Shown: positions 1 to 64,000 of the stretch, piece by piece
How positions within the stretch are numbered: position 1 is the stretch's first letter
Layout: each line of letters opens with the position of its first letter
Assembly (NCBI GenBank): GCA_029204225.1
Contig: CM055094.1
Location: 19,313,540-19,377,539, forward strand
Direction of reading: 5' to 3'
Length of the DNA stretch: 64,000 nt
Source: Diphasiastrum complanatum
Lineage: Eukaryota > Streptophyta > Lycopodiopsida > Lycopodiales > Lycopodiaceae
Notes under the pieces: generated by a model
The model's input: the letters and a program-made list of their open reading frames with translations, nothing else
Told to the model about the DNA's origin: nothing
Database searches by the model: none
Translations under genes and position numbers: made by a program

Positions 1-84
1 CTGGTCGAAGACAAATGCTGACTCGAACCTGCTCCAAGTGGCTGCACGAGCAATATCATAAGCATGATGTCTACTATTCCCGAA
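1..84 (+). pseudogene. Block A gene, C-terminal fragment (copy A1)
   Basis: The window opens inside the last part of block A repeat 2. The frame reads GRRQMLTRTCSKWL and then EQYHKHD, matching the C-terminus of the other block A copies. The TGA stop that ends this protein elsewhere is CGA here (81-83), so the frame runs on into the spacer that precedes the next copy. Function unrecognised. The 5' part lies outside the window. Confidence 0.7.
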
Positions 85-1031
85 CAAATGAACTGGGTTA
101 TGTTGGGTGTTGTTGGAAAAGCTCTCGTCGAGGACTTTCTAATGGCACCGTAATAGTCTCTATCCGAGTTGCCTTTTAAAAGTTACACTGTTTTTTTTGC
201 TGAGTTGCATACTATACTACAAATAAAATGGCTTATTTACGGGCTGCCCCGATGCAAAATTACAGTTCTTTTAAAAAGAAAAGAAAATCAATTTGAAGGA
301 GCTACGTTAAGTAGATTTGAAATTTGAGTGTTTTGATTGGACCATGTGGAAGAAACTTTTGAGAAAAAAAATAAAAGGTATGTTTTTGAAAGGCCCCTTT
401 TGTGCTCAAATTTTCTGCAATGGTTGATAAGTTGGATTCTCATTTACATCATGAAGCAAATAGTTCTGTAAGTTTTCTGTTCAAGTGGATCGGAAGCTCG
501 CTCTAATGGATGTTGAGATTAATATATCATGCTATCTCTAGCCTAACAGCCACACACTAGATGTTTGGATCCAGAAAATATTCACACAAAGGGACATCAC
601 ACATCAATATTAATCTACTTTCACCTTTTATTTCGTCACATCTCTTCGTGCTTATGCAACATGAAAAGCTCCCTTCAAACAAACCTGTGAATGTGCCTTT
701 CCTGTTGCCTTAATTTCTCATGCACTACCTTTGTTTTGGGCAACTAAAAGGTGATACAATTGTGACCTTTTCTCATGCTTATCTTTCTCCTATTCTTGGA
801 CAAGTAAAATTTGATTGTTGTAAGGGGGTGGGGGGGGTGTATAGTATAGATGGCTATGAGTGTGAAAGAGACATGGATTATTCTTGACTTTGAAATGAAT
901 GGAGGGCGGGCTCATTCAAGTCACCTAGAGAATGGTCACAAGTTCTCCTTTAAGGATGGGATGCTCTATACATTTGACTACAATGCCTCAACGTCTAACC
1001 CGAAATAGTACAAATAGAATGCAATGCATGG

Positions 1032-1033
<2 letters not shown>
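85..1033 (+). other. Block A upstream/intron spacer
   Basis: No gene seen. This is the non-coding DNA before the coiled-coil exon of block A, and it recurs before every block A copy (2403-3458, and inverted at 25646-26720 and 50519-51560). It contains a G-rich run at about 824-838 and ends in a pyrimidine-rich stretch. The part near 1034 behaves as the 3' end of an intron; where the intron begins is not clear. Confidence 0.6.

Positions 1034-1066
<33 letters not shown>
1034..1066 (+). repeat. (CT)n microsatellite, 33 bp
   Basis: Perfect CT dinucleotide run. It lies 55 bp before the predicted splice acceptor TTTACAG at 1116-1122 and probably forms or extends its pyrimidine tract. The same microsatellite at the same place is 41 bp at 3459 and, on the other strand as GA, 18 to about 115 bp in other copies. 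Confidence 0.95.
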
Positions 1067-1070
<4 letters not shown>

Positions 1071-1122
1071 TATCGATGTTCTCTGTCCTTCTGATTTCGC
1101 CTCTTATTTTCATCATTTACAG

Positions 1123-2291
1123 GAGGCTGAAGAGTCTCAGAAAAGGATTGTTGATCTCCAACATCAGCTTAGGAAGATGGAGCAGGACCTAGAAATGAAC
1201 ATAGTATTGGCGGCTGAGAAAATCCGTTTGCCAAAATATCAGAAACTACGAAATCTATATGCGGAAGAGATTTGGAGGCACATGATATCAGTAATTCGAT
1301 TCTGGTAGGACGCAAAGACGCGGACAAGTCAGTTCCAACGACGGCATCTAATTTGATCGGGAGCTCTTCTGAGCCAGAATTAATGGCGTCTACCAGTTGT
1401 AGAGCTCCAGTCCTCAAAGATACGCACGTGAATGAAAGGCTTGAGAAAGCACCAAAGCAAGTCCAGAATGATCCTTCTTTCGACCCAAGATTTCGTAGAA
1501 GACGAGCATGGAGATCAGAAGACAACATATCAGGATATCCTTGCAACTTTGCGATAATAGATGGCTCGTTCTCTTCTCAGAAGGAATGTCATACATCAAT
1601 CAATAATTTCTGGGAACTGAGTTCCGATTCTCGCGATCCTACAATCTAGCTACAACACAAGTTCTCCCAGTTTTTGATGACTGTCATGGGCCAAAGGTTT
1701 GAGCGAGATCCACAATTTTCCATCAATCCCAACAAAGCGGTCCTTCACATGGAGGATACCAGGATCTATTTACGAGTTCAATACTTTCCTGCAGACTCCA
1801 TACATATCTTCGAAGAGATGTGCACTTCAGGATTTATCATCAATGCTGATGAGGGTTACATGTACACCCAGAGATCAAAAGCATTTACTATTCGAAGACA
1901 AATACTGACTCGAAACTGCTTCAACTGGCTACGTGAGCAAAATCATAAGCATGCCAGTAAGTCGACTTTGATAGGACGAAAAGACGGGGACAAGTCAGTT
2001 CCAACGACGGCATCTAATTCGATCGGGAGCTCTTCTCAGCCAGATTTAATTTCGTCGACCGGTTGGAGAGCTCCATTCCTCAAAGATACATACGTCTATG
2101 AAATGCTTGATCAATCACCAAAGCAAATTCAGAATGATCCTTCTTTCGACCCAAGTTTTCGTAGAAGACGAGCGCTAGCATGGAGATCGGAAGACAACAT
2201 ATCAGCATATCCTTGCAACTTTGCGATAATAGATGGCTCGTTCTCTTCTCAGAAGGAATGTCATACATCCATCAAGAACTTTTGCAAATGA
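1123..2291 (+). pseudogene. Block A two-repeat coiled-coil gene, broken (copy A2)
   Basis: The family is unrecognised. The coding exon starts after the acceptor TTTACAG. It begins with a charged, probably coiled-coil stretch (EAEESQKRIVDLQ, RKMEQDLE), followed by two related ~210-residue repeats, each with a GRKD-DKSVPTT start, a WRAP motif, an FRRRRAWRSEDNIS segment, CNFAIIDGS and MEDTRIYLR. Lesions: a 1-nt loss near 1230 shifts the frame, a CAG codon has become TAG at 1647-1649, and repeat 2 is cut at 2291 where copia sequence is joined on. No copy in the window is intact, so this is a dead family member. A captured host exon is possible, but I cannot name the donor. Confidence 0.7.
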
Positions 2292-2402
2292 ACTCAAAGT
2301 CAAGCAAACCTTGGTCAAGAGGAAGAGGAGAGCTCTCATGAAAATTTCGTCATGATGTCAAGTTTCTCATATTCAAGCATAAGAGGTGAAGACCCTTGGT
2401 GA
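2292..2402 (+). mobile_element. Ty1/copia gag-protease linker fragment
   Basis: The frame reads TQSQANLGQEEEESSHE, then FVMMSSF and IRGEDPW, the same linker found just before the protease in the copia relics at 28399-29783 and 61227-61490. It is inserted or joined exactly at the truncated end of block A copy A2 and ends at the GEDPW codons, just before the protease active-site region. Confidence 0.75.
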
Positions 2403-3456
2403 ATTTATCATTGTGTCTAACTTGCCATATACCAGTTTTATAAGTATTTGCTTGATCCTTTACTCTTAAATGCACCATAATGCTACTCCCTTACTGGCCA
2501 TAACTTCTTCATCGTAGCTCGGAACTAGGTCATGTTGGGTGTCGTTGAAAAAGCTCTCGTCGAGGGCTTTCTAATGGCACCATAATCATCTCTATCCGAG
2601 TTCAAAAGTTACACTGTTTTTTTGCTGAGTTGCATACTATACTACAAATAAAATGGCTTATTTACGGGCTTGCCCCGACGCAAAATTACAGTTCTTTTAA
2701 AAAGAAAAGAAAATCAATTTGAAGGTACTACGTTATGTAGATTTAAAATTAAAGTGTTTTGATTGGACCATGTGGAAGAAACTTTTGAGAAAAAAAATAA
2801 AAGGTATGTTTTTGAAAGGCTCCTTTTGTGCTCAATTTTTCTGTAATGGTTGATAAGTTGGATTCACATTTACATCATAAAGCAAATAGTCTTGTAAGTT
2901 TCGTGTTCAAGTGGATCGGACGCTCGCTCCAATGGATGTTGAGATTAATATATCATGCTATCTCTAGCCTAACAGCCACACACTAGATGTTTGGATCCAG
3001 AAAATATTCATACAAAGGGACATCACACATCAATATTAATCTACATTCACCTTTTATTTCGTCACATCTCTTCGTGCTTATGCGAATGAAAAGCTCCCTT
3101 CAAACAAACCTGTGAATGTGCCTTTCGTGCTGCCTTAATTTCTCATGCACTACCTTTGTCTTGGGCAACTAAAATGTGATACAATTGTGACCTTTTCTCA
3201 TGCTTATCTTTCTCCTATTCTTGGACAAGTAAAATTTGATTCTTGTAAGGTGGGGGGGGGGGTGTATAGTATAGATGGCTATGAGTGTGAAAGGGGCATG
3301 GATTATTCTTGACTTTGAAATGTATGCAGGGCGGGCTTATTCAAGTCACCTAGAAAATAGTCACAAGTTCTCCTTTAAGGATGGGATGCTCTATACATAT
3401 GACTACAATGCCTCAACGTCCAACCCGAAATAGTACAAATAGAATGCAATGCATGG

Positions 3457-3458
<2 letters not shown>
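2403..3458 (+). other. Block A upstream/intron spacer
   Basis: Second direct copy of the block A spacer, largely matching 85-1033. It contains a 12-14 bp G run at about 3249-3262. No gene seen. Confidence 0.6.

Positions 3459-3499
<41 letters not shown>
3459..3499 (+). repeat. (CT)n microsatellite, 41 bp
   Basis: CT run before the block A exon, in the same position relative to the acceptor as the run at 1034-1066. Confidence 0.95.
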
Positions 3500-3503
<4 letters not shown>

Positions 3504-3555
3504 TATCGATGTTCTCTGTCCTTCTGATTTCGCCTCTTATTTTCGTCATTTACAA

Positions 3556-5049
3556 GAGGCTGAAGAGTCTCAGAAAAGGATTGTTGATCTCCAACATCGG
3601 CTTAGGAAGATGGAGCAGGACCTAGAAATGAACATAGTATCGGCGGTTGAGAAAATCCGTTTGGCCAAGATATCAGAAACTACGAAATCTATATGCGGAA
3701 GAGATTTGGAGGCACATGATATCAGTTATTCGATTATGGTAGGACGCAAAGACGCGGACAAGTCAGTTCCAACGACGACATCTAATTGATCGGGAGCTCT
3801 TCTCAGCTAGAAATAATGGCGTCTACCGGTTGGAGAGCTCCAGTCCTCAAAGATACGCACGTGAATGAAAGGCTTGAGCAAGCACCAAAGCAAGTCCAGA
3901 ATGATCCTTCTTTCGTCCCAAGATTTCGTAGAAGACGAGCATGGAGATCGGAAGACAACATATCAGCATATCCTTGCAACTTTGCGATAATAGATGGCTC
4001 ATACATCAATCAATAATTTCTGGGAACTGAGTTTCGATTCTCGCGATCCTACAATCCAGTTACAACACAAGTTCTGCCAGTTTCTGATGACTGTCATGGG
4101 CCAAAGGTTTGAGCAAGATCCACAATTTTCCATCAATCCCAACAAAGCGGTCCTTCACATGGAGGATACCAGGATCTATTTACGGATTCAATACTTTCCT
4201 GCAGACTCCATACATATCTTCGAAGAGATGTGCACTTCAGGATTTATCATCAATGCTGATGAGGGTTACATGTACACCCAAAGATCAAAAGCATTTATTG
4301 GTCGAAGACAAATACTGACTCAAAACTGCTTCAACTGGCTACGTGAGCAAAATCATAAGCATGCCAGTAATTATTGGACTCTGATAGGGCGAAAAGACGG
4401 GGACAAGTCAGTTCCAACGAGGGCATCTAATTCGATCGGGAGCTTTTCTCAGCCAGATTTAATTTCGTCGACCGGTTGGAGGGCTCCATTCCTCAAAGAT
4501 ACGTACGTATATGAAATGCTTGATCAATCACCAAAGCAAATTCAGAATGATCCTTCTTTCGGCCCAAGTTTTCGTAGAAGACGAGCGCTAGCATGGAGAT
4601 CGGAAGACAACATATCAGCATATCCTTGCAACTTTGCGATAATAGATGGCTCGTTTGCTTCTCAGAAGGAATGTCATACATCCATCAAGAACTTTTGCAA
4701 ATTAACTTCCGATTCTGACGATCCTACAATCAAGCTATAACACAAGTTCTGCCAGTTTCTGATGACTGTCATGGGCCGAAGGTTTGAGCAGGATCCACAA
4801 TTTTTCATCAATTCCAACAAACCGGCGCTTTACATGGAGGATACCAGGATCTATTTACGGATACAATACTTTCCTGCAGACCCCATACAAATCTTCGAAG
4901 AGATGTGCACTTCAGACTTTATCTTCAATGCTGATAAGGCTTACACCCAGAGATCAAAAGCATTTGCTGGTCGAAGACAAATGCTGACTCGAACCTGCTC
5001 CAAGTGGCTGCGCGAGCAATATCATAAGCATGATGCCCACTATTCCTGA
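3556..5049 (+). pseudogene. Block A two-repeat coiled-coil gene, broken (copy A3)
   Basis: Same unrecognised family as 1123-2291, and the longest plus-strand copy: coiled-coil start, repeat 1, repeat 2 and the native C-terminus (EQYHKHDAHYS, TGA stop). Lesions: the acceptor CAG is CAA here; a 1-nt loss near 3787 shifts the frame; about 23 nt are missing in the IIDGS region near 3996; and a CAA codon has become TAA at 4738-4740 between repeats 1 and 2. The surviving frames are 3786-4016, 3994-4740 and 4762-5049. The lesions are spread out, as expected for a decaying duplicate. Confidence 0.7.
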
Positions 5050-5381
5050 ACAAATGTTATGAAGAAAATCCTTTAGGCGCAATTTTTTGAATTGAGTACA
5101 TTGAAAACATCAACATTTGTTGATTGGAGCTTTTAAGATTGACCATTATAGTCATATAGGGTATATGGCACTCAACTGCTAATCTATCTCTCCACTGCTT
5201 TTGAAATGTCCACTTTAGTTCATAATCTATGATCTAGATATACCTTCTTCTCGTTGTGTATATATATATGTTCTTATCGTTGATATTTGATTTAATGTAT
5301 TAAATGAACATTGAATGCTCATTCAATCATAGTCAACAATATTTAGGTTACACATATTCTGTTCAAAAAATATTTAGACAC
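5050..5381 (+). other. Block A 3' spacer
   Basis: AT-rich non-coding DNA after the block A stop, with a short TATATATA run near 5262. It recurs inverted at 23728-24064 and 48621-48905 and direct at 57920-58260. No gene seen. Confidence 0.5.
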
Positions 5382-5640
5382 ACAATGAAAATATCATATC
5401 GACAAGAGGGAACATAATGTTACTGGTTATATTAATTTGGGGGGATTGCAAAGGATCGAACTTGAGTGTACAAGCCCAACTCATGTGCAGACACCAACTC
5501 ACCACACATGGGAAGATCATTAAATTTGAATTTGAAGAAAAATCAAAATTAAAAAAAAATGAAAAACTATTTCTCCTTAGAGGCATTGTGGTCATCATCT
5601 AGACGAGCTGTGCTTGCTTGAATCAATAGAAACAAAGAAA
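5382..5640 (+). other. Mosaic junction: start of 70-residue ORF joined to block B
   Basis: The first codons of the conserved MKISYRQEGTY frame (complete at 58261-58473) start here but run straight into 'TTACTGGTTATATTAATTTGGGG'-type sequence, which in the other copies lies several hundred bases away. An internal deletion of roughly 0.8 kb is the simplest explanation. The rest resembles the block B peptide region (NLSVQAQ, HQLTTHGKIIKFEFEEK). Confidence 0.5.
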
Positions 5641-6180
5641 ATATTAATAACAAGTTTTTATCCTATCGATGCACCAATAATATATAAATATAATTGAATT
5701 AAATGGGAAGATTATAATATTTATCGCTTCATTTAAACAATGATCTCTCATTTCAATGATTTCGTTCAAATTCAAATTCCAATGATTTGTGAAGTGTGAA
5801 TGAATGCAATGTAACTTGCATATGTTTGGAACATAGCATAGATTCATTATATGCTTTTTAACTATATGTTATTTAGTCTTCTAACAAGGAATAAGCATTT
5901 TTTTTAACAAATTTTCAATTTGTTTTTGGAAACCCTAGATTACAACATTTTAAAATATTAACAAAAATGACTTAATTTGCATGAACAACTTTGAGTTTTG
6001 AAAATCCTAGATTACAGCTTTATTTAATCTTCAAATTTCCAAGCTCGTTCAAACTTCAATGAAATATAATTCATTCCAAAATCCATTCTCGAATCCTAGA
6101 ACGATGTATTTTAAAAACTTTTGTAATGTGAAAGAGAGATCACCGAGCTAAAACATGACCCTGATTGCATTCGGAATTGC
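5641..6180. other. AT-rich block B spacer
   Basis: AT-rich sequence without a credible gene. It recurs inverted at 22196-22790 and 47091-47640. Only short chance frames are present. Confidence 0.5.
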
Positions 6181-6660
6181 TTTCAAAAACTTATAAATTG
6201 TATTCATCAATGGAGATTCTAGAGGACATGGTGTGAAAAATTGTCAACTAGTTTGGTTTTTCATTTGGCAATTTTGGAGGCCAAAATGAATCTCAACTTC
6301 GAGTTAGTTTCATATTTGTTAATAAGGGCCTAAATAGTGGTTTAACTACCTCTGGCAAGGAGATAAGTGGATGAGGTCGAGTTTGGACCCATTCTAATTG
6401 GCTAAATTTTGGTGCATTGCTTTCAAAAACTTATAAATTGTATTCATCAACGGAGATGTCTAGAGGACATGGTGTGAAAAATTGTCAACTAGTTTGGTTT
6501 TTCATTTGGCAATTTTGGAGGCCAAAATGAATCTCAACTTCGAGTTAGTTTCATATTTGTTAATAAGGGCCTAAATAGTGGTTTAACTACCTCTGGCAAG
6601 TAGATCAGTGGATGAGGTCGAGTTTGGACCCATTCTAATTGGCTAATTTTGGTACATTGC
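6181..6660. repeat. Tandem repeat, 2 x 240 bp
   Basis: Two near-identical 240-bp units lie head to tail: 'TTTCAAAAACTTATAAATTG' starts at 6181 and again at 6421. The pair is also present inverted near 21690-22180 and 46580-47070, so the tandem predates the larger duplications. No coding frame. Confidence 0.9.
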
Positions 6661-6934
6661 ATCTAGACTAGATTTTCTAGGTTTTTGATAGAGTATCTAG
6701 AAGTTTCCAAATTAGGTCAAGTGGCCAAATGACATTTTGGAAGCTATAAATAGTTGTACCTAAGTGGAGAAATAATCATCAAAGTTTCTTTCTTTGTGGA
6801 GAATTCATCTCTTATGTCCATCTCATGTGACTTTCTCTATCTTGGTTTTCTATGTGTAGAATGTTGATTTTGTTGTAGATCTTGATTCCACACGTGTGAA
6901 GATTATAATATATATGATTTTGTTAAACATCGAT
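6661..6934. other. Block B spacer
   Basis: Non-coding sequence that matches 61680-61960 in the same orientation and is inverted at about 21430-21690 and 46310-46580. No gene seen. Confidence 0.5.
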
Positions 6935-7144
6935 CTACAAACATTTCAATGATTTTTCTTCAAATTTAAATTTAACGATCTTTCCATGTGTGGTGAGTTG
7001 GTGTATGCGCTTTTGTTGGGCTTGTACACTCAAGTTCGATTCTTTGGGATCCCTCGCCAACTGTGGTTTCAATACTTTCTCTGCAAGATTCTCATTTGAA
7101 ATTTGCTTAAAACCCTTCTTATCTCCATCAGATATTTTTTTCAA
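6935..7144 (-). pseudogene. Conserved 70-residue block B peptide
   Basis: A short frame reading DGDKKG, NENLAEKVLKPQLARDPKESNLSVQ, HQLTTHGKI and FEEKSLKCL. It is not recognised. It occurs four times at nearly constant length (also 21199-21411, 46089-46301, 61991-62200). It may be the remains of a longer protein or a chance frame kept open by low divergence. Its ATATCTGATGGAGATAAGAAGG start is the sequence to which the truncated histone copies are fused elsewhere. Confidence 0.35.
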
Positions 7145-7198
7145 TGTTGATGCTAGGCCATACCACAGGGAAGAAGTTCATGTGTGACTCCTCACTCA

Positions 7199-7200
<2 letters not shown>

Positions 7201-7239
<39 letters not shown>
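7201..7239 (+). repeat. (CT)n microsatellite, 39 bp
   Basis: Perfect CT run between block B and the GGCTTG-type array. The equivalent position carries 37, 51, 31, 153 and 54 bp runs in the other copies. Confidence 0.95.
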
Positions 7240-7242
<3 letters not shown>

Positions 7243-7520
7243 CCACTCAAGCCTACATGGCAGACCCACGTGGTATATCTTAGTTGGCTTGCCACACAAG
7301 CCTATGTCAAGCCTATATGGCAGACTGCAACATACCAGCATGAACATACTAGCATCAAGCCTATGTCATGCCTATATGACCTACCACGCAAGCCTAGGAT
7401 AGGCCTACATGGCTTGCCACATGGCAAGTCCCAAGCCTGTGTGGTTTATCTCATGACATGCCTACATGGCTTGCCACATGGCAACTTGGGAGCCCCAGCT
7501 CTCTCTCTCTAGCTCCAACC
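7240..7520 (-). repeat. GGCTTG/TGCCACATGGCA repeat array
   Basis: Degenerate short repeats with the elements AAGCCTAC/TATGGC, TGCCACATGGCA (a near-palindrome) and a CTCTCTCTCTAGCTCC end. This is the inverse of the arrays that follow the histone-like genes at 19395-20200 and 44001-44754. Open frames across it are artefacts of the repeat. Confidence 0.8.
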
Positions 7521-7525
7521 TTGAT

Positions 7526-8975
7526 ACAAGAATTGTAATTTAAAAGACTTTTAAATTTTTTTAAAAAAAATAAAAACTTTTGTTTTAATAAGAATTTTTT
7601 TTTTTTTTAGTTATTCTAATGGTTGTGTCCAATGATTTTATTTTGAATAGTATTATTATTTCATATAAGCTAAAGTGCAATTATTAATACAAATCTATTA
7701 ACAAAATTTTAGTAGCTTGATTAATTATCAAGCAAAATACAACATTTTTTTTAGCAATACAATATCTTTATCTGAAGCATTTTAAATATGGGTATTTTTT
7801 TTATAAAATTAAAAAAAAATGGGTCTCCATGTGATGATGAACAATCGTATTAAATTCTTCCTTGGTGCATCCTTACAAAATTAGATGAATGGCTTTTTTC
7901 ATTGGCTACACAAGCTCGCCAGAGATGTTGTCAAGTCACACATACTTTTCTCTTTTTACGCCAGCACATGAGTGACTTGCTGCAAACCCTTTTGCTTATC
8001 TCTTTGCCAACTTAGGAGATGCTGAAAACATCAGAGAGATTGAACGCCTCCTCAAAAGACCACATTTTTTCACTGTCTAAGATAAATTCTTCCAAAACTC
8101 AAATGAAAGGCCTGGTTCTTTCAACCTAAACAACCCTAGTTCGGTGGTCTCTGGACAAAATATGGGAAAAAGAAAGAAGTATACATGATATAAAGGAAAG
8201 GAAGGCCAAGGCAGTGGTGCAAAAGAAGACTTACTGGCTAAAAGACTGAACTTTTACAGGTATTAACTAGCTCGCAGGATCACGAGGATCTGCATAGAAG
8301 AACTCTCACTAGGAATACGGTGGATTGACTACAACTCAGCACGCGCAAGGACAAGGCAAAGATATTTTTACATTTACGCTACTGTAATAGAATGTTTGAG
8401 ACCATTCATGTGAGACACTTTTACACTCGTATTTTATTACAATCTTTGGCCTTATATACACAAGTTCTTCCATGATATTGTGTTTGCTTGGTCATACTTA
8501 CCTAACATCAAAAGTGAATGGTACTTTCTGTTTGATGTTTTCTGCAATTTCGAAATTGAAAATCTATCTTTATGTTCTTGCTCTTTTCTAAAACATTTCA
8601 AAGATTTCATTTCAAAAAAAATTGATTATGTGCTAACAATGGACTGCAATATAATTAGAAGCATGTACCTCAAAAAATTTTAGCTATTTAGGAAAAACAT
8701 CATTGAACTCTTGTTTTAAATCCTGCATTAAAAGCTGTTCTTGATGCTAATTTTTGGTCTTAAAGCATGTTAGCACATTCACATCACAATGCATACGAGA
8801 TTTCAAAACAAGATGAAAAAGCTCATACTTAGAATTATGTAGTTTTTCCATAATTTCCGCCGAGGAAACCATCGGTGATGGGAGTACATTAGTCTCCCCA
8901 TAAATAGAGACTATCTGGTCAAACTTATCTTTAAATACAATAGTATGGTTTTTAAAATCTATTTTCAACAAATCT
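7526..8975 (-). mobile_element. Ty3/gypsy relic, protease end and RT linker (block C)
   Basis: On the minus strand the frame 8747-8971 reads KIDFKNHTIVFKDKFDQIVSIYGETN, the segment that follows the protease in the gypsy relic at 37229-37860. Further 3' a degraded 'LKQEFNDVFPK'-like stretch matches the usual linker before gypsy reverse transcriptase. The rest is AT-rich 3' sequence with no RT domain, so the element was truncated before it was multiplied. It is a direct repeat of 9353-10959, 1.83 kb away. Confidence 0.7.
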
Positions 8976-9350
8976 GTCTCGGCTCGGTCGACTGTGGAGG
9001 GCTTCAGATCGGTCGTCTTTGGATGGACTCGGCTCAGTCAACTTTGTATGCAGAATATGGACGTTCAGCTCAGTCCACAGTGAATGTAGAGTATGGACGC
9101 TCGACTCGGTCCACAGTGATTGCAGAGCATGGGGGCTAGGCTCTCTAAGCAATGTATGTAGAGTATTGCTCGACAGTGTATGGAGACTAAAAATTTGTGG
9201 AAAACTTTGGAGCAATGTTGCTCTGATAGGATGTGGAAACGATGATTATTGCATGATGATTCAACTGATCTTGTAGGAATGATTTGAAGAGGCATATTTA
9301 TGTGCATATGATTCCTTTTGGTTCAGCTTAGGTCATAATTTAAAAAATAT
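8976..9350 (-). repeat. E5 leader with 36-bp tandem repeats, inverted copy
   Basis: Inverse of 14575-14950. Contains the 36-bp repeat (GCA-TTCACTGTGGACTGAG type) in about three units. It is joined to block C within 'AATCTG/TCTCGGCTCGG' at about 8968-8976, a junction not shared with the other E5/C chimeras. Frames on either strand are kept open because 36 is a multiple of three. Confidence 0.75.
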
Positions 9351-9352
9351 TT

Positions 9353-10959
9353 TTCTTGATACAAGAATTGTAATTTAAAACACTTCTAAAATTTTTAAAA
9401 TAAAATAAAAAACTTTTGTTTTAATAAGCAAAATTTTTTTTTTTAGTTATTCTAATGGTTGTGTCCAATGATTTTATTTTGAATAGTATTATTATTTCAT
9501 GTAAGCTAATGTGCAATTATTAATAAAAATCTATTAACAAAATTTTAGTAGCTTGATTGATTTTCTTGCAAAATACAACATTTTTTTTAGCATTACAATA
9601 TCTTTATTTGAAGCATTTTAAATATGGGTATTTTTTTTATAAAATTAAAAAAAAATGGGTCTCCATGTCATTTCCTTTTTTTTGGATCATCGTGTTTCAT
9701 GATGAACAATCTTGGTAAATTCTTCCTTGGTGCATCCTTCCAAAATTAGATGAATGGCTTTTTTCTTTGGCTACACAAGCTCGCCAGAGATGTTGTCAAG
9801 TCACACATACTTTTCTCTTTTTACGCCAGCACATGATTGATTTGCTACAAACCCTTCTGCTAAACTCCTTGCCAACTTAGGAGATGATGAAAACATCAGA
9901 GAGATTGAACGCGTCCTCAAAAGACTACGTTTTTTCACTGTCCAAGATAAATTCTTCCAAAACTCAAATGAAAGGACTGGTTCTGTCAACCTAAACAACC
10001 CTAGTTTGGTGGTTTCTGGACAAAATATGGGAAAAAGAAAGAAGTATACATGATATAAAGGAAAGGATGGACAAGGCAGTGGTGCAAAAGAAGACTTACT
10101 GGCTAAAAGACTGAACTTTTACAGGTATTAACTAGCTCGCAGGATGACGAGGATCTGCATAGAAGAACTCTCACTAGGAATACGGTGGATCGACTACAGC
10201 TCAGCACGTGCAAGGACAAGGCAAAGATATTTTTGCATTTACGCTACTATAATAGAATGTTTGAGACCGTTCATGTAAGACACTTTTACACTTGTATTTT
10301 ATTACAGATCTTTGGCCTTATATACACAAGTCCTTCCATAATATTGTGTTTGCTTGGTCATACTTACCTAACATCAAAAGTGAATAGTACTTTCTGTTTG
10401 ATGTTTTCTGCAATTTTGAAATTGAAAATCTATCTTTATGTTCTTGCTCTTTTCTAAAACATTTCAAAGATTTCATTTCAGAAAAATTTGATTATGTTCT
10501 AACAACGGACTGCAATATAATTAGAAGTATGTACCTCAGAAAATCTTAGCTATTTAGGAAAAACATCATTGAACTCTTGTTTTAAATCTTGCATTAAAAG
10601 TTGTTCTTGATGCTAATTTTTGGTGTTAAAGCATGTTAACACATTCACATCACAATGCATACGAGATTTCAAAACAAGATGAAAAAGCTCATACTTAGAA
10701 TTATGTAGTTTTCCATAACTTCCGCCGAGGAAACCATCGGTGATGCGAGTACATTAGTCTCCCCATAAATAGAGACTATTTGGTCAAACTTATCTTTAAA
10801 TACAATAGTATGGTTTTTAAAATCTATTTTCAACGAATCTGATTTATCAAAAAACCATTCATATCCTAGGATTACATAAGTTCTATCAAGATTCATAACA
10901 TGGAAGTCGAGCCGCTCAACATGATCTTGCATCCGAACCTCCAAAGTAGGGACTTTCAC
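9353..10959 (-). mobile_element. Ty3/gypsy relic, protease C-terminal half (block C)
   Basis: The frame 10669-10959 on the minus strand reads VPTLEVRMQDHVERLDFHVM and then VILGYEWFFDKSDSLKIDFKN. The LGYEW-x(n)-IDFKNHTIVF pattern is the second half of a gypsy aspartic protease, where LGxxWL and IDxxxxTIxF are usual. It continues the active-site part at 10960-11321. The 3' end shares the AT-rich tail with the other block C copies. Confidence 0.8.
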
Positions 10960-11321
10960 ATCCCAAACTTCTGTGTCTGACCCTGAGGCTAGAGGACCAC
11001 ATAATGTTGATCACTGGCCATGGTGGGCACTCGAAGCTTCTATACAAGCCGCACATTCAAAAAGTTGTGAGTACCTCCAAAATCAAACATTATACTTATG
11101 TCTTTCCCTAGAATATTAAACAAAACTTGCTTTTTTTTTTTAAGGCTTTCAATTGCCTTAACCAAAAAAGTGAATAGGGAAAAAGTAATGGCAAACCTGA
11201 ATGCAATAAAGGAACTTCCAAAATCCCTATTCAAGAGCAAAAAATCCAAAATCCCCCCCCCCCAATTAATATAACCAGTAACATTATTCTCAAAGCATCT
11301 ACGATGAGCTACAAACAACAC
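10960..11321 (-). pseudogene. Ty3/gypsy aspartic protease active-site region, degraded
   Basis: The minus-strand frame contains ILGKDISIM, then DFGGTHNFLN, which aligns to the D-S/T-G-A/S-THNF active site of gypsy retropepsins. The normal DSGAT/DTGAT is DFGGT, so catalysis is unlikely. Compared with 36817-37423, about 0.5 kb including the gag tail is missing between KAIESLKKK and ILGKD. A run of 11 C (11253-11263) is included. No functional gene. Confidence 0.8.
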
Positions 11322-11459
11322 TTGGAGAGTAAAGAATTAGGAATCTGTCAAATACTCTTGCATCTAGTATTTGAAAAGTTAGACATAATGATAGTATCAT
11401 AAGAATGAGTTAGAGAAGATTCTGAAGCCATCCAGAGGTGTGTTGTTGTTTTATTAGTT
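11322..11459. other. Block D spacer fragment
   Basis: Matches part of 22930-23270 and 47860-48170. Non-coding. It ends where Penelope-like RT sequence begins. Confidence 0.5.
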
Positions 11460-12380
11460 GCCTAGATACATATCAAGCTACCCCAAGTTACCACAGATCT
11501 ATTATATGAGTTAAACACGGGTCTATATGAGGCAAGGTGTATATATTGCAAAAAGCGAAAAGGAAGGTCTCCCCTTTTATCATATTTGGACAGATGTGTA
11601 CAACCGGTAATTGGGTTAAAGGTAATTGTAATATTCGGAAAGTTCACCAAATTACATGTGTTGTCGTTTCCGTCTATCTCAAGGTATTCCAGGGGATAGA
11701 TCCAAAAAGGATTGTCAAGTGTTCTTGGTTGAGTCTTGTCTGGAAAACGTCCAACCGTATGATTATTGATAAAGCATATATCGTCAATGTACCTGAACGA
11801 ATATTTGAAGTCGTTTATAAATTTAATTTCCCCTAATCTTGCAAGCCTCTTAATAAACTGCAATTTAAAAAAAGAACGGTACCAATTACAAGACATTGGT
11901 GAATATGAAAAACCCATTGGTATTCCCCCAACCTATCGCCAAGTATGATCCCCAAGTCTGATGTTGCAATTGTCTATCAAATAGAAATTCCAAATGCATA
12001 AGGTATTCTTGCGGTCTACAGTACTCCATTCATATTAACCTGTATTTTTCGAAACCCATTTAAAATCATTGGTTTCAGATATTCGTTTGTATTTGAGCAA
12101 TTTGATTTTAGCAATTTTAAATGCCGAAAAAATCATTTTAGTCATAATAGTTTTCAAATCGTCAATCCCGTTCAAAGGAATATTGCTTTTTTGGGGGTAA
12201 CCTAATTCTTTTGCTTGCTCGTTTTTTGAGTTTGTAATGCAATTTGAGGCTGAAATTTTCAGCACACAAGGCTTGTAGGAGGGCGAGTTCCTGCATCCAT
12301 CTAATGTGTGGTTTCGACACATCTTGGGGCTGATTTTTTAGATTTGATACTTGCTGTTTTTTGTGTCTTTTAGGGCACAT
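11460..12380 (-). pseudogene. Penelope-like reverse transcriptase fragment, copy 1
   Basis: Reverse transcriptase of a Penelope-like retroelement. In order on the minus strand: a degraded lead (12035-12322) ending in DFKWVSKNTG; then the R-stop-VGGIPMGFSYSP motif (11912-11935), matching the xQxxGIPMGxxxSP block of this RT class; FKYSFRYIDDICFINN with the catalytic YIDD at 11780-11791; an IYPLEYLEI segment; and YDKRGDLPF near 11555. A TAG replaces the Gln just before VGG. No GIY-YIG nuclease is seen. The fragment stops abruptly at 11460 where block D sequence starts. Family assignment is from remembered motif patterns, not a search. Confidence 0.8.
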
Positions 12381-12429
12381 TTAGGGTTTGAAAAAGTTTA
12401 TCTTTTTGGCTGGTTTTTATGGCAAGAGA

Positions 12430-12760
12430 TTTCAGCCCACCTATATATATATATAGATTTCTAGGTCCACTCAAGCCTACGTGGCACAGGGCCCAGTTGA
12501 CTTGACATACAAGGTTATGGTAGGCCTACATGGCTTGCCACATGGCAACCCTCAAGCCTGCATGATTTGCCATGTGGTAGACCTACATGGCTTTCCATGT
12601 GGTAGTGTGCGATAGGCTTCGCAAATAGCAGACCACGTAGGCAGAGCCTGGTTGGCTTGCCAGCCTATGATGGGCCTACGTGGCTTGCCACGTGGCTAGC
12701 CCCAAGCCTACATGATTTGCCACATGGCAGTCATACATGACTTGACACGTGGGCACCTAT
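12430..12760 (-). repeat. Inverted GGCTTG array (3' flank of an H unit)
   Basis: A short TATATATATATA run, then AAGCCTACGTGGCAC, TATGGTAGGCCTACATGG and TGCCACATGGCAAC elements. This is the inverse of the DNA directly 3' of the histone-like genes (19395-19545, 44001-44155). Confidence 0.85.
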
Positions 12761-13007
12761 GACAACCTTGGCCAATCGCAGGCCTATGTGGCCTGCTACA
12801 CAAGTCTATGGTAGGCCATGTGGTAAACCACACAAGCCTATGGTAGGACTATGTGGTTGTAGTTGTAGCCTCAACTCGTCGTATGTTGACCTTTCTGAAA
12901 TCCCTGGAATCACTGGCCATTGTACAATCCCCGGGAATGGACTTATATAGGAGAAAAAAGTTGGCACGTGTGAATCCCAGTGACATGTGGCCCAGTCAGT
13001 AGCATTA
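12761..13007 (-). promoter_or_regulatory. Histone-unit promoter remnant without its gene
   Basis: On the minus strand 12915-13005 matches the promoter of the CENH3-like genes: GGCACGTG, then a TATATAAG box (12942-12949) and the start of the leader. The leader and the whole coding sequence are missing, and the array follows within about 150 bp. It is a unit reduced by internal deletion, then cut at 13007 where copia sequence begins. Confidence 0.75.
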
Positions 13008-13675
13008 TGCTTCTAAGATAGAAGGAATAGGATCCATACCTTTATGCTTGGGATTTTCAAGGAAAATCAAGATTGATGGAGTACTTTACTTTTCTAGTAT
13101 CACTAAGAACTTTCTTAGTGTAGTACAATTGCTTGACAATGGTTTGATTGTGGAGTTCGCCACAAATACATGTAACATCAAGAAGGATGGCAAGATCATT
13201 GCTAAAGGCATAAGGTTTGGAAGATTGTTCAAACTAGATGCCTATGTGGATGCTAATATTGTGATGCTAGCCAAGGAGACCAAAGTATCCAACCATATTC
13301 TACGGCACAAAAGACTTGGCCACATCAACTCAAAATCCATGGAGATCATGTGCAAGGAGGAGCTTGCCTCAGGACTTCCAAGATCCTTAGCAAAGTTTAT
13401 ATGATGTTCAAACTCTCTACAATGACATCATTTCAGTCCAACACCTTGAAACCAACCCAATCTTCCATGCAAGACCAAAACATATCGAGATCTCTCATCA
13501 TTTTTTGTCAGAGAAGGTGCAATCTAAGAAGATATCTTTGGAGCATGTGGCAAGTAGTGAATGTGTTGCTGATATCCTCACTAAACCACTTCAAAGAGCT
13601 GCATTTGTGAAGTTAAGGTCAGCCCTAGGGTTGATAGCAATTCTATGTTATCTTCAAACTAGTTGTGAGGAGGTG
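13008..13675 (+). pseudogene. Ty1/copia relic: protease end, pre-integrase and RNase H end
   Basis: The frame 13048-13404 reads IDGVLYFSSITKNFLSV, then CNIKKDGKIIAKG and HKRLGHINSKSMEIM. This is the C-terminal part of copia protease followed by the zinc-binding pre-integrase domain (HKRLGH). Sequence then jumps to the RNase H end: ARPKHIEI, HHFLSEKVQ, VADILTKPLQ, FVKLRSALGL (frame-shifted, about 13460-13640). Integrase core and RT are missing, so most of pol was deleted. A purine-rich GTGAGGAGG at about 13664 is a plausible polypurine tract before the LTR. Confidence 0.85.
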
Positions 13676-13997
13676 TGTTAAATTTACACAAGCTAGTTTG
13701 CATAAATTCCACTTGTAAATGACTTTGAGGCCATGATGTGGGATGTCACACATGCCAAAAGCATAGGATACCTTATTCTAAGTCAAATTATTAACCTAGC
13801 TTTGGAATGGTACCTTTGGATTGTGTCCAAAGAGTGCTTAGATAGGGTAGAAAAAAAAGTAGGAGCTTAAAATAGCAGTTTTTGCATTGTTTTTGGATCT
13901 TGAGGTATCGACCCTAAATAGGGTGGATCAAATGGATTTTTAGGTTGGATGTTAGGGATAGGTTGTGATGATTACATAGAAGCTGTAATACGCTTGA
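13676..13997 (+). mobile_element. Probable copia 3' LTR, partial
   Basis: Starts TGTTAAATTTACAC immediately after the polypurine tract, as copia LTRs do. The far end is not certain: sequence up to about 13990 (GATTACATAGAAGCTGTAAT) recurs inverted at 33190-33310. A second LTR to pair it with is not present nearby. The piece is joined to an E fragment at about 13997. Confidence 0.55.
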
Positions 13998-14113
13998 CTG
14001 TTACCAGAGCCGAACCTTCAATAGAGTCATCAGCCGAGTCCAGAACCTGTCTACCACAACATCTTCCAGTTCTGATGACCCAACTCAAGACAGAATTGAC
14101 ATCACCATGGAAA
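13998..14113 (+). pseudogene. E gene 5' fragment
   Basis: Covers the leader GTTACCAGAGCCGAACC and the first codons of E up to CATGGAAAGCC, then switches to block C sequence (TTTCATTTGAG). The intact E continues GATATCTCTGAG. Both parents share GCCT at the switch, which suggests a short-homology join. Confidence 0.6.
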
Positions 14114-14571
14114 GCCTTTCATTTGAGTTTTGGAAGAATTTATCTTGGATAGTGAAAAAAGTGGTCTTTTGAGGAGGCGTTCAAACTCTCTGATGTTTTC
14201 AGCATCTCCTAAGTTGGCAAGGAGTTTAGCAGAAAGGTTTGCAGCAAATCAATCATGTGCTGGCGTAAAAAAGAGAAAAGTATGTATAACTTGACAACAT
14301 CTCTGCCAAGCTTGTGTAGCCAAAGATAAAAGCCATTCATCTAATTTTGGAAGGATGCACCAGGGAAGAATTTACTAAGATTGTTCATCATGAAACACAA
14401 TGATCCCAAAAAAAAAAAATTTACATGGAGACCCATTTTTTTTTAATTTTATAAAAAAAATACCCATATTTAAAATGCTTCAAATAAAGATATTGTAATG
14501 CTAAAAAAAATGTTGTCTTTTGCAAGAAAATTAATCAAGCTACTAAAATTTTATGACCTAACCTGAACCAA
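14114..14571 (+). mobile_element. Block C 3' tail (gypsy relic end)
   Basis: Matches 38497-38910 in the same orientation: AT-rich, with AAAAATACCCATATTTAAAATG. Non-coding. It marks the left end of the 16.5-kb duplication shared with 38497-55216. Confidence 0.6.
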
Positions 14572-14574
14572 AAG

Positions 14575-14971
14575 GAATCATATGCACATAAATATGCCTC
14601 TTCGAATCATTCCTACAAGATCAGTCGAATCATCATGCAATAATCATCGTTTCCACATCCTATCAAAGCAACATTGCTCCAAAGTTTTCCACAAATTTCT
14701 AGTCCGCATACACTGTCGAGCAATACTCTACATACGCTGCTCAGAGAGCCTAGCCCCCAGGCTCTGCAATCACTATGGACCGAGTCGAGCGTCCATACTC
14801 TACATTCACTGTGGACTGAGTTGAGCATCCATACTCTGCATACAAAGTTGACTGAGTTGAGTCCATCCAAAGACGACCGATCCGAAGCCCTCCGTAGTCG
14901 ACCGAGCCGAGACACCACTTGTCTGTTACCAGAGCCGAACCTTCAACAGAGTCCTTCGCCGAGTCCAAAAT
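14575..14971 (+). repeat. E5 leader with 36-bp tandem repeats
   Basis: DNA directly before the E start codon. It includes about three units of a 36-bp tandem repeat at 14760-14865 (TCTGCATTCACTGTGGACTG type). Frames stay open on both strands because of the unit length, but E starts only at 14972. Six related copies occur in the window, three of them fused to block C. Confidence 0.8.
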
Positions 14972-16115
14972 ATGTCTGCCACAACATCTTCCAGTTCTGA
15001 TGACCCAATTCTAGACAGAATTGACATCACCATGGAAAGCCTCGATATCTCTGAGATGAACACTTGGTACCAGGAGACACACCAGTTCCTGAGCCACATA
15101 GAGTTCCAACTTCCTCTTTTGATCAGTGGCTATCAGAGCCCATTTCAATTGCATATTGCTTATAACCACACTGACAGATTTTCCAGTTCATGTTACCTCC
15201 TTACCAAAATTTTGTTTATATTATCCCTATTTCAGGATAATATAACACAATCAATAGGACCCTCAAAAAGATTGAATCCACAACATACTTGAAATACATA
15301 GACCCCTCAGTGGACAAATGGAAAAAAAAAGATGGTTATCCTATTGAGGTCATAAATGATAAGCCCTTAGCTGCTCTGTGCGCCTATCTAACGAAATATA
15401 CATAGGGCTATAGGTCCAAGATCACGCGTATCCCCATGAAACTATTCCACATGATGGCTGATTCTAAACTACACGATCAGAACCTTTATGACTCGGCCCA
15501 GTTTGCTTCCAACTGCCTCCATGACTATATCAAGAACAAGCAAACCTCCAATTATTGGGCTATCTTCTGGTAGATGTCACATTGCAGCAGTTGAGCCACT
15601 GACCTCGATTTTGAGACCACTTGATGCTAGCAAATAAAAGCTTGGGAGACTCCCTCAGAACCAGCCAAGAATAACAACTCTACTTCCAGGCCTATTGCAA
15701 CAGATTCCACGCAAGCGGCTTCTCAAAAGAGAAAGAGTTCATTCTCTCCACAAGGGCCAACTACAAAGCACCAAACGGTCGACCTAGTGAAGCTTACATC
15801 AAGAAAGACACCCACGTACTCTATGTCACAGACGAAGGATCGTTACAAGTGAAGCGTCATGCTTCATCAGATGAAACAGACTCAAATGATATGGAGTTTA
15901 CATTCGAGGTGTTCCATGGCCCAAAAGGGCTGTCTAAGAAATGCCATGTAAGAGAGAGAAAATTGTCAAATTTTAAAACTCCGACCGAGTTTTTGGTCTG
16001 CCCGCACAACTCCGATGACTTGACCTCACTAGTAACGTATGTAGTTAACTGGAAGTTGGGTAGCCACAACGCGTGGGGTCCATACTTCAAGATTCTATTT
16101 TCTACCATTAACTAA
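14972..16115 (+). pseudogene. Unrecognised gene E, broken (copy E1)
   Basis: Starts ATG SATTSSSSDDP and runs IDITMESLDISEMNTWYQ, LLISGYQSPF. This is the only copy with Gln (CAG at 15083-15085); the other four have TAG there. After about residue 70 the family continues in another frame, and here part of the PISGADLNTFGFPRG segment is deleted near 15230. The 3' part is open at 15849-16115 and ends YVVNWKLGS, AWGPYFKILFS. No domain is recognised. It is always preceded by the E5 leader and here followed by F, so E and F may be parts of one captured or element-borne locus. Confidence 0.55.
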
Positions 16116-16588
16116 CATGACTTCTCATGTAAATGTAAATCGTATTGCACATCAAAGTTTTCTTTCCATCTACTAAAGTGTTCACATCAAAGGAAAACAG
16201 TCTTATCGATCTGCAAATCATGGCAAGAAACTTTGAATATTTTGGTTCACAATGAGCGCCAACGTGAATCTAAATTTTTGAAACTCAGAAAATACGGAAG
16301 TGTGTTGGATCAAATGAAGCGGCAAGGTTATCTCAAACTTTTGCAATTCAAAAATTTGCAATTTCAACACACATCTATTGAAAAAATATTTTGCTTATTT
16401 TGCTCATAACTGCAAAGCTTTGATTTTGCATATAAAGCAAGAAACATGGAGTGTGATGGATCAAAAAGAGTGCCAAGGTCATTTCCAACTTTTCCAATTA
16501 TTTTTTTTTATAATTAAGATGAGTTTTAATAGCTTACAAGATATATAACAAGTGGGTTTTCTACTAGATTAATCTATCGATTATTAAG
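16116..16588 (+). other. E-F spacer
   Basis: AT-rich DNA between E and F with no gene seen. Nearly identical to 40722-41195. Confidence 0.6.
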
Positions 16589-18186
16589 ATGTCTAAATAT
16601 CATCTCCATATTGATCTTCCCACAGAATATGCTCCACTGTCGAGAAAAAATCTGAAAGGTTCCACCTTACCAGCTCACCAAAGGACGAAAGACAGGAAAT
16701 ATTGTGATCTATGGGTTGATGGAAGTTTGTATCCAATCGATCCAAGCTCAATGCAACATCCAAATTTTAGATCGGTCACACAACTCATATTGTTTTTGTG
16801 TGAAGGACACGATAGTCTATTGGGTTATTGTGAAAGATTGAAAAGTTATGGCATTAGTTATTCAATGAGAAAATCCACTATTTGGAAAATATGTTGAATG
16901 GTTTGCTTACTGACTACCGAGAAAAAGAAATTTTTTTTTGCAAACAAAAGAAGAAAATGAAATCTTGAAGATAGATAATTCTCGTTTGCAAGGTATTATA
17001 TTAAACCTCAACCAAGAAACTGACAATATGAAACTAATTGTACAAACATTGTGTACCTCATATTGTCAAATAAATGTAGAAGTAAACACATTTCGGAAGA
17101 AAATACTGAACAATAAGTGAAAAAGAGTTATTTTAAAAAGTAGTGACGAGCTCTCAACAAGTGGGGGTCAACGGAAAAAAGGAATATATGCTTTCAAGTA
17201 GGATCAATGGTTGTGAATTGTTTTTTTCTAAATCTTATTTTTATTTTGCGGAGCAGCTTTAGTCACCAATGAAAATCCGAAAGACAAGGACATGATTGGA
17301 AAGTCTTTGAGTGCATACTTACAGCCAAGTCAACGACGAGTCTACTTGGAAATCAACGATATTCTCGAATCGTGCCCAAGATTGCAGAGGCCCTTATGGG
17401 CGAAGTCGGCAAGATCATTGACCGAAAATTGATACAAGGAGCATGTGATTATTCTGGTATTAGTAGGGATGCATATGACACAATGTTTAAAATTATCAAA
17501 GAGGCATTTGGACAAGTACATGTAAAACAATTTCCTATTCCCCGGCCCTTTCAAATCAAATTAGCGAGGGATGTGTTAAACAGGGGTTTGCAAAACATCA
17601 TTGGTAATCCTTACCATATCAATAAAATTTATAACTCAAAACATGGCACTTTGTCATATGATTCTACCAACAATATGTTTGTAGATCTGAATCATTTATA
17701 GAGATTTATTGTAAAGTTTTATGGAATCACGAACGAAATTGAAAGGGTTAGTGTTACACTTATGAATGGAACATTAAGCAATACGATAAACTCGGAGAGT
17801 CTTAATTTCAGTGTGCAGTCCGAAAATAATATTTGGTGGTTGGCAGCTTTCCAGGTTTAAATCTATTCTATTGAGTACTAGCAACTAATTCATCTCGAGA
17901 ATTAATGGTTTTGTGTTTTAAGCTAATATTGTTTTGTTATTATAGGTCTGAGTTCAATTCTCTTCAAATAGTTCATGATTTTGTGTTTCAAACAGGTTTT
18001 AAAGAAGATCATGAAATTCTATTTTGGATTTTTAGTAAAACAGAATATCCAGAGATAATTAAGAATCATATGAGCGACACACCACTCAATGTTCCTAGAA
18101 TAGGTGATTTTAAGGTGGAATGGTATTTGGTTCACACACCAAGAGCTACAGGGAGTGAAAGTCCAAAACTTACAGAAATGTTTTAA
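16589..18186 (+). pseudogene. Unrecognised multi-exon gene F (copy F1)
   Basis: Begins ATG SKYHLHIDLPTEYAPLSRK, with ILFLCEGHDSLLGYCERLK; a frameshift near 16860 leads into a coiled-coil stretch (NEILKIDNSRLQ, NLNQETDNMKL). Two intron-like gaps are visible. One is about 17201-17253, ending in a pyrimidine-rich tract and GCGGAGCAG. The other is 17854-17945, from CAG/GTTTAA to TTATTATAG/G. Coding blocks after them include MIGKSLSAYLQPSQRRVYLEI, KIAEALMGEVGKIIDRKLI, NNIWWLAAF and RSEFNSLQIVHDFVFQTGF, ending KLTEMF. A frameshift near 17370 and a stop at 17699 break the line. Function unknown. The copy at 41196-42791 is almost identical, so these lesions or predicted borders are shared. Confidence 0.5.
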
Positions 18187-18284
18187 CTAATCAAACAACA
18201 TTTATATAGCTAAAACCAATAAAACCCAAGTCGTACACTCGTCGATCCAACAACGGATCAGATCTATTGCACGTAATACAACCG

Positions 18285-18660
18285 TCCACACGTGTGAGAC
18301 CACACGTGCTACAATACACGTCAATCTGCCATTCGGCCGCATGCCCACACGTGCGAGCTAACACGTGCCAGAACACACGTCACCAAACCATTCGACCACA
18401 TGGCCACATGTGCAAGTTTCACGCGTGCGGATACAGAAGTGTGGTCCCACACGTCAATTACTGATTGGGCCACGTGACCACACGTGCGAGCCGATACGTG
18501 CAAGAACACATGTCGCTGATCCATTCGGCCACGTGTCCCCACATGGGATCCCAGACGTAATGATCCAGACGTGCAGTTTTACACATGCGTATACAAACGT
18601 GTGGTTCCACATGTCAGCTATTGACTGGGCCACGTGTCGCTGGGATTCACACGTGCCAAC
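18285..18660 (+). promoter_or_regulatory. CACGTG-rich promoter array of the CENH3-like gene
   Basis: I count nine perfect CACGTG hexamers in about 380 bp, mostly as ACACGTGY, plus many one-base variants (CACATG, CACGTC, TACGTG). They sit in degenerate direct repeats anchored by CCATTCGGCC or TGATTGGGCC, spaced about 56-103 bp apart. CACGTG is the plant G-box, bound by bHLH and bZIP factors. The array ends just before a TATA box and lies directly upstream of the histone-like ATG, as in both other units. Confidence 0.75.
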
Positions 18661-18669
18661 TTTTTCTCC

Positions 18670-18677
18670 TATATAAG
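18670..18677 (+). promoter_or_regulatory. TATA box of histone unit 1
   Basis: TATATAAG, 335 bp before the ATG. The same octamer is at the same distance in unit 2 and in the inverted unit at 63545-63552. A start of transcription near 18700 would be expected. Confidence 0.7.
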
Positions 18678-18753
18678 TCCATTCTCGGGGATTGTATAGG
18701 GTTTCGCGTAATTTGCTGTCATGTTTGATTGCTTCCATACGACCTGCATTCGT

Positions 18754-18996
18754 GATATCGCCAGCATGCTAGCGACCTCGTCCCCAGGCCTAGTCCTTAC
18801 ACCCTCTCATGTCGTAGCGATATCAGCCTGACTTTCCCAGTATCGCCATCATGCAAGCCCCTGCCTCTCCCCGCCTGTCTCTGCCACTCTCTCGCGTTGT
18901 AGCGATATCACCCTTAGACTTCTCAGTGTTGCCATTACGCGAGATAATTTAGCTCTCTCTTCTGCTGTATCTCTGTCCTCGCATGGTATAGATATC
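18754..18996 (+). repeat. Leader with GATATC repeats
   Basis: Between TATA box and ATG, GATATC occurs at 18754, 18819, 18904 and 18991, that is every 65-87 bp, inside diverged repeats of the type GTAGCGATATCA...CAGTATCGCCATCATGC. Probably transcribed as 5' leader. It could bind a factor, fold, or simply be a fossil satellite. Confidence 0.6.
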
Positions 18997-19004
18997 CGGC
19001 CTCA

Positions 19005-19463
19005 ATGGCTCGGACGAAGCAAACTGCTAGGCTTACCCATTTTGTTCAACCATCCCGTCCCCTGACATTTGAACCCATACGTGTGCAAAGACGCGGAAGA
19101 CCTCGCCGTCCATGGTTGAGGGACATCAGGGCCTTACAGAGGTACACCAAACTTGTGATCCTGTAAGCAGCCTTGTACCGGGCTGTGAGGGAGGTTACAC
19201 AAGATATGACCACGCATCTGCCCTATGCAGTGAGGTGGAATATCGCTGCATTGGAGGCCCTCCATATTGCATACGAGGACTTCCAGACAAAATTGTTTGA
19301 GGAATCAATGCAGTGTTCCATTCATGGCAAGAGCGTGACACTGATGCCCAAGGACATGCTTCTTGTCATGAGGTTTCGAAACACCTATGACAACGGTATG
19401 CCACATGGCAAATCATACAGGCTTGAGGGTTGCCATGTGGCAAGCTATGTAGGCCTACCATAA
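19005..19463 (+). pseudogene. CENH3-like histone gene, unit 1, one stop
   Basis: Same protein as 43611-44069. ATG gives MARTKQTAR, then an Arg-rich RRGRPRRP segment and the H3 fold. An AAA codon has become TAA at 19164-19166, codon 54, just before helix alpha-1, so only a 53-residue tail fragment would be made. After the stop the frame is open to 19463. It also differs in GKSVTL (Arg to Ser at the DNA-contacting loop 2) and EESM. It retains the VRW residue pair. Same promoter, TATA and leader as the uninterrupted copy, 24606 bp away. Confidence 0.85.
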
Positions 19464-20198
19464 CCTTGTATGTCAAGCCAACTAGGCCCTGTGCCACGTA
19501 GGCTTGAGTGGACCTAGAGATCTATATATATATATAGGTGGGCTCAAAAGTTGCCACTTGGCAAACCACACAGGCCTACCATAGGCTTGCGTGGCAGGCC
19601 ACATAGGCATGGCATGTTTCTGATGCTTCCTACATAAGAATGTCGCAGGCTACCACATAGGCTTGTCATAGGCTTGTGTGGCAAGCAAACCAGGCTCTGC
19701 CATGTAGGCTTGAGCGGAGCTAGAGAGAGAGAGCTGGGGCTCCCAAGTTGCCATGTGGCAAGCCATGTAGGCATGTGATGAGATAAACCATAGGCTTGCG
19801 TGGCAGGCCACATAGGCATGGCATATTTCTGATGCTTCCCACGTAAGCATGTCGCAGGATACCACATGGGCTTGCCATAGGCTTGTGTGGCAAGCCAGCC
19901 AAGCTCTGCCATGTAGGCTTGAGTGGAGCTAGAGAGAGAGAGCTGGGCCTCCCAAGTTGCCATGTGGCAAGCCATGTAGGCATGTCATGAGATAAACCAC
20001 ACAGGTTGGGGACTTGCCATGTGGCAAGCCATGTAGGCCTATCATAGGCTTGCGTGGTAGGTCATATAGGCATGACATAGGCTTGATGCTAGTATGTTCA
20101 TGCTGGTATGTTGTAGTCTGCCATATAGGCTTGACATAGGCTTGTGTGGCAAGCCAACTAAGCTATACCACGTGGGTTTCCCATGTAGGCTTGAGTGG

Positions 20199-20200
<2 letters not shown>
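19395..20200 (+). repeat. GGCTTG/TGCCACATGGCA array after unit 1
   Basis: Tandem, degenerate repeats with a longer unit of about 195-210 bp marked by CCCAAGTTGCCATGTGGCAAGC at 19743 and 19952 (and a variant at 19549). Short elements are TGCCACATGGCA, CATAGGCTTGCGTGGCAGGCC and GAGCTAGAGAGAGAGAGCT. Includes an (AT)n run near 19522. The first elements form the C-terminal codons and stop of the histone-like frame. Minus-strand frames here are repeat artefacts. Confidence 0.85.

Positions 20201-20201
<1 letters not shown>

Positions 20202-20238
<37 letters not shown>
20202..20238 (+). repeat. (GA)n microsatellite, 37 bp
   Basis: GA run between the array and a block B junction. The equivalent run is 31 bp at 44755. 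Confidence 0.95.
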
Positions 20239-20241
<3 letters not shown>

Positions 20242-20284
20242 TCACACATGAACTACTTCCCTGTGGTATGGCCTAGCATCAACG

Positions 20285-20647
20285 TTGAAAAAAATATCTG
20301 ATGGAGATAAGAAGGGTCCCAAAAAATATCTGATGGAGATAAGAAGGAAAGCAGCCTTGTACCGGGTTGTGAGGGAGGTTACACAAGATATGACCACGCA
20401 TCTGCCCTATGCAGTGAGGTGGAATATCGCTGCATTGGAGGCCCTCCATATTGCATACGAGGACTTCCAGACAAAATTGTTTGAGGATTCGATGCAGTGT
20501 TCCATTCATGGCAAGAGGGTGACACTGATGCCCAAGGACATGCTTCTTGTCATGAGGTTTCGAAACACCTATGACAGCGGTATGCCACATGGCAAATCAT
20601 GCAGGCTTGAGGGTTGCCATGTGGCAAGCCATGTAGTCCTACCATAA
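20285..20647 (+). pseudogene. Truncated CENH3-like histone fold fused to block B
   Basis: The histone sequence starts abruptly at AAAGCAGCC (20348), the codons for KAALYR, and keeps helices alpha-1 to alpha-3 (VREVTQDM, VRWN, FEDSMQC, IHGKRVTLMPKD). The whole tail, alpha-N helix, promoter and leader are missing. The frame is open from a TTG at 20285, with block B-derived DGDKKG codons in front; there is no ATG in that lead apart from one at 20333 in 'YLMEIRR'. The histone-fold part ends, as in the full copies, in the array-coded tail GMPHGKS. A low-level product is possible but no promoter is seen. Confidence 0.7.
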
Positions 20648-21091
20648 CCTTGTATGTCAAGCCAACTGGGCCCTGTGCCACGTAGGCTTGAGTGGACCTA
20701 TAGATCTATATATATATATAGGTGGGCTCAAAAGTTGTCACTTGGCAACCCATACAGGCCTACTATAGGCTTTCGTGGCCGGGCACATAGGCATGGCATA
20801 TTTCTGATGCTTCCCACGTAAGCATGTCGCAGGCTACCGCATAGGCTTGCCATAGGCTTGTGTGGCAAGCAAACCAAGCTCTGCCATGTAGGCTTGAGCG
20901 GAGCTAGAGAGAGAGAGCTGGGGCTCCCAAGTTGCCATGTGGCAAGCCATGTAGGCATGTCATGAGATAAACCATAGGCTTGCGTGGCAGGCCACATAGG
21001 CATGGCATATTTCTGATGCTTCCCAAGTAAGCATGTCGCATGCAAGCCAACGAAGCTATACCACGTGGGTTTGCCATGTAGGCTTGAGTGG

Positions 21092-21094
<3 letters not shown>
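20580..21094 (+). repeat. GGCTTG/TGCCACATGGCA array
   Basis: Continuation of the same array family after the truncated histone copy, with the (AT)n run near 20708 and one longer unit. It ends at a GA microsatellite. Confidence 0.85.

Positions 21095-21145
<51 letters not shown>
21095..21145 (+). repeat. (GA)n microsatellite, 51 bp
   Basis: Perfect GA run. The duplicate at 45884-46036 is 153 bp, a threefold expansion and the largest length difference between the two big duplicates. Confidence 0.95.
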
Positions 21146-21147
<2 letters not shown>

Positions 21148-21198
21148 TGAGTGAGGAGTCACACATGAACTACTTGCCTGTGGTATGGCCTAGCATCA

Positions 21199-21411
21199 AT
21201 GTTGAAACAAATATCTGATGGAGATAAGAAGGGTCCCAAGCAAATTTCAAATGAGAATCTTGCAGAGAAAGTATTGAAACCACAGTTGGCAAGGGATCCC
21301 AAAGAATCGAACTTGAGTGTACAAGCCCAACAAAAGCACATACACCAACTCACCACACATGGGAAGATCATTAAATTTGAATTTGAAGAAAAATCATTGA
21401 AGTGTTTGTAG
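21199..21411 (+). pseudogene. Conserved 70-residue block B peptide
   Basis: Frame with ISDGDKKGPKQISNENLAE, DPKESNLSVQAQQ and FEEKSLKCL. Unrecognised. The nearest match is 46089-46301. Preceded by the GA run and followed by block B spacer. It starts at a TTG, so translation is doubtful. Confidence 0.35.
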
Positions 21412-22195
21412 ATCGATGTTCAACAAAATCATATATATTATAATCTTCACACGTGTGGAATCAAGATCTACAAGAAAATCAACTTTCTACACATAGAAAA
21501 CCAAGATAGAGAAAATCACATGAGATGGACATAAGAGATGAATTCTCCACAAAGAAAGAAACTTTGATGATTATTTCTCCACTTAGGTACAACTATTTAT
21601 AGCTTCCAAAATGTCATTTGGCTACTTGCCCCAAACTTGACCTAATTTGGAAACTTCTAGATACTTTATCAAAAACCTAGAAAATCTAGTCTAGATGCAA
21701 TGTACCAAAATTAGCCAATTAGAATGGGTCCAAAATCGACCTCATCCACTGATCTACTTGCCAGAGGTAGTTAAACAACTATTTAGGCCCTTATTAACAA
21801 ATATGAAACTAACTCGAAGTTGAGATTCATTTTGGCCTCCAAAATTGCCAAATGAAAAACCAAACTCGTTGACAATTTTTCACACCATGTCCTCTAGACA
21901 TCTCCATTGATGAATACAATTTATAAGTTTTTGATAGCAATGTACCAAAATTTAGCCAATTAGAATGGGTCCAAACTCGACCTCATCCACTTATCTACTT
22001 GCCAGAGGTAGTTAAACCACTATTTAGGCCCTTATTAACAAATATGAATCTAACTCGAAGTTGAGATTCATTTTGGCCTCCAAAATTGCCAAATAAAAAA
22101 CCAAACTACTTGACAATTTTTCACACCATGTCCTCTAGACATCTCCATTGATGAATACAATTTATAAGTTTTTGAAAGCAATTCCGAATGCAATC
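21412..22195 (-). repeat. Block B spacer with 240-bp tandem repeat, inverted
   Basis: Inverse of 6181-6930. Two ~240-bp units are bounded by TTATAAGTTTTTGA near 21925 and 22165. No gene seen. Confidence 0.8.
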
Positions 22196-22790
22196 AGGGT
22201 CATGTTTTAGCTCAGTGATCTCTCTTTCACATTACAAAAGTTTTTAAAATACATCGTTCTAGGATTCGAGAATGGATTTTGGAATGAATTATATTTCATT
22301 GAAGTTTGAACGAGCTTGGAAATTTGAAGATTGAATGAAGCTGTAATCTAGGATTTTCAAAACTCAAAGTTGTTCATGCAAATTAAGTCATTTTTGTTAA
22401 TATATTAAAATGTTGTAATCTAGGGTTTCCAAAAACAAATTGAAAATTTGTTAAAAAAAATGCTTATTCCTTGTTACACGACTAAATAACATATAGTTAA
22501 AAAGCATATAATGAATCTATGCTATGTTCCAAACATATGCAAGTTACATTGCATTCATTCACACTTCACAAATCATTGGAATTTGAAGTGGAACGAAATC
22601 ATTGAAATGAGTAGATCAATGTTTAAATGAAGCGATAAATATTATAATCTTCCCATTTAATTCAATTATATTTATATATTATTGGTGCATTAATAGGATA
22701 AAAACTCGTTATTATTATTTTCTTTGTTTTTATTGATTCAAGCAAGCATAGCTCGTCTAGATGATGACCACAATGCCTCTAAGGAGAAAT
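22196..22790. other. AT-rich block B spacer, inverted
   Basis: Inverse of about 5600-6170 and nearly identical to 47091-47680. No gene seen. Confidence 0.5.
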
Positions 22791-23523
22791 AGTTTTTCAT
22801 TTTTTTTTTAACTTTGATTTTTCTTCAAATTCAAATTTAATGATCTTCCCATGTGTGGTGAGTTGGTGTCTGCACTTGAGTTGGGCTTGTACACTCAAGT
22901 TTGATTCTTTGCAATCCTCCCAAATTAATATAACCAGTAAGATTATTCTCAAAGCATGTACTATGAGCTAAAAACAACACTTGGAGAGTAAAGAGTTAGG
23001 AATATGTCAAACACTTTTACACCTAGTATTTGGCAAGATCGGATTCTTTGCGATAACCCCCCCCCAATTCTTAATATAACTTCTCAAAGCATCTAGTATG
23101 AGCTACAAACAACACTTGGTAAGTCTTAAGACTTGGAGAGTAAAGAGTTATGCATTTGTCAAATACTTTTACACCTAGCATTTGGCAAGTTAGACACAAT
23201 GGCAGTAATTATAAGAATGAGTTAGACAAGCTTGTGAAGCCATCTAGAGGTGATTTGTTGTTTAGTTGCCTAGCTACATATCAAGCTACCCCAAGTTATC
23301 AAACAGTTTACTATTATTTTGATTGACAACCATGAAGCTATCATGATTTGAAATGACACCAATATATTAAGCTACTCCCAAGTTGACCCTTTCCCAGGAA
23401 GCTTCTCTCTTGAAACTATAGCAAAAAGCTCTTATTCACAGGAACAATCAAGGGTCGAGTACTTACCATACAAGATGAAGACCAACAAGTAGGGCAAGGA
23501 AAGAAGATGTACAATTTACTTTG
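22791..23523. other. Block D spacer
   Basis: Two partly similar stretches (AAAGCATGTACTATGAGC and AAAGCATCTAGTATGAGC, about 170 bp apart) suggest an internal duplication. Contains a run of 9 C at about 23057. It matches 47700-48407 and, inverted, 58474-58914. No gene seen. Confidence 0.5.
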
Positions 23524-23727
23524 CTATGTGCTTGGAGGTATGTTGAGCATGCTTGGAATATGAAGAACAGGTGTTTCCAAAAATATTAGTAGTCTCACAA
23601 AAAGGCTTGGAGTAACATTAGAATTTGGAAGTGGTGCACCTACTTTGGATGGATGATCACTAACAAACAATTTCTGTCTAGTCCTTTTGCGGTGATATGT
23701 TCCCTCTTGTCGATATGATATTTTCAT
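23524..23727 (-). pseudogene. Conserved MKISYRQ frame, copy 1
   Basis: ATG-initiated frame of 67 residues: KISYRQEGTYHRKRTRQK, FVSDHPSKVGAPLPNS, VTPSLFVRLLIF. The last residues differ from the copies at 48408 and 58261 because of a 1-nt change in the LETP/ENTC region. Three copies keep the first ~50 residues, so it may be a real exon or element fragment. No family recognised. It lies downstream of block A on the same strand. Confidence 0.35.
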
Positions 23728-24064
23728 TGTCTAAATATTTTTTGAACAGAATATGTGTAACCTAATTATTGTTGATTTTGATTTAATGAGCAATCAATGT
23801 TCATTTAATACATTACATCAAATATCAACGATGAGAACATATATATATACACAACGAGAAGAAGGTATATCTAGATCATAGATTATGAACTAAAGTGGAC
23901 ATTTCAAAAGCAGTGGAGAGATAGATTAGCAGTTGAGTGCCATATACATTGGCCCTAGATGACTATAATGGTCAATCTTAAAAGCTCCAATCAACAAATG
24001 TTGATGTTTTCAATGTACTCAATTCAAAAAATTGCGCCTAAAGGATTTTCTTCATAACATTTGT
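23728..24064 (-). other. Block A 3' spacer, inverted
   Basis: Inverse of 5050-5381, with a short ATATATATATA run. No gene seen. Confidence 0.5.
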
Positions 24065-25570
24065 TCAGGAATAGTTGGCATCATGCTTATGATATTGCTC
24101 GCGCAGCTACTTGGAGCAGGTTCGAGTCAGCATTTGTCTTCGACCAGCAAATGCTTTTGATCTCTGGGTGTAAGCCTTATCAGCATTGATGATAAAGCCT
24201 GAAGTGCACATCTCTTCGAAGATTTGTATGGAGTCTGCAGGAAAGTATTGTATCCGTAAATAGATCCTGGTATCCTCCATGTGAAGCGTCGGTTTGTTGG
24301 GATTGATGAAAAATTGTGGATCCTGCTCAAACCTTCGGCCCATGACAGTCATCAGAAACTGGCAGAACTTGTGTTGTAGCTTGATTGTAGGATCGTCAGA
24401 ATCGGAAGTTAATTTGCAGAAATTCTTGATGGATGTATGACATTCCTTCTGAGAAGAGAACGAGCCATCTATTATCGCAAAGTTGCAAGGATATGCTGAT
24501 ATGTTGTCTTCCGATCTCCATGCTAGCGCTCGTCTTCTACGAAAACTTGGGTCGAAAGAAGGATCATTCTAAATTTGCTTTGGTGATTGATCAAGCATTT
24601 CATAGACGTACGTATCTTTGAGGAATGGAGCTCTCCAACCGGTCGACGCAATTAAATCTGGCTGAGAAGAGCTCCCGATCGAATTAGATGTCGTCGTTGG
24701 AACTGACTTGTCCCCGTCTATTCGTCCTATCACAGTCGACTTACTGGCATGCTTATGATTTTGCTCACGTAGCCAGTTGAAGCAGTTTCGAGTCAGTATT
24801 TGTCTTCGACCAGTGAATGCTTTTGATCTGTGGGTGTACATGTAACCCTCATCAGCATTGATAATAAATCCTGAAGTGCACATCTCTTCGAAGATATGTA
24901 TGGAGTCTGCAGGAAAGTATTGAATCCGTAAATAGATCCTGGTATCCTCCATGTGAAGGACCGCTTTGTTGGGATTGATGGAAAATTGTGGATCTTGCTC
25001 AAACCTTTGGCCCATGACAGTCATCAGAAACTGGCAGAACTTGTGTTTTAGCTGGATTGTGGGATCGCGAGAATCGGAACTCAGTTCCCAAAAATTATTG
25101 ATTGATGTATGACATTCCTTCTGAGAAGAGAACGAGCCATCTATTATCGCAAAGTTGCAAGGATATGCTGATATGTTGTCTTCCGATCTCCATGCTCGTC
25201 TTCTACGAAATCTTGGGTCGAAAGAAGGATCATTCTGGACTTGCTTTGGTGCTTGCTCAAGCCTTTCATTCACGTGCGTATCTTTGAGGACTGGAGCTCT
25301 CCAACCGGTAGACGTCATTAATTCTGGCTGAGAAGAGCTCCCGATCAAATTAGATGTCGTCGTTGGAACAGACTTGTTTTGCGTCCTACCAGAATCGAAT
25401 TACTGATATCATGTGCCTCCAAATCTCTTTTGCATATAGATTTCGTAGTTTCTGATATTTTGGCCAAACGGATTTTCTCAGCCGCCGATACTATGTTCAT
25501 TTCTAGGTCCTGCTCCATCTTCCTAAGCCGATGTTGCATCAACAATCCTTTTCTGAGACTCTTCAGCCTC
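24065..25570 (-). pseudogene. Block A two-repeat coiled-coil gene, broken (copy A4)
   Basis: Same unrecognised family. The acceptor CTGTAAATG (25571 onward, read on the minus strand as CATTTACAG) is intact, and the native stop is at 24065-24067. A long frame (24569-25348) covers repeat 1 and the start of repeat 2, with WRAP, FRRRRAWRSEDNIS, CNFAIIDGS and MEDTRIYLR. Breaks lie near 25375 (deletion in the RKDADKS region), at about 24570 (CAG to TAG type change in the QIQNDPS region), and near the start of the coiled coil. It is the copy closest to open for repeat 1. Confidence 0.7.
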
Positions 25571-25627
25571 CTGTAAATGACGAAAATAAGAGGCGAAATC
25601 AGAAGGACAGAGAACATCGATAATGCA

Positions 25628-25645
25628 GAGAGAGAGAGAGAGAGA
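25628..25645 (-). repeat. (GA)n microsatellite, 18 bp
   Basis: Shortest version of the microsatellite at the block A splice acceptor. The duplicate copy at 50399 is more than six times longer. Confidence 0.9.
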
Positions 25646-26720
25646 TATTCCATGCATTGCATTCTATTTGTACTATTTCGAGTTAGACGTTGAGGCATTG
25701 TAGTCATATGTATAGAGCATCCCATCCTTAAAGGAGAACTTGTGACCATTCTCTAGGTGACTTGAATAAGCCCGCTCTCCATTCATTTCAAAGTCAAGAA
25801 TAATCCATGCCCCTTTCACACTCATAGCCATCTATACTATACACCCCCCCCCCCCCCCCCTTACAACAATCAAATTTTACTTGTCCAAGAATAGGAGAAA
25901 GATAACCATGAGAAAAGGTCACAATTGTATCACATTTTAGTTGCCCAAGACAAAGGTAGTGCATGAGAAATCAAGGCAACAGGAAAGGCACATTCACAGG
26001 TTTGTTTGAAGGGAGCTTTTCATGTCGCATAAGCACGAAGAGATGTGACGAAATAAAAGGTGAAAGTAGATTAATATTGATGTGTGATGTCCCTTCGTGT
26101 GAATATTTTCTAGATCCAAACATCTAGTGTGTGGCTGTTAGGCTAGAGATAGCATGATATATTAATCTCAACATCCATTGGAGCAAGCTTCCGATCCACT
26201 TGAACACAAAACTTACAAGACTATTTGCTTCATGATGTAAATGTGAATCCAACTTATCAACCATTACATATAATTTGAGCACAAAAGGGGCCTTTCAAAA
26301 ACATACCTTTTATTTTTTTTCTCAAAAGTTTCTTCCACATGGTCCAATCAAAACATTCAAATTTGAAATCCACGTAACGTAGCTCCTTCAAATTGATTTT
26401 CTTTTCTTTTTAAAAGAACTGTAATTTTGCCTCGGGACAGCCCATAAATAAGCCATTTTATTTGTAGTATAGTATGCAACTCGGCAAAAAAACAGTGTAA
26501 CTTTTGAATGGCAACTCAAATAGAGACGATTACGGTGCCATTAGAAAGCCCTCGACGAGAGCTTTTTCAACGACACCCAACATGACCCAGTTCCGAGCTA
26601 CGGTGAAGAAGTTATGGCCAGTAAGGGAGTAGCATTATGGTGCATTTAAGAGTAAAGGATCAAGCAAATACTTATAAAACTGGTATATGGCAAGTTAGAC
26701 ACAATGATAAATTCATGAGA
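25646..26720 (-). other. Block A upstream/intron spacer, inverted
   Basis: Inverse of 2403-3458. Includes a 17-bp C run at 25844-25860. No gene seen. Confidence 0.6.
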
Positions 26721-27280
26721 ATAAGTTAGTGAAGCTCAAAAAGTCATTTGGAGTGAGATCTTGCCGAGTCCCAATTTGTTACCTTGCTATTTGTGAACTT
26801 GCCCCAAGATAAGGTGAAAAGAAACTTTTAATATTACGAATGACAACCACGAAGCTGTCATAGTTTCAATCAACATCGATATAATTAAAGAACAAAAATC
26901 ATCACGTACATGGGAACATTACAAAAAATCACAATATCACGCTTTACAGCCATGCTGCCATGCATGCTTTTTAGGAAATGGAAACAAACTTTGATGGGAG
27001 AAGATTTGATGCTGGCACTTCCTTCTTCAGGCATGGAAATGAAATTCAGAAGCCTTGAAAAGCTATAACTTCAAAGGATCGATTTTCCATCTTTTAGTGG
27101 TGATCTATCATTCGCTATGACAGTGCTTGATTACTCCTTCACATCCTTGGACACCATCTACATACATCCACCACGGATTCGGAGCGCCATCATCATCCAT
27201 TTTCAAAAACCCTAAGCTGTCGAGATCTGCTACATTACACAAAAATCGTCACATCTAGCACGAGCCAAATGCTGAGGGGT
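26721..27280. other. Spacer before E5
   Basis: Moderately AT-rich, no gene seen. Matches 51561-52226 and partly 55620-55990 (GATTTGATGCTGGCACTTCC). Confidence 0.5.
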
Positions 27281-27657
27281 AGTGCTCCTGGAGCTTGTCA
27301 AAATCCCACATTCAACACCGACTTGGGTTGAAAGCTCGCTACTAGTACGTTACTACGAAGAAACATCATCGTTTCCACATCCTATCAGAAAGACATTGCT
27401 CCAAATTTTTCCACAAATTTCTACTCTCCATACACTGCCGAGCAATACTCTACATACACTACTCATAGAGCCGAGCCCCCAAACTCTGCATTCCCTATGG
27501 ACCGAGCTGAGCGTCCATACTCTGCATACAAAGTTGACCGAGACGAGTCCATCAAAAGTTGACCGATCCGAAGCCCTCCATAGTTGACCAAGCCGAGACT
27601 CCACTTTTCTGTTACCAGAGCCGGACCTTCAACAGAGTCCTCAGTCGAGTCCAGAAC
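27281..27657 (+). repeat. E5 leader, shortened
   Basis: Starts with CTGGAGCTTGTCAAAA in place of the usual upstream sequence, then the E5 body with one 36-bp unit fewer than 14575-14971 (TCTGCATTCCCTATGGACC, TCTGCATACAAAGTTGACC). Leads into E at 27658. Confidence 0.7.
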
Positions 27658-28382
27658 ATGTCTGCCACAACATCTTCCAGTTTTGATGACCCAACTCTAG
27701 ACAGAATTGACATCACCATGGAAAGCCTTGATATCTATGAAATGAACACTTGGTACCAGGAGGCACACTAGTTCCTAAGCCACATAGAGTTCCAACTTCC
27801 TCTTTTGATCAGTGGCTATCAGAGCCCATTTTGATTGCATATTGCTTATAACCCCACCGACAGATTTTTCAGTTCATGTTACCTCCTAACCAAAATTTTG
27901 TTTATATTATCCCTATTTCTGGAGCTGACCTCAATACATTTGGCTTCCCTAGGGGACCAAACACAGTTAGTAGGACCCTCAAAAAAATTGAATCCATAGC
28001 ATACTTCAAATACATAGACCCCTCAGCGGACAAATGGAAAAAAAAGATGGTTACCGTATTGAGGTCATAATTGATAAGCCCTTAGGTCCTCCATGTGCCT
28101 ATCTAGCGAAATATACACAACGCTATAGGTCCAAGGTCACGCGTATCCCCATGAAACTATTCCACATGATGGCTGATTCTAGACTACACAATGAGAAGCT
28201 TTATGACTGGGCCCAATTTGCTTCCAACTGCCTCCATGACTATATCAAGAACAAGCAAACTTCCACGTTACTAGGCTATCTTCTGATAGATGTCACTTTG
28301 CAGCAGTTGAGCCACCGACCTCGAGTTCGAGACCAGTTGATACTAGCAGATAGAAGCTTGGGAGACTCCCTCGGAACCAGCG
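27658..28382 (+). pseudogene. Unrecognised gene E, truncated (copy E3)
   Basis: ATG SATTSSSFDDPTLDRIDIT, then TAG in place of Gln at codon 38. The middle part is well kept in another frame: NQNFVYIIPISGADLNTFGFP, TLKKIESIAYFKYIDPSADK, and after a 1-nt shift DGYRIEVIIDKP, KYTQRYRSKVTRIPMKLFHMM, LLGYLLIDVTLQQL. The gene stops at GDSLGTS, where copia sequence joins in. The same join occurs in the two other truncated copies, so they descend from one chimera. Confidence 0.55.
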
Positions 28383-28398
28383 ATCCACTATTCTCACC

Positions 28399-29783
28399 TT
28401 GAGTGTGAGGCTTCTACTGTTGCTGCTGCACTTGATTCTTGCCCTTGGAATAGTCTTTCTTCTTGGTGTAGAGGGCCATGGATTTGTCTTTGATGGACAG
28501 GCCGTTGGTCTTTCTTCGCATTTCTTCCTGAAGAAGATGAACGATCACCTTTTGAAGAGTGAGGTCGGGTTGTGTGGAGATCATCACCCCTTTAGCAATG
28601 ATCTTGTCGTCCTTCTTGATGCTACATGTATTTGTGGCAAACTCCACAATCAAACGATTGTCAAGCAATTGCCCTACACTAAGCAAGTTCTTAGTGATAC
28701 TGCAAATGTAAAGCACTCCATCAATCTTGATCTTCCTTGAAGATCCCAAGCATAAAGGTATGGATCCTATTCCTTCTATCTTATAAGCATAATTATTTGC
28801 TGTAAAAATTCACGTGATAGGTCCTTCATAGGTAGATAAGGTTGAAAAATACTCCCTCTTACTTGTCATGTGGGAGGTAGCCCCACTATCTATCCACCAA
28901 GGGTCTTCACCTCTTATGCTTGAAGATGAGAAACTTGACATCATGACGAAATCTTCATGAGAGCTCTCCTCTTCCTCTTGACCAAGGTTTTCTTGACTTT
29001 GAGTTTGCTTCTTCATGAAGCACTTTGAGGCCTAGTGCCCCGTCTTGCCACAAAAGTAGCATTTGATCTTCGACGTATCCTTCTTTGGCTTGCTCGAGCT
29101 TTGACTTGGTTCTTCTTGAATGCAACACCTTTGCCTTTGTATTTTCTCTTCATCTTGATGAAAAGAGCCTTGTCATCTCCATCATTGAGGGAGAGCTTCT
29201 CCATCCTTGACTTGATGTGAGTTCTCCTACTCTCCTCGACCATGAGGAATCCTTGGAGATCTTCAAGTGAAGTCAACTTGCCCATGATTGCATAGCCTTG
29301 CACCAAGTTAGCAAAATCCATACTTAAAACCATTCAAGATTGGTTGAACAAGTTCACTTTCCTTAATGGAATCTCCTATGTAAGCAAGCTCTTTGTTTAA
29401 GTCCTTGACTCTCAGCACATATGGATTTGATTCTTCAAGGATATCATCCTTGAAGTATTCTTGGATTCATATATCTTTTGAAGAGTTTCCCATGATTCTT
29501 GAGCCAAGATGCAAGCACCTACCTCCTTAAGAAGCTCATGAGCCACATTCATTTTATACAATGGAGAGCAACCTTGCACCTCCTTTTGTATTTTGTAGCT
29601 TCTTGAGGGTGAATAGGCTCATCCTCTTCACCACTCACTATATCCATTAGATCTTGTAAAATAATGATTGATTCCATTCTTAGCTTCCAAATTGAATAAT
29701 TAGAAGCATTCAATCTATCATGTGAATCCAAAAGATATGCATTCATTGATCTCGACTTCCTCCTCCTTGATATCGACTTCACA
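28399..29783 (-). pseudogene. Ty1/copia gag-protease relic (copy 2)
   Basis: Minus strand, in order: gag (LNASNYSIWKLRMESII at about 29700; KELLKEVG and ILAQESWETLQKIY in shifted frame; FANLVQGYAIMGKL; FLMVEESRRTHIKSRMEKLSL); a zinc knuckle CYFCGKTGH-stop-ASKCF near 29040, with Tyr replaced by TAG; a Gln/Glu-rich linker; protease DPWWIDSGATSHMTS, with DSGAT at 28876-28890; and IDGVLYICSITKNLLSVGQLL. After IIAKG the frame does not enter the pre-integrase domain but a gag-like LQEEMRRKTNG stretch rich in Lys and Gln, so the 3' end is chimeric. Frame shifts make it non-functional. Confidence 0.85.
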
Positions 29784-30627
29784 AGGATATAGGATTCACC
29801 TAACCTGAACCAAAAGGGATCATATGCACATAAATATGCCTCTTCAAATCATTCCTACAAGATCAGTTGAATCATCATGCAATAATCAATCCAAATATCT
29901 CACAAATCAAGCAAAATTGAACACAATCTTGACTAGAATTGCATTCACTTGATGAGCACTTGTCAAAAACTTTGGGCTGACCCTAAAATTTAATTTCTAA
30001 GATCTCAATAAGTCTAAGAACTAACTATTATAGTACCAAAGATAAGGATCTACCTTCCTTTTGATTGATTGAAAACTACGTGGCAGACCTGCATGGTAGA
30101 CGTATGTCCCTTTTTGTGAATATTTTCTGGATCCAAACATCTAGTGTGTGGCTATTAGGCTAGAGATAGCATGATATATTAATCTCAACATCAATTGGAG
30201 CGAGCTTCCGATCCACTTGACATGAAATTTATAAGACTATATGCTTCATGATGTAAATGTGAATCCAACTTATCAACAATGTGATTCCCTAGTGCACAAT
30301 GTATCACTATCATCACGTGGCAGAAAGTGATTCACTTTTGTGCATATGTTCCATAGAGATGTGAGACACTTTACCTACCATAGGCTTGAAAAAATTGGAA
30401 GGTAAAGATAGGGATCTACCTTCCTTTTGATTGATTGATTTAGTGGTGATCTATTATTTGCTACGACCATGCTTGATTACTCCTTCGCATCCTTGGACAC
30501 CATCTACATACATCCACCATGGATCCAGAGTGCCATCATCATCCATTTTCAAAAACCCTAAGCTGCCGAGATCTGCTACAATACACAAAAATCGTCACAT
30601 CTAGCACGAGCCAAGTGCTGAGGGGTA
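29784..30627. other. Spacer with block A upstream fragment
   Basis: No gene seen. 29800-29880 resembles the E5 upstream segment (ACCTGAACCAAAAGG), and 30100-30270 is a piece of block A upstream spacer. Matches 54463-55215; this is the right end of the 16.5-kb duplication. Confidence 0.5.
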
Positions 30628-30984
30628 GTGCTACTGGAGCTTGTCAAAACGACACAATCAACACCGATTTGGGTTGAAAGCTCTCTACTAGTACGTTATC
30701 GCGAAGAAACATCATCGTTTGCACATCCTATCAGAGCGACATTGCTCCAAATTTTTCCACAAATTTCTAGTCTCCATACACTGCCGAGCAATACTCTACA
30801 TACACTGCTCATAGAGCCGAGCCCCCATACTCTGCAATCACCGTGGACCGAGCCGAGCGTCCATACTATGCATTCACTGTGGACCAAGTTGAGCGTCGAT
30901 ACTCTGCATACAAAGTTGACTGAGCCGAGTCCATCAAAAGTCGACTGATCCGAAGCCCTCCACAGTCGATCGAGCTGAGAATCC
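30628..30984 (+). repeat. E5 leader fused to block C (chimera 1)
   Basis: E5 with three 36-bp type units (about 30830-30930), joined at AGAATCCACTTG to block C. The identical join occurs at 33697 and 56348. Confidence 0.8.
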
Positions 30985-32640
30985 ACTTGTAAATAGATTT
31001 TAAAAACCATACTATGGTATTTAAAGATAAGTTTGACCAGATAGTCTCTATTTATGGGGAGACTAATGTACTCCCGTCATCGATGGTTTGCTCGGCGGAA
31101 GTTATGGAACAACTACATGATTCTAAGTATGAGCTTTTTCATCTTGTTTTGACATCTCATATGCATTGTGATGTGAATGATGATGTGAATGTGTTAACAT
31201 GCTTTAACACCAAAAATTAGCATCAAGAACAACTTTTAATGCAAGATTTAAAACAAGAGTTCAATGATGTTTTTCCTAAATAGCTAAGATTTTCTGAGGT
31301 ACATACTTCTAATTATATTGCAGTCCGTTGTTAGCACATAATCAAATTTTTCTGAAATGAAATCTTTGAAATGTTTTAGAAAAGAGCAAGAACATAAAGA
31401 TAGATTTTCAATTTCAAAATTGCAGAAAACATCAAACAGAAAGTACTATTCACTTTTGATGTTAGGTAAGTATGACCAAGCAAACACAATATCATGGAAG
31501 GACTTGTGTATATAAGGCCAAAGATCTGTAATAAAATACAAGTGTAAAAGTGTCTTACATGAACGGTCTCAAATATTCTATTATAGTAGCGTAAATGTAA
31601 AAATATCTTTGTCTTGTCCTTGTGCGTGCTGAGTTGTAGTCGATCCACCGTATTCCTAGTGAGAGTTCTTCTATGCAGATCCTCAACATCCTGCGAGCCA
31701 GTTAATCCCTGTAAAAGTTTAGTCTTTTAGCCGGTAAGTCTTCTTTTGCACCACTCCCTTGTCCTTTCTTTCCTTTATATCATGTATACTTCTTTCTTTT
31801 TCCCATATTTTGTCCAGAAACCACCGAACTAGGGTTGTTTAGGTTGAAAGAACCATGCCTTTCATTTGAGTTTTGGAAGAATTTATCTTGGACAGCGAAA
31901 AAATATGGTCTTTTGAGGAGGCGTTCAATCTCTCTGATGTTTTCAGCATCTCCTAAGTTGGCAAGGAGTTTAGCAGAAGGGTTTACAACAAATCAATCAT
32001 GTGCTGGTGTAAAAAGAGAAAAGTAGGTGTGACTTGACAACATCTCTGGCGAGCTTGTGTAGCCAAAGAAAAAAGCCATTCATCTGATTTTGGAAGAATG
32101 CACTAGGGAAGAATTTACTAAGATTGTTCATCACGAAACACGATGACCCAAAAAAAAAAATGACATGGAGACCCATTTTTGTTTTGTCGCTTTTTTTTTT
32201 AATTTTATAAAAAAAATATCCATATTTAAAATGCTTCAAATAAAGATATTGTAATGCTAAAAAAAATGTTGTATTTCGCAAGAAAATTAATCAACCTACT
32301 AAAATTTTGTTAATAGATTTTTGTTAATAATTGCAAATTAGCTTATTTGAAATAATAATACTATTCAAAATAAAATCATTGGACACAACCATTAGAAAAA
32401 CTTAAAAAAACCTTTTTGCTTATTAAAACAAAAGTTTTCAATGTTGTTTTAAAAATTTTAAAAGTGTTTTAAATTACAATTCTTGTATCAAGGAAAATAT
32501 TTTTTAAATTATGACAAAATTTTAATCAGTATTTAAATCTTTACTTATATTTAAACATTAAATGATTGCAAATGAAATTATTTCTACAAACTTCTTATAT
32601 AAACACAATGAAAAATTAAAATATTAAGAAACTTCCGGAA
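30985..32640 (+). mobile_element. Ty3/gypsy relic, post-protease segment (block C, chimera 1)
   Basis: The frame 31014-31220 reads MVFKDKFDQIVSIYGETN, then MEQLHDSKYELFHLVL and VLTCFNTKN, followed by HQEQLLMQDLKQEFNDVFPK, the gypsy protease-RT linker, then a stop. It contains an insertion relative to block C at 37650 (the repeated DVND). The rest is the shared AT-rich tail (FEFWKNLSW frame at 31835-32026 is probably not a gene). No RT domain. Confidence 0.7.
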
Positions 32641-33310
32641 AATTTAATACTCCCGGAAATCATCAAGATCATTTACATTTTTTGTTTTTTTGAAGGAGCC
32701 ATTGTAGTGTCAATTGGCACCTCTTCCCCAATTTCCTTGACAACTGTAACCACATTTATCCTGAACTAGGACATCAGCAAACTCCCCTTTATCACCCACT
32801 TTTCCACTAGTAGGGGGTTGGGGTTCTTTTTGATAAAAATACAGCAAAATAAACCCATTTGATTCTAGAAATGATGGAGAAAGCACCTACTTAAAATCCA
32901 AACAAGATCTAGAAGCTAGATTACTAATCAATGTATTGATTCCTAGTTTATCTTGGCTTGAACTCCATGAATTATCTCCAAAACTTTTCACACATGTGGA
33001 TGTACAGCTTGTTGTTGCCTGCATATTGTACCTGCAACTCCAATCTCATTCAATGATCATAAAAAATCATAAGCCAATAGCGTTCATCAGTCAAATCATA
33101 GACTCAAACTAGTCAAGAAGGAAAATCTCAATTTTGCTCATAATTGGATGGAAATCCCATCACATATTTATACATGTAGAGCTCGAATTTGAGCGTATTA
33201 CAGCTTCTATGTAATCATCACAACCTAACCCTAACATCCAACCTAAAGATCCAATTGATCCACCCTATTTAGGGTCGATACCTCAAGATCCAAAAACAAT
33301 GCAAAAACCA
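32641..33310. other. Spacer with LTR-like end
   Basis: No gene seen. 32640-32900 recurs at 35500-35760. 33190-33310 is the inverse of the copia LTR-like sequence at about 13870-13990 (ACAGCTTCTATGTAATCATC). Confidence 0.5.
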
Positions 33311-33314
33311 TCTA

Positions 33315-33697
33315 CATACAAGCCAAGTGTTGAGGGGTAGTGCTACTGGAGCTTGTCAAAACGACACATTCAACACCGATTTGGGTTGAAAGCTCTCTAC
33401 TAGTACGTTATCGCGAAGAAACATCATCGTTTCTACATCCTATCAGAGCGAAATTGCTCCAAATTTTTCCACAAATTTCTAGTCTCCATACACTACCGAG
33501 CAATACTCTACATACACTGCTCATAGAGCCGAGCCCCCATACTCTGCAATCACCGTGGACCGAGCCGAGCGTCCATACTATGCATTCACTGTGGACCAAG
33601 TTGAGCGTCGATACTCTGCATACAAAGTTGACTGAGCCGAGTCCATCAAAAGTCGACTGATCCGAAGCCCTCCACAGTCGATCGAGCCGAGAATCCA
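33315..33697 (+). repeat. E5 leader fused to block C (chimera 2)
   Basis: Nearly identical to 30600-30984, 2712 bp away in direct orientation, and carrying the same E5/C join. Confidence 0.8.
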
Positions 33698-35500
33698 CTT
33701 GTAAATAGATTTTAAAAACCATACTATGGTATTTAAAGATAAGTTTGACCAGATAGTCTCTATTTATGGGGAGACTAATGTACTCCCGTCATCGATGGTT
33801 TGCTCGGCGGAAGTTATGGAACAACTACATGATTCTAAGTATGAGCTTTTTCATCTTGTTTTGACATCTCATATGCATTGTGATGTGAATGATGATGTGA
33901 ATGTGTTAACATGCTTTGACACCAAAAATTAGCATCAAGAACAACTTTTAATGCAAGATTTAAAACAAGATTTCAATGATGTTTTTCCTAAATAGCTAAG
34001 ATTTTCTGAGGTACATACTTCTAATTATATTGCAGTCCGTTGTTAGCACATAATCAAATTTTTCTGAAATGAAAACTTTGAAATGGTTTAGAAAAGAGCA
34101 AGAACATAAAGATAGATTTTCAATTTCAAAATTGCAGAAAACATCAAACAGAAAGTACTATTCACTTTTGATGTTAGGTAAGTATGACCAAGCAAATACA
34201 ATATCATGGAAGGACTTGTGTATATAAGGCCAACGATCTGTAATAAAATACAAGTGTAAAAGTGTCTCACATGAATGGTCTCAAACATTCTATTACAGTA
34301 GCGTAAATGTAAAAATGTCTTTGCCTTGTCCTTATGCGTGCTGAGCTGTAGTCGATCCACCGTATTCCTAGTGAGAGTTCTTCTATGCAGATCCTCAACA
34401 TCCTGCGAGCCAGTGAATCCCTGTAAAAGTTTAGTCTTTTAGCCGGTAAGTCTTCTTTTACACCACTCCCTTGTCCTTTCTTTCCTTTATATCATGTATA
34501 CTTCTTTCTTTTTCCCATATTTTGTCCAGAAACCACCGAACTAGGGTTGTTTAGGTTGAAAGAACCATGTCTTGCATTTGAGTTTTGGAAGAATTTATCT
34601 TGGACAGCGAAAAAATCTGGTCTTTTGAGGAGGCGTTCAATCTCTCTGATGTTTTCAGCATCTCCTAAGTTGGCAAGGAGTTTAGCAGAAGGGTTTGCAG
34701 CAAATCAATCATGTGCTGGCGTAAAAAGAGAAAAGTAGGTGTGACTTGACAACATCTCTGGCGAGCTTGTGTAGCCAAAGAAAAAAGCCATTCATCTGAT
34801 TTTGGAAGAATGCACTAGGGAAGAATTTACTAAGATTGTTCATCATGAAACACGATTACCCAAAAAAAAGAAATGACATGGAGACCCATTTTTTTTTAAT
34901 TTTATAAAAAAAATATCCATATTTAAAATGCTTCAAATAAAGATATTGTAATGTTAAAAAAAATGTTGTATTTTGCAAGAAAATTAATCAACCTACTAAA
35001 ATTTTGTTAATAGATTTTTGTTAATAATTGCAAATTAGCTTATATGAAATAATAATACTATTCAAAATAAAATCATTGGACACAACCATTAGAATAACTA
35101 AAAAAAACCTTTTTGCTTATTAAAACAAAAGTTTTCAATGTTTTTTAAAAATTTTAAAAGTGTTTTAAATTACAATTCTTGTATCAAGGAAAATATTTTT
35201 TAAATTATGACAAAATTTTAATCAGTATTTAAATCTTTACTTATATTTAAACATTAAATGATTGCAAATGAAATTATTTCTACAAACTTCTTATATAAAC
35301 ACAACGAAAAATTAAAATATTAAAAACTTGACAGTTCGTTGCAATTTTTGTTTTGCTAATATTTAAATCATGAAAAAACTGCTAAATCTATATTTTTAAT
35401 ACAAACAAATTTAAAAACATTAAATTAATCAAAAAGATTTCCATACACAATATTTCAAGAAATATAAACGCAATTGTTTCTAAAATAAAAGAGAATTTAT
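33698..35500 (+). mobile_element. Ty3/gypsy relic (block C, chimera 2)
   Basis: Frame 33726-33932 is the same post-protease segment as 31014-31220, with the same inserted DVND codons, and the LKQDFNDVFPK linker follows. A longer AT-rich tail (to about 35480) is present than in chimera 1, with an internal deletion accounting for the difference. Confidence 0.7.
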
Positions 35501-35875
35501 TACTCCCGGAAATCATCAAGATCATTTACATTTTTTGTTTTTTTGAAGGAGCCATTGCAGTGTCAATTGGCACCTCTTCCCCAATTTCCTTGACAATTGT
35601 AACCAGATTTATCCTGAACTAGGACATCAGCAAACTCCCCTTTATCACCCACTTTTCCACTAGTAGGAGGTTGGGGTTCTTTTTGATAAAAATACAGCAA
35701 AATAAATCCATTTGATTCTAGAAATGATGGAGAAAGCACCTACTTAAAATCCAAACAAGTTCTAGAAGCTAGATTACTAATCAATGTATTGATTCCTAGT
35801 TTATCTTGGCTTGAACTCTATGAATTATCTCCAAAACTTTTCACACATGTGGATGTACGGCTTGCTGCTGCCTGC
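35501..35875. other. Spacer
   Basis: Second copy of 32641-33010. No gene seen. It ends at the Penelope-like RT fragment. Confidence 0.4.
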
Positions 35876-36481
35876 ATCCAATGATTTTAAATGGGTTTCG
35901 AAAAATACAGGTTAATATGAATGGAGTACTGTAGACCGCAAGAATACCTTATGCATTTGGAATTTCTATTTGATAGACAATTGCATTATCAGACTTGGGG
36001 ATCATACTTGGCGATAGGTTGGGGGAATACCAATGGGTTTTTCATATTCACCAATGTCTTGTAATTGGTACCGTTCTTTTTTTAAATTGCAGTTTATTAA
36101 AAGGCTTGCAAGATTAGGGAAAATTAAATTTATAAAAAATATTCGTTCAGGTACATTGACGATATATGCTTTATCAATAATCATACGGTTGGACATTTCC
36201 CAGACAAGACTCAACCAAGAACACCTGACAATCCTTTTTGGATCTATCCCCTGGAATACCTTGAGATAGACGGAAACGACAACACATGTAATTTGGTGAA
36301 CTTTCCGAATATTACAATTACCTTTAACCCAATTACCGGTTGTACACATCTGTCCAAATATGATAAAAGGGGAGACCTTCCTTTTCTCTTTTTGCAATAT
36401 ATACACCTTGCCTCATATAGACCCGTGTTTAACTCATATAATAGATGTGTGGTAACTTGGGGTAGCTTGATATGTATCTAG
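35876..36481 (+). pseudogene. Penelope-like reverse transcriptase fragment, copy 2
   Basis: Plus-strand copy of 11460-12060. The R-stop-VGGIPMGFSYSP block is at about 36010-36060, with the same TAG before VGG. Seven nucleotides are missing relative to copy 1 just before the catalytic region, so the YIDD codons are out of frame. NFPNITITFNPITGC and YDKRGDLPF are readable at 36293-36481. It ends at the same point as copy 1 in block D sequence, so both derive from one truncated insertion that was later inverted or re-duplicated. Confidence 0.78.
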
Positions 36482-36700
36482 GCAACTAATAAAACAACAA
36501 CACACCTCTGGATGGCTTCACAAGCTTCTCTAACTCATTCTTATGATACTATCATTATGTCTAACTTTCCAGATACTAGATGCAAGAGTATTTGACAGAT
36601 TCCTAATTCTTTACTCTCCAAGTGTTGTTTGTAGCTCATCGTAGATGCTTTGAGAATAATATTACTAGTTATATTAATTGGGGGGGGGGGGGGGGATTTT
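36482..36700. other. Block D fragment and 16-bp G run
   Basis: Inverse of 11257-11459. G run at about 36680-36695, 16 bp against 11 in the inverted counterpart. No gene. Confidence 0.6.
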
Positions 36701-37499
36701 GGATTTTTTGCTCTTGAATAGGGATTTTGGAAGTTCCTTTATTGCATTCAGGTTTGCCATTACTTTTTCCCTATTCACTTTTTTGGGTTAAGGCAATTGA
36801 AAGCCTTAAAAAAAAAAGCAATTTTTGTTGAGTACTTTGTAGACCTAGCAACCGTATCCTTTTAGAGGTGTATGCTATTTTTTTCCATTTGAAAATGGCT
36901 TCTAATAATCACTTAAGGGTCACTTGATTGTGAATTGGCACACTGGCAATTCATAGTATGGATTGTCAGCCGATTACCAAAAGGAGTGCAAATGGAATGT
37001 CCTCCATATTGAAAGATGCTATCCGACTTGTTAAAGCCTACGATAGCACCGTGATTGCCTCACAGAAGAGTATGCACAGCCAATCAGCCCAAAAGCCTAA
37101 GAATGAAAAGCCAAAAAATAATAAGATAAAAAATCTATTTTTTGATGAATTAGAAGCTACTGCTTGCCAACAAACTTGGGCATCATGCCAAACAGAGATC
37201 CGAGAGGGAAAATAAATCATCAAGTTTCATGGCGATGGATTTACCGACAGGTAAATTGAATGTTGATTTGTTAAATGGTTGTGAATATACTTCTAACTTC
37301 AGTACACTTTCATTCAAGTCTAATCAATGGTTTCAAGTTAAAGGCAATATTCTAGGGAAAGACATAAGTATAATGGTTGATTTTGGAGGTACTCACAACT
37401 TTTTGAATGTGCGGCCTGTATAGAAGCTTCGAGTGCCCACCATGGCCAATGATCAACATTATCTGGTCCTCTAGCCTCAGGGTCAGACACAGAAGTTTG
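36701..37499 (+). pseudogene. Ty3/gypsy gag tail and aspartic protease relic
   Basis: Frame 36958-37215 reads MSSILKDAIRLVKAYDS and then a Lys/Asn-rich stretch, as at the end of gypsy gag. Frame 37229-37423 reads TLSFKSNQWFQVKGNILG and IMVDFGGTHNFLNVRPV: a retropepsin N-terminal half with the active-site DSG changed to DFG. A stop follows at 37421-37423. This is the most complete gypsy piece in the window and the parent form of block C. Confidence 0.85.
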
Positions 37500-39130
37500 G
37501 GATGTGAAAGTCCCTACTTTGGAGGTTCGGATGCAAGATCATGTTGAGCGGCTCGACTTCCATGTTATGAATCTTGATAGAACTTATGTAATCCTAGGAT
37601 ATGAATGGTTTTTTGATAAATCAGATTCGTTGAAAATAGATTTTTAAAACCATACTATTGTATTTAAAGATAAGTTTGACCAGATAGTCTCTATTTATGG
37701 GGAGACTAATGTACTCCCATCACCGATGGTTTCCTTTGCGGAAGTTATGGAAAAACTACATAATTCTAAGTATGAGCTTTTTTATCTTGTTTTGAAATCT
37801 CGTATGCATTGTGATGTGAATGTGTTAACATGCTTTAACACCAAAAATTAGCATCAAGAACAGCTTTTAATGCAAGATTTAAAACAAGAGTTCAATGATG
37901 TTTTTCCTAAATAGCTAAGATTTTTTGAGGTACATACTTCTAATTATATTGCAGTCCGTTGTTAGAACATAATCAAATTTTTCTGAAATGAAATCTTTGA
38001 AATGTTTTAGGAAAGAACAAGAACATAAAGATAGATTTTCAATTTCAAAATTGCAGAAAACATCAAACAGAAAGTACCATTCACTTTTGATGTTAGGTAA
38101 GTATGACCAAGCAAACACAATATTATGGAAGGACTTGTGTATATAAGGCCAAAGATCTGTAATAAAATACAAGTGTAAAAGTGTCTTACATGAACGGTCT
38201 CAAACATTCTATTATAGTAGCGTAAATGCAAAAATATCTTTGTCTTGTCCTTGCGCGTGCTGAGCTGTAGTCGATCCACCGTATTCCTAGTGAGAGTTCT
38301 TCTATGCAGATCCTCGTCATCCTGCAAGCTAGTTAATACCTGTAAAAGTTCAGTCTTTTAGCCAGTAAGTCTTCTTTTGCACCACTGCCTTGTCCATCCT
38401 TTCCTTTATATCATGTATACTTCTTTCTTTTTCCCATATTTTGTCCAGAAACCACCAAACTAGGGTTGTTTAGGTTGAAAGAACCAGGCCTTTCATTTGA
38501 GTTTTGGAAGAATTTATCTTGGACAATGATAAAACGTGGTCTTTTGAGGAGGCGTTGAATCTCTCTGATGTTTTCATCATCTCCTAAGTTGGCAAGGAGT
38601 TTAGCAGAAGGGTTTGCAGCAAATCAATCATGTGCTGGCGTAAAAAGAGAAAAGTATGTGTGACTTGACAACATCTCTGGCGAGCTTGTGTAGCCAAAGA
38701 AAAAAGCCATTCATCTAATTTTGGAAGGATGGACCAAGGAAGAATTTACTAAGATTGTTCATCATGAAACACGATGATCCCAAAAAAAGGAAATGACATG
38801 GAGACCCATTTTTTTTTAATTTTATACAAAAAAATACCCATATTTAAAATGCTTCAAATAAAGATATTGTAATGCTAAAAAAAATGTTGTATTTTGCAAG
38901 AAAATTAATCAACCTACTAAAATTTTGTTAATAGATTTTTATTAATAATTGCACATTAGTTTACATGAAATAATAGTACTATTCAAAATAAAATCATTGG
39001 ACACAACCATTAGAATAACTAAAAAAAAAAATTTGCTTATTAAAACAAAAGTTCTTTAATTTTATTTTAAAAATTTTAGAAGTGTTTTGAATTACAATTC
39101 TTGTATCAAGAAAAATATTTTTTAAATTAT
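37500..39130 (+). mobile_element. Ty3/gypsy relic: protease end, RT linker, AT-rich tail (block C)
   Basis: Continues the protease: VPTLEVRMQDHVERLDFHVM, VILGYEWFFDKSDSL, then FDQIVSIYGETNVLPSPMV, VLTCFNTKN, and LKQEFNDVFPK before a stop. RT, RNase H and integrase are absent. The region after 38000 is a non-coding tail shared by all block C copies. From 38497 on it is duplicated at 14114. Confidence 0.8.
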
Positions 39131-39134
39131 GACC

Positions 39135-39547
39135 TAAGCTGAACCAAAAGGAATCATATGCACATAAATATGCCTCTTCAAATCATTCCTACAAGAACAG
39201 TTGAATCATCATGCAATAATCATCGTTTCCACATCCTATTAGAGCAACATTGCTCCAAAGTTTTCCACAAATTTCTAGTCTCCATACACTGCCGAGCAAT
39301 ACTCTACATACACTGCTCAGAGAGCCTAGCCCCCATGCTCTGCAATCACTGTGGACCGAGTCGAACGTCCATACTCTGCATTCACTGTGGACTGAGCTGA
39401 GCGTCCATATTCTGCATACAAAGTTGACTGAGCCGAGTCCATCCAAAGACGACCGATACGAAGCCCTCCACAGTCGACCGAGCCGAGACTCCACTTGACT
39501 GTTACCAGAGCCGAACCTTCAATAGAGTCATCAGCCGAGTCCAGAAC
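39135..39547 (+). repeat. E5 leader with 36-bp tandem repeats
   Basis: Duplicate of 14575-14971, 24576 bp away, with three 36-bp units at about 39338-39445. Confidence 0.8.
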
Positions 39548-40721
39548 CTGTCTGCAACAACATCTTCCAGTTCTGATGACCCAACTCAAGACATAATTGA
39601 CATCACCATGGAAAGCCTCGATATCTCTGAGATGAACACTTGGTACCAGTAGGCACACTAGTTCCTGAGCCACATAGAATTCCAACTTCCTCTTTTGATC
39701 AGTGGCTAGCAGAGCCCGTTTCGATTGCATATTGCTTATAACCACACCGACAGATTTTCTAGTTCATGTTACATCCTAACCAAAATTTTGTTTATATTAT
39801 CCCTATTTCTAGAGCTGACCTGAATACATTTGGCTTCCCTAGGGGAGCAAACACTGTCAATAGGACCCTCAAAAAGATTGAATCCACAACATACTTCAAA
39901 TACATAGATCCCTCAGTGGACAAATGGAAAAACAAAGATGGTTACCTTATTGAGGTCATAAATGATAAGCCCTTAGCTGCTCCGTGCGCCTATCTAACGA
40001 AATATACATAGTGCTATAGGTCCAAGATCACGTGTATCCCCATGAAACTATTCCACATGATGGCTGATTCTAAACTACATGATCAGAACCTTTATGACTC
40101 TGCCTACTTTGCTTCCAACTGCCTCCATGACTATATCAAGAACAAGCAAACCTCCAATTATTGGGCTATCTTCTGGTAGATGTCACTTTGTAGCAGTTGA
40201 GCCACTGACCTCGATTTTGAGACCACTTGATGCTAGCAGATAAAAGCTTGGGAGACTCCCTCAGAACCAGCCAAGAATACCAACTCTACTTCCAAGCCTA
40301 TTGCAACAGATTCCACGCAAGCGACTTCTCAAAAGAGAAAGAGTTCTTTCTCTCCACAAGGGCCAACTGTAAAGCACCAAACGGTCGACCTAGTGAAGCT
40401 TACATCGAGAAAGACACCCACGTACTCTATGTCACAGACGAAGGATCGATACAAGCGAAGCGTCATGCTTCATCAGATGAAACAGACTCAAATGATGTGG
40501 AGTTTACATTCAAGGAGTTCCATGGCCCAAAAGGGCTGTCTAAGAAATGCCATGTAAGAGAGAGAAAATTGTCGAATTTTAAAACTCCGACCGAGTTTTT
40601 GGTCTGCCCGCACAACTCCGATGACTTGACCTCACTAGTAACGTATGTAGTTAACTGGAAGTTGGGTAGCCGCAACGCGTGGGGTCCATACTTCAAGATT
40701 CTATTTTCTACCATTAACTAA
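39548..40721 (+). pseudogene. Unrecognised gene E, longest copy (E2)
   Basis: The start codon is CTG (39548-39550) instead of ATG and codon 38 is TAG, so it cannot be translated normally. It is nevertheless the longest version: PISRADLNTFGFPRG, FKYIDPSVDKWKNKDGYLIEV, KYT-stop, then SLRTSQEYQLYFQAYCNRF, FSKEKEFFLSTRANCKAPNG, HVLYVTDEGSIQAKRHASS, CHVRERKLSNFKTPTEFLVC and AWGPYFKILFS. The 3' half (40227-40721) is one clean 164-residue frame. No family recognised. F follows 475 bp downstream. Confidence 0.55.
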
Positions 40722-41195
40722 CATGACTTCTCATGTAAATGTAAATCGTATTGCACATCAAAGTTTTCTTTCCATCTACTAAAGTATTCACATCAAAGGA
40801 AAACAGTCTTATCGATCTGCAAATCATGGCAAGAAACTTTGAATATTTTGGATCACAATGAGCGCCAATGTGAATCTAAATTTTTGAAACTCAGAAAATA
40901 CGGAAGTGTGTTGGATCAAATGAAGCGGCAAGGTTATCTCAAACTTTTGCAATTCAAAAATTTGCAATTTCAACACACATCTATTGAAAAAATATTTTGC
41001 TTATTTTGCTCATAACTGCAAAGCTTTGATTTTCCATATAAAGCAAGAAACATGGAGTGTGATGGATCAAAAAGAGTGCCAAGGTCATTTCCAACTTTTC
41101 CAATTATTTTTTTTTTATAATTAAGATGAGTTTTAATAGCTTACAAGATATATAACAAGTGGGTTTTCTACTAGATTAATCTATCGATTATTAAG
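40722..41195 (+). other. E-F spacer
   Basis: Duplicate of 16116-16588. No gene seen. Confidence 0.6.
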
Positions 41196-42791
41196 ATGTC
41201 TAAATATCATCTCCATATTGATCTTCCCACAGAATATGCTCCACTGTCGAGAAAAAATCTGAAAGGTTCCACCTTACCAGCTCACCAAAGGACGAAAGAC
41301 AGGAAATATTGTGATCTATGGGTTGATGGAAGTTTGTATCCAATCGATCCAAGCTCAATGCAACATCCAAATTTTAGATCGGTCACACAACTCATACTGT
41401 TTTTGTGTGAAGGACACGATAGTCTATTGGGTTATTGTGAAAGATTGAAAAGTTATGGCATAAGTTATTCAATGAAAAAATCCACTATTTGGAAAATATG
41501 TTGAATGGTTTGCTTACTGACTACCGAGAAAAAGAAAATTTTTTTTGCAAACAAAAGAAGAAAATAAAATCTTGAAGATAGATAATTATCGTTTGCAAGA
41601 TATTATATTAAACCTCAACCAAGAAACTGACAATATGAAACTAATTGTACAAACATTGTGTACCTCATATTGTCAAATAAATGTAGAAGTAAACACATTT
41701 CGGAAGAAAATACTGAACAATAAGTGAAAAAGAGTTATTTTAAAAAGTAGTGACGAGCTCTCAACAAGTGGGGGTCAACGGAAAAAAGGAATATATGCTT
41801 TCAAGTAGGATCAATGGTTGTGAATTGTTTTTTTCTAAATCTTATTTTTATTTTGCGGAGCAGCTTTAGTCACCAATGAAAATCCGAAAGACAAGGACAT
41901 GATTGGAAAGTCTTTGAGTGCATACTTACAGCCAAGTCAACGACGAGTCTACTTGGAAATCAACGATATTCTCGAATCGTGCCCAAGATTGCAGAGGCCC
42001 TTATGGGCGAAGTCGGCAAGATCATTGACCGAAAATTGATACAAGGAGCATGTGATTATTCTGGTATTAGCAGGGATGCATATGACACAATGTTTAAAAT
42101 TATCAAAGAGGCATTTGGACAAGTACATATAAAACAATTTCCTATTCCCCGGCCCTTTCAAATCAAATTAGAGGGATGTGTTAAACAGGGGTTTGCAAAA
42201 CATCATTGGTATTCCTTACCATATCAATGAAATTTATAACTCAAAACATGGCACTTTGTCATATGATTCTACCAACAATATGTTTGTAGATCTGAATCAT
42301 TTATAGAGATTTATTGTAATGTTTTATGGAATCACAAACGAAATTGAAAGGGTTAGTGTTACACTTATGAATGGAACATTAAGCAATACGATAAACTCGG
42401 AGAGTCTTAATTTCAGTGTGCAGTCCGAAAATAATATTTGGTGGTTGGCAGCTTTCCAGGTTTAAATCTATTCTATTGAGTACTAGCAACTAATTCATCT
42501 CGAGAATTAATGGTTTTGTGTTTTAAGCTAATATTGTTTTGTTATTATAGGTCTGAGTTCAATTCTCTTCAAATAGTTCATGATTTTGTGTTTCAAACAG
42601 GTTTTAAAGAAGATCATGAAATTCTATTTTGGATTTTTAGTAAAACAGAATATCCAGAGATAATTAAGAATCATATGAGCGACACACCACTCAATGTTCC
42701 TAGAATAGGTGATTTTAAGGTGGAATGGTATTTGGTTCACACACCAAGAGCTACAGGGAGTGAAAATCCAAAACTTACAGAAATGTTTTAA
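41196..42791 (+). pseudogene. Unrecognised multi-exon gene F (copy F2)
   Basis: Near-identical duplicate of 16589-18186 with the same start (MSKYHLHIDLPTEYAPLSRK), coiled-coil stretch, two intron-like gaps and KLTEMF end. It differs by a 2-nt loss near 42172 (KLARDVLN region of copy F1), which shifts the frame, so F2 is the more damaged copy. Lesions common to both copies may instead be unrecognised introns. It ends about 100 bp before the CACGTG promoter of the CENH3-like gene. Confidence 0.5.
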
Positions 42792-42892
42792 CTGATCAAA
42801 CAACATTTATTTAGCTAAAACCAATAAAACCCAAGCCGTACACTCGTCGATCCAACAACGGATCAGATCTATTGCGCGTAATACAACCGTCC

Positions 42893-43263
42893 ACACGTGT
42901 GAGACCACACGTGCTACAATACACGTCAATTTGCCATTCGGCCGCATGCCCAAACGTGCGAGCTAACACGTGCCAGAACACACGTCACCAAACCATTCGA
43001 CCACATGGCGACATGTGCAAGTTTCACACGTGCGGATACAGAAGTGTGGTCCCACACGTCAGTTACTGATTGGGCCACGTGACCACACGTGCGAGCCGAT
43101 ACGTGTAAGAACACATGTCGCTGATCCATTCGGCCACATGTCCCCACATGGGATCCCACACGTGTTGATCCAGAGGTGCAGTTTCACACATGCGTATACA
43201 AATGTGTGGTTCCACATGTCAGCTATTGATTGGGCCACATGTCGATGGGATTCACACGTGCCA
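42893..43263 (+). promoter_or_regulatory. CACGTG-rich promoter array, unit 2
   Basis: Eight perfect CACGTG hexamers counted, with the same repeat anchors as 18285-18660. Several sites differ by single bases between the units (for instance CACACGTG at 43155 against CAGACGTA in unit 1), so sites have been both gained and lost. Confidence 0.75.
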
Positions 43264-43275
43264 ACTTTTTTCTCC

Positions 43276-43283
43276 TATATAAG
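43276..43283 (+). promoter_or_regulatory. TATA box of the uninterrupted CENH3-like gene
   Basis: TATATAAG, 335 bp before the ATG at 43611, right after the CACGTG array. Position and context are conserved in all units. Confidence 0.7.
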
Positions 43284-43339
43284 TCCATTCCCAAGGATTG
43301 TATAGGTTTTCTCGTAATTTGCTGTCGTGTTTGATTGCT

Positions 43340-43605
43340 TCCATACGACCTACATTCGTGATATCGCCAGCATGCGAGCGACCTCGTCCCCAAGCCTATT
43401 CCTTACACCCTCTCATGTCGTAGCGATATCAGCCTGACTTTCCCAGTATCGCCATCATGCAAGCCCCTGCCTCTCCCCGCCTGTCTCTGCCACTCTCTCG
43501 CGTTGTAGTGATATCACCCTTAGAGTTCTCAGTGTCGCCATTACGCGAGATAATTTAGCTCTCTCTTCTGCTGTATCTCTGTCCTCGCATGGTATAGATA
43601 TCCGG
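43340..43605 (+). repeat. Leader with GATATC repeats, unit 2
   Basis: GATATC at 43360, 43425, 43510 and 43597, the same spacing as unit 1. There is no long upstream frame that would clearly block use of the histone ATG, though I did not check every short one. Confidence 0.6.
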
Positions 43606-43610
43606 CCTCA

Positions 43611-44069
43611 ATGGCTCGGACGAAGCAAACTGCTAGGCTTACCCATTTTGTTCAACCATCCCGTCCCCTGACATTTGAACCCATACGTGTGCAAAGACGC
43701 GGAAGACCTCGCCGTCCATGGTTGAGGGACATTAGGGCCTTACAGAGGTACACCAAACTTGTGATCCTGAAAGCAGCCTTGTACCGGGCTGTGAGGGAGG
43801 TTACACAAGATATGACCACGCATCTGCCCTATGCAGTGAGGTGGAATATCGCTGCATTGGAGGCCCTCCATATTGCATACGAGGACTTCCAGACAAAATT
43901 GTTTGAGGATTCGATGCAGTGTTCCATTTATGGCAAGAGGGTGACACTGATGCCCAAGGACATGCTTCTTGTCATGAGGTTTCGAAACACCTATGATAGC
44001 GGTATGCCACATGGCAAATCATGCAGGCTTGAGGGTTGCCATGTGGCAAGCCATGTAGGCCTACCATAA
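43611..44069 (+). CDS. Centromeric histone H3-like protein (CENH3/CENP-A-like), uninterrupted copy
   Basis: A 152-residue, intronless H3-family protein. The tail starts MARTKQTAR like H3, but Lys9 is Leu; an AT-hook-like RRGRPRRP lies at residues 29-36. Helix alpha-N is about 37-50 (WLRDIRALQRY), alpha-1 55-68, alpha-2 78-106, loop 2 GKRVTL, alpha-3 MPKDMLLVMRF. Features typical of CENH3 rather than canonical H3: Trp78 where H3 has Phe84, loop 1 four residues longer than H3, FEDSM and VTLMPKD. Residue 107 is Tyr, where every other copy and canonical H3 (His113) have His. From about residue 131 the protein is encoded by the flanking repeat array (GMPHGKS...), a foreign C-terminus of about 22 residues. 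It has a TATA box and CACGTG promoter. If made, it would be expected to enter nucleosomes; expression is unknown. Histone family is certain; CENH3 class is likely. Confidence 0.85.
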   Translation: MARTKQTARLTHFVQPSRPLTFEPIRVQRRGRPRRPWLRDIRALQRYTKLVILKAALYRAVREVTQDMTTHLPYAVRWNIAALEALHIAYEDFQTKLFEDSMQCSIYGKRVTLMPKDMLLVMRFRNTYDSGMPHGKSCRLEGCHVASHVGLP

Positions 44070-44750
44070 CCTTGTATGTCAAGCCAACTAGGCCTTGTGC
44101 CACGTAGGCTTGAGTGGACCTAGAGATCTATATATATATATATATAGGTGGGCTCAAAAGTTGCCACTTGGCAAACCACACAGGCCTACCATAGGCTTGC
44201 GTGGCAGGCCACATAGGCATGGCATGTTTTTGATGCTTCCTACATAAGCATGTCGCAGGCTACCACATAGGCTTGCCATAGGCTTGTGTGGCAAGCAAAC
44301 CAGGCTCTGCCATGTAGGCTTGAGCAGAGCTAGAGAGAGAGAGCTGGGGCTCCCAAGTTGCCATGTGGCAAGCCATGTAGGCATGTGATGAGATAAACCA
44401 TAGGCTTGCGTGGCAGGCCACATAGGCATGGCATATTTTTGATGCTTCCCACGTAAGCATGTCGCAGGATACCACATAGGCTTGCCATAGGCTTGTGTGG
44501 AAAGCCAACCAAGCTCTGCCATGTAGGCTTGAGTGGAGCTAGAGAGAGAGAGCTGGGCCTCCCAAGTTGCCATGAGGCAAGTCATGTAGGCCTATCATAG
44601 GCTTGCGTGGTAGGTCATATAGGCATGACATAGGCTTGATGCTAGTATGTTCATGCTGGTATGTTGCAGTCTGCCATATAGGCTTGACATAGGCTTGTGT
44701 GGCAAGCCAACGAAGCTATACCACGTGGGTTTGCCATGTAGGCTTGAGTG

Positions 44751-44754
<4 letters not shown>
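44001..44754 (+). repeat. GGCTTG/TGCCACATGGCA array after unit 2
   Basis: Begins inside the histone frame. It holds the same ~195-210 bp longer units as 19395-20200 but one unit fewer, and an (AT)n run near 44130. Minus-strand open frames are repeat artefacts. Confidence 0.85.

Positions 44755-44785
<31 letters not shown>
44755..44785 (+). repeat. (GA)n microsatellite, 31 bp, imperfect
   Basis: GA run interrupted once by C (44761). Confidence 0.9.
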
Positions 44786-45134
44786 GAGTCACACATGAAC
44801 TACTTCCCTGTGGTATGGCCTAGCATCAACGTTGAAAAAAATATCTGATGGAGATAAGAAGGGTCCCAAAAAATATCTGATGGAGATAAGAAGGGTCCTG
44901 AAAGCAGCCTTGTACCGAGCTGTGAGGGAGGTTACACAAGATATGACCACGCATCTGCCCTATGCAGTGAGGTGGAATATCGCTGCATTGGAGGCCCTCC
45001 ATATTGCATACGAGGACTTCCATACAAAATTGTTTGAGGATTCGATGCAGTGTTCCATTCATGGCAAGAGGGTGACACTGATGCCCAAGGACAAGCGTCT
45101 TGTCATGAGGTTTCGAAACACCTATGACAGCGGT

Positions 45135-46038
<904 letters not shown>

Positions 46039-46088
46039 TGAGTGAGGAGTCACAATGAACTACTTCCCTGTGGTATGGCCTAGCATCA

Positions 46089-46301
46089 ATGTTGAAAAAA
46101 ATATCTGATGGAGATAAGAAGGGTCCCAAGCAAATTTCAAATGAGAATCTTGCAGAGAAAGTATTGAAACCACAGTTCGCGAGGGATCCCAAAGAATCGA
46201 ACTTGAGTGTACAAGCCCAACAAAAGCACATACACCAACTCACCACACATGGGAAGATCATTAAATTTGAATTTGAAGAAAAATCATTGAAGTGTTTGTA
46301 G
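46089..46301 (+). pseudogene. Conserved 70-residue block B peptide
   Basis: Same frame as 21199-21411 (GPKQISNENLAEKVLKPQ, FEEKSLKCL), with one LAR to FAR change. Unrecognised. Confidence 0.35.
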
Positions 46302-47090
46302 ATCGATGTTTAACAAAATCATATATATTATAATCTTCACACGTGTGGAATCAAGATTTACAAGAAAATCAACTTTCTACACATAGAAAACCAAGATAGA
46401 GAAAATCACATGAGATGGACATAAGAGATGAATTCTCCACAAAGAAAGAAACTTTGATGATTATTTCTCCACTTAGGTACAACTATTTATAGCTTCCAAA
46501 ATGTCATTTGGCCACTTGCCCCAAACTTGACCTAATTTGGAAACTTCTAGATACTTTATCAAATACCTAGAAAATCTAGTCTAGATGCAATGTACCAAAA
46601 TTAGCCAATTAGAATGGGTCCAAAATCGACCTCATCCACTGATCTACTTGCCAGAGGTAGTTAAACAACTATTTAGGCCCTTATTAACAAATATGAAACT
46701 AACTCGAAGTTGAGATTCATTTTGGCCTCCAAAATTGCCAAATGAAAAACCAAACTAGTTGACAATTTTTCACACCATGTCCTCTAGACATCTCCATTGA
46801 TGAATACAATTTATAAGTTTTTGAAAGCAATGTACCAAAATTTAGCCAATTAGAATGGGTCCAAACTCGACCTCATCCACTTATCTACTTGCCAGAGGTA
46901 GTTAAACCACTATTTAGGCCCTTATTAACAAATATGAAACTAACTCGAAGTTGAGATTCATTTTGGCCTCCAAAATTGCCAAATAAAAAACCAAACTACT
47001 TGACAATTTTTCACACCATGTCCTCTAGACATCTCCATTGATGAATACAATTTATAAGTTTTTGAAAGCAATTCCGAATGCAATCAGGGT
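46302..47090 (-). repeat. Block B spacer with 240-bp tandem repeat, inverted
   Basis: Duplicate of 21412-22195, two ~240-bp units. No gene. Confidence 0.8.
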
Positions 47091-47640
47091 CATGTTTTAG
47101 CTCAGTGATCTCTCTTTCACATTACAAAAGTTTTTAAAATACATCGTTCTAGGATTCGAGAATGGATTTTGGAATGAATTATATTTCATTGAAGTTTGAA
47201 CGAGCTTGGAAATTTGAAGATTGAATGAAGCTGTAATCTAGGATTTTCAAAACTCAAAGTTGTTCATGCAAATTAAGTCATTTTTGTTAATATATTAAAA
47301 TGTTGTAATCTAGGGTTTCCAAAAACAAATTGAAAATTTGTTAAAAAAAATGCTTATTCCTTGTTACACGACTAAATAACATATAGTTAAAAAGCATATA
47401 ATGAATCTATGCTATGTTCCAAACATATGCAAGCTACATTGCATTCATTCACACTTCACAAATCATTGGAATTTGAATTTGAACGAAATCATTGAAATGA
47501 GTAGATCAATGTTTAAATGAAGCGATAAATATTATAATCTTCCCATTTAATTCAATTATATTTATATATTACTGGTGCATTAATAGGATAAAAACTCGTT
47601 ATTATTATTTTCTTTGTTTCTATTGATTCAAGCAAGCACA
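47091..47640. other. AT-rich block B spacer
   Basis: Duplicate of 22196-22745. No gene seen. Confidence 0.5.
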
Positions 47641-48407
47641 GCTCGTCTAGATGATGACCACAATGCCTCTAAGGAGAAATAGTTTTTCATTTTTTTTTAA
47701 CTTTGATTTTTCTTCAAATTCAAATTTAATGATCTTCCCATGTGTGGTGAGTTGGTGTCTGCACTTGAGTTGGGCTTGTACACTCAAGTTTGATTCTTTG
47801 CAATCCTCCCAAATTAATATAACCAGTAAGATTATTCTCAAAGCATGTACTATGAGCTAAAAACAACACTTGGAGAGTAAAGAGTTAAGAATATGTCAAA
47901 CACTTTTACACCTAGTATTTGGCAAGATCGGATTCTTTGCGATAACCCCCCCCCCCCCAATTCTTAATATAACTTCTCAAAGCATCTAGTATGAGCTACA
48001 AACAACACTTGGTAAGTCTTAAGACTTGGAGAGTAAAGAGTATGCATTTGTCAAATACTTTTACACCTAGCATTTGGCAAGTTAGACGCAATGGTAGTAA
48101 TTATAAGAATGAGTTAGACAAGCTTGTGAAGCCATCTAGAGGTGATTTGTTGTTTAGTTGCCTAGCTACATATCAAGCTACCCCAAGTTACCAAACAGTT
48201 TACTATTATTTTGAGTGACAACCATGAAGCTATCATGATTTGAAATGACATCAATATATTAAGCTACTCCCAAGTTTACCCTTTCCCAGGAAGCTTCTCT
48301 CTTGAAACTATAGCAAAAAGCTCTTATTCAAAGGAACAATCAAGGGTCGAGTACTTACCATACGAGATGAAGACCAACAAGTAGGGCAAGGAAAGAAGAT
48401 GTACGGT
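47641..48407. other. Block D spacer
   Basis: Duplicate of 22750-23523, with a C run of 13 at 47946-47958. A block B-like peptide frame (NLSVQAQLKCRHQLTTHGK) is readable on the minus strand at 47647-47841. No recognised gene. Confidence 0.5.
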
Positions 48408-48620
48408 TTACTTTGCTATGTGCTTGGAGGTATGCTGAGCATGCTTGGAATATGAAGAACAGGTGTTTTCCAAAAATATTAGTAGTCTCACAAAAAGGCT
48501 TGGAGTAACATTAGAATTTGGAAGTGGTGCACCTACTTTGGATGGATGATCACTAACAAACAATTTCTGTCTAGTCCTTTTGCGGTGATATGTTCCCTCT
48601 TGTCGATATGATATTTTCAT
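48408..48620 (-). pseudogene. Conserved MKISYRQ frame, copy 2
   Basis: 70-residue frame, KISYRQEGTYHRKRTRQK to KHAQHTSKHIAK. Same length and C-terminus as 58261-58473. Unrecognised. Confidence 0.35.
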
Positions 48621-48905
48621 TGTGTCTAAATATTTTTTGAACAGAATATGTGTAACCTAATTATTGTTGATTTTGATTTAATGAGCATTCAATGTTCATT
48701 TAATACATTAAATCAAATATCAACGATGAGAACATATATATATACACAATGAGAAGAAGGTATATCTAGATCATAGATTATGAACTAAAGTGGACATTTC
48801 AAAAGCAGTGGAGAGATAGATTAGCAGTTGAGTGCCATATACATTGGCCCTAGATGACTATAATGGTCAATCTTAAAAACTCCAATCAACAAATGTTGAT
48901 GTTTT
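48621..48905 (-). other. Block A 3' spacer, shortened
   Basis: Inverse of 5050-5381. It joins block A directly in the TTTTCGACCAGC region, so about the last 25 residues of the block A protein are deleted here. No gene. Confidence 0.5.
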
Positions 48906-50342
48906 CGACCAGCAAATGCTTTTGATCTCTGGGTGTAAGCCTTATCAGCATTGATGATAAAGCCTGAAGTGCACATCTCTTCGAAGATTTGTATGGAGTC
49001 TGCAGGAAAGTATTGTATCCGTAAATAGATCCTGGTATCCTCCATGTGAAGCACCGGTTTGTTGGGATTGATGAAAAATTGTGGATCCTGCTCAAACCTT
49101 CGGCCCATGACAGTCATCAGAAACTGGCAGAACTTGTGTTGTAGCTTGATTGTAGGATCGTCAGAATCGGAAGTTAATTTGCAAAAATTCTTGATGGATG
49201 TATTGCATTCCTTCTGAGAAGAGAACGAGCCATCTATTATCGCAAAGTTGCAAGGATATGCTGATATGTTGTCTTCCGATCTCCATGCTAGCGCTCGTCT
49301 TCTACGAAAACTTGGGTCGAAAGAAGGATCATTCTGAATTTGCTTTGGTGATTGATCAAGCATTTCATAGACGTACGTATCTTTGAGGAATGGAGCTCTC
49401 CAACCGGTCGACGCAATTAACTCTGGCTGAGAAGAGCTCCCGATCGAATTAGATGCCGTCGTTGGAATTGACTTGTCCCCGTCTTTTCGTCCTATCAGAG
49501 TCGACTTACTGACATGCTTATGATTTTGCTCACGTAGCCAGTTGAAGCAGTTTCGAGTCAGTATTTGTCTTCGACCAGTGAATGCTTTTGATCTCAGGGT
49601 GTACATGTAACCCTCATCAGCATTGATGATAAATCCTGAAGTGCACATCTCTTCGAAGATATGTATGGAGTCTGCAGGAAAGTATTGAATCCGTAAATAG
49701 ATCCTGGTATCCTCCATGTGAAGGACCGCTTTGTTGGGATTGATGGAAAATTGTGGATCTTGCTCAAACCTTTGGCCCATGACAGTCATCAGAAACTGGC
49801 AGAACTTGTGTTGTAGCTAGATTGTGGGATCACGAGAATCGGAACTCAGTTCCCAGAAATTATTGATTGATGTATGACATTCCTTCTGAGAAGAGAACGA
49901 GCCATCTATTATCGCAAAGTTGCAAGGATATGCTGATATGTTGTCTTCCGATCTCCATGCTCGTCTTCTACGAAATCTTGGGTCGAAAGAAGGATCATTC
50001 TGGACTTGCTTTGGTGCTTGCTCAAGCCTTTCATTCACGTGCGTATCTTTGAGGACTGGAGCTCTCCAACCAGTAGACGCCATTAATTCTGGCTGAGAAG
50101 AGCTCCCGATCAAATTAGATGTCGTCGTTGGAACTGACTTGTCCGCGTCTTTGCGTCCTACCAGAATCGAATTACTGATATCATGTGCCTCCAAATCTCT
50201 TCCGCATATAGATTTCGTAGTTTCTGATATTTTGGCCAAACGGATTTTCTCAGCCGCCGATACTATGTTCATTTCTAGGTCCTGCTCCATCTTCCTAAGC
50301 CGATGTTGGATCAACAATCCTTTTCTGAGACTCTTCAGCCTC
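48906..50342 (-). pseudogene. Block A two-repeat coiled-coil gene, most open copy (A5)
   Basis: Two long frames: 49817-50342 (coiled coil plus the first half of repeat 1) and 48821-49789 (rest of repeat 1 through repeat 2, 322 residues). They are separated by one CAG to TAG change in the TIQLQHK region near 49816. A 2-nt loss in the IVDLQH region also puts the coiled-coil start out of phase with the acceptor. The C-terminus is lost by deletion. Both repeats are readable end to end: two WRAP motifs, two FRRRRA motifs, two MEDTRIYLRIQYFPADS motifs. Confidence 0.7.
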
Positions 50343-50394
50343 CTGTAAATGACAAAAATAAGAGGCGAAATCAGAAGGACAGAGAACATCGATA

Positions 50395-51560
<1,166 letters not shown>

Positions 51561-52226
51561 ATGGCAAGTTAGACACAATGATAAATTCATGAGAATAAGT
51601 TAGTGAAGCTCAAAAAGTTATTTGGAGTGAGTTCTTGCCGAGTCCCAATTTGTTACCTTGCTATTTGTCAACTTGCCCCAAGATAAGGTGAAAAAAACCT
51701 TTTAATATTACGAATGACAACCACGAAGCTATCATAGTTTCAATCAACATAGATATAATTAAACAACAAAAATCATCACATACATGGAAACATTACAAAA
51801 AATCACAATATCACGCTTTACTGCCATGCTGCCATGGATGCTTTTTAGGAAATGAAAACAAACTCTGATGGGAGAAGATTTGATGCTGGCACTTCCTTCC
51901 TCAGGCATGGAAATGAAATTCAGAAGCCTTGAAAAGCTATAACTTCAAAGGATCGATTTTCCATCTTTTAGTGGCGATCTATCATTTGATATGACAGTGC
52001 TTGATTACTCCTTCGCATCCTTGGACACCATCTACATACATCCACCACGGATCCGGAGCGCCATTATCATCCATTTTCAAAAACCCTAAGCTACCAAGAT
52101 CTGCTACATTACACAAAAATCGTCACATCTAGCACAAGCCAAATACTGAGGGGTAGTGCTCCTGAAACTTGTCAAAATCCCACATTCAACACCGATTTGG
52201 GTTTAAAGCTCGCTACTAGTACGTTA
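51561..52226. other. Spacer before E5
   Basis: Duplicate of 26721-27280. No gene seen. Confidence 0.5.
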
Positions 52227-52529
52227 CTACGACGAAACATCATCGTTTTCACATCCTATCAGAACGACATTTCTCCAAATTTTTCCACAAATTTCTAGTC
52301 TCCATACACTGCCGAGCAATATTCTACATACACTACTCATAGAGCCGAGCCCCCATACTTTGCATTCACTATGGACCGAGCTGAGTGTCCATACTCTGCA
52401 TACAAAGTTGACTGAGCCGAGTCCATCCGAAGACGACCGATTCGAAGCCCTCCACAGTCGACCGAGCCGAGACTCCACTTGTCTGTTACCAGAGCCGAAC
52501 CTTCAACAAAGTTATCAGCCGAGTCTAGA
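52227..52529 (+). repeat. E5 leader, shortened
   Basis: Duplicate of 27350-27657 with two 36-bp type units. Confidence 0.7.
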
Positions 52530-53250
52530 ACCTATCTGCCACAACATCTTCCAGTTCTGATGACCCAACTCAAGACAGAATTGACATCACCATGGAAAGC
52601 CTCGATATCTATGAGATGAACACTTGGTACGAGGAGGCACACTAGTTCCTGAGCCACATAGAGTTCTAACTTCCTCTTTTGATCAGTGGCTATCAGAACC
52701 CATTTCGATTGCATATTGCTTATAACCCCACCGACAAATTTTCCAGTTCATGTTACCTCCTAACCAAAATTTTGTCTATATTATCCCTATTTCTGGAGCT
52801 GACCTCAATACATTTGGCTTCCCTAGGGGGCCGAACACAATTAGTAGGACCCTCAAACAAATTGAATCCATAGCATACTTCAAATACATAGACCCCTCAG
52901 CGGACAAATGGAAAAAAAGATGGTTACCGTATTGAGGTCATAAATGATAAGCCCTTAGTTGCTCCATGTGCCTATCTAGCAAAATATACACAGCGCTATA
53001 GGTCCAAGATCACGCGTATCCCCATGAAACTATTCCACATGATGGTTGATTCTAGACTACACAATGAGAACCTTTATGATTGGGCCCAGTTTGCTTCCAA
53101 CTGCCTCCATGACTATATCAAGAACAAGCAAACATCCACGTTATTAGGCTATCTTCTGATAGATGTCACTTTGCAGCAGTTGAGCCACCGACCTCGAGCT
53201 TGAGACCAGTTGATAGTAGCAGATAAAAGCGACTCCCTCAGAACCAGCGA
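52530..53250 (+). pseudogene. Unrecognised gene E, truncated (copy E4)
   Basis: Duplicate of 27658-28382. The start ATG is CTA or ATC-like (the CCTATCTGCC context) and codon 38 is TAG. PISGADLNTFGFPRG and the YIDPSADKWKK region are kept. It ends at the same copia join. Confidence 0.55.
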
Positions 53251-53254
53251 TCCA

Positions 53255-54462
53255 CTATTCTGACCTTGAGTGTGACGCTTCTGTTGTTGCTACTACACTT
53301 GATTCTTGACCTTGGAATAGTCTTTCTTCTTGGTGTACAGGGCCATGGATTTGTTTTTGATGGACAGGCCGTTTGTCTTTCTGCGCATTTCTTCCTGAAG
53401 AAGATGACCGATCACCTTTTGAAGAGTGAGGCCGGGTTGTGTGGAGATCATCACCCCTTTAGCAATGATCTTGCCATCCTTGTTGATCTTACATGTATTT
53501 GTGGTAAACTCCACAATCAAACCATTGTCAAGCAATTGCCCTACACTAAACAAGTTCTTAGTGATACTGAAAATGTAAAGCACTCCATCAATCTTGATCT
53601 TCCTTGAAGATCCCAAGCAAAAAGGTATGGATCCTATTCCTTCTATCTTATAAGCATAATTATTTGCTATACAAATTCACGTGATAGGTCCTTCCTAGGT
53701 AGATAAGGTTGAAAAATACTCCCTCTTACTTGTCATGTGGGAGGTAGCCCCACTATCTATCCACCAAGGGTCCTCACCTCTTATGCTTGAAGATGAGAAA
53801 CTTGACATCATGACGAAATCTTCATGAGACCTATCCTCTTCCTCTTGACCAAGGTTTTCTTGACTTTGAGTTTGTTTCTTCTTGAAGCACTCCGAGGCAT
53901 AGTGCCCTGTCTTGCCAAAAAAGTAGCATTTGATCTTTGACTTATCCTTCTTTGGCTTGCTCGAGCTTTGACTTGGTTCTTCTTGAATGCAACGCCTTTG
54001 CCTTTGTATTTTCTCTTGATCTTGATGAAAAGAGCCTTGTCATGTCCATCCTTGACTTGATGTGAGTTCTCCTACTCTCCTCGACCATGAGGAATCCTTG
54101 GAGATCTTCAAGTGAAGGCAACTTGCCCATGATTGCATAGCCTTGCACCAAGTTAGCGAAATCCATACTTAAACCATTCAAGATTGGTTGAACAAGTTCA
54201 CTTTCCTTAATGGAATCTCCTATGTAAGCAAGCTCTTTGTTTAAGTCCTTGACTCTCAGCACATATGGATTTGATTCTTCAAGGATATCAACCTTGAAGT
54301 ATTCTTGGATTCATATATCTTTTGAAGAGTTTCCCATGATTCTTGAGCCAAGATGCAAGCACCTACCTCCTTAAGAAGCTCATGAGCCACATTCATTTTA
54401 TACAATGGAGAGCAACCTTCCACCTCCTTTTGTATTTTGTACGAGATAAGTTGAATCATCAT
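53255..54462 (-). pseudogene. Ty1/copia gag-protease relic (copy 3)
   Basis: Duplicate of 28399-29783. Protease DSGAT codons at 53743-53757. GSSRKIKIDGVLYIFSITKN and the gag-like LQEEMRRKTNG end are present. About 40 bp coding EKLSLNDGDDK are missing near 54040, and the gag 5' end is cut at 54462, where the other copy continues to 29783. Shifted frames throughout. Confidence 0.85.
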
Positions 54463-55215
54463 GCAATAATCAATCCAAATATCTCACAAATCGAGCAAAA
54501 TTGAACACAATCTTGACTAGAATTGCATTCACTTGATGAGCACTTGTCAAAAACTTTGGGCTGACCCTAAAATTTAATTTCTAAGATCTCAATAAGTCTA
54601 AGAACTAACTATGATAGTACCAAAGATAAGGATCTACCTTCCTTTTGAATGATTGAAAACTACGTGGCAGACCTACATGGTAGACCTATGTCCCTTTGTG
54701 TGAATATTTTCTGGATCCAAACATCTAGTGTGTGGCTATCAGGCTAGAGATAGCATGATATATTAATCTCAACATCAATTAGAGCGAGCTTCTGATCCAT
54801 TTGAACACGAAACTTACAAGACTATTTGCTTCATGATGTAAATGTGAATCCAACCTATCAACAATGTGATTACCTAGTGCACAATGTATCACTATCATCA
54901 CGTGGCAGAAAGTGATTCACTTTTGTGCATATGTTCCATAGAGATGTGAGATACTTTACCTACCATAGGCTTGAAAAAATTGGAAGGTAAAGATAGGGAT
55001 CTACCTTCCTTTTGATTGATTGATTTAGTGGTGATCTATTATTTGCTACGACCATGCTTGATTACTCCTTCGCATCCTTGGACACCATCTACATACATCC
55101 ACCATGGATCCAGAGTGCCATCATCATCCATTTTCAAAAACCCTAAGCTGCCGAGATCTGCTACAATACACAAAAATCGTCACATCTAGCACGAGCCAAG
55201 TGCTGAGGGGTAGTG
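54463..55215. other. Spacer with block A upstream fragment
   Basis: Duplicate of 29870-30627. No gene seen. The similarity to the first copy ends at about 55216. Confidence 0.5.
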
Positions 55216-55988
55216 CACCGCAAATAGGCTTCAAAAAATTGGAAGGTAATTTGGTTGTACAAGAAGCAAGTGTTAAAGATTGTGCTCTCTTTCTCTTACC
55301 TTAAATGGTGCAAAAAAGCTACTAGAATATTGAACCAATAATATCATTAGCTACATTCAAATGTGCTAAGATAACACGAAAGTGCAGCACAAATTGCTTA
55401 TAATAGGCTACTTGCAAATGATCATAATCATGGTGAGCTGCAAACTCAATCTTTGCCATTACAAATTAGCCTACATTTGGTATAAATAGCTTCTTTTCCA
55501 CCAAAAAGAAACTTTCAGAAGAAGTTGATTTGTAGAAAAACTAGAATTTCAACCTCATAAAACTCTTTAAGAATCTAGGTCTTTAATTTTCTCATTTGGT
55601 GTAGCTATGTATGTAAGCAAATGTTGCAGAACATTACAAAAAGTCACAATATCATGCTTTACTGCCATGCATGCTTTTTAGGAAATGCAAACAAACTCTG
55701 ATGGGAGAAGATTTGATGCTGGCACTTCCTTCTTCAGGCATGGAAATGGAATTCAGAAGCTTCGAAAAGCCATAGCTTCAAAGGATTGATTTTCCATCTT
55801 TTAGTGGTGATCTATCATTTGCTACAACCATGCTTGATTACTCCTTCGCATCCTTGGACACCATCTACATACATCCACCATGGATCCAGAGCGCCATCAT
55901 CATCCATTTTCAAAAACCCTAAGCTGCCGAGATCTGCTACATTACACAAAAATCGTCACATCTAGCACGAGCCAAGTGTTGAGGGGTA
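55216..55988. other. Single-copy-like spacer
   Basis: One of the few stretches (55216-55620) with no second copy in the window. On the minus strand about 55344-55475 a short frame reads AKIEFAAHHDYDHLQVAYY and then FRVILAHLNVAND, which looks protein-like but is not recognised. From 55620 it resembles 26920-27280. Confidence 0.35.
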
Positions 55989-56348
55989 GTGCTACTGGAG
56001 CTTGTCAAAACGACACATTCAACACTGATTTGGGTTGAAAGCTCTCTACTAGTACGTTATCGCGAAGAAACATCATCATTTCCACATCCTATCAGAGCGA
56101 CATTGCTCCAAATTTTTCCACAAATTTCTAGTCTCCATACACTACCGAGCAATACTCTACATACACTGCTCATAGAGCCGAGCCCCCATACTCTGCAATC
56201 ACCGTGGACCGAGCCGAGCGTCCATACTATGCATTCATTCTGGACCAAGTTGAGCGTCGATACTCTGCATACAAAGTTGACTGAGCCGAGTCCATCAAAA
56301 GTCGACCGATCCAAAGCCCTCCACTGTCGATCGAGCCGAGAATCCACT
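55989..56348 (+). repeat. E5 leader fused to block C (chimera 3)
   Basis: Third copy of the E5/C chimera, same join AATCCACTTG/TAAATAGATT. Confidence 0.8.
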
Positions 56349-57540
56349 TGTAAATAGATTTTAAAAACCATACTATGGTATTTAAAGATAAGTTTGACCA
56401 GATAGTCTCTATTTATGGGGAGACTAATGTACTCCCGTCATCGATGGTTTGCTCGACGAAAGTTATGGAACAACTACATGATTCTAAGTATGAGCTTTTT
56501 CATCTTGTTTTGAAATCTCGTATCCATTGTGATGTGAATGATGATGTGAATGTGTTAACATGCTTTAACACCAAAAATTAGCATCAAGAACAACTTTTAA
56601 TGCAAGATTTAAAACAAGAGTTTAATGATGTTTTTCCTAAATAGCTAAGATTTTCCGAGGTACATACTTCTAATTATATTGCAGTCCGTTGTTAGCACAT
56701 AATCAAATTTTTCTGAAATGAAATCTTTGAAATGTTTTAGACAAGAGCAAGAACATAAAGATAGATTTTCAATTTCAAAATTGCAGAAAACATCAAACAA
56801 AAAGTACCATTCACTTTTGATGTTAGGTAAGTATGACCAAGCAAACACAATATCATGGAAGGACTTGTGTATATAAGGCCAAAGATCTGTAATAAAATAC
56901 GACTGTAAAAGTGTCATACATGAACGGTCTCAAACATTCTATTACAGTAGCGTAAATGTAAAAATATCTTTGCCTTGTCCTTATGCGTGCTGAGCTGTAG
57001 TCGATCCACCGTATTCCTAGTGAGAGTTCTTCTATGCAGATCCTCAACATCCTGCGAGCCAGTTAATCCCTGTAAAAGTTTAGTCTTTTAGCCGGTAAGT
57101 CTTCTTTTGCACCACTCCCTTGTCCTTTCTTTCCTTTATATCATGTATACTTCTTTATTTTTCCCATATTTTGTCCAGAAACCACCGAACTAGGGTTGTT
57201 TAGGTTGAAAGAACCAGGCCTTTCATTTCAGTTTTGGAAGAATTTATCTTGGACAGCGAAAAAATTTGGTCTTTTGAGGAGGCATTCAATCTCTCTGATG
57301 TTTTCAGCATCTCCTAAGTTGGCAAGGAGTTTAGCAGAAGGGTTTGCAGCAAATCAATCATGTGCTGGCGTAAAAAGAGAAAAGTAGGTGTGACTTGACA
57401 ACATCTCTGGCGAGCTTGTGTAGCCAAAGAAGAAAGCCATTCATCTAATTTTGGAAGAATGCACTAGGGAAGAATTTACTAAGATTGTTCATCATGAAAC
57501 ACGATGACCCAAAAAAAAAAAAATGACATGGAGACCCATT
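56349..57540 (+). mobile_element. Ty3/gypsy relic (block C, chimera 3)
   Basis: Frame 56375-56581 equals 31014-31220, with the inserted DVND codons; LKQEFNDVFPK follows. Tail cut at 57540 in GACATGGAGACCCATT, where block A sequence begins. Confidence 0.7.
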
Positions 57541-57919
57541 TAGGATACCAGGATCTATTTATGGATTCAATACTTTCCTGTAGACTCCATACATATCTCT
57601 CAAGCTACAACACAAGTTCTGCCAGTTTCTGATGACTGTCATGGGCCGAAGGTTTGAGTAGGATCCACAATTTTTCATCAATCCCAACAAACCGGCGCTT
57701 CACATGGAGGATACCAGGATCTATTTACGAATACAATACTTTCCTGCAGACTCCATACAAATCTTCGAAGAGATGTGCACTTCAGGCTTTATCATCAATG
57801 CTGATAAGGCTTACACCCAGAGATCAAAAGCATTTGCTGGTCGAAGACAAATGCTAACTCGAACCTGCTCCAAGTGGCTGCGCGAGCAATATCATAAGCA
57901 TGATGCCCACTATTCCTGA
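57541..57919 (+). pseudogene. Block A C-terminal fragment (copy A6)
   Basis: A ~60-bp piece of repeat 1 (DTRIYL, FPVDSIHIS) is joined to the end of repeat 2 (QLMTVMGRRFE with a stop at Gln, MEDTRIYLRIQYFPADSIQ, TRTCSKWLREQYHKHD) and the native stop at 57917-57919. The join lies in sequence shared by the two repeats, so it looks like deletion by recombination between repeats. Confidence 0.65.
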
Positions 57920-58260
57920 ACAAATGTTATGAAGAAAATTCTTTAGGCGCAATTTTTTGAATTGAGTACATTGAAAACATCAACATTTGTTGATTGGAGC
58001 TTTTAAGATTGACCATTATAGTCATCTAGGGCCAATGTATATGGCACTCAACTGCTAATCTATCTCTCCACTGCTTTTGAAATGTCCACTTTAGTTCATA
58101 ATCTATGATCTAGATATACCTTCTTCCCGTTGTGTATATATATATGTTCTCATCGTTGATATTTGATTTAATGTATTAAATGAAAATTGAATGCCCATTA
58201 AATCAAAATCAACAATAATTAGGTTACACATATTCTCTTCAAAAAATATTTAGACACACA
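57920..58260 (+). other. Block A 3' spacer
   Basis: Direct copy of 5050-5381. No gene. Confidence 0.5.
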
Positions 58261-58473
58261 ATGAAAATATCATATCGACAAGAGGGAACATATCACGGCA
58301 AAAGGACTAGACAGAAATTGTTTGTTAGTGATCATCCATCCAAAGTAGGCGCACCACTTCCAAATTCTAATGTTACTCCAAGCCTTTTTGTGAGACTACT
58401 AATATTTTTTGAAAACACATGTTCTTCATATTCCAAGCATGCTCAGCATACCTCCAAGCACATAGCAAAGTAA
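58261..58473 (+). pseudogene. Conserved MKISYRQ frame, copy 3
   Basis: 70 residues, KISYRQEGTYHGKRTRQK to HTSKHIAK. Starts at ATG 58261. It lies about 340 bp after the block A stop, on the same strand as block A, as in the other two copies. Unrecognised. Confidence 0.35.
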
Positions 58474-58914
58474 ACCGTACATCTTCTTTCCTTGCCCTAC
58501 TTGTTGGTCTTCATCTCGTATGGTAAGTACTCGACCCTTGACTGTTCCTTTGAATAAGAGCTTTTTGCTATAGTTTCAAGAGAGAAGCTTCCTGGGAAAG
58601 GGTCAACTTGGGAGTAGCTTAATATATTGATGTCATTTCAAATCATGATAGCTTCATGGTTGTCACTCAAAATAATAGTAAACTGTTTGGTAACTTGGGG
58701 TAGCTTGATATGTAGCTAGGCAACTAAACAAAAAATCACCTCTAGATGGCTTCACAAGCTTGTCTAACTCATTCTTATAATTACTACCATTGCGTCTAAC
58801 TTGCCAAATGCTAGGTGTAAAAGTATTTGGCAAATGCATAACTCTTTACTCTCCAAGTCTTAAGACTTACCAAGTGTTGTTTGTAGCTCATACAAGATGC
58901 TTTGAGAAGTTATA
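58474..58914. other. Block D spacer
   Basis: Inverse of 23085-23523. No gene. It ends at an inversion point where minus-strand block A begins. Confidence 0.5.
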
Positions 58915-59481
58915 TTAAGTATGACATTCCTTCTGAGAAGAGAACTTGTGTTGTAGCTGGATAGTAGGATCGCGAGATTCGGAACTCAGTTCCCAGAAAT
59001 TATTGATTGATGTATGACATTCCTTCTGGGAAGAGAACGAGCAATCTATTATCGCAAAGTTGCAAGGATATGTTGATATGTTGTCTTCCGATCTCCATGC
59101 TCGTTTTCTATGAAATCTTGGGTCGAAAGAAGCATCATTCTGGACTTGCTTTGGTGCTTGCTCAAGCCTTTCATTCACGTGCGTATCTTTGAGGACTGGA
59201 GCTCTCCAACCGGTAGACGCCATTAATTCTGGCTGAGGAGAACTCCCGATCAAATTAGATGCGTCGTTGGAACTGACTTGTCCGCGTCTTTGCGTCCTAC
59301 CAGAATCGAATTACTAATATTATGTGCCTCCAAATCTCTTCGGCATATAGATTTTGTAGTTTCTGATATTTTGGCCAAACGGATTTTCTCAGCCACCGAT
59401 ACTTTGTTCATTTCTAGGTCCTGCTCAATCTTCCTAAGCCGATGTTGGATCAACAATCCTTTTCTGAGACTCTTCAGCCTC
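58915..59481 (-). pseudogene. Block A 5' half, broken (copy A7)
   Basis: Coiled-coil start (59481 down) and the first half of repeat 1 (WRAP, FHRKRAWRSEDNIS, CNFAIIDCS). A 1-nt loss in the VPTT-SNLIG region near 59262 and the 2-nt loss in the IVD region break it. At the 3' end a second KFSSQKECHT piece has been joined after TIQLQHK, so a short block is repeated at the breakpoint. Confidence 0.65.
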
Positions 59482-59533
59482 CTGTAAATGACGAAAATAA
59501 GAGACGAAATCAGAAGGACAGAGAACATCGATA

Positions 59534-59537
<4 letters not shown>

Positions 59538-59604
<67 letters not shown>
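59538..59604 (-). repeat. (GA)n microsatellite, 67 bp
   Basis: Acceptor-linked microsatellite of block A copy A7. Confidence 0.95.
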
Positions 59605-59606
<2 letters not shown>

Positions 59607-59984
59607 TTCCATGCATTGCATTCTATTTGTACTATTTCGAGTTAGACGTTGAGGCATTGTAGATTCTCTTTTCTTTTTAAAAGAATTGTAATTTTGTGTC
59701 AGGGCAGCCCGTAAATAAGCCATTTTATTTGTAGTATAGTATGCAACTTAGCAAAAAAACAGTGTAACTTTTGAACGGCAACTTGGATAGAGACGATTAC
59801 GGTGCCATTAGAAAGCCCTCGACGAGAGCTTTTTCAACGACACCCAACATGACCCAATTCCGGGCTACGGTGAAGAAGTTATGGCCAGTAATGGAGTAGC
59901 ATTATGGTGCATTTAAGAGTAAAGGATCAAGCAAATACTTATAAAACTGGTATATGGCAAGTTAGACACAATGATAAATTCAAG
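59605..59984 (-). other. Block A upstream spacer, internally deleted
   Basis: Lacks roughly 0.65 kb present at 25700-26390, joined at GCATTGTAG/ATTCTCTTTTC. No gene. It ends at AATTCAAGTTGACCGAG, where E5 sequence begins. Confidence 0.5.
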
Positions 59985-60836
59985 TTGACCGAGACGAGTC
60001 CATCAAAAGTCGACCGATTCGAATCCCTCCACAGTCGACCGAGCCGAGACTCCACTTGTCTGTTACAAGAGCCGAACCTTCAACAGAGTCCTCAGCCGAG
60101 TCCAGAACATGTCTGCCACAACATCTTCAAGTTCTGATGACCCAACTCTAGACATAATTGACATCACTATGGAAAGCCTCTATATCTATGAGATGAACAC
60201 CTGGTACCAGGAGGCACACTAGTTCCTGAGTCACATAGAGTTCCAACTTCCTCTTTTGATCAGTGGCTATCAGAGCCCATTTCGATTGCATATTGCTTAT
60301 AACCACACCCACAGATTTTCCAGTTCATGTTGTCTCCTAACCAAAATTTTGTTTATATTATCCCTATTTCTGGAGCTGACCTCAATACATTTGGCTTCCC
60401 TAGGGGACCAAACACAGTTAGTAGGACCCTCAAAAAAATTGAATCCATAGCATACTTCAAATACATAGACCGCTCAGCGGACAAATGGAAAAAAAAGATG
60501 GTTAACGTATTGAGGTCATAAATGATAAGCCCTTAGCTGCTCCATGTGCCTATCTAACGAAATATACACAGCGCTATAGGTCCAAGATCACCCGTATCCC
60601 CATGAAACTATTCCACATGATGGCTGATTCTAGACTACACAATGAGAACCTTTATGACTGGGCCCAGTTTGCTTCCAACTGCCTCCATGACTATATCAAG
60701 AACAAGCAAACCTCCACGTTATTAGGCTATCTTCTGATAGACGTCACTTTGTAGCAGTTGAGCCACTGACCTCGAGTTCAAGACCAGTTGATACTAGCAG
60801 AAAAAAGCTTGGGAGACTCCCTCAGAACCAGCGATC
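59985..60836 (+). pseudogene. E5 end and truncated gene E (copy E5)
   Basis: Last ~120 bp of the leader, then ATG at 60109, SATTSSSSDDP. Codon 38 is TAG. Middle segments PISGADLNTFGFPRG, KYTQRYRSKITRIPMKLFHMM and LLGYLLIDVTL-stop are readable. It ends at the same copia join as 28382 and 53250. Confidence 0.55.
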
Positions 60837-60844
60837 CACTATTC

Positions 60845-61618
60845 TCACCTTGAGTGTGAGGCTTCTGCTGTTGCTGTTGCACTTGATTCTTGCCCTTGGA
60901 ATAGTCTTTCTTCTTGGCGTACAGGGCCATGGATTTGTCTTTGATGGACAGGTCGTTTGTCTTTCTTCACATTTCTTCCTAAAGAAGATGACCGATCACC
61001 TTTAGAAGAGTGAGGCCGAGTTGTGTGGAGATCATCACCCCTTTAGCAATGATCTTGCCATCCTTCTTGATGTTACATGTATTTGTGGCGCACTCCACAA
61101 TCAAACCATTTTCAGGCAATTGCCCTACATTAAGCAAGTTCTTAGTGATACTGAAAATGTAAAGCACTCCATCAATCTTGATCTTCCTTGAAGATCCCAA
61201 GCATAAAGGTATGGATCCTATTCCTTCTATCTTATAACCATAATTATTTGCTGTAAAAATTTACGTGATCCTTCATAGGTAGATAAGGTTGAAAAATACT
61301 CCCTCTTACTTGTCATGTGGGAGCTAGCCCCACTATCTATCCACCAAGGGTCTTCACCTCTTATGCTTGAAGATGAAAAACTTGACATCATGAGGAAATC
61401 TTCATGAGAGCTCTCCTCTTCCTCTTGACCAAGGTTTGCTTGACTTTGAGTTTGCTTCTTCTTGAAGCACTCCGAGGCATAGTGCCTCATCTTGCCACAA
61501 AAGCAGCATTTGATCTTCGACTTATCCTTCTTTGGCTTGCTCGAGCTTTGACTTGGTTCTTCTTGAATGCAACACCTTTGCCTATGGATTTTCTCTTAAT
61601 CTTGATGAAAAGGGCCTA
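60845..61618 (-). pseudogene. Ty1/copia gag-protease relic (copy 4)
   Basis: DSGAS protease motif at 61323-61337 (Thr replaced by Ser); zinc knuckle CCFCGKMRHYASECF near 61480, with Tyr kept but the Gly-His spacing residue changed; IDGVLYIFSITKNLL. Gag N-terminus absent. Cut at 61618 in GATGAAAAG, where block B starts. Confidence 0.85.
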
Positions 61619-61990
61619 AATAGTGGTTTAACTACCTCTGGCAAGTAGATAAGTGGATGAGGTCGAGTTTGGACCCATTCTAATTGGCTAATTTTGGTAC
61701 ATTGTATCTAGACTAGATTTTCTAGGTTTTTGATAAAGTATCTAGAAGTTTCCAAATTAGGTCAAGTTTGGGGCAAGTGGCCAAATGACATTTTGGAAGC
61801 TATAAATAGTTGTACCTAAGTCAAAAAATAATCATCAAACTTTCATTCTTTGTGGAGAATTCATCTCTTATGTCCATCTCATGTGATTTTCTCTATCTTG
61901 GTTTTCTATGTCTAGAATGTTGATTTTCTTGTAGATCTTGATTCCACACGTGTGAAGATTATAATATATATGATTTTGTTAAACATCGAT
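61619..61990 (+). other. Block B spacer
   Basis: Direct copy of 6560-6940, with only the end of one 240-bp unit. No gene. Confidence 0.5.
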
Positions 61991-62200
61991 CTACAAACAT
62001 TTCAAAGATTTTTCTTCAAATTCAAATTTAACGATCTTCCCATGTGTGGTGAGTTGGTGTATGCGCTTTTGTTGGGCTTGTACACTCAAGTTCGATTCTT
62101 TGGGATCCCTCGCCAACTGTGGTTTCAATACTTTCTCTGCAAGATTCTCATTTGAAATTTGCTTGGGACCCTTCTTATCTCCATCAGATATTTGTTTCAA
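61991..62200 (-). pseudogene. Conserved 70-residue block B peptide
   Basis: Same frame as 6935-7144 and in the same orientation; reads KGPKQISNENLAEKVLKPQ. Unrecognised. Confidence 0.35.
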
Positions 62201-62247
62201 CGTTGATGCTAGGCCATACCACAGGCAAGTAGTTCATGTGTGACTCC

Positions 62248-62250
<3 letters not shown>

Positions 62251-62304
<54 letters not shown>
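62251..62304 (+). repeat. (CT)n microsatellite, 54 bp
   Basis: Perfect CT run between block B and the inverted array. Confidence 0.95.
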
Positions 62305-62308
<4 letters not shown>

Positions 62309-62830
62309 CCACTCAAGCCTACATGCCAAACCCACGTGGTATAGCTTAGTTGGCTTGCCACACAAGCCTATGTCTAGCCTATATGGCAGACTGCAACATA
62401 CCAGCATGAACATACTAGCATCAAGCCTATGTCATGCCTATATGACCTACCACGCAAGCCTATGATAGGCCTACATGGCTTGCCACATGGCAACTTGGGA
62501 GCCCCAGCTCTCTCTCTCTCTAGCTCCACTCAAGCCTACATGGCAGAGCTTGGTTGGCTTGCAACACAAGCCTATGGCAAGCCTATGTGGTATCCTGCGA
62601 CATGCTTACGTAGGAAGCATCAGAAACATGCCATGCCTATGTGGCCTGCGACGCAAGCCTATGGTAGGCCTGTGGTAGGCAACTTTTGAGCCCACCTATA
62701 TATATATATAGATATCTAGGTCCACTCAAGCCTACGTGGCACAGGGCCCAGTTGGCTTGACATACAAGGTTATGGTAGGCCTACATGGCTTGCCACATGG
62801 CAACCCTCAAGCTTGTATGATTTGCGATGT
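62305..62830 (-). repeat. GGCTTG/TGCCACATGGCA array, inverted
   Basis: Inverse of the arrays after the histone-like genes, with one longer unit and an (AT)n run near 62698. It ends inside the reading frame of the inverted CENH3-like gene. Confidence 0.85.
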
Positions 62831-63217
62831 GGCATACCATTGTCATAGGTGTTTCGAAACCTCATGACAAGAAGCATGTCCTTGGGCATCAGTGTCATGA
62901 ATGGAACACAGCATCGAATCCTCAAACAATTTTGTCTGGAAGTCCTCGTATACATTATCGAGGGCCTCCAATGCAGCGATATTCCACCTCACTGGATAGG
63001 GCAGATGCGTGGTCATATCTTGTGTAACCTCCCTCACAGCCCGGTACAAGGCTGCTTTCAGGATCACAAGTTTGGTGTACCTCTGCAAGGCCCTGATGTC
63101 CCTCAACCATGGACGGCGAGGTCTTCCGCGTCTTTGCAGACGTATCGGTTCAGATGTCTGGGGACAGGACGGTTGAACAAAATGGGTAAGCCTAGCAGTT
63201 TGCTTCGTCCGAGCCAT
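62770..63217 (-). pseudogene. CENH3-like histone gene, inverted unit 3, frameshifted
   Basis: ATG at 63215-63217 on the minus strand; MARTKQTARLTHFVQPS, QRRGRPRRP, and the H3 fold to FEDSMLCSIH, then an 11-nt deletion in the GKRV region (about 62898) shifts the frame. The remainder (TLMPKDMLLVMRF) is open at 62770-62955 in the other frame, ending in the array-coded tail. This is the most divergent copy (LPYPVRW, ALDNVYEDF) and its DSMLC agrees with the plant CENH3 consensus better than the DSMQC of the other copies, so it may be nearer the ancestor. Confidence 0.85.
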
Positions 63218-63229
63218 TGAGGTTGGATA

Positions 63230-63552
63230 TCTATACCATGCGAGGACAGAGATACAGCAAAAGAGAGAGCTAAATTATCTTGTGTAATGGCGACACTGAG
63301 AACTCTAAGGGTGATATTGCTACAACGCGAGAGAGTGGCAAAGACAGGCGGGGAGAGACAGGGGCTTGCATGATGGCAATACTGGGAAAGTCAGGATGAT
63401 ATCGCTACGACGTGAGAGGGTGTAAGGAATAGGCCTGGGGACGACGTCGCCCCCATGATGGCGATATCAGGAATGCAGGTTGTATGGAAGCAATCAGACA
63501 TGACAGCAAATTACACGAAAACCTATACAATCCCCGGGAATGGACTTATATA
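63230..63552 (-). promoter_or_regulatory. Leader and TATA box of inverted histone unit 3
   Basis: GATATC-type repeats (one now GATATT, near 63310) between the ATG and a TATATAAG box at 63545-63552. Same order and spacing as units 1 and 2. Confidence 0.65.
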
Positions 63553-63555
63553 GGA

Positions 63556-63960
63556 GAAAAAAGTTGGCACGTGTGAATCATAGCGAAACGTGGCCCAGTC
63601 AATAGCTGACATGTGGAACCACATGTTTGTATACGCATGTGTGAAACTGCACGTCTGGATCAACATGTGTGGGATCCCATGTGGGGACATGTGGCCGAAT
63701 GGATCAACGACATGTCTTCTTGCACGTATCGGCTCGCATGTGTGGTCACGTGGCCCAATCAGTAACTGATGTGTGGTACCACACTTCTGTATCTGCATGT
63801 GTGAAACTTGCACATGTGGCCATGTGGTCGAATGGTTTGGCGACGTGTGTTCTGGCACGTGTTAGCTCGCACGTGTGGGCACATGGCCGAATGGCAGATT
63901 GACGTGTATTGTAGCACGTGTGGTGTCACACGTGTGGACGGTTGTATTACGCGCCATAGA
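63556..63960 (-). promoter_or_regulatory. CACGTG-rich promoter array, unit 3
   Basis: Six perfect CACGTG hexamers counted, with many CACATG variants in their place. The unit edge (GTACGGCTTGGGTT, inverse of AACCCAAGCCGTAC at 42830) is reached at the end of the window, so an inverted F gene may follow outside. Confidence 0.7.
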
Positions 63961-64000
63961 TCTGATCCGCTGTTGAATCGACGAGTGTACGGCTTGGGTT

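Follow-up and report, generated by a model that had tools for sequence, protein, structure and literature searches.

Transposons counter silencing with accessory genes, and some viruses encode histones, as is the case for the Marseilleviridae and, with H4, for bracoviruses. These virus-borne histones resemble the gene described here in that a selfish element carries a nucleosomal histone of its own, while none of them is known to be of the CENH3 type or to reside in a transposon.

Ulp1 protease domains are already known from DNA transposons, and the nearest analogue of the present gene is the VANC/KIU genes of the Arabidopsis VANDAL elements. These act against the silencing of related elements, a Ulp1-bearing gene going together with DNA methylation loss there, although no role is assigned to Ulp1 itself (PMC13317346). 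Ulp1-carrying Mutator-like elements, including VANDAL and KIU (Kaonashi), share with the present elements a plant DNA transposon gene with a Ulp1 domain (PMC13317346 and PMC2836005). VANDALs are, however, described as non-TIR Mutator elements, whereas the elements here have inverted ends and gave no Pfam transposase match, and the main text of the review PMC13317346 showed no mention of histones. Ginger1, which carries C-terminal Ulp1 or OTU proteases, is alike in being a TIR element with a Ulp1 domain, but its Ulp1 is fused to an integrase-like transposase (PMC2836005), whereas here Ulp1 lies behind a histone. Host gene pieces are also found inside Pack-MULEs and Helitrons; these are usually non-functional fragments (PMC13317346), while the present gene recurs in several lineages and appears to be under constraint. 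Full-text literature searches, which covered few subscription papers and no bioRxiv preprints, turned up no histone carried by a transposon.

Judged by its sequence, the frame analysed here encodes the histone domain of a gene that belongs to a group of DNA elements, among which several diverged lineages can be told apart, and the window copies are truncated derivatives of it. The anatomy of this histone-bearing transposon gene can be given with high confidence. The explanation as a whole, in which the full element would use the protein on chromatin, is considered probable.

The histone frame and its amplified copies

The window is the whole 64-kb stretch of DNA that was analysed (C3:19313540-19377539), from a genome of 1.745 Gb in 5176 contigs. 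It contains a 152-codon open frame (43611-44069, plus strand) whose product has an H3-type histone fold, with a match to PF00125 (Histone) at E=1.3e-19 and, in a PDB search, 173 sequences at E<=1e-3, the best of them an H3 variant (2.6e-18). The first-pass annotation had described an H3-family frame with Trp at H3 position 84, DSM and VTLMPKD, all of which were found, and a loop 1 four residues longer than in H3, which was borne out by a count of 16 versus 12 residues from H3 residue 73 to 84. Residues 131-152 are not histone and match histone-free repeat DNA at 12583-12515, with a partial match to a 209-bp unit as well. The features of the window are listed below, with family A denoting the lineage of this frame.

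43611..44000, plus strand: H3/CENH3-type histone domain, codons 1-130 of a truncated family A transposon gene; open frame, Tyr at H3 His113
44001..44069, plus strand: 22 further codons and a stop, non-histone, repeat-family DNA
19005..19463, plus strand: second histone copy, 97.8% identical, with one internal TAA stop
62770..63217, minus strand: third histone copy, with a frameshift after codon ~108
20347..20647, plus strand: histone 3' half from codon 53-54, with the same repeat-derived tail as the 43611 copy
44896..45200, plus strand: histone 3' half from codon ~52, with the same repeat-derived tail as the 43611 copy
42735..43610, plus strand: 5' region of the histone gene, common to dispersed elements
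12921..13003, minus strand: 83-bp match to the histone-gene 5' region with no histone behind it
40507..40536, plus strand: left element end of the copy bearing the 43611 frame, resembling the inverted-repeat motif CATTAGAGGAGTT in diverged form
15901..15930, plus strand: the same left end, of the second large copy
41199..42737, plus strand: candidate transposase remnants (matched 41199-41462 and 42633-42737), up to the deletion junction 42734/42735
16592..18132, plus strand: candidate transposase remnants of the second copy (matched 16592-16855, 17300-17728 and 18028-18132)
44188..44591, plus strand: 209-bp tandem repeat after the truncated histone

The five copies or fragments that had been counted in 64 kb were thus recovered, and the CENH3-like frame is amplified with repeats as had been claimed, its copies in the window being tied to the repeat units. 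The additional "empty promoter" came down to, at most, the 83-bp match at 13003-12921. Likewise, the absence of introns applies to the 43611-44069 frame as it stands, because the frame is cut short, and does not extend to its fuller relatives, which have introns further on. Within the 64-kb window there was no match to PF02902 (Ulp1), and no Rfam families or tRNAs were found.

Searching the genome with the window protein yielded 7537 first-look candidates, the best 150 of which were scored, and all 150 match (E<=2.8e-64). By hand count, 94 of these best 150 lie in C3:18.5-21.8, C3:29.9-30.2 or C14:49.4-49.9 Mb; 55 of the 94 are stop-free over the matched part, and 81 extend to residue 151 or 152, i.e. 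they share the fusion to repeat DNA. The other 56 fall outside these arrays and are distributed over 18 of the contigs C1-C23 plus 3 scaffolds; they reach no further than residue 139 and are 78-85% identical to the window protein. Since the 81 tail-sharing matches are confined to the three array regions, the window copies represent one truncated form that was amplified, while the parent family is dispersed. The dispersed copies retain DNA that the window copies lack, both behind codon 130 and at an internal deletion that is common to the two large window copies (junctions 42734/42735 and 18129/18130). By comparison with them, the window copies are derivatives: they have lost an internal stretch, break off at codon 130, run on into repeat DNA and have multiplied as an array, which the positions of the histone matches suggest to span some 3 Mb on C3. 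These copies lack the protease and are probably inert, and the same is probably to be expected of the open copy at 43611-44069, which also has Tyr at position 113.

The window is further organised into units ~24.6-25 kb apart with ~95% identity, and inverted pieces occur too (14551-21040, 39127-45595). The 209-bp tandem repeat follows truncated window histone copies at 44188-44591, 19578-19999 and 45319-45727, and its minus strand holds long open frames of up to 144 aa. A paired 241-bp tandem unit was seen at three places (6176-6660, 21697-22182 and 46587-47072), and repeated frames (MTVMGQRFEQDPQFSINPNKAVLHMEDTRIYLR...) at 1674-2291, 3994-4740, 24569-25348 and 48821-49789.

The full-length gene, its element and its lineages

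Frames of 376-382 codons (with leader) continue past the histone in the dispersed loci L031, L032 and L036. Here the histone is followed by a basic, Pro/Lys-rich linker, by another ~200-230 residues and, in families A and C, by exons with a Ulp1/C48 SUMO-protease core. Using hand-spliced exons, PF02902 matched family C at E=1.9e-6 (28.3 bits, over the cut-off of 20.7) and family A at E=9e-4 (19.5 bits, just under the same cut-off). Both families have His, Asn, Gln and Cys in catalytic order, with Asn in place of the catalytic Asp of the His-Asp-Gln-Cys set of Ulp1. The A and C genes have GT-AG intron borders, such as tttgcag/TCACC, ctcag/TCTTC, GAG/gta and AAG/gta, in homologous positions. Individual family A copies show damage or change: one splice donor is lost in L036, and L058 has Arg for Gly behind the catalytic Cys.

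Two long stretches, the C10 copy and the C5 copy, were read for element structure. The C10 element measures ~10.1 kb (4870 to 14956 of the joined stretch) and has inverted ends of ~30 bp, CATTAGAGGAGTT...CCAAAAGGG, with 25/30 columns identical; transposase-like frames on the plus strand are followed by a third frame on the other strand and then by the histone-Ulp1 gene. Five other copies, including two from the window, also carry the left end, while paired ends were seen in one copy only, and no target-site duplication was found at this single copy with both ends. None of the candidate transposase frames tested had a credible Pfam match, Mutator models included; conserved D/D/E-like and CxxC motifs were judged by eye. 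The transposase-like frames of A and E are 44% identical over 191 aa (E=1e-60), and a piece from A is 53% identical over 66 aa to one from C at locus L055 (E=1e-23), so that the histone adjoins related transposase-like frames in A, C and E. Further frames lie near the histone gene in A and E elements (L074:1253-2787 and L032:314-976, both on the minus strand), in differing relative orientation; these two had no credible Pfam match, and their kinship was judged by eye only.

Lineages other than A were surveyed through 12 loci from a genome search with an Arabidopsis CENH3 fold, which sorted into eight of family C, one of family B, two of family E and one of family A; family D was found upstream of the C1 copy of family A. 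On the sequences compared, there are five diverged lineages, A-E, with the histone on most chromosomes and in hundreds of copies in this one genome. Family B starts with MARTKQTARLT... and has Trp84 and a loop 1 of H3 length (+0); its first exon and only the start of its Ulp1 exon were seen. Family C starts with MDRRKQTRR... and has Phe84 and a loop 1 one residue longer than in H3 (+1), with the Ulp1 exon seen in several loci. Family D has Phe84, a +0 loop 1 and the linker, and family E is a stand-alone histone with Val84 and a +0 loop 1. A, B and C can be aligned along exon 1. Compared with the window histone, C shows 43% identity and E 37%, and B is closer. Trp84 and the long loop 1 are not common to all lineages, so both marks may be convergent, and the presence of five diverged lineages on most chromosomes makes the acquisition look old.

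In a search with family C, all 119 scored rows (of 9561 candidates) match, nearly all over the full 337 residues; they occur on each of the contigs C1-C23 and on scaffolds, some of which may duplicate chromosome places in this count, and 26/119 are stop-free while 93/119 have stops. For family E, at least 47 of 150 scored matches cover the histone, on 19 of the contigs C1-C23 (five scaffold matches left out), and the remaining ones match the transposase part. Six of the family E histones lie within ~0.9 Mb at C15:31.0-31.9 Mb, a grouping that may reflect segmental duplication or an insertion preference. Pattern-seeded scans of viral contigs found no relatives.

Relationship to CENH3 and to the host's own histones

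The transposon histones resemble CENH3/CENP-A in their H3-type fold, Trp84 (A and B), long loop 1 (A) and divergent tail and, in the tree with hand-supplied references, in their position on the CENH3 side. They differ from it in their hundreds of transposon-borne copies, the protease fusion in A and C, the lack of the 11-residue segment, and Phe or Val at position 84 in C, D and E. A host CENH3 is a single or low-copy gene, whereas at least 150 matches were found for family A and at least 119 for family C.

A tree of 32 rows, some of which are long branches, gathers the transposon histones into a single group (92/88), which unites with hand-supplied Arabidopsis and rice CENH3 (78/94). With hand-supplied plant, human and yeast sequences in the set, a grouping of the transposon histones with canonical H3 was rejected (p=0.03), also with thinly filled columns dropped; with references limited to sequence recovered in the searches, it was not rejected (p=0.096). 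In the histone-fold phylogeny that the first-pass annotation had named as a check, the frame falls on the CENH3 side when the hand-supplied references are retained. An exclusive clade of A and B with plant CENH3 was rejected (p=0.011). Pro63, Ala65 and Ser107 of the transposon histones mostly occur in the hand-supplied plant CENH3s as well. Sequence affinities thus favour a position of the lineages nearer to CENH3 than to H3, and CENH3 ancestry; because Trp84 and loop length differ between the lineages, the p-value depends on the references and branches are long, the transposon histones are termed CENH3-affiliated rather than CENH3. A canonical H3 pseudogene was rejected as an identity for the frame, given the missing 11-residue segment, the long loop and the fused tail in its relatives.

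A distinct, intron-flanked exon of CENH3 type was found once in the genome, at C3:74791653-74791823 (L069), with a GT donor after it; it lacks Pro63 and Ala65. It was one of 15 search matches, the other 14 being H3 matches, 13 of them canonical. This exon is a candidate for the single-copy host CENH3, and no next exon was found in ~7.7 kb downstream. A C11 fragment was also considered as a CENH3 exon and rejected, being a piece of canonical H3 beside Copia-like frames. Canonical H3 has 13 matches in the genome, 12 of which were read. An intron-containing H3.3-like gene lies at approximately L070:649-1454, with like exon matches on C7, C20, C21 and C22.

These results bear on the original proposal of a local capture, in which a CENH3 gene or transcript of the host was taken up here and multiplied along with the repeats. 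In that view an open copy could interfere at centromeres by competition, and dead copies could be a source of small RNAs directed at the parent gene. The CENH3-like features of the frame, the ties of its copies to repeats and the separate single exon in the genome would all fit such a capture. However, five lineages of related histones are found across most chromosomes, and two of them, A and C, include a protease part; the distances of the window histone to C and E, with B closer, point to an old split; and the dispersed A copies hold DNA missing from the window copies. Capture at this site followed by spread with these repeats is not supported in view of the dispersed, diverged transposon lineages, which also led to the rejection of a recent local cDNA capture, and the proposal as a whole is now regarded as highly improbable.

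Selection and possible functions

In family C, the histone had a dN/dS of 0.15 and the tail one of 0.40 (15 pairs from 6 of 8 loci, picked by protein similarity), with one of the 15 pairs at 0.88. In family A, three pairs gave 0.30 for the histone and 0.39 for the tail, and eight dispersed copies gave 0.33. Of the 30 array copies with the highest protein scores, 22 have an intact frame. The set gave a dN/dS of 0.35, but its distinct changes (40 silent, 67 replacement and 5 stop) are not far off the neutral expectation of 25.5/70.8/3.7%. Because loci were picked by protein score, the dN/dS values are biased low and the open-frame counts are biased toward conservation, while comparing the histone with the tail of the same copy suffers less from this bias. 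The histone part of family C looks to be under constraint.

Constraint is relevant to the question of whether the histone and Ulp1 pieces are mere passengers, captured in the manner of Pack-type elements and without function for the element. Gene-fragment capture is common in plant transposons (PMC13317346), many copies here are broken, and the array copies look near neutral. The shared exon-1 architecture of A, B and C, the homologous introns of A and C, the pairing of the histone with related transposase-like frames in A, C and E and the low ratio of ~0.15 for the family C histone (a biased sample) speak against it, and passenger capture is considered quite unlikely.

The preferred reading of a histone that the full element uses on chromatin draws on the protein itself. 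DNA-contact and tetramer residues are largely kept (Arg69, Arg83, Arg116, Thr118, Asp123 and Arg129), and an ARTKQTAR tail is present in A and B; together with the protease, these features make a chromatin-acting protein likely. At element DNA, the histone fold would be built into nucleosomes or engage histone chaperones, and the tethered protease would there strip SUMO from silencing factors, and SUMO removal would ease expression or transposition of the element. The function would then be one of self-protection or targeting at the level of chromatin. This anti-silencing mechanism is put forward tentatively, at somewhat less than an even chance. Weighing against the overall reading are the Asn at the position of the catalytic Asp, the changes in L036 and L058, the stops in most family C matches, the family C pair at 0.88, the near-neutral changes of the array copies, the missing target-site duplication at the one complete element and the lack of a Pfam match for the transposase. 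A more far-reaching idea, possible though rather doubtful, is that a plant DNA transposon superfamily encodes a centromere-type histone, fused to a SUMO protease in several lineages, for private chromatin on its own DNA, built on a nucleosome variant that would either resist normal host silencing or borrow the CENH3 loading pathway.

The tree position nearer CENH3 than H3 also raises a different role, in which centromeres would take up the CENH3-like histone and, along with it, the insertion machinery of the element. Centromere-directed integration has reportedly been published for an Arabidopsis retrotransposon and was counted for this role, as were local family E groups such as the six on C15. 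Nevertheless, such clusters may be segmental duplications, the matches listed for A, C and E are scattered over many contigs, and lineages without Trp or the long loop are also numerous, so centromere targeting or drive appears unlikely.

If transposons maintain a histone among their regular genes, this would make nucleosome composition part of the conflict between transposon and host, and would offer a direct test case of whether selfish DNA can specify its own nucleosomes. At a practical level, CENH3 homology searches in this genome return hundreds of transposon genes.
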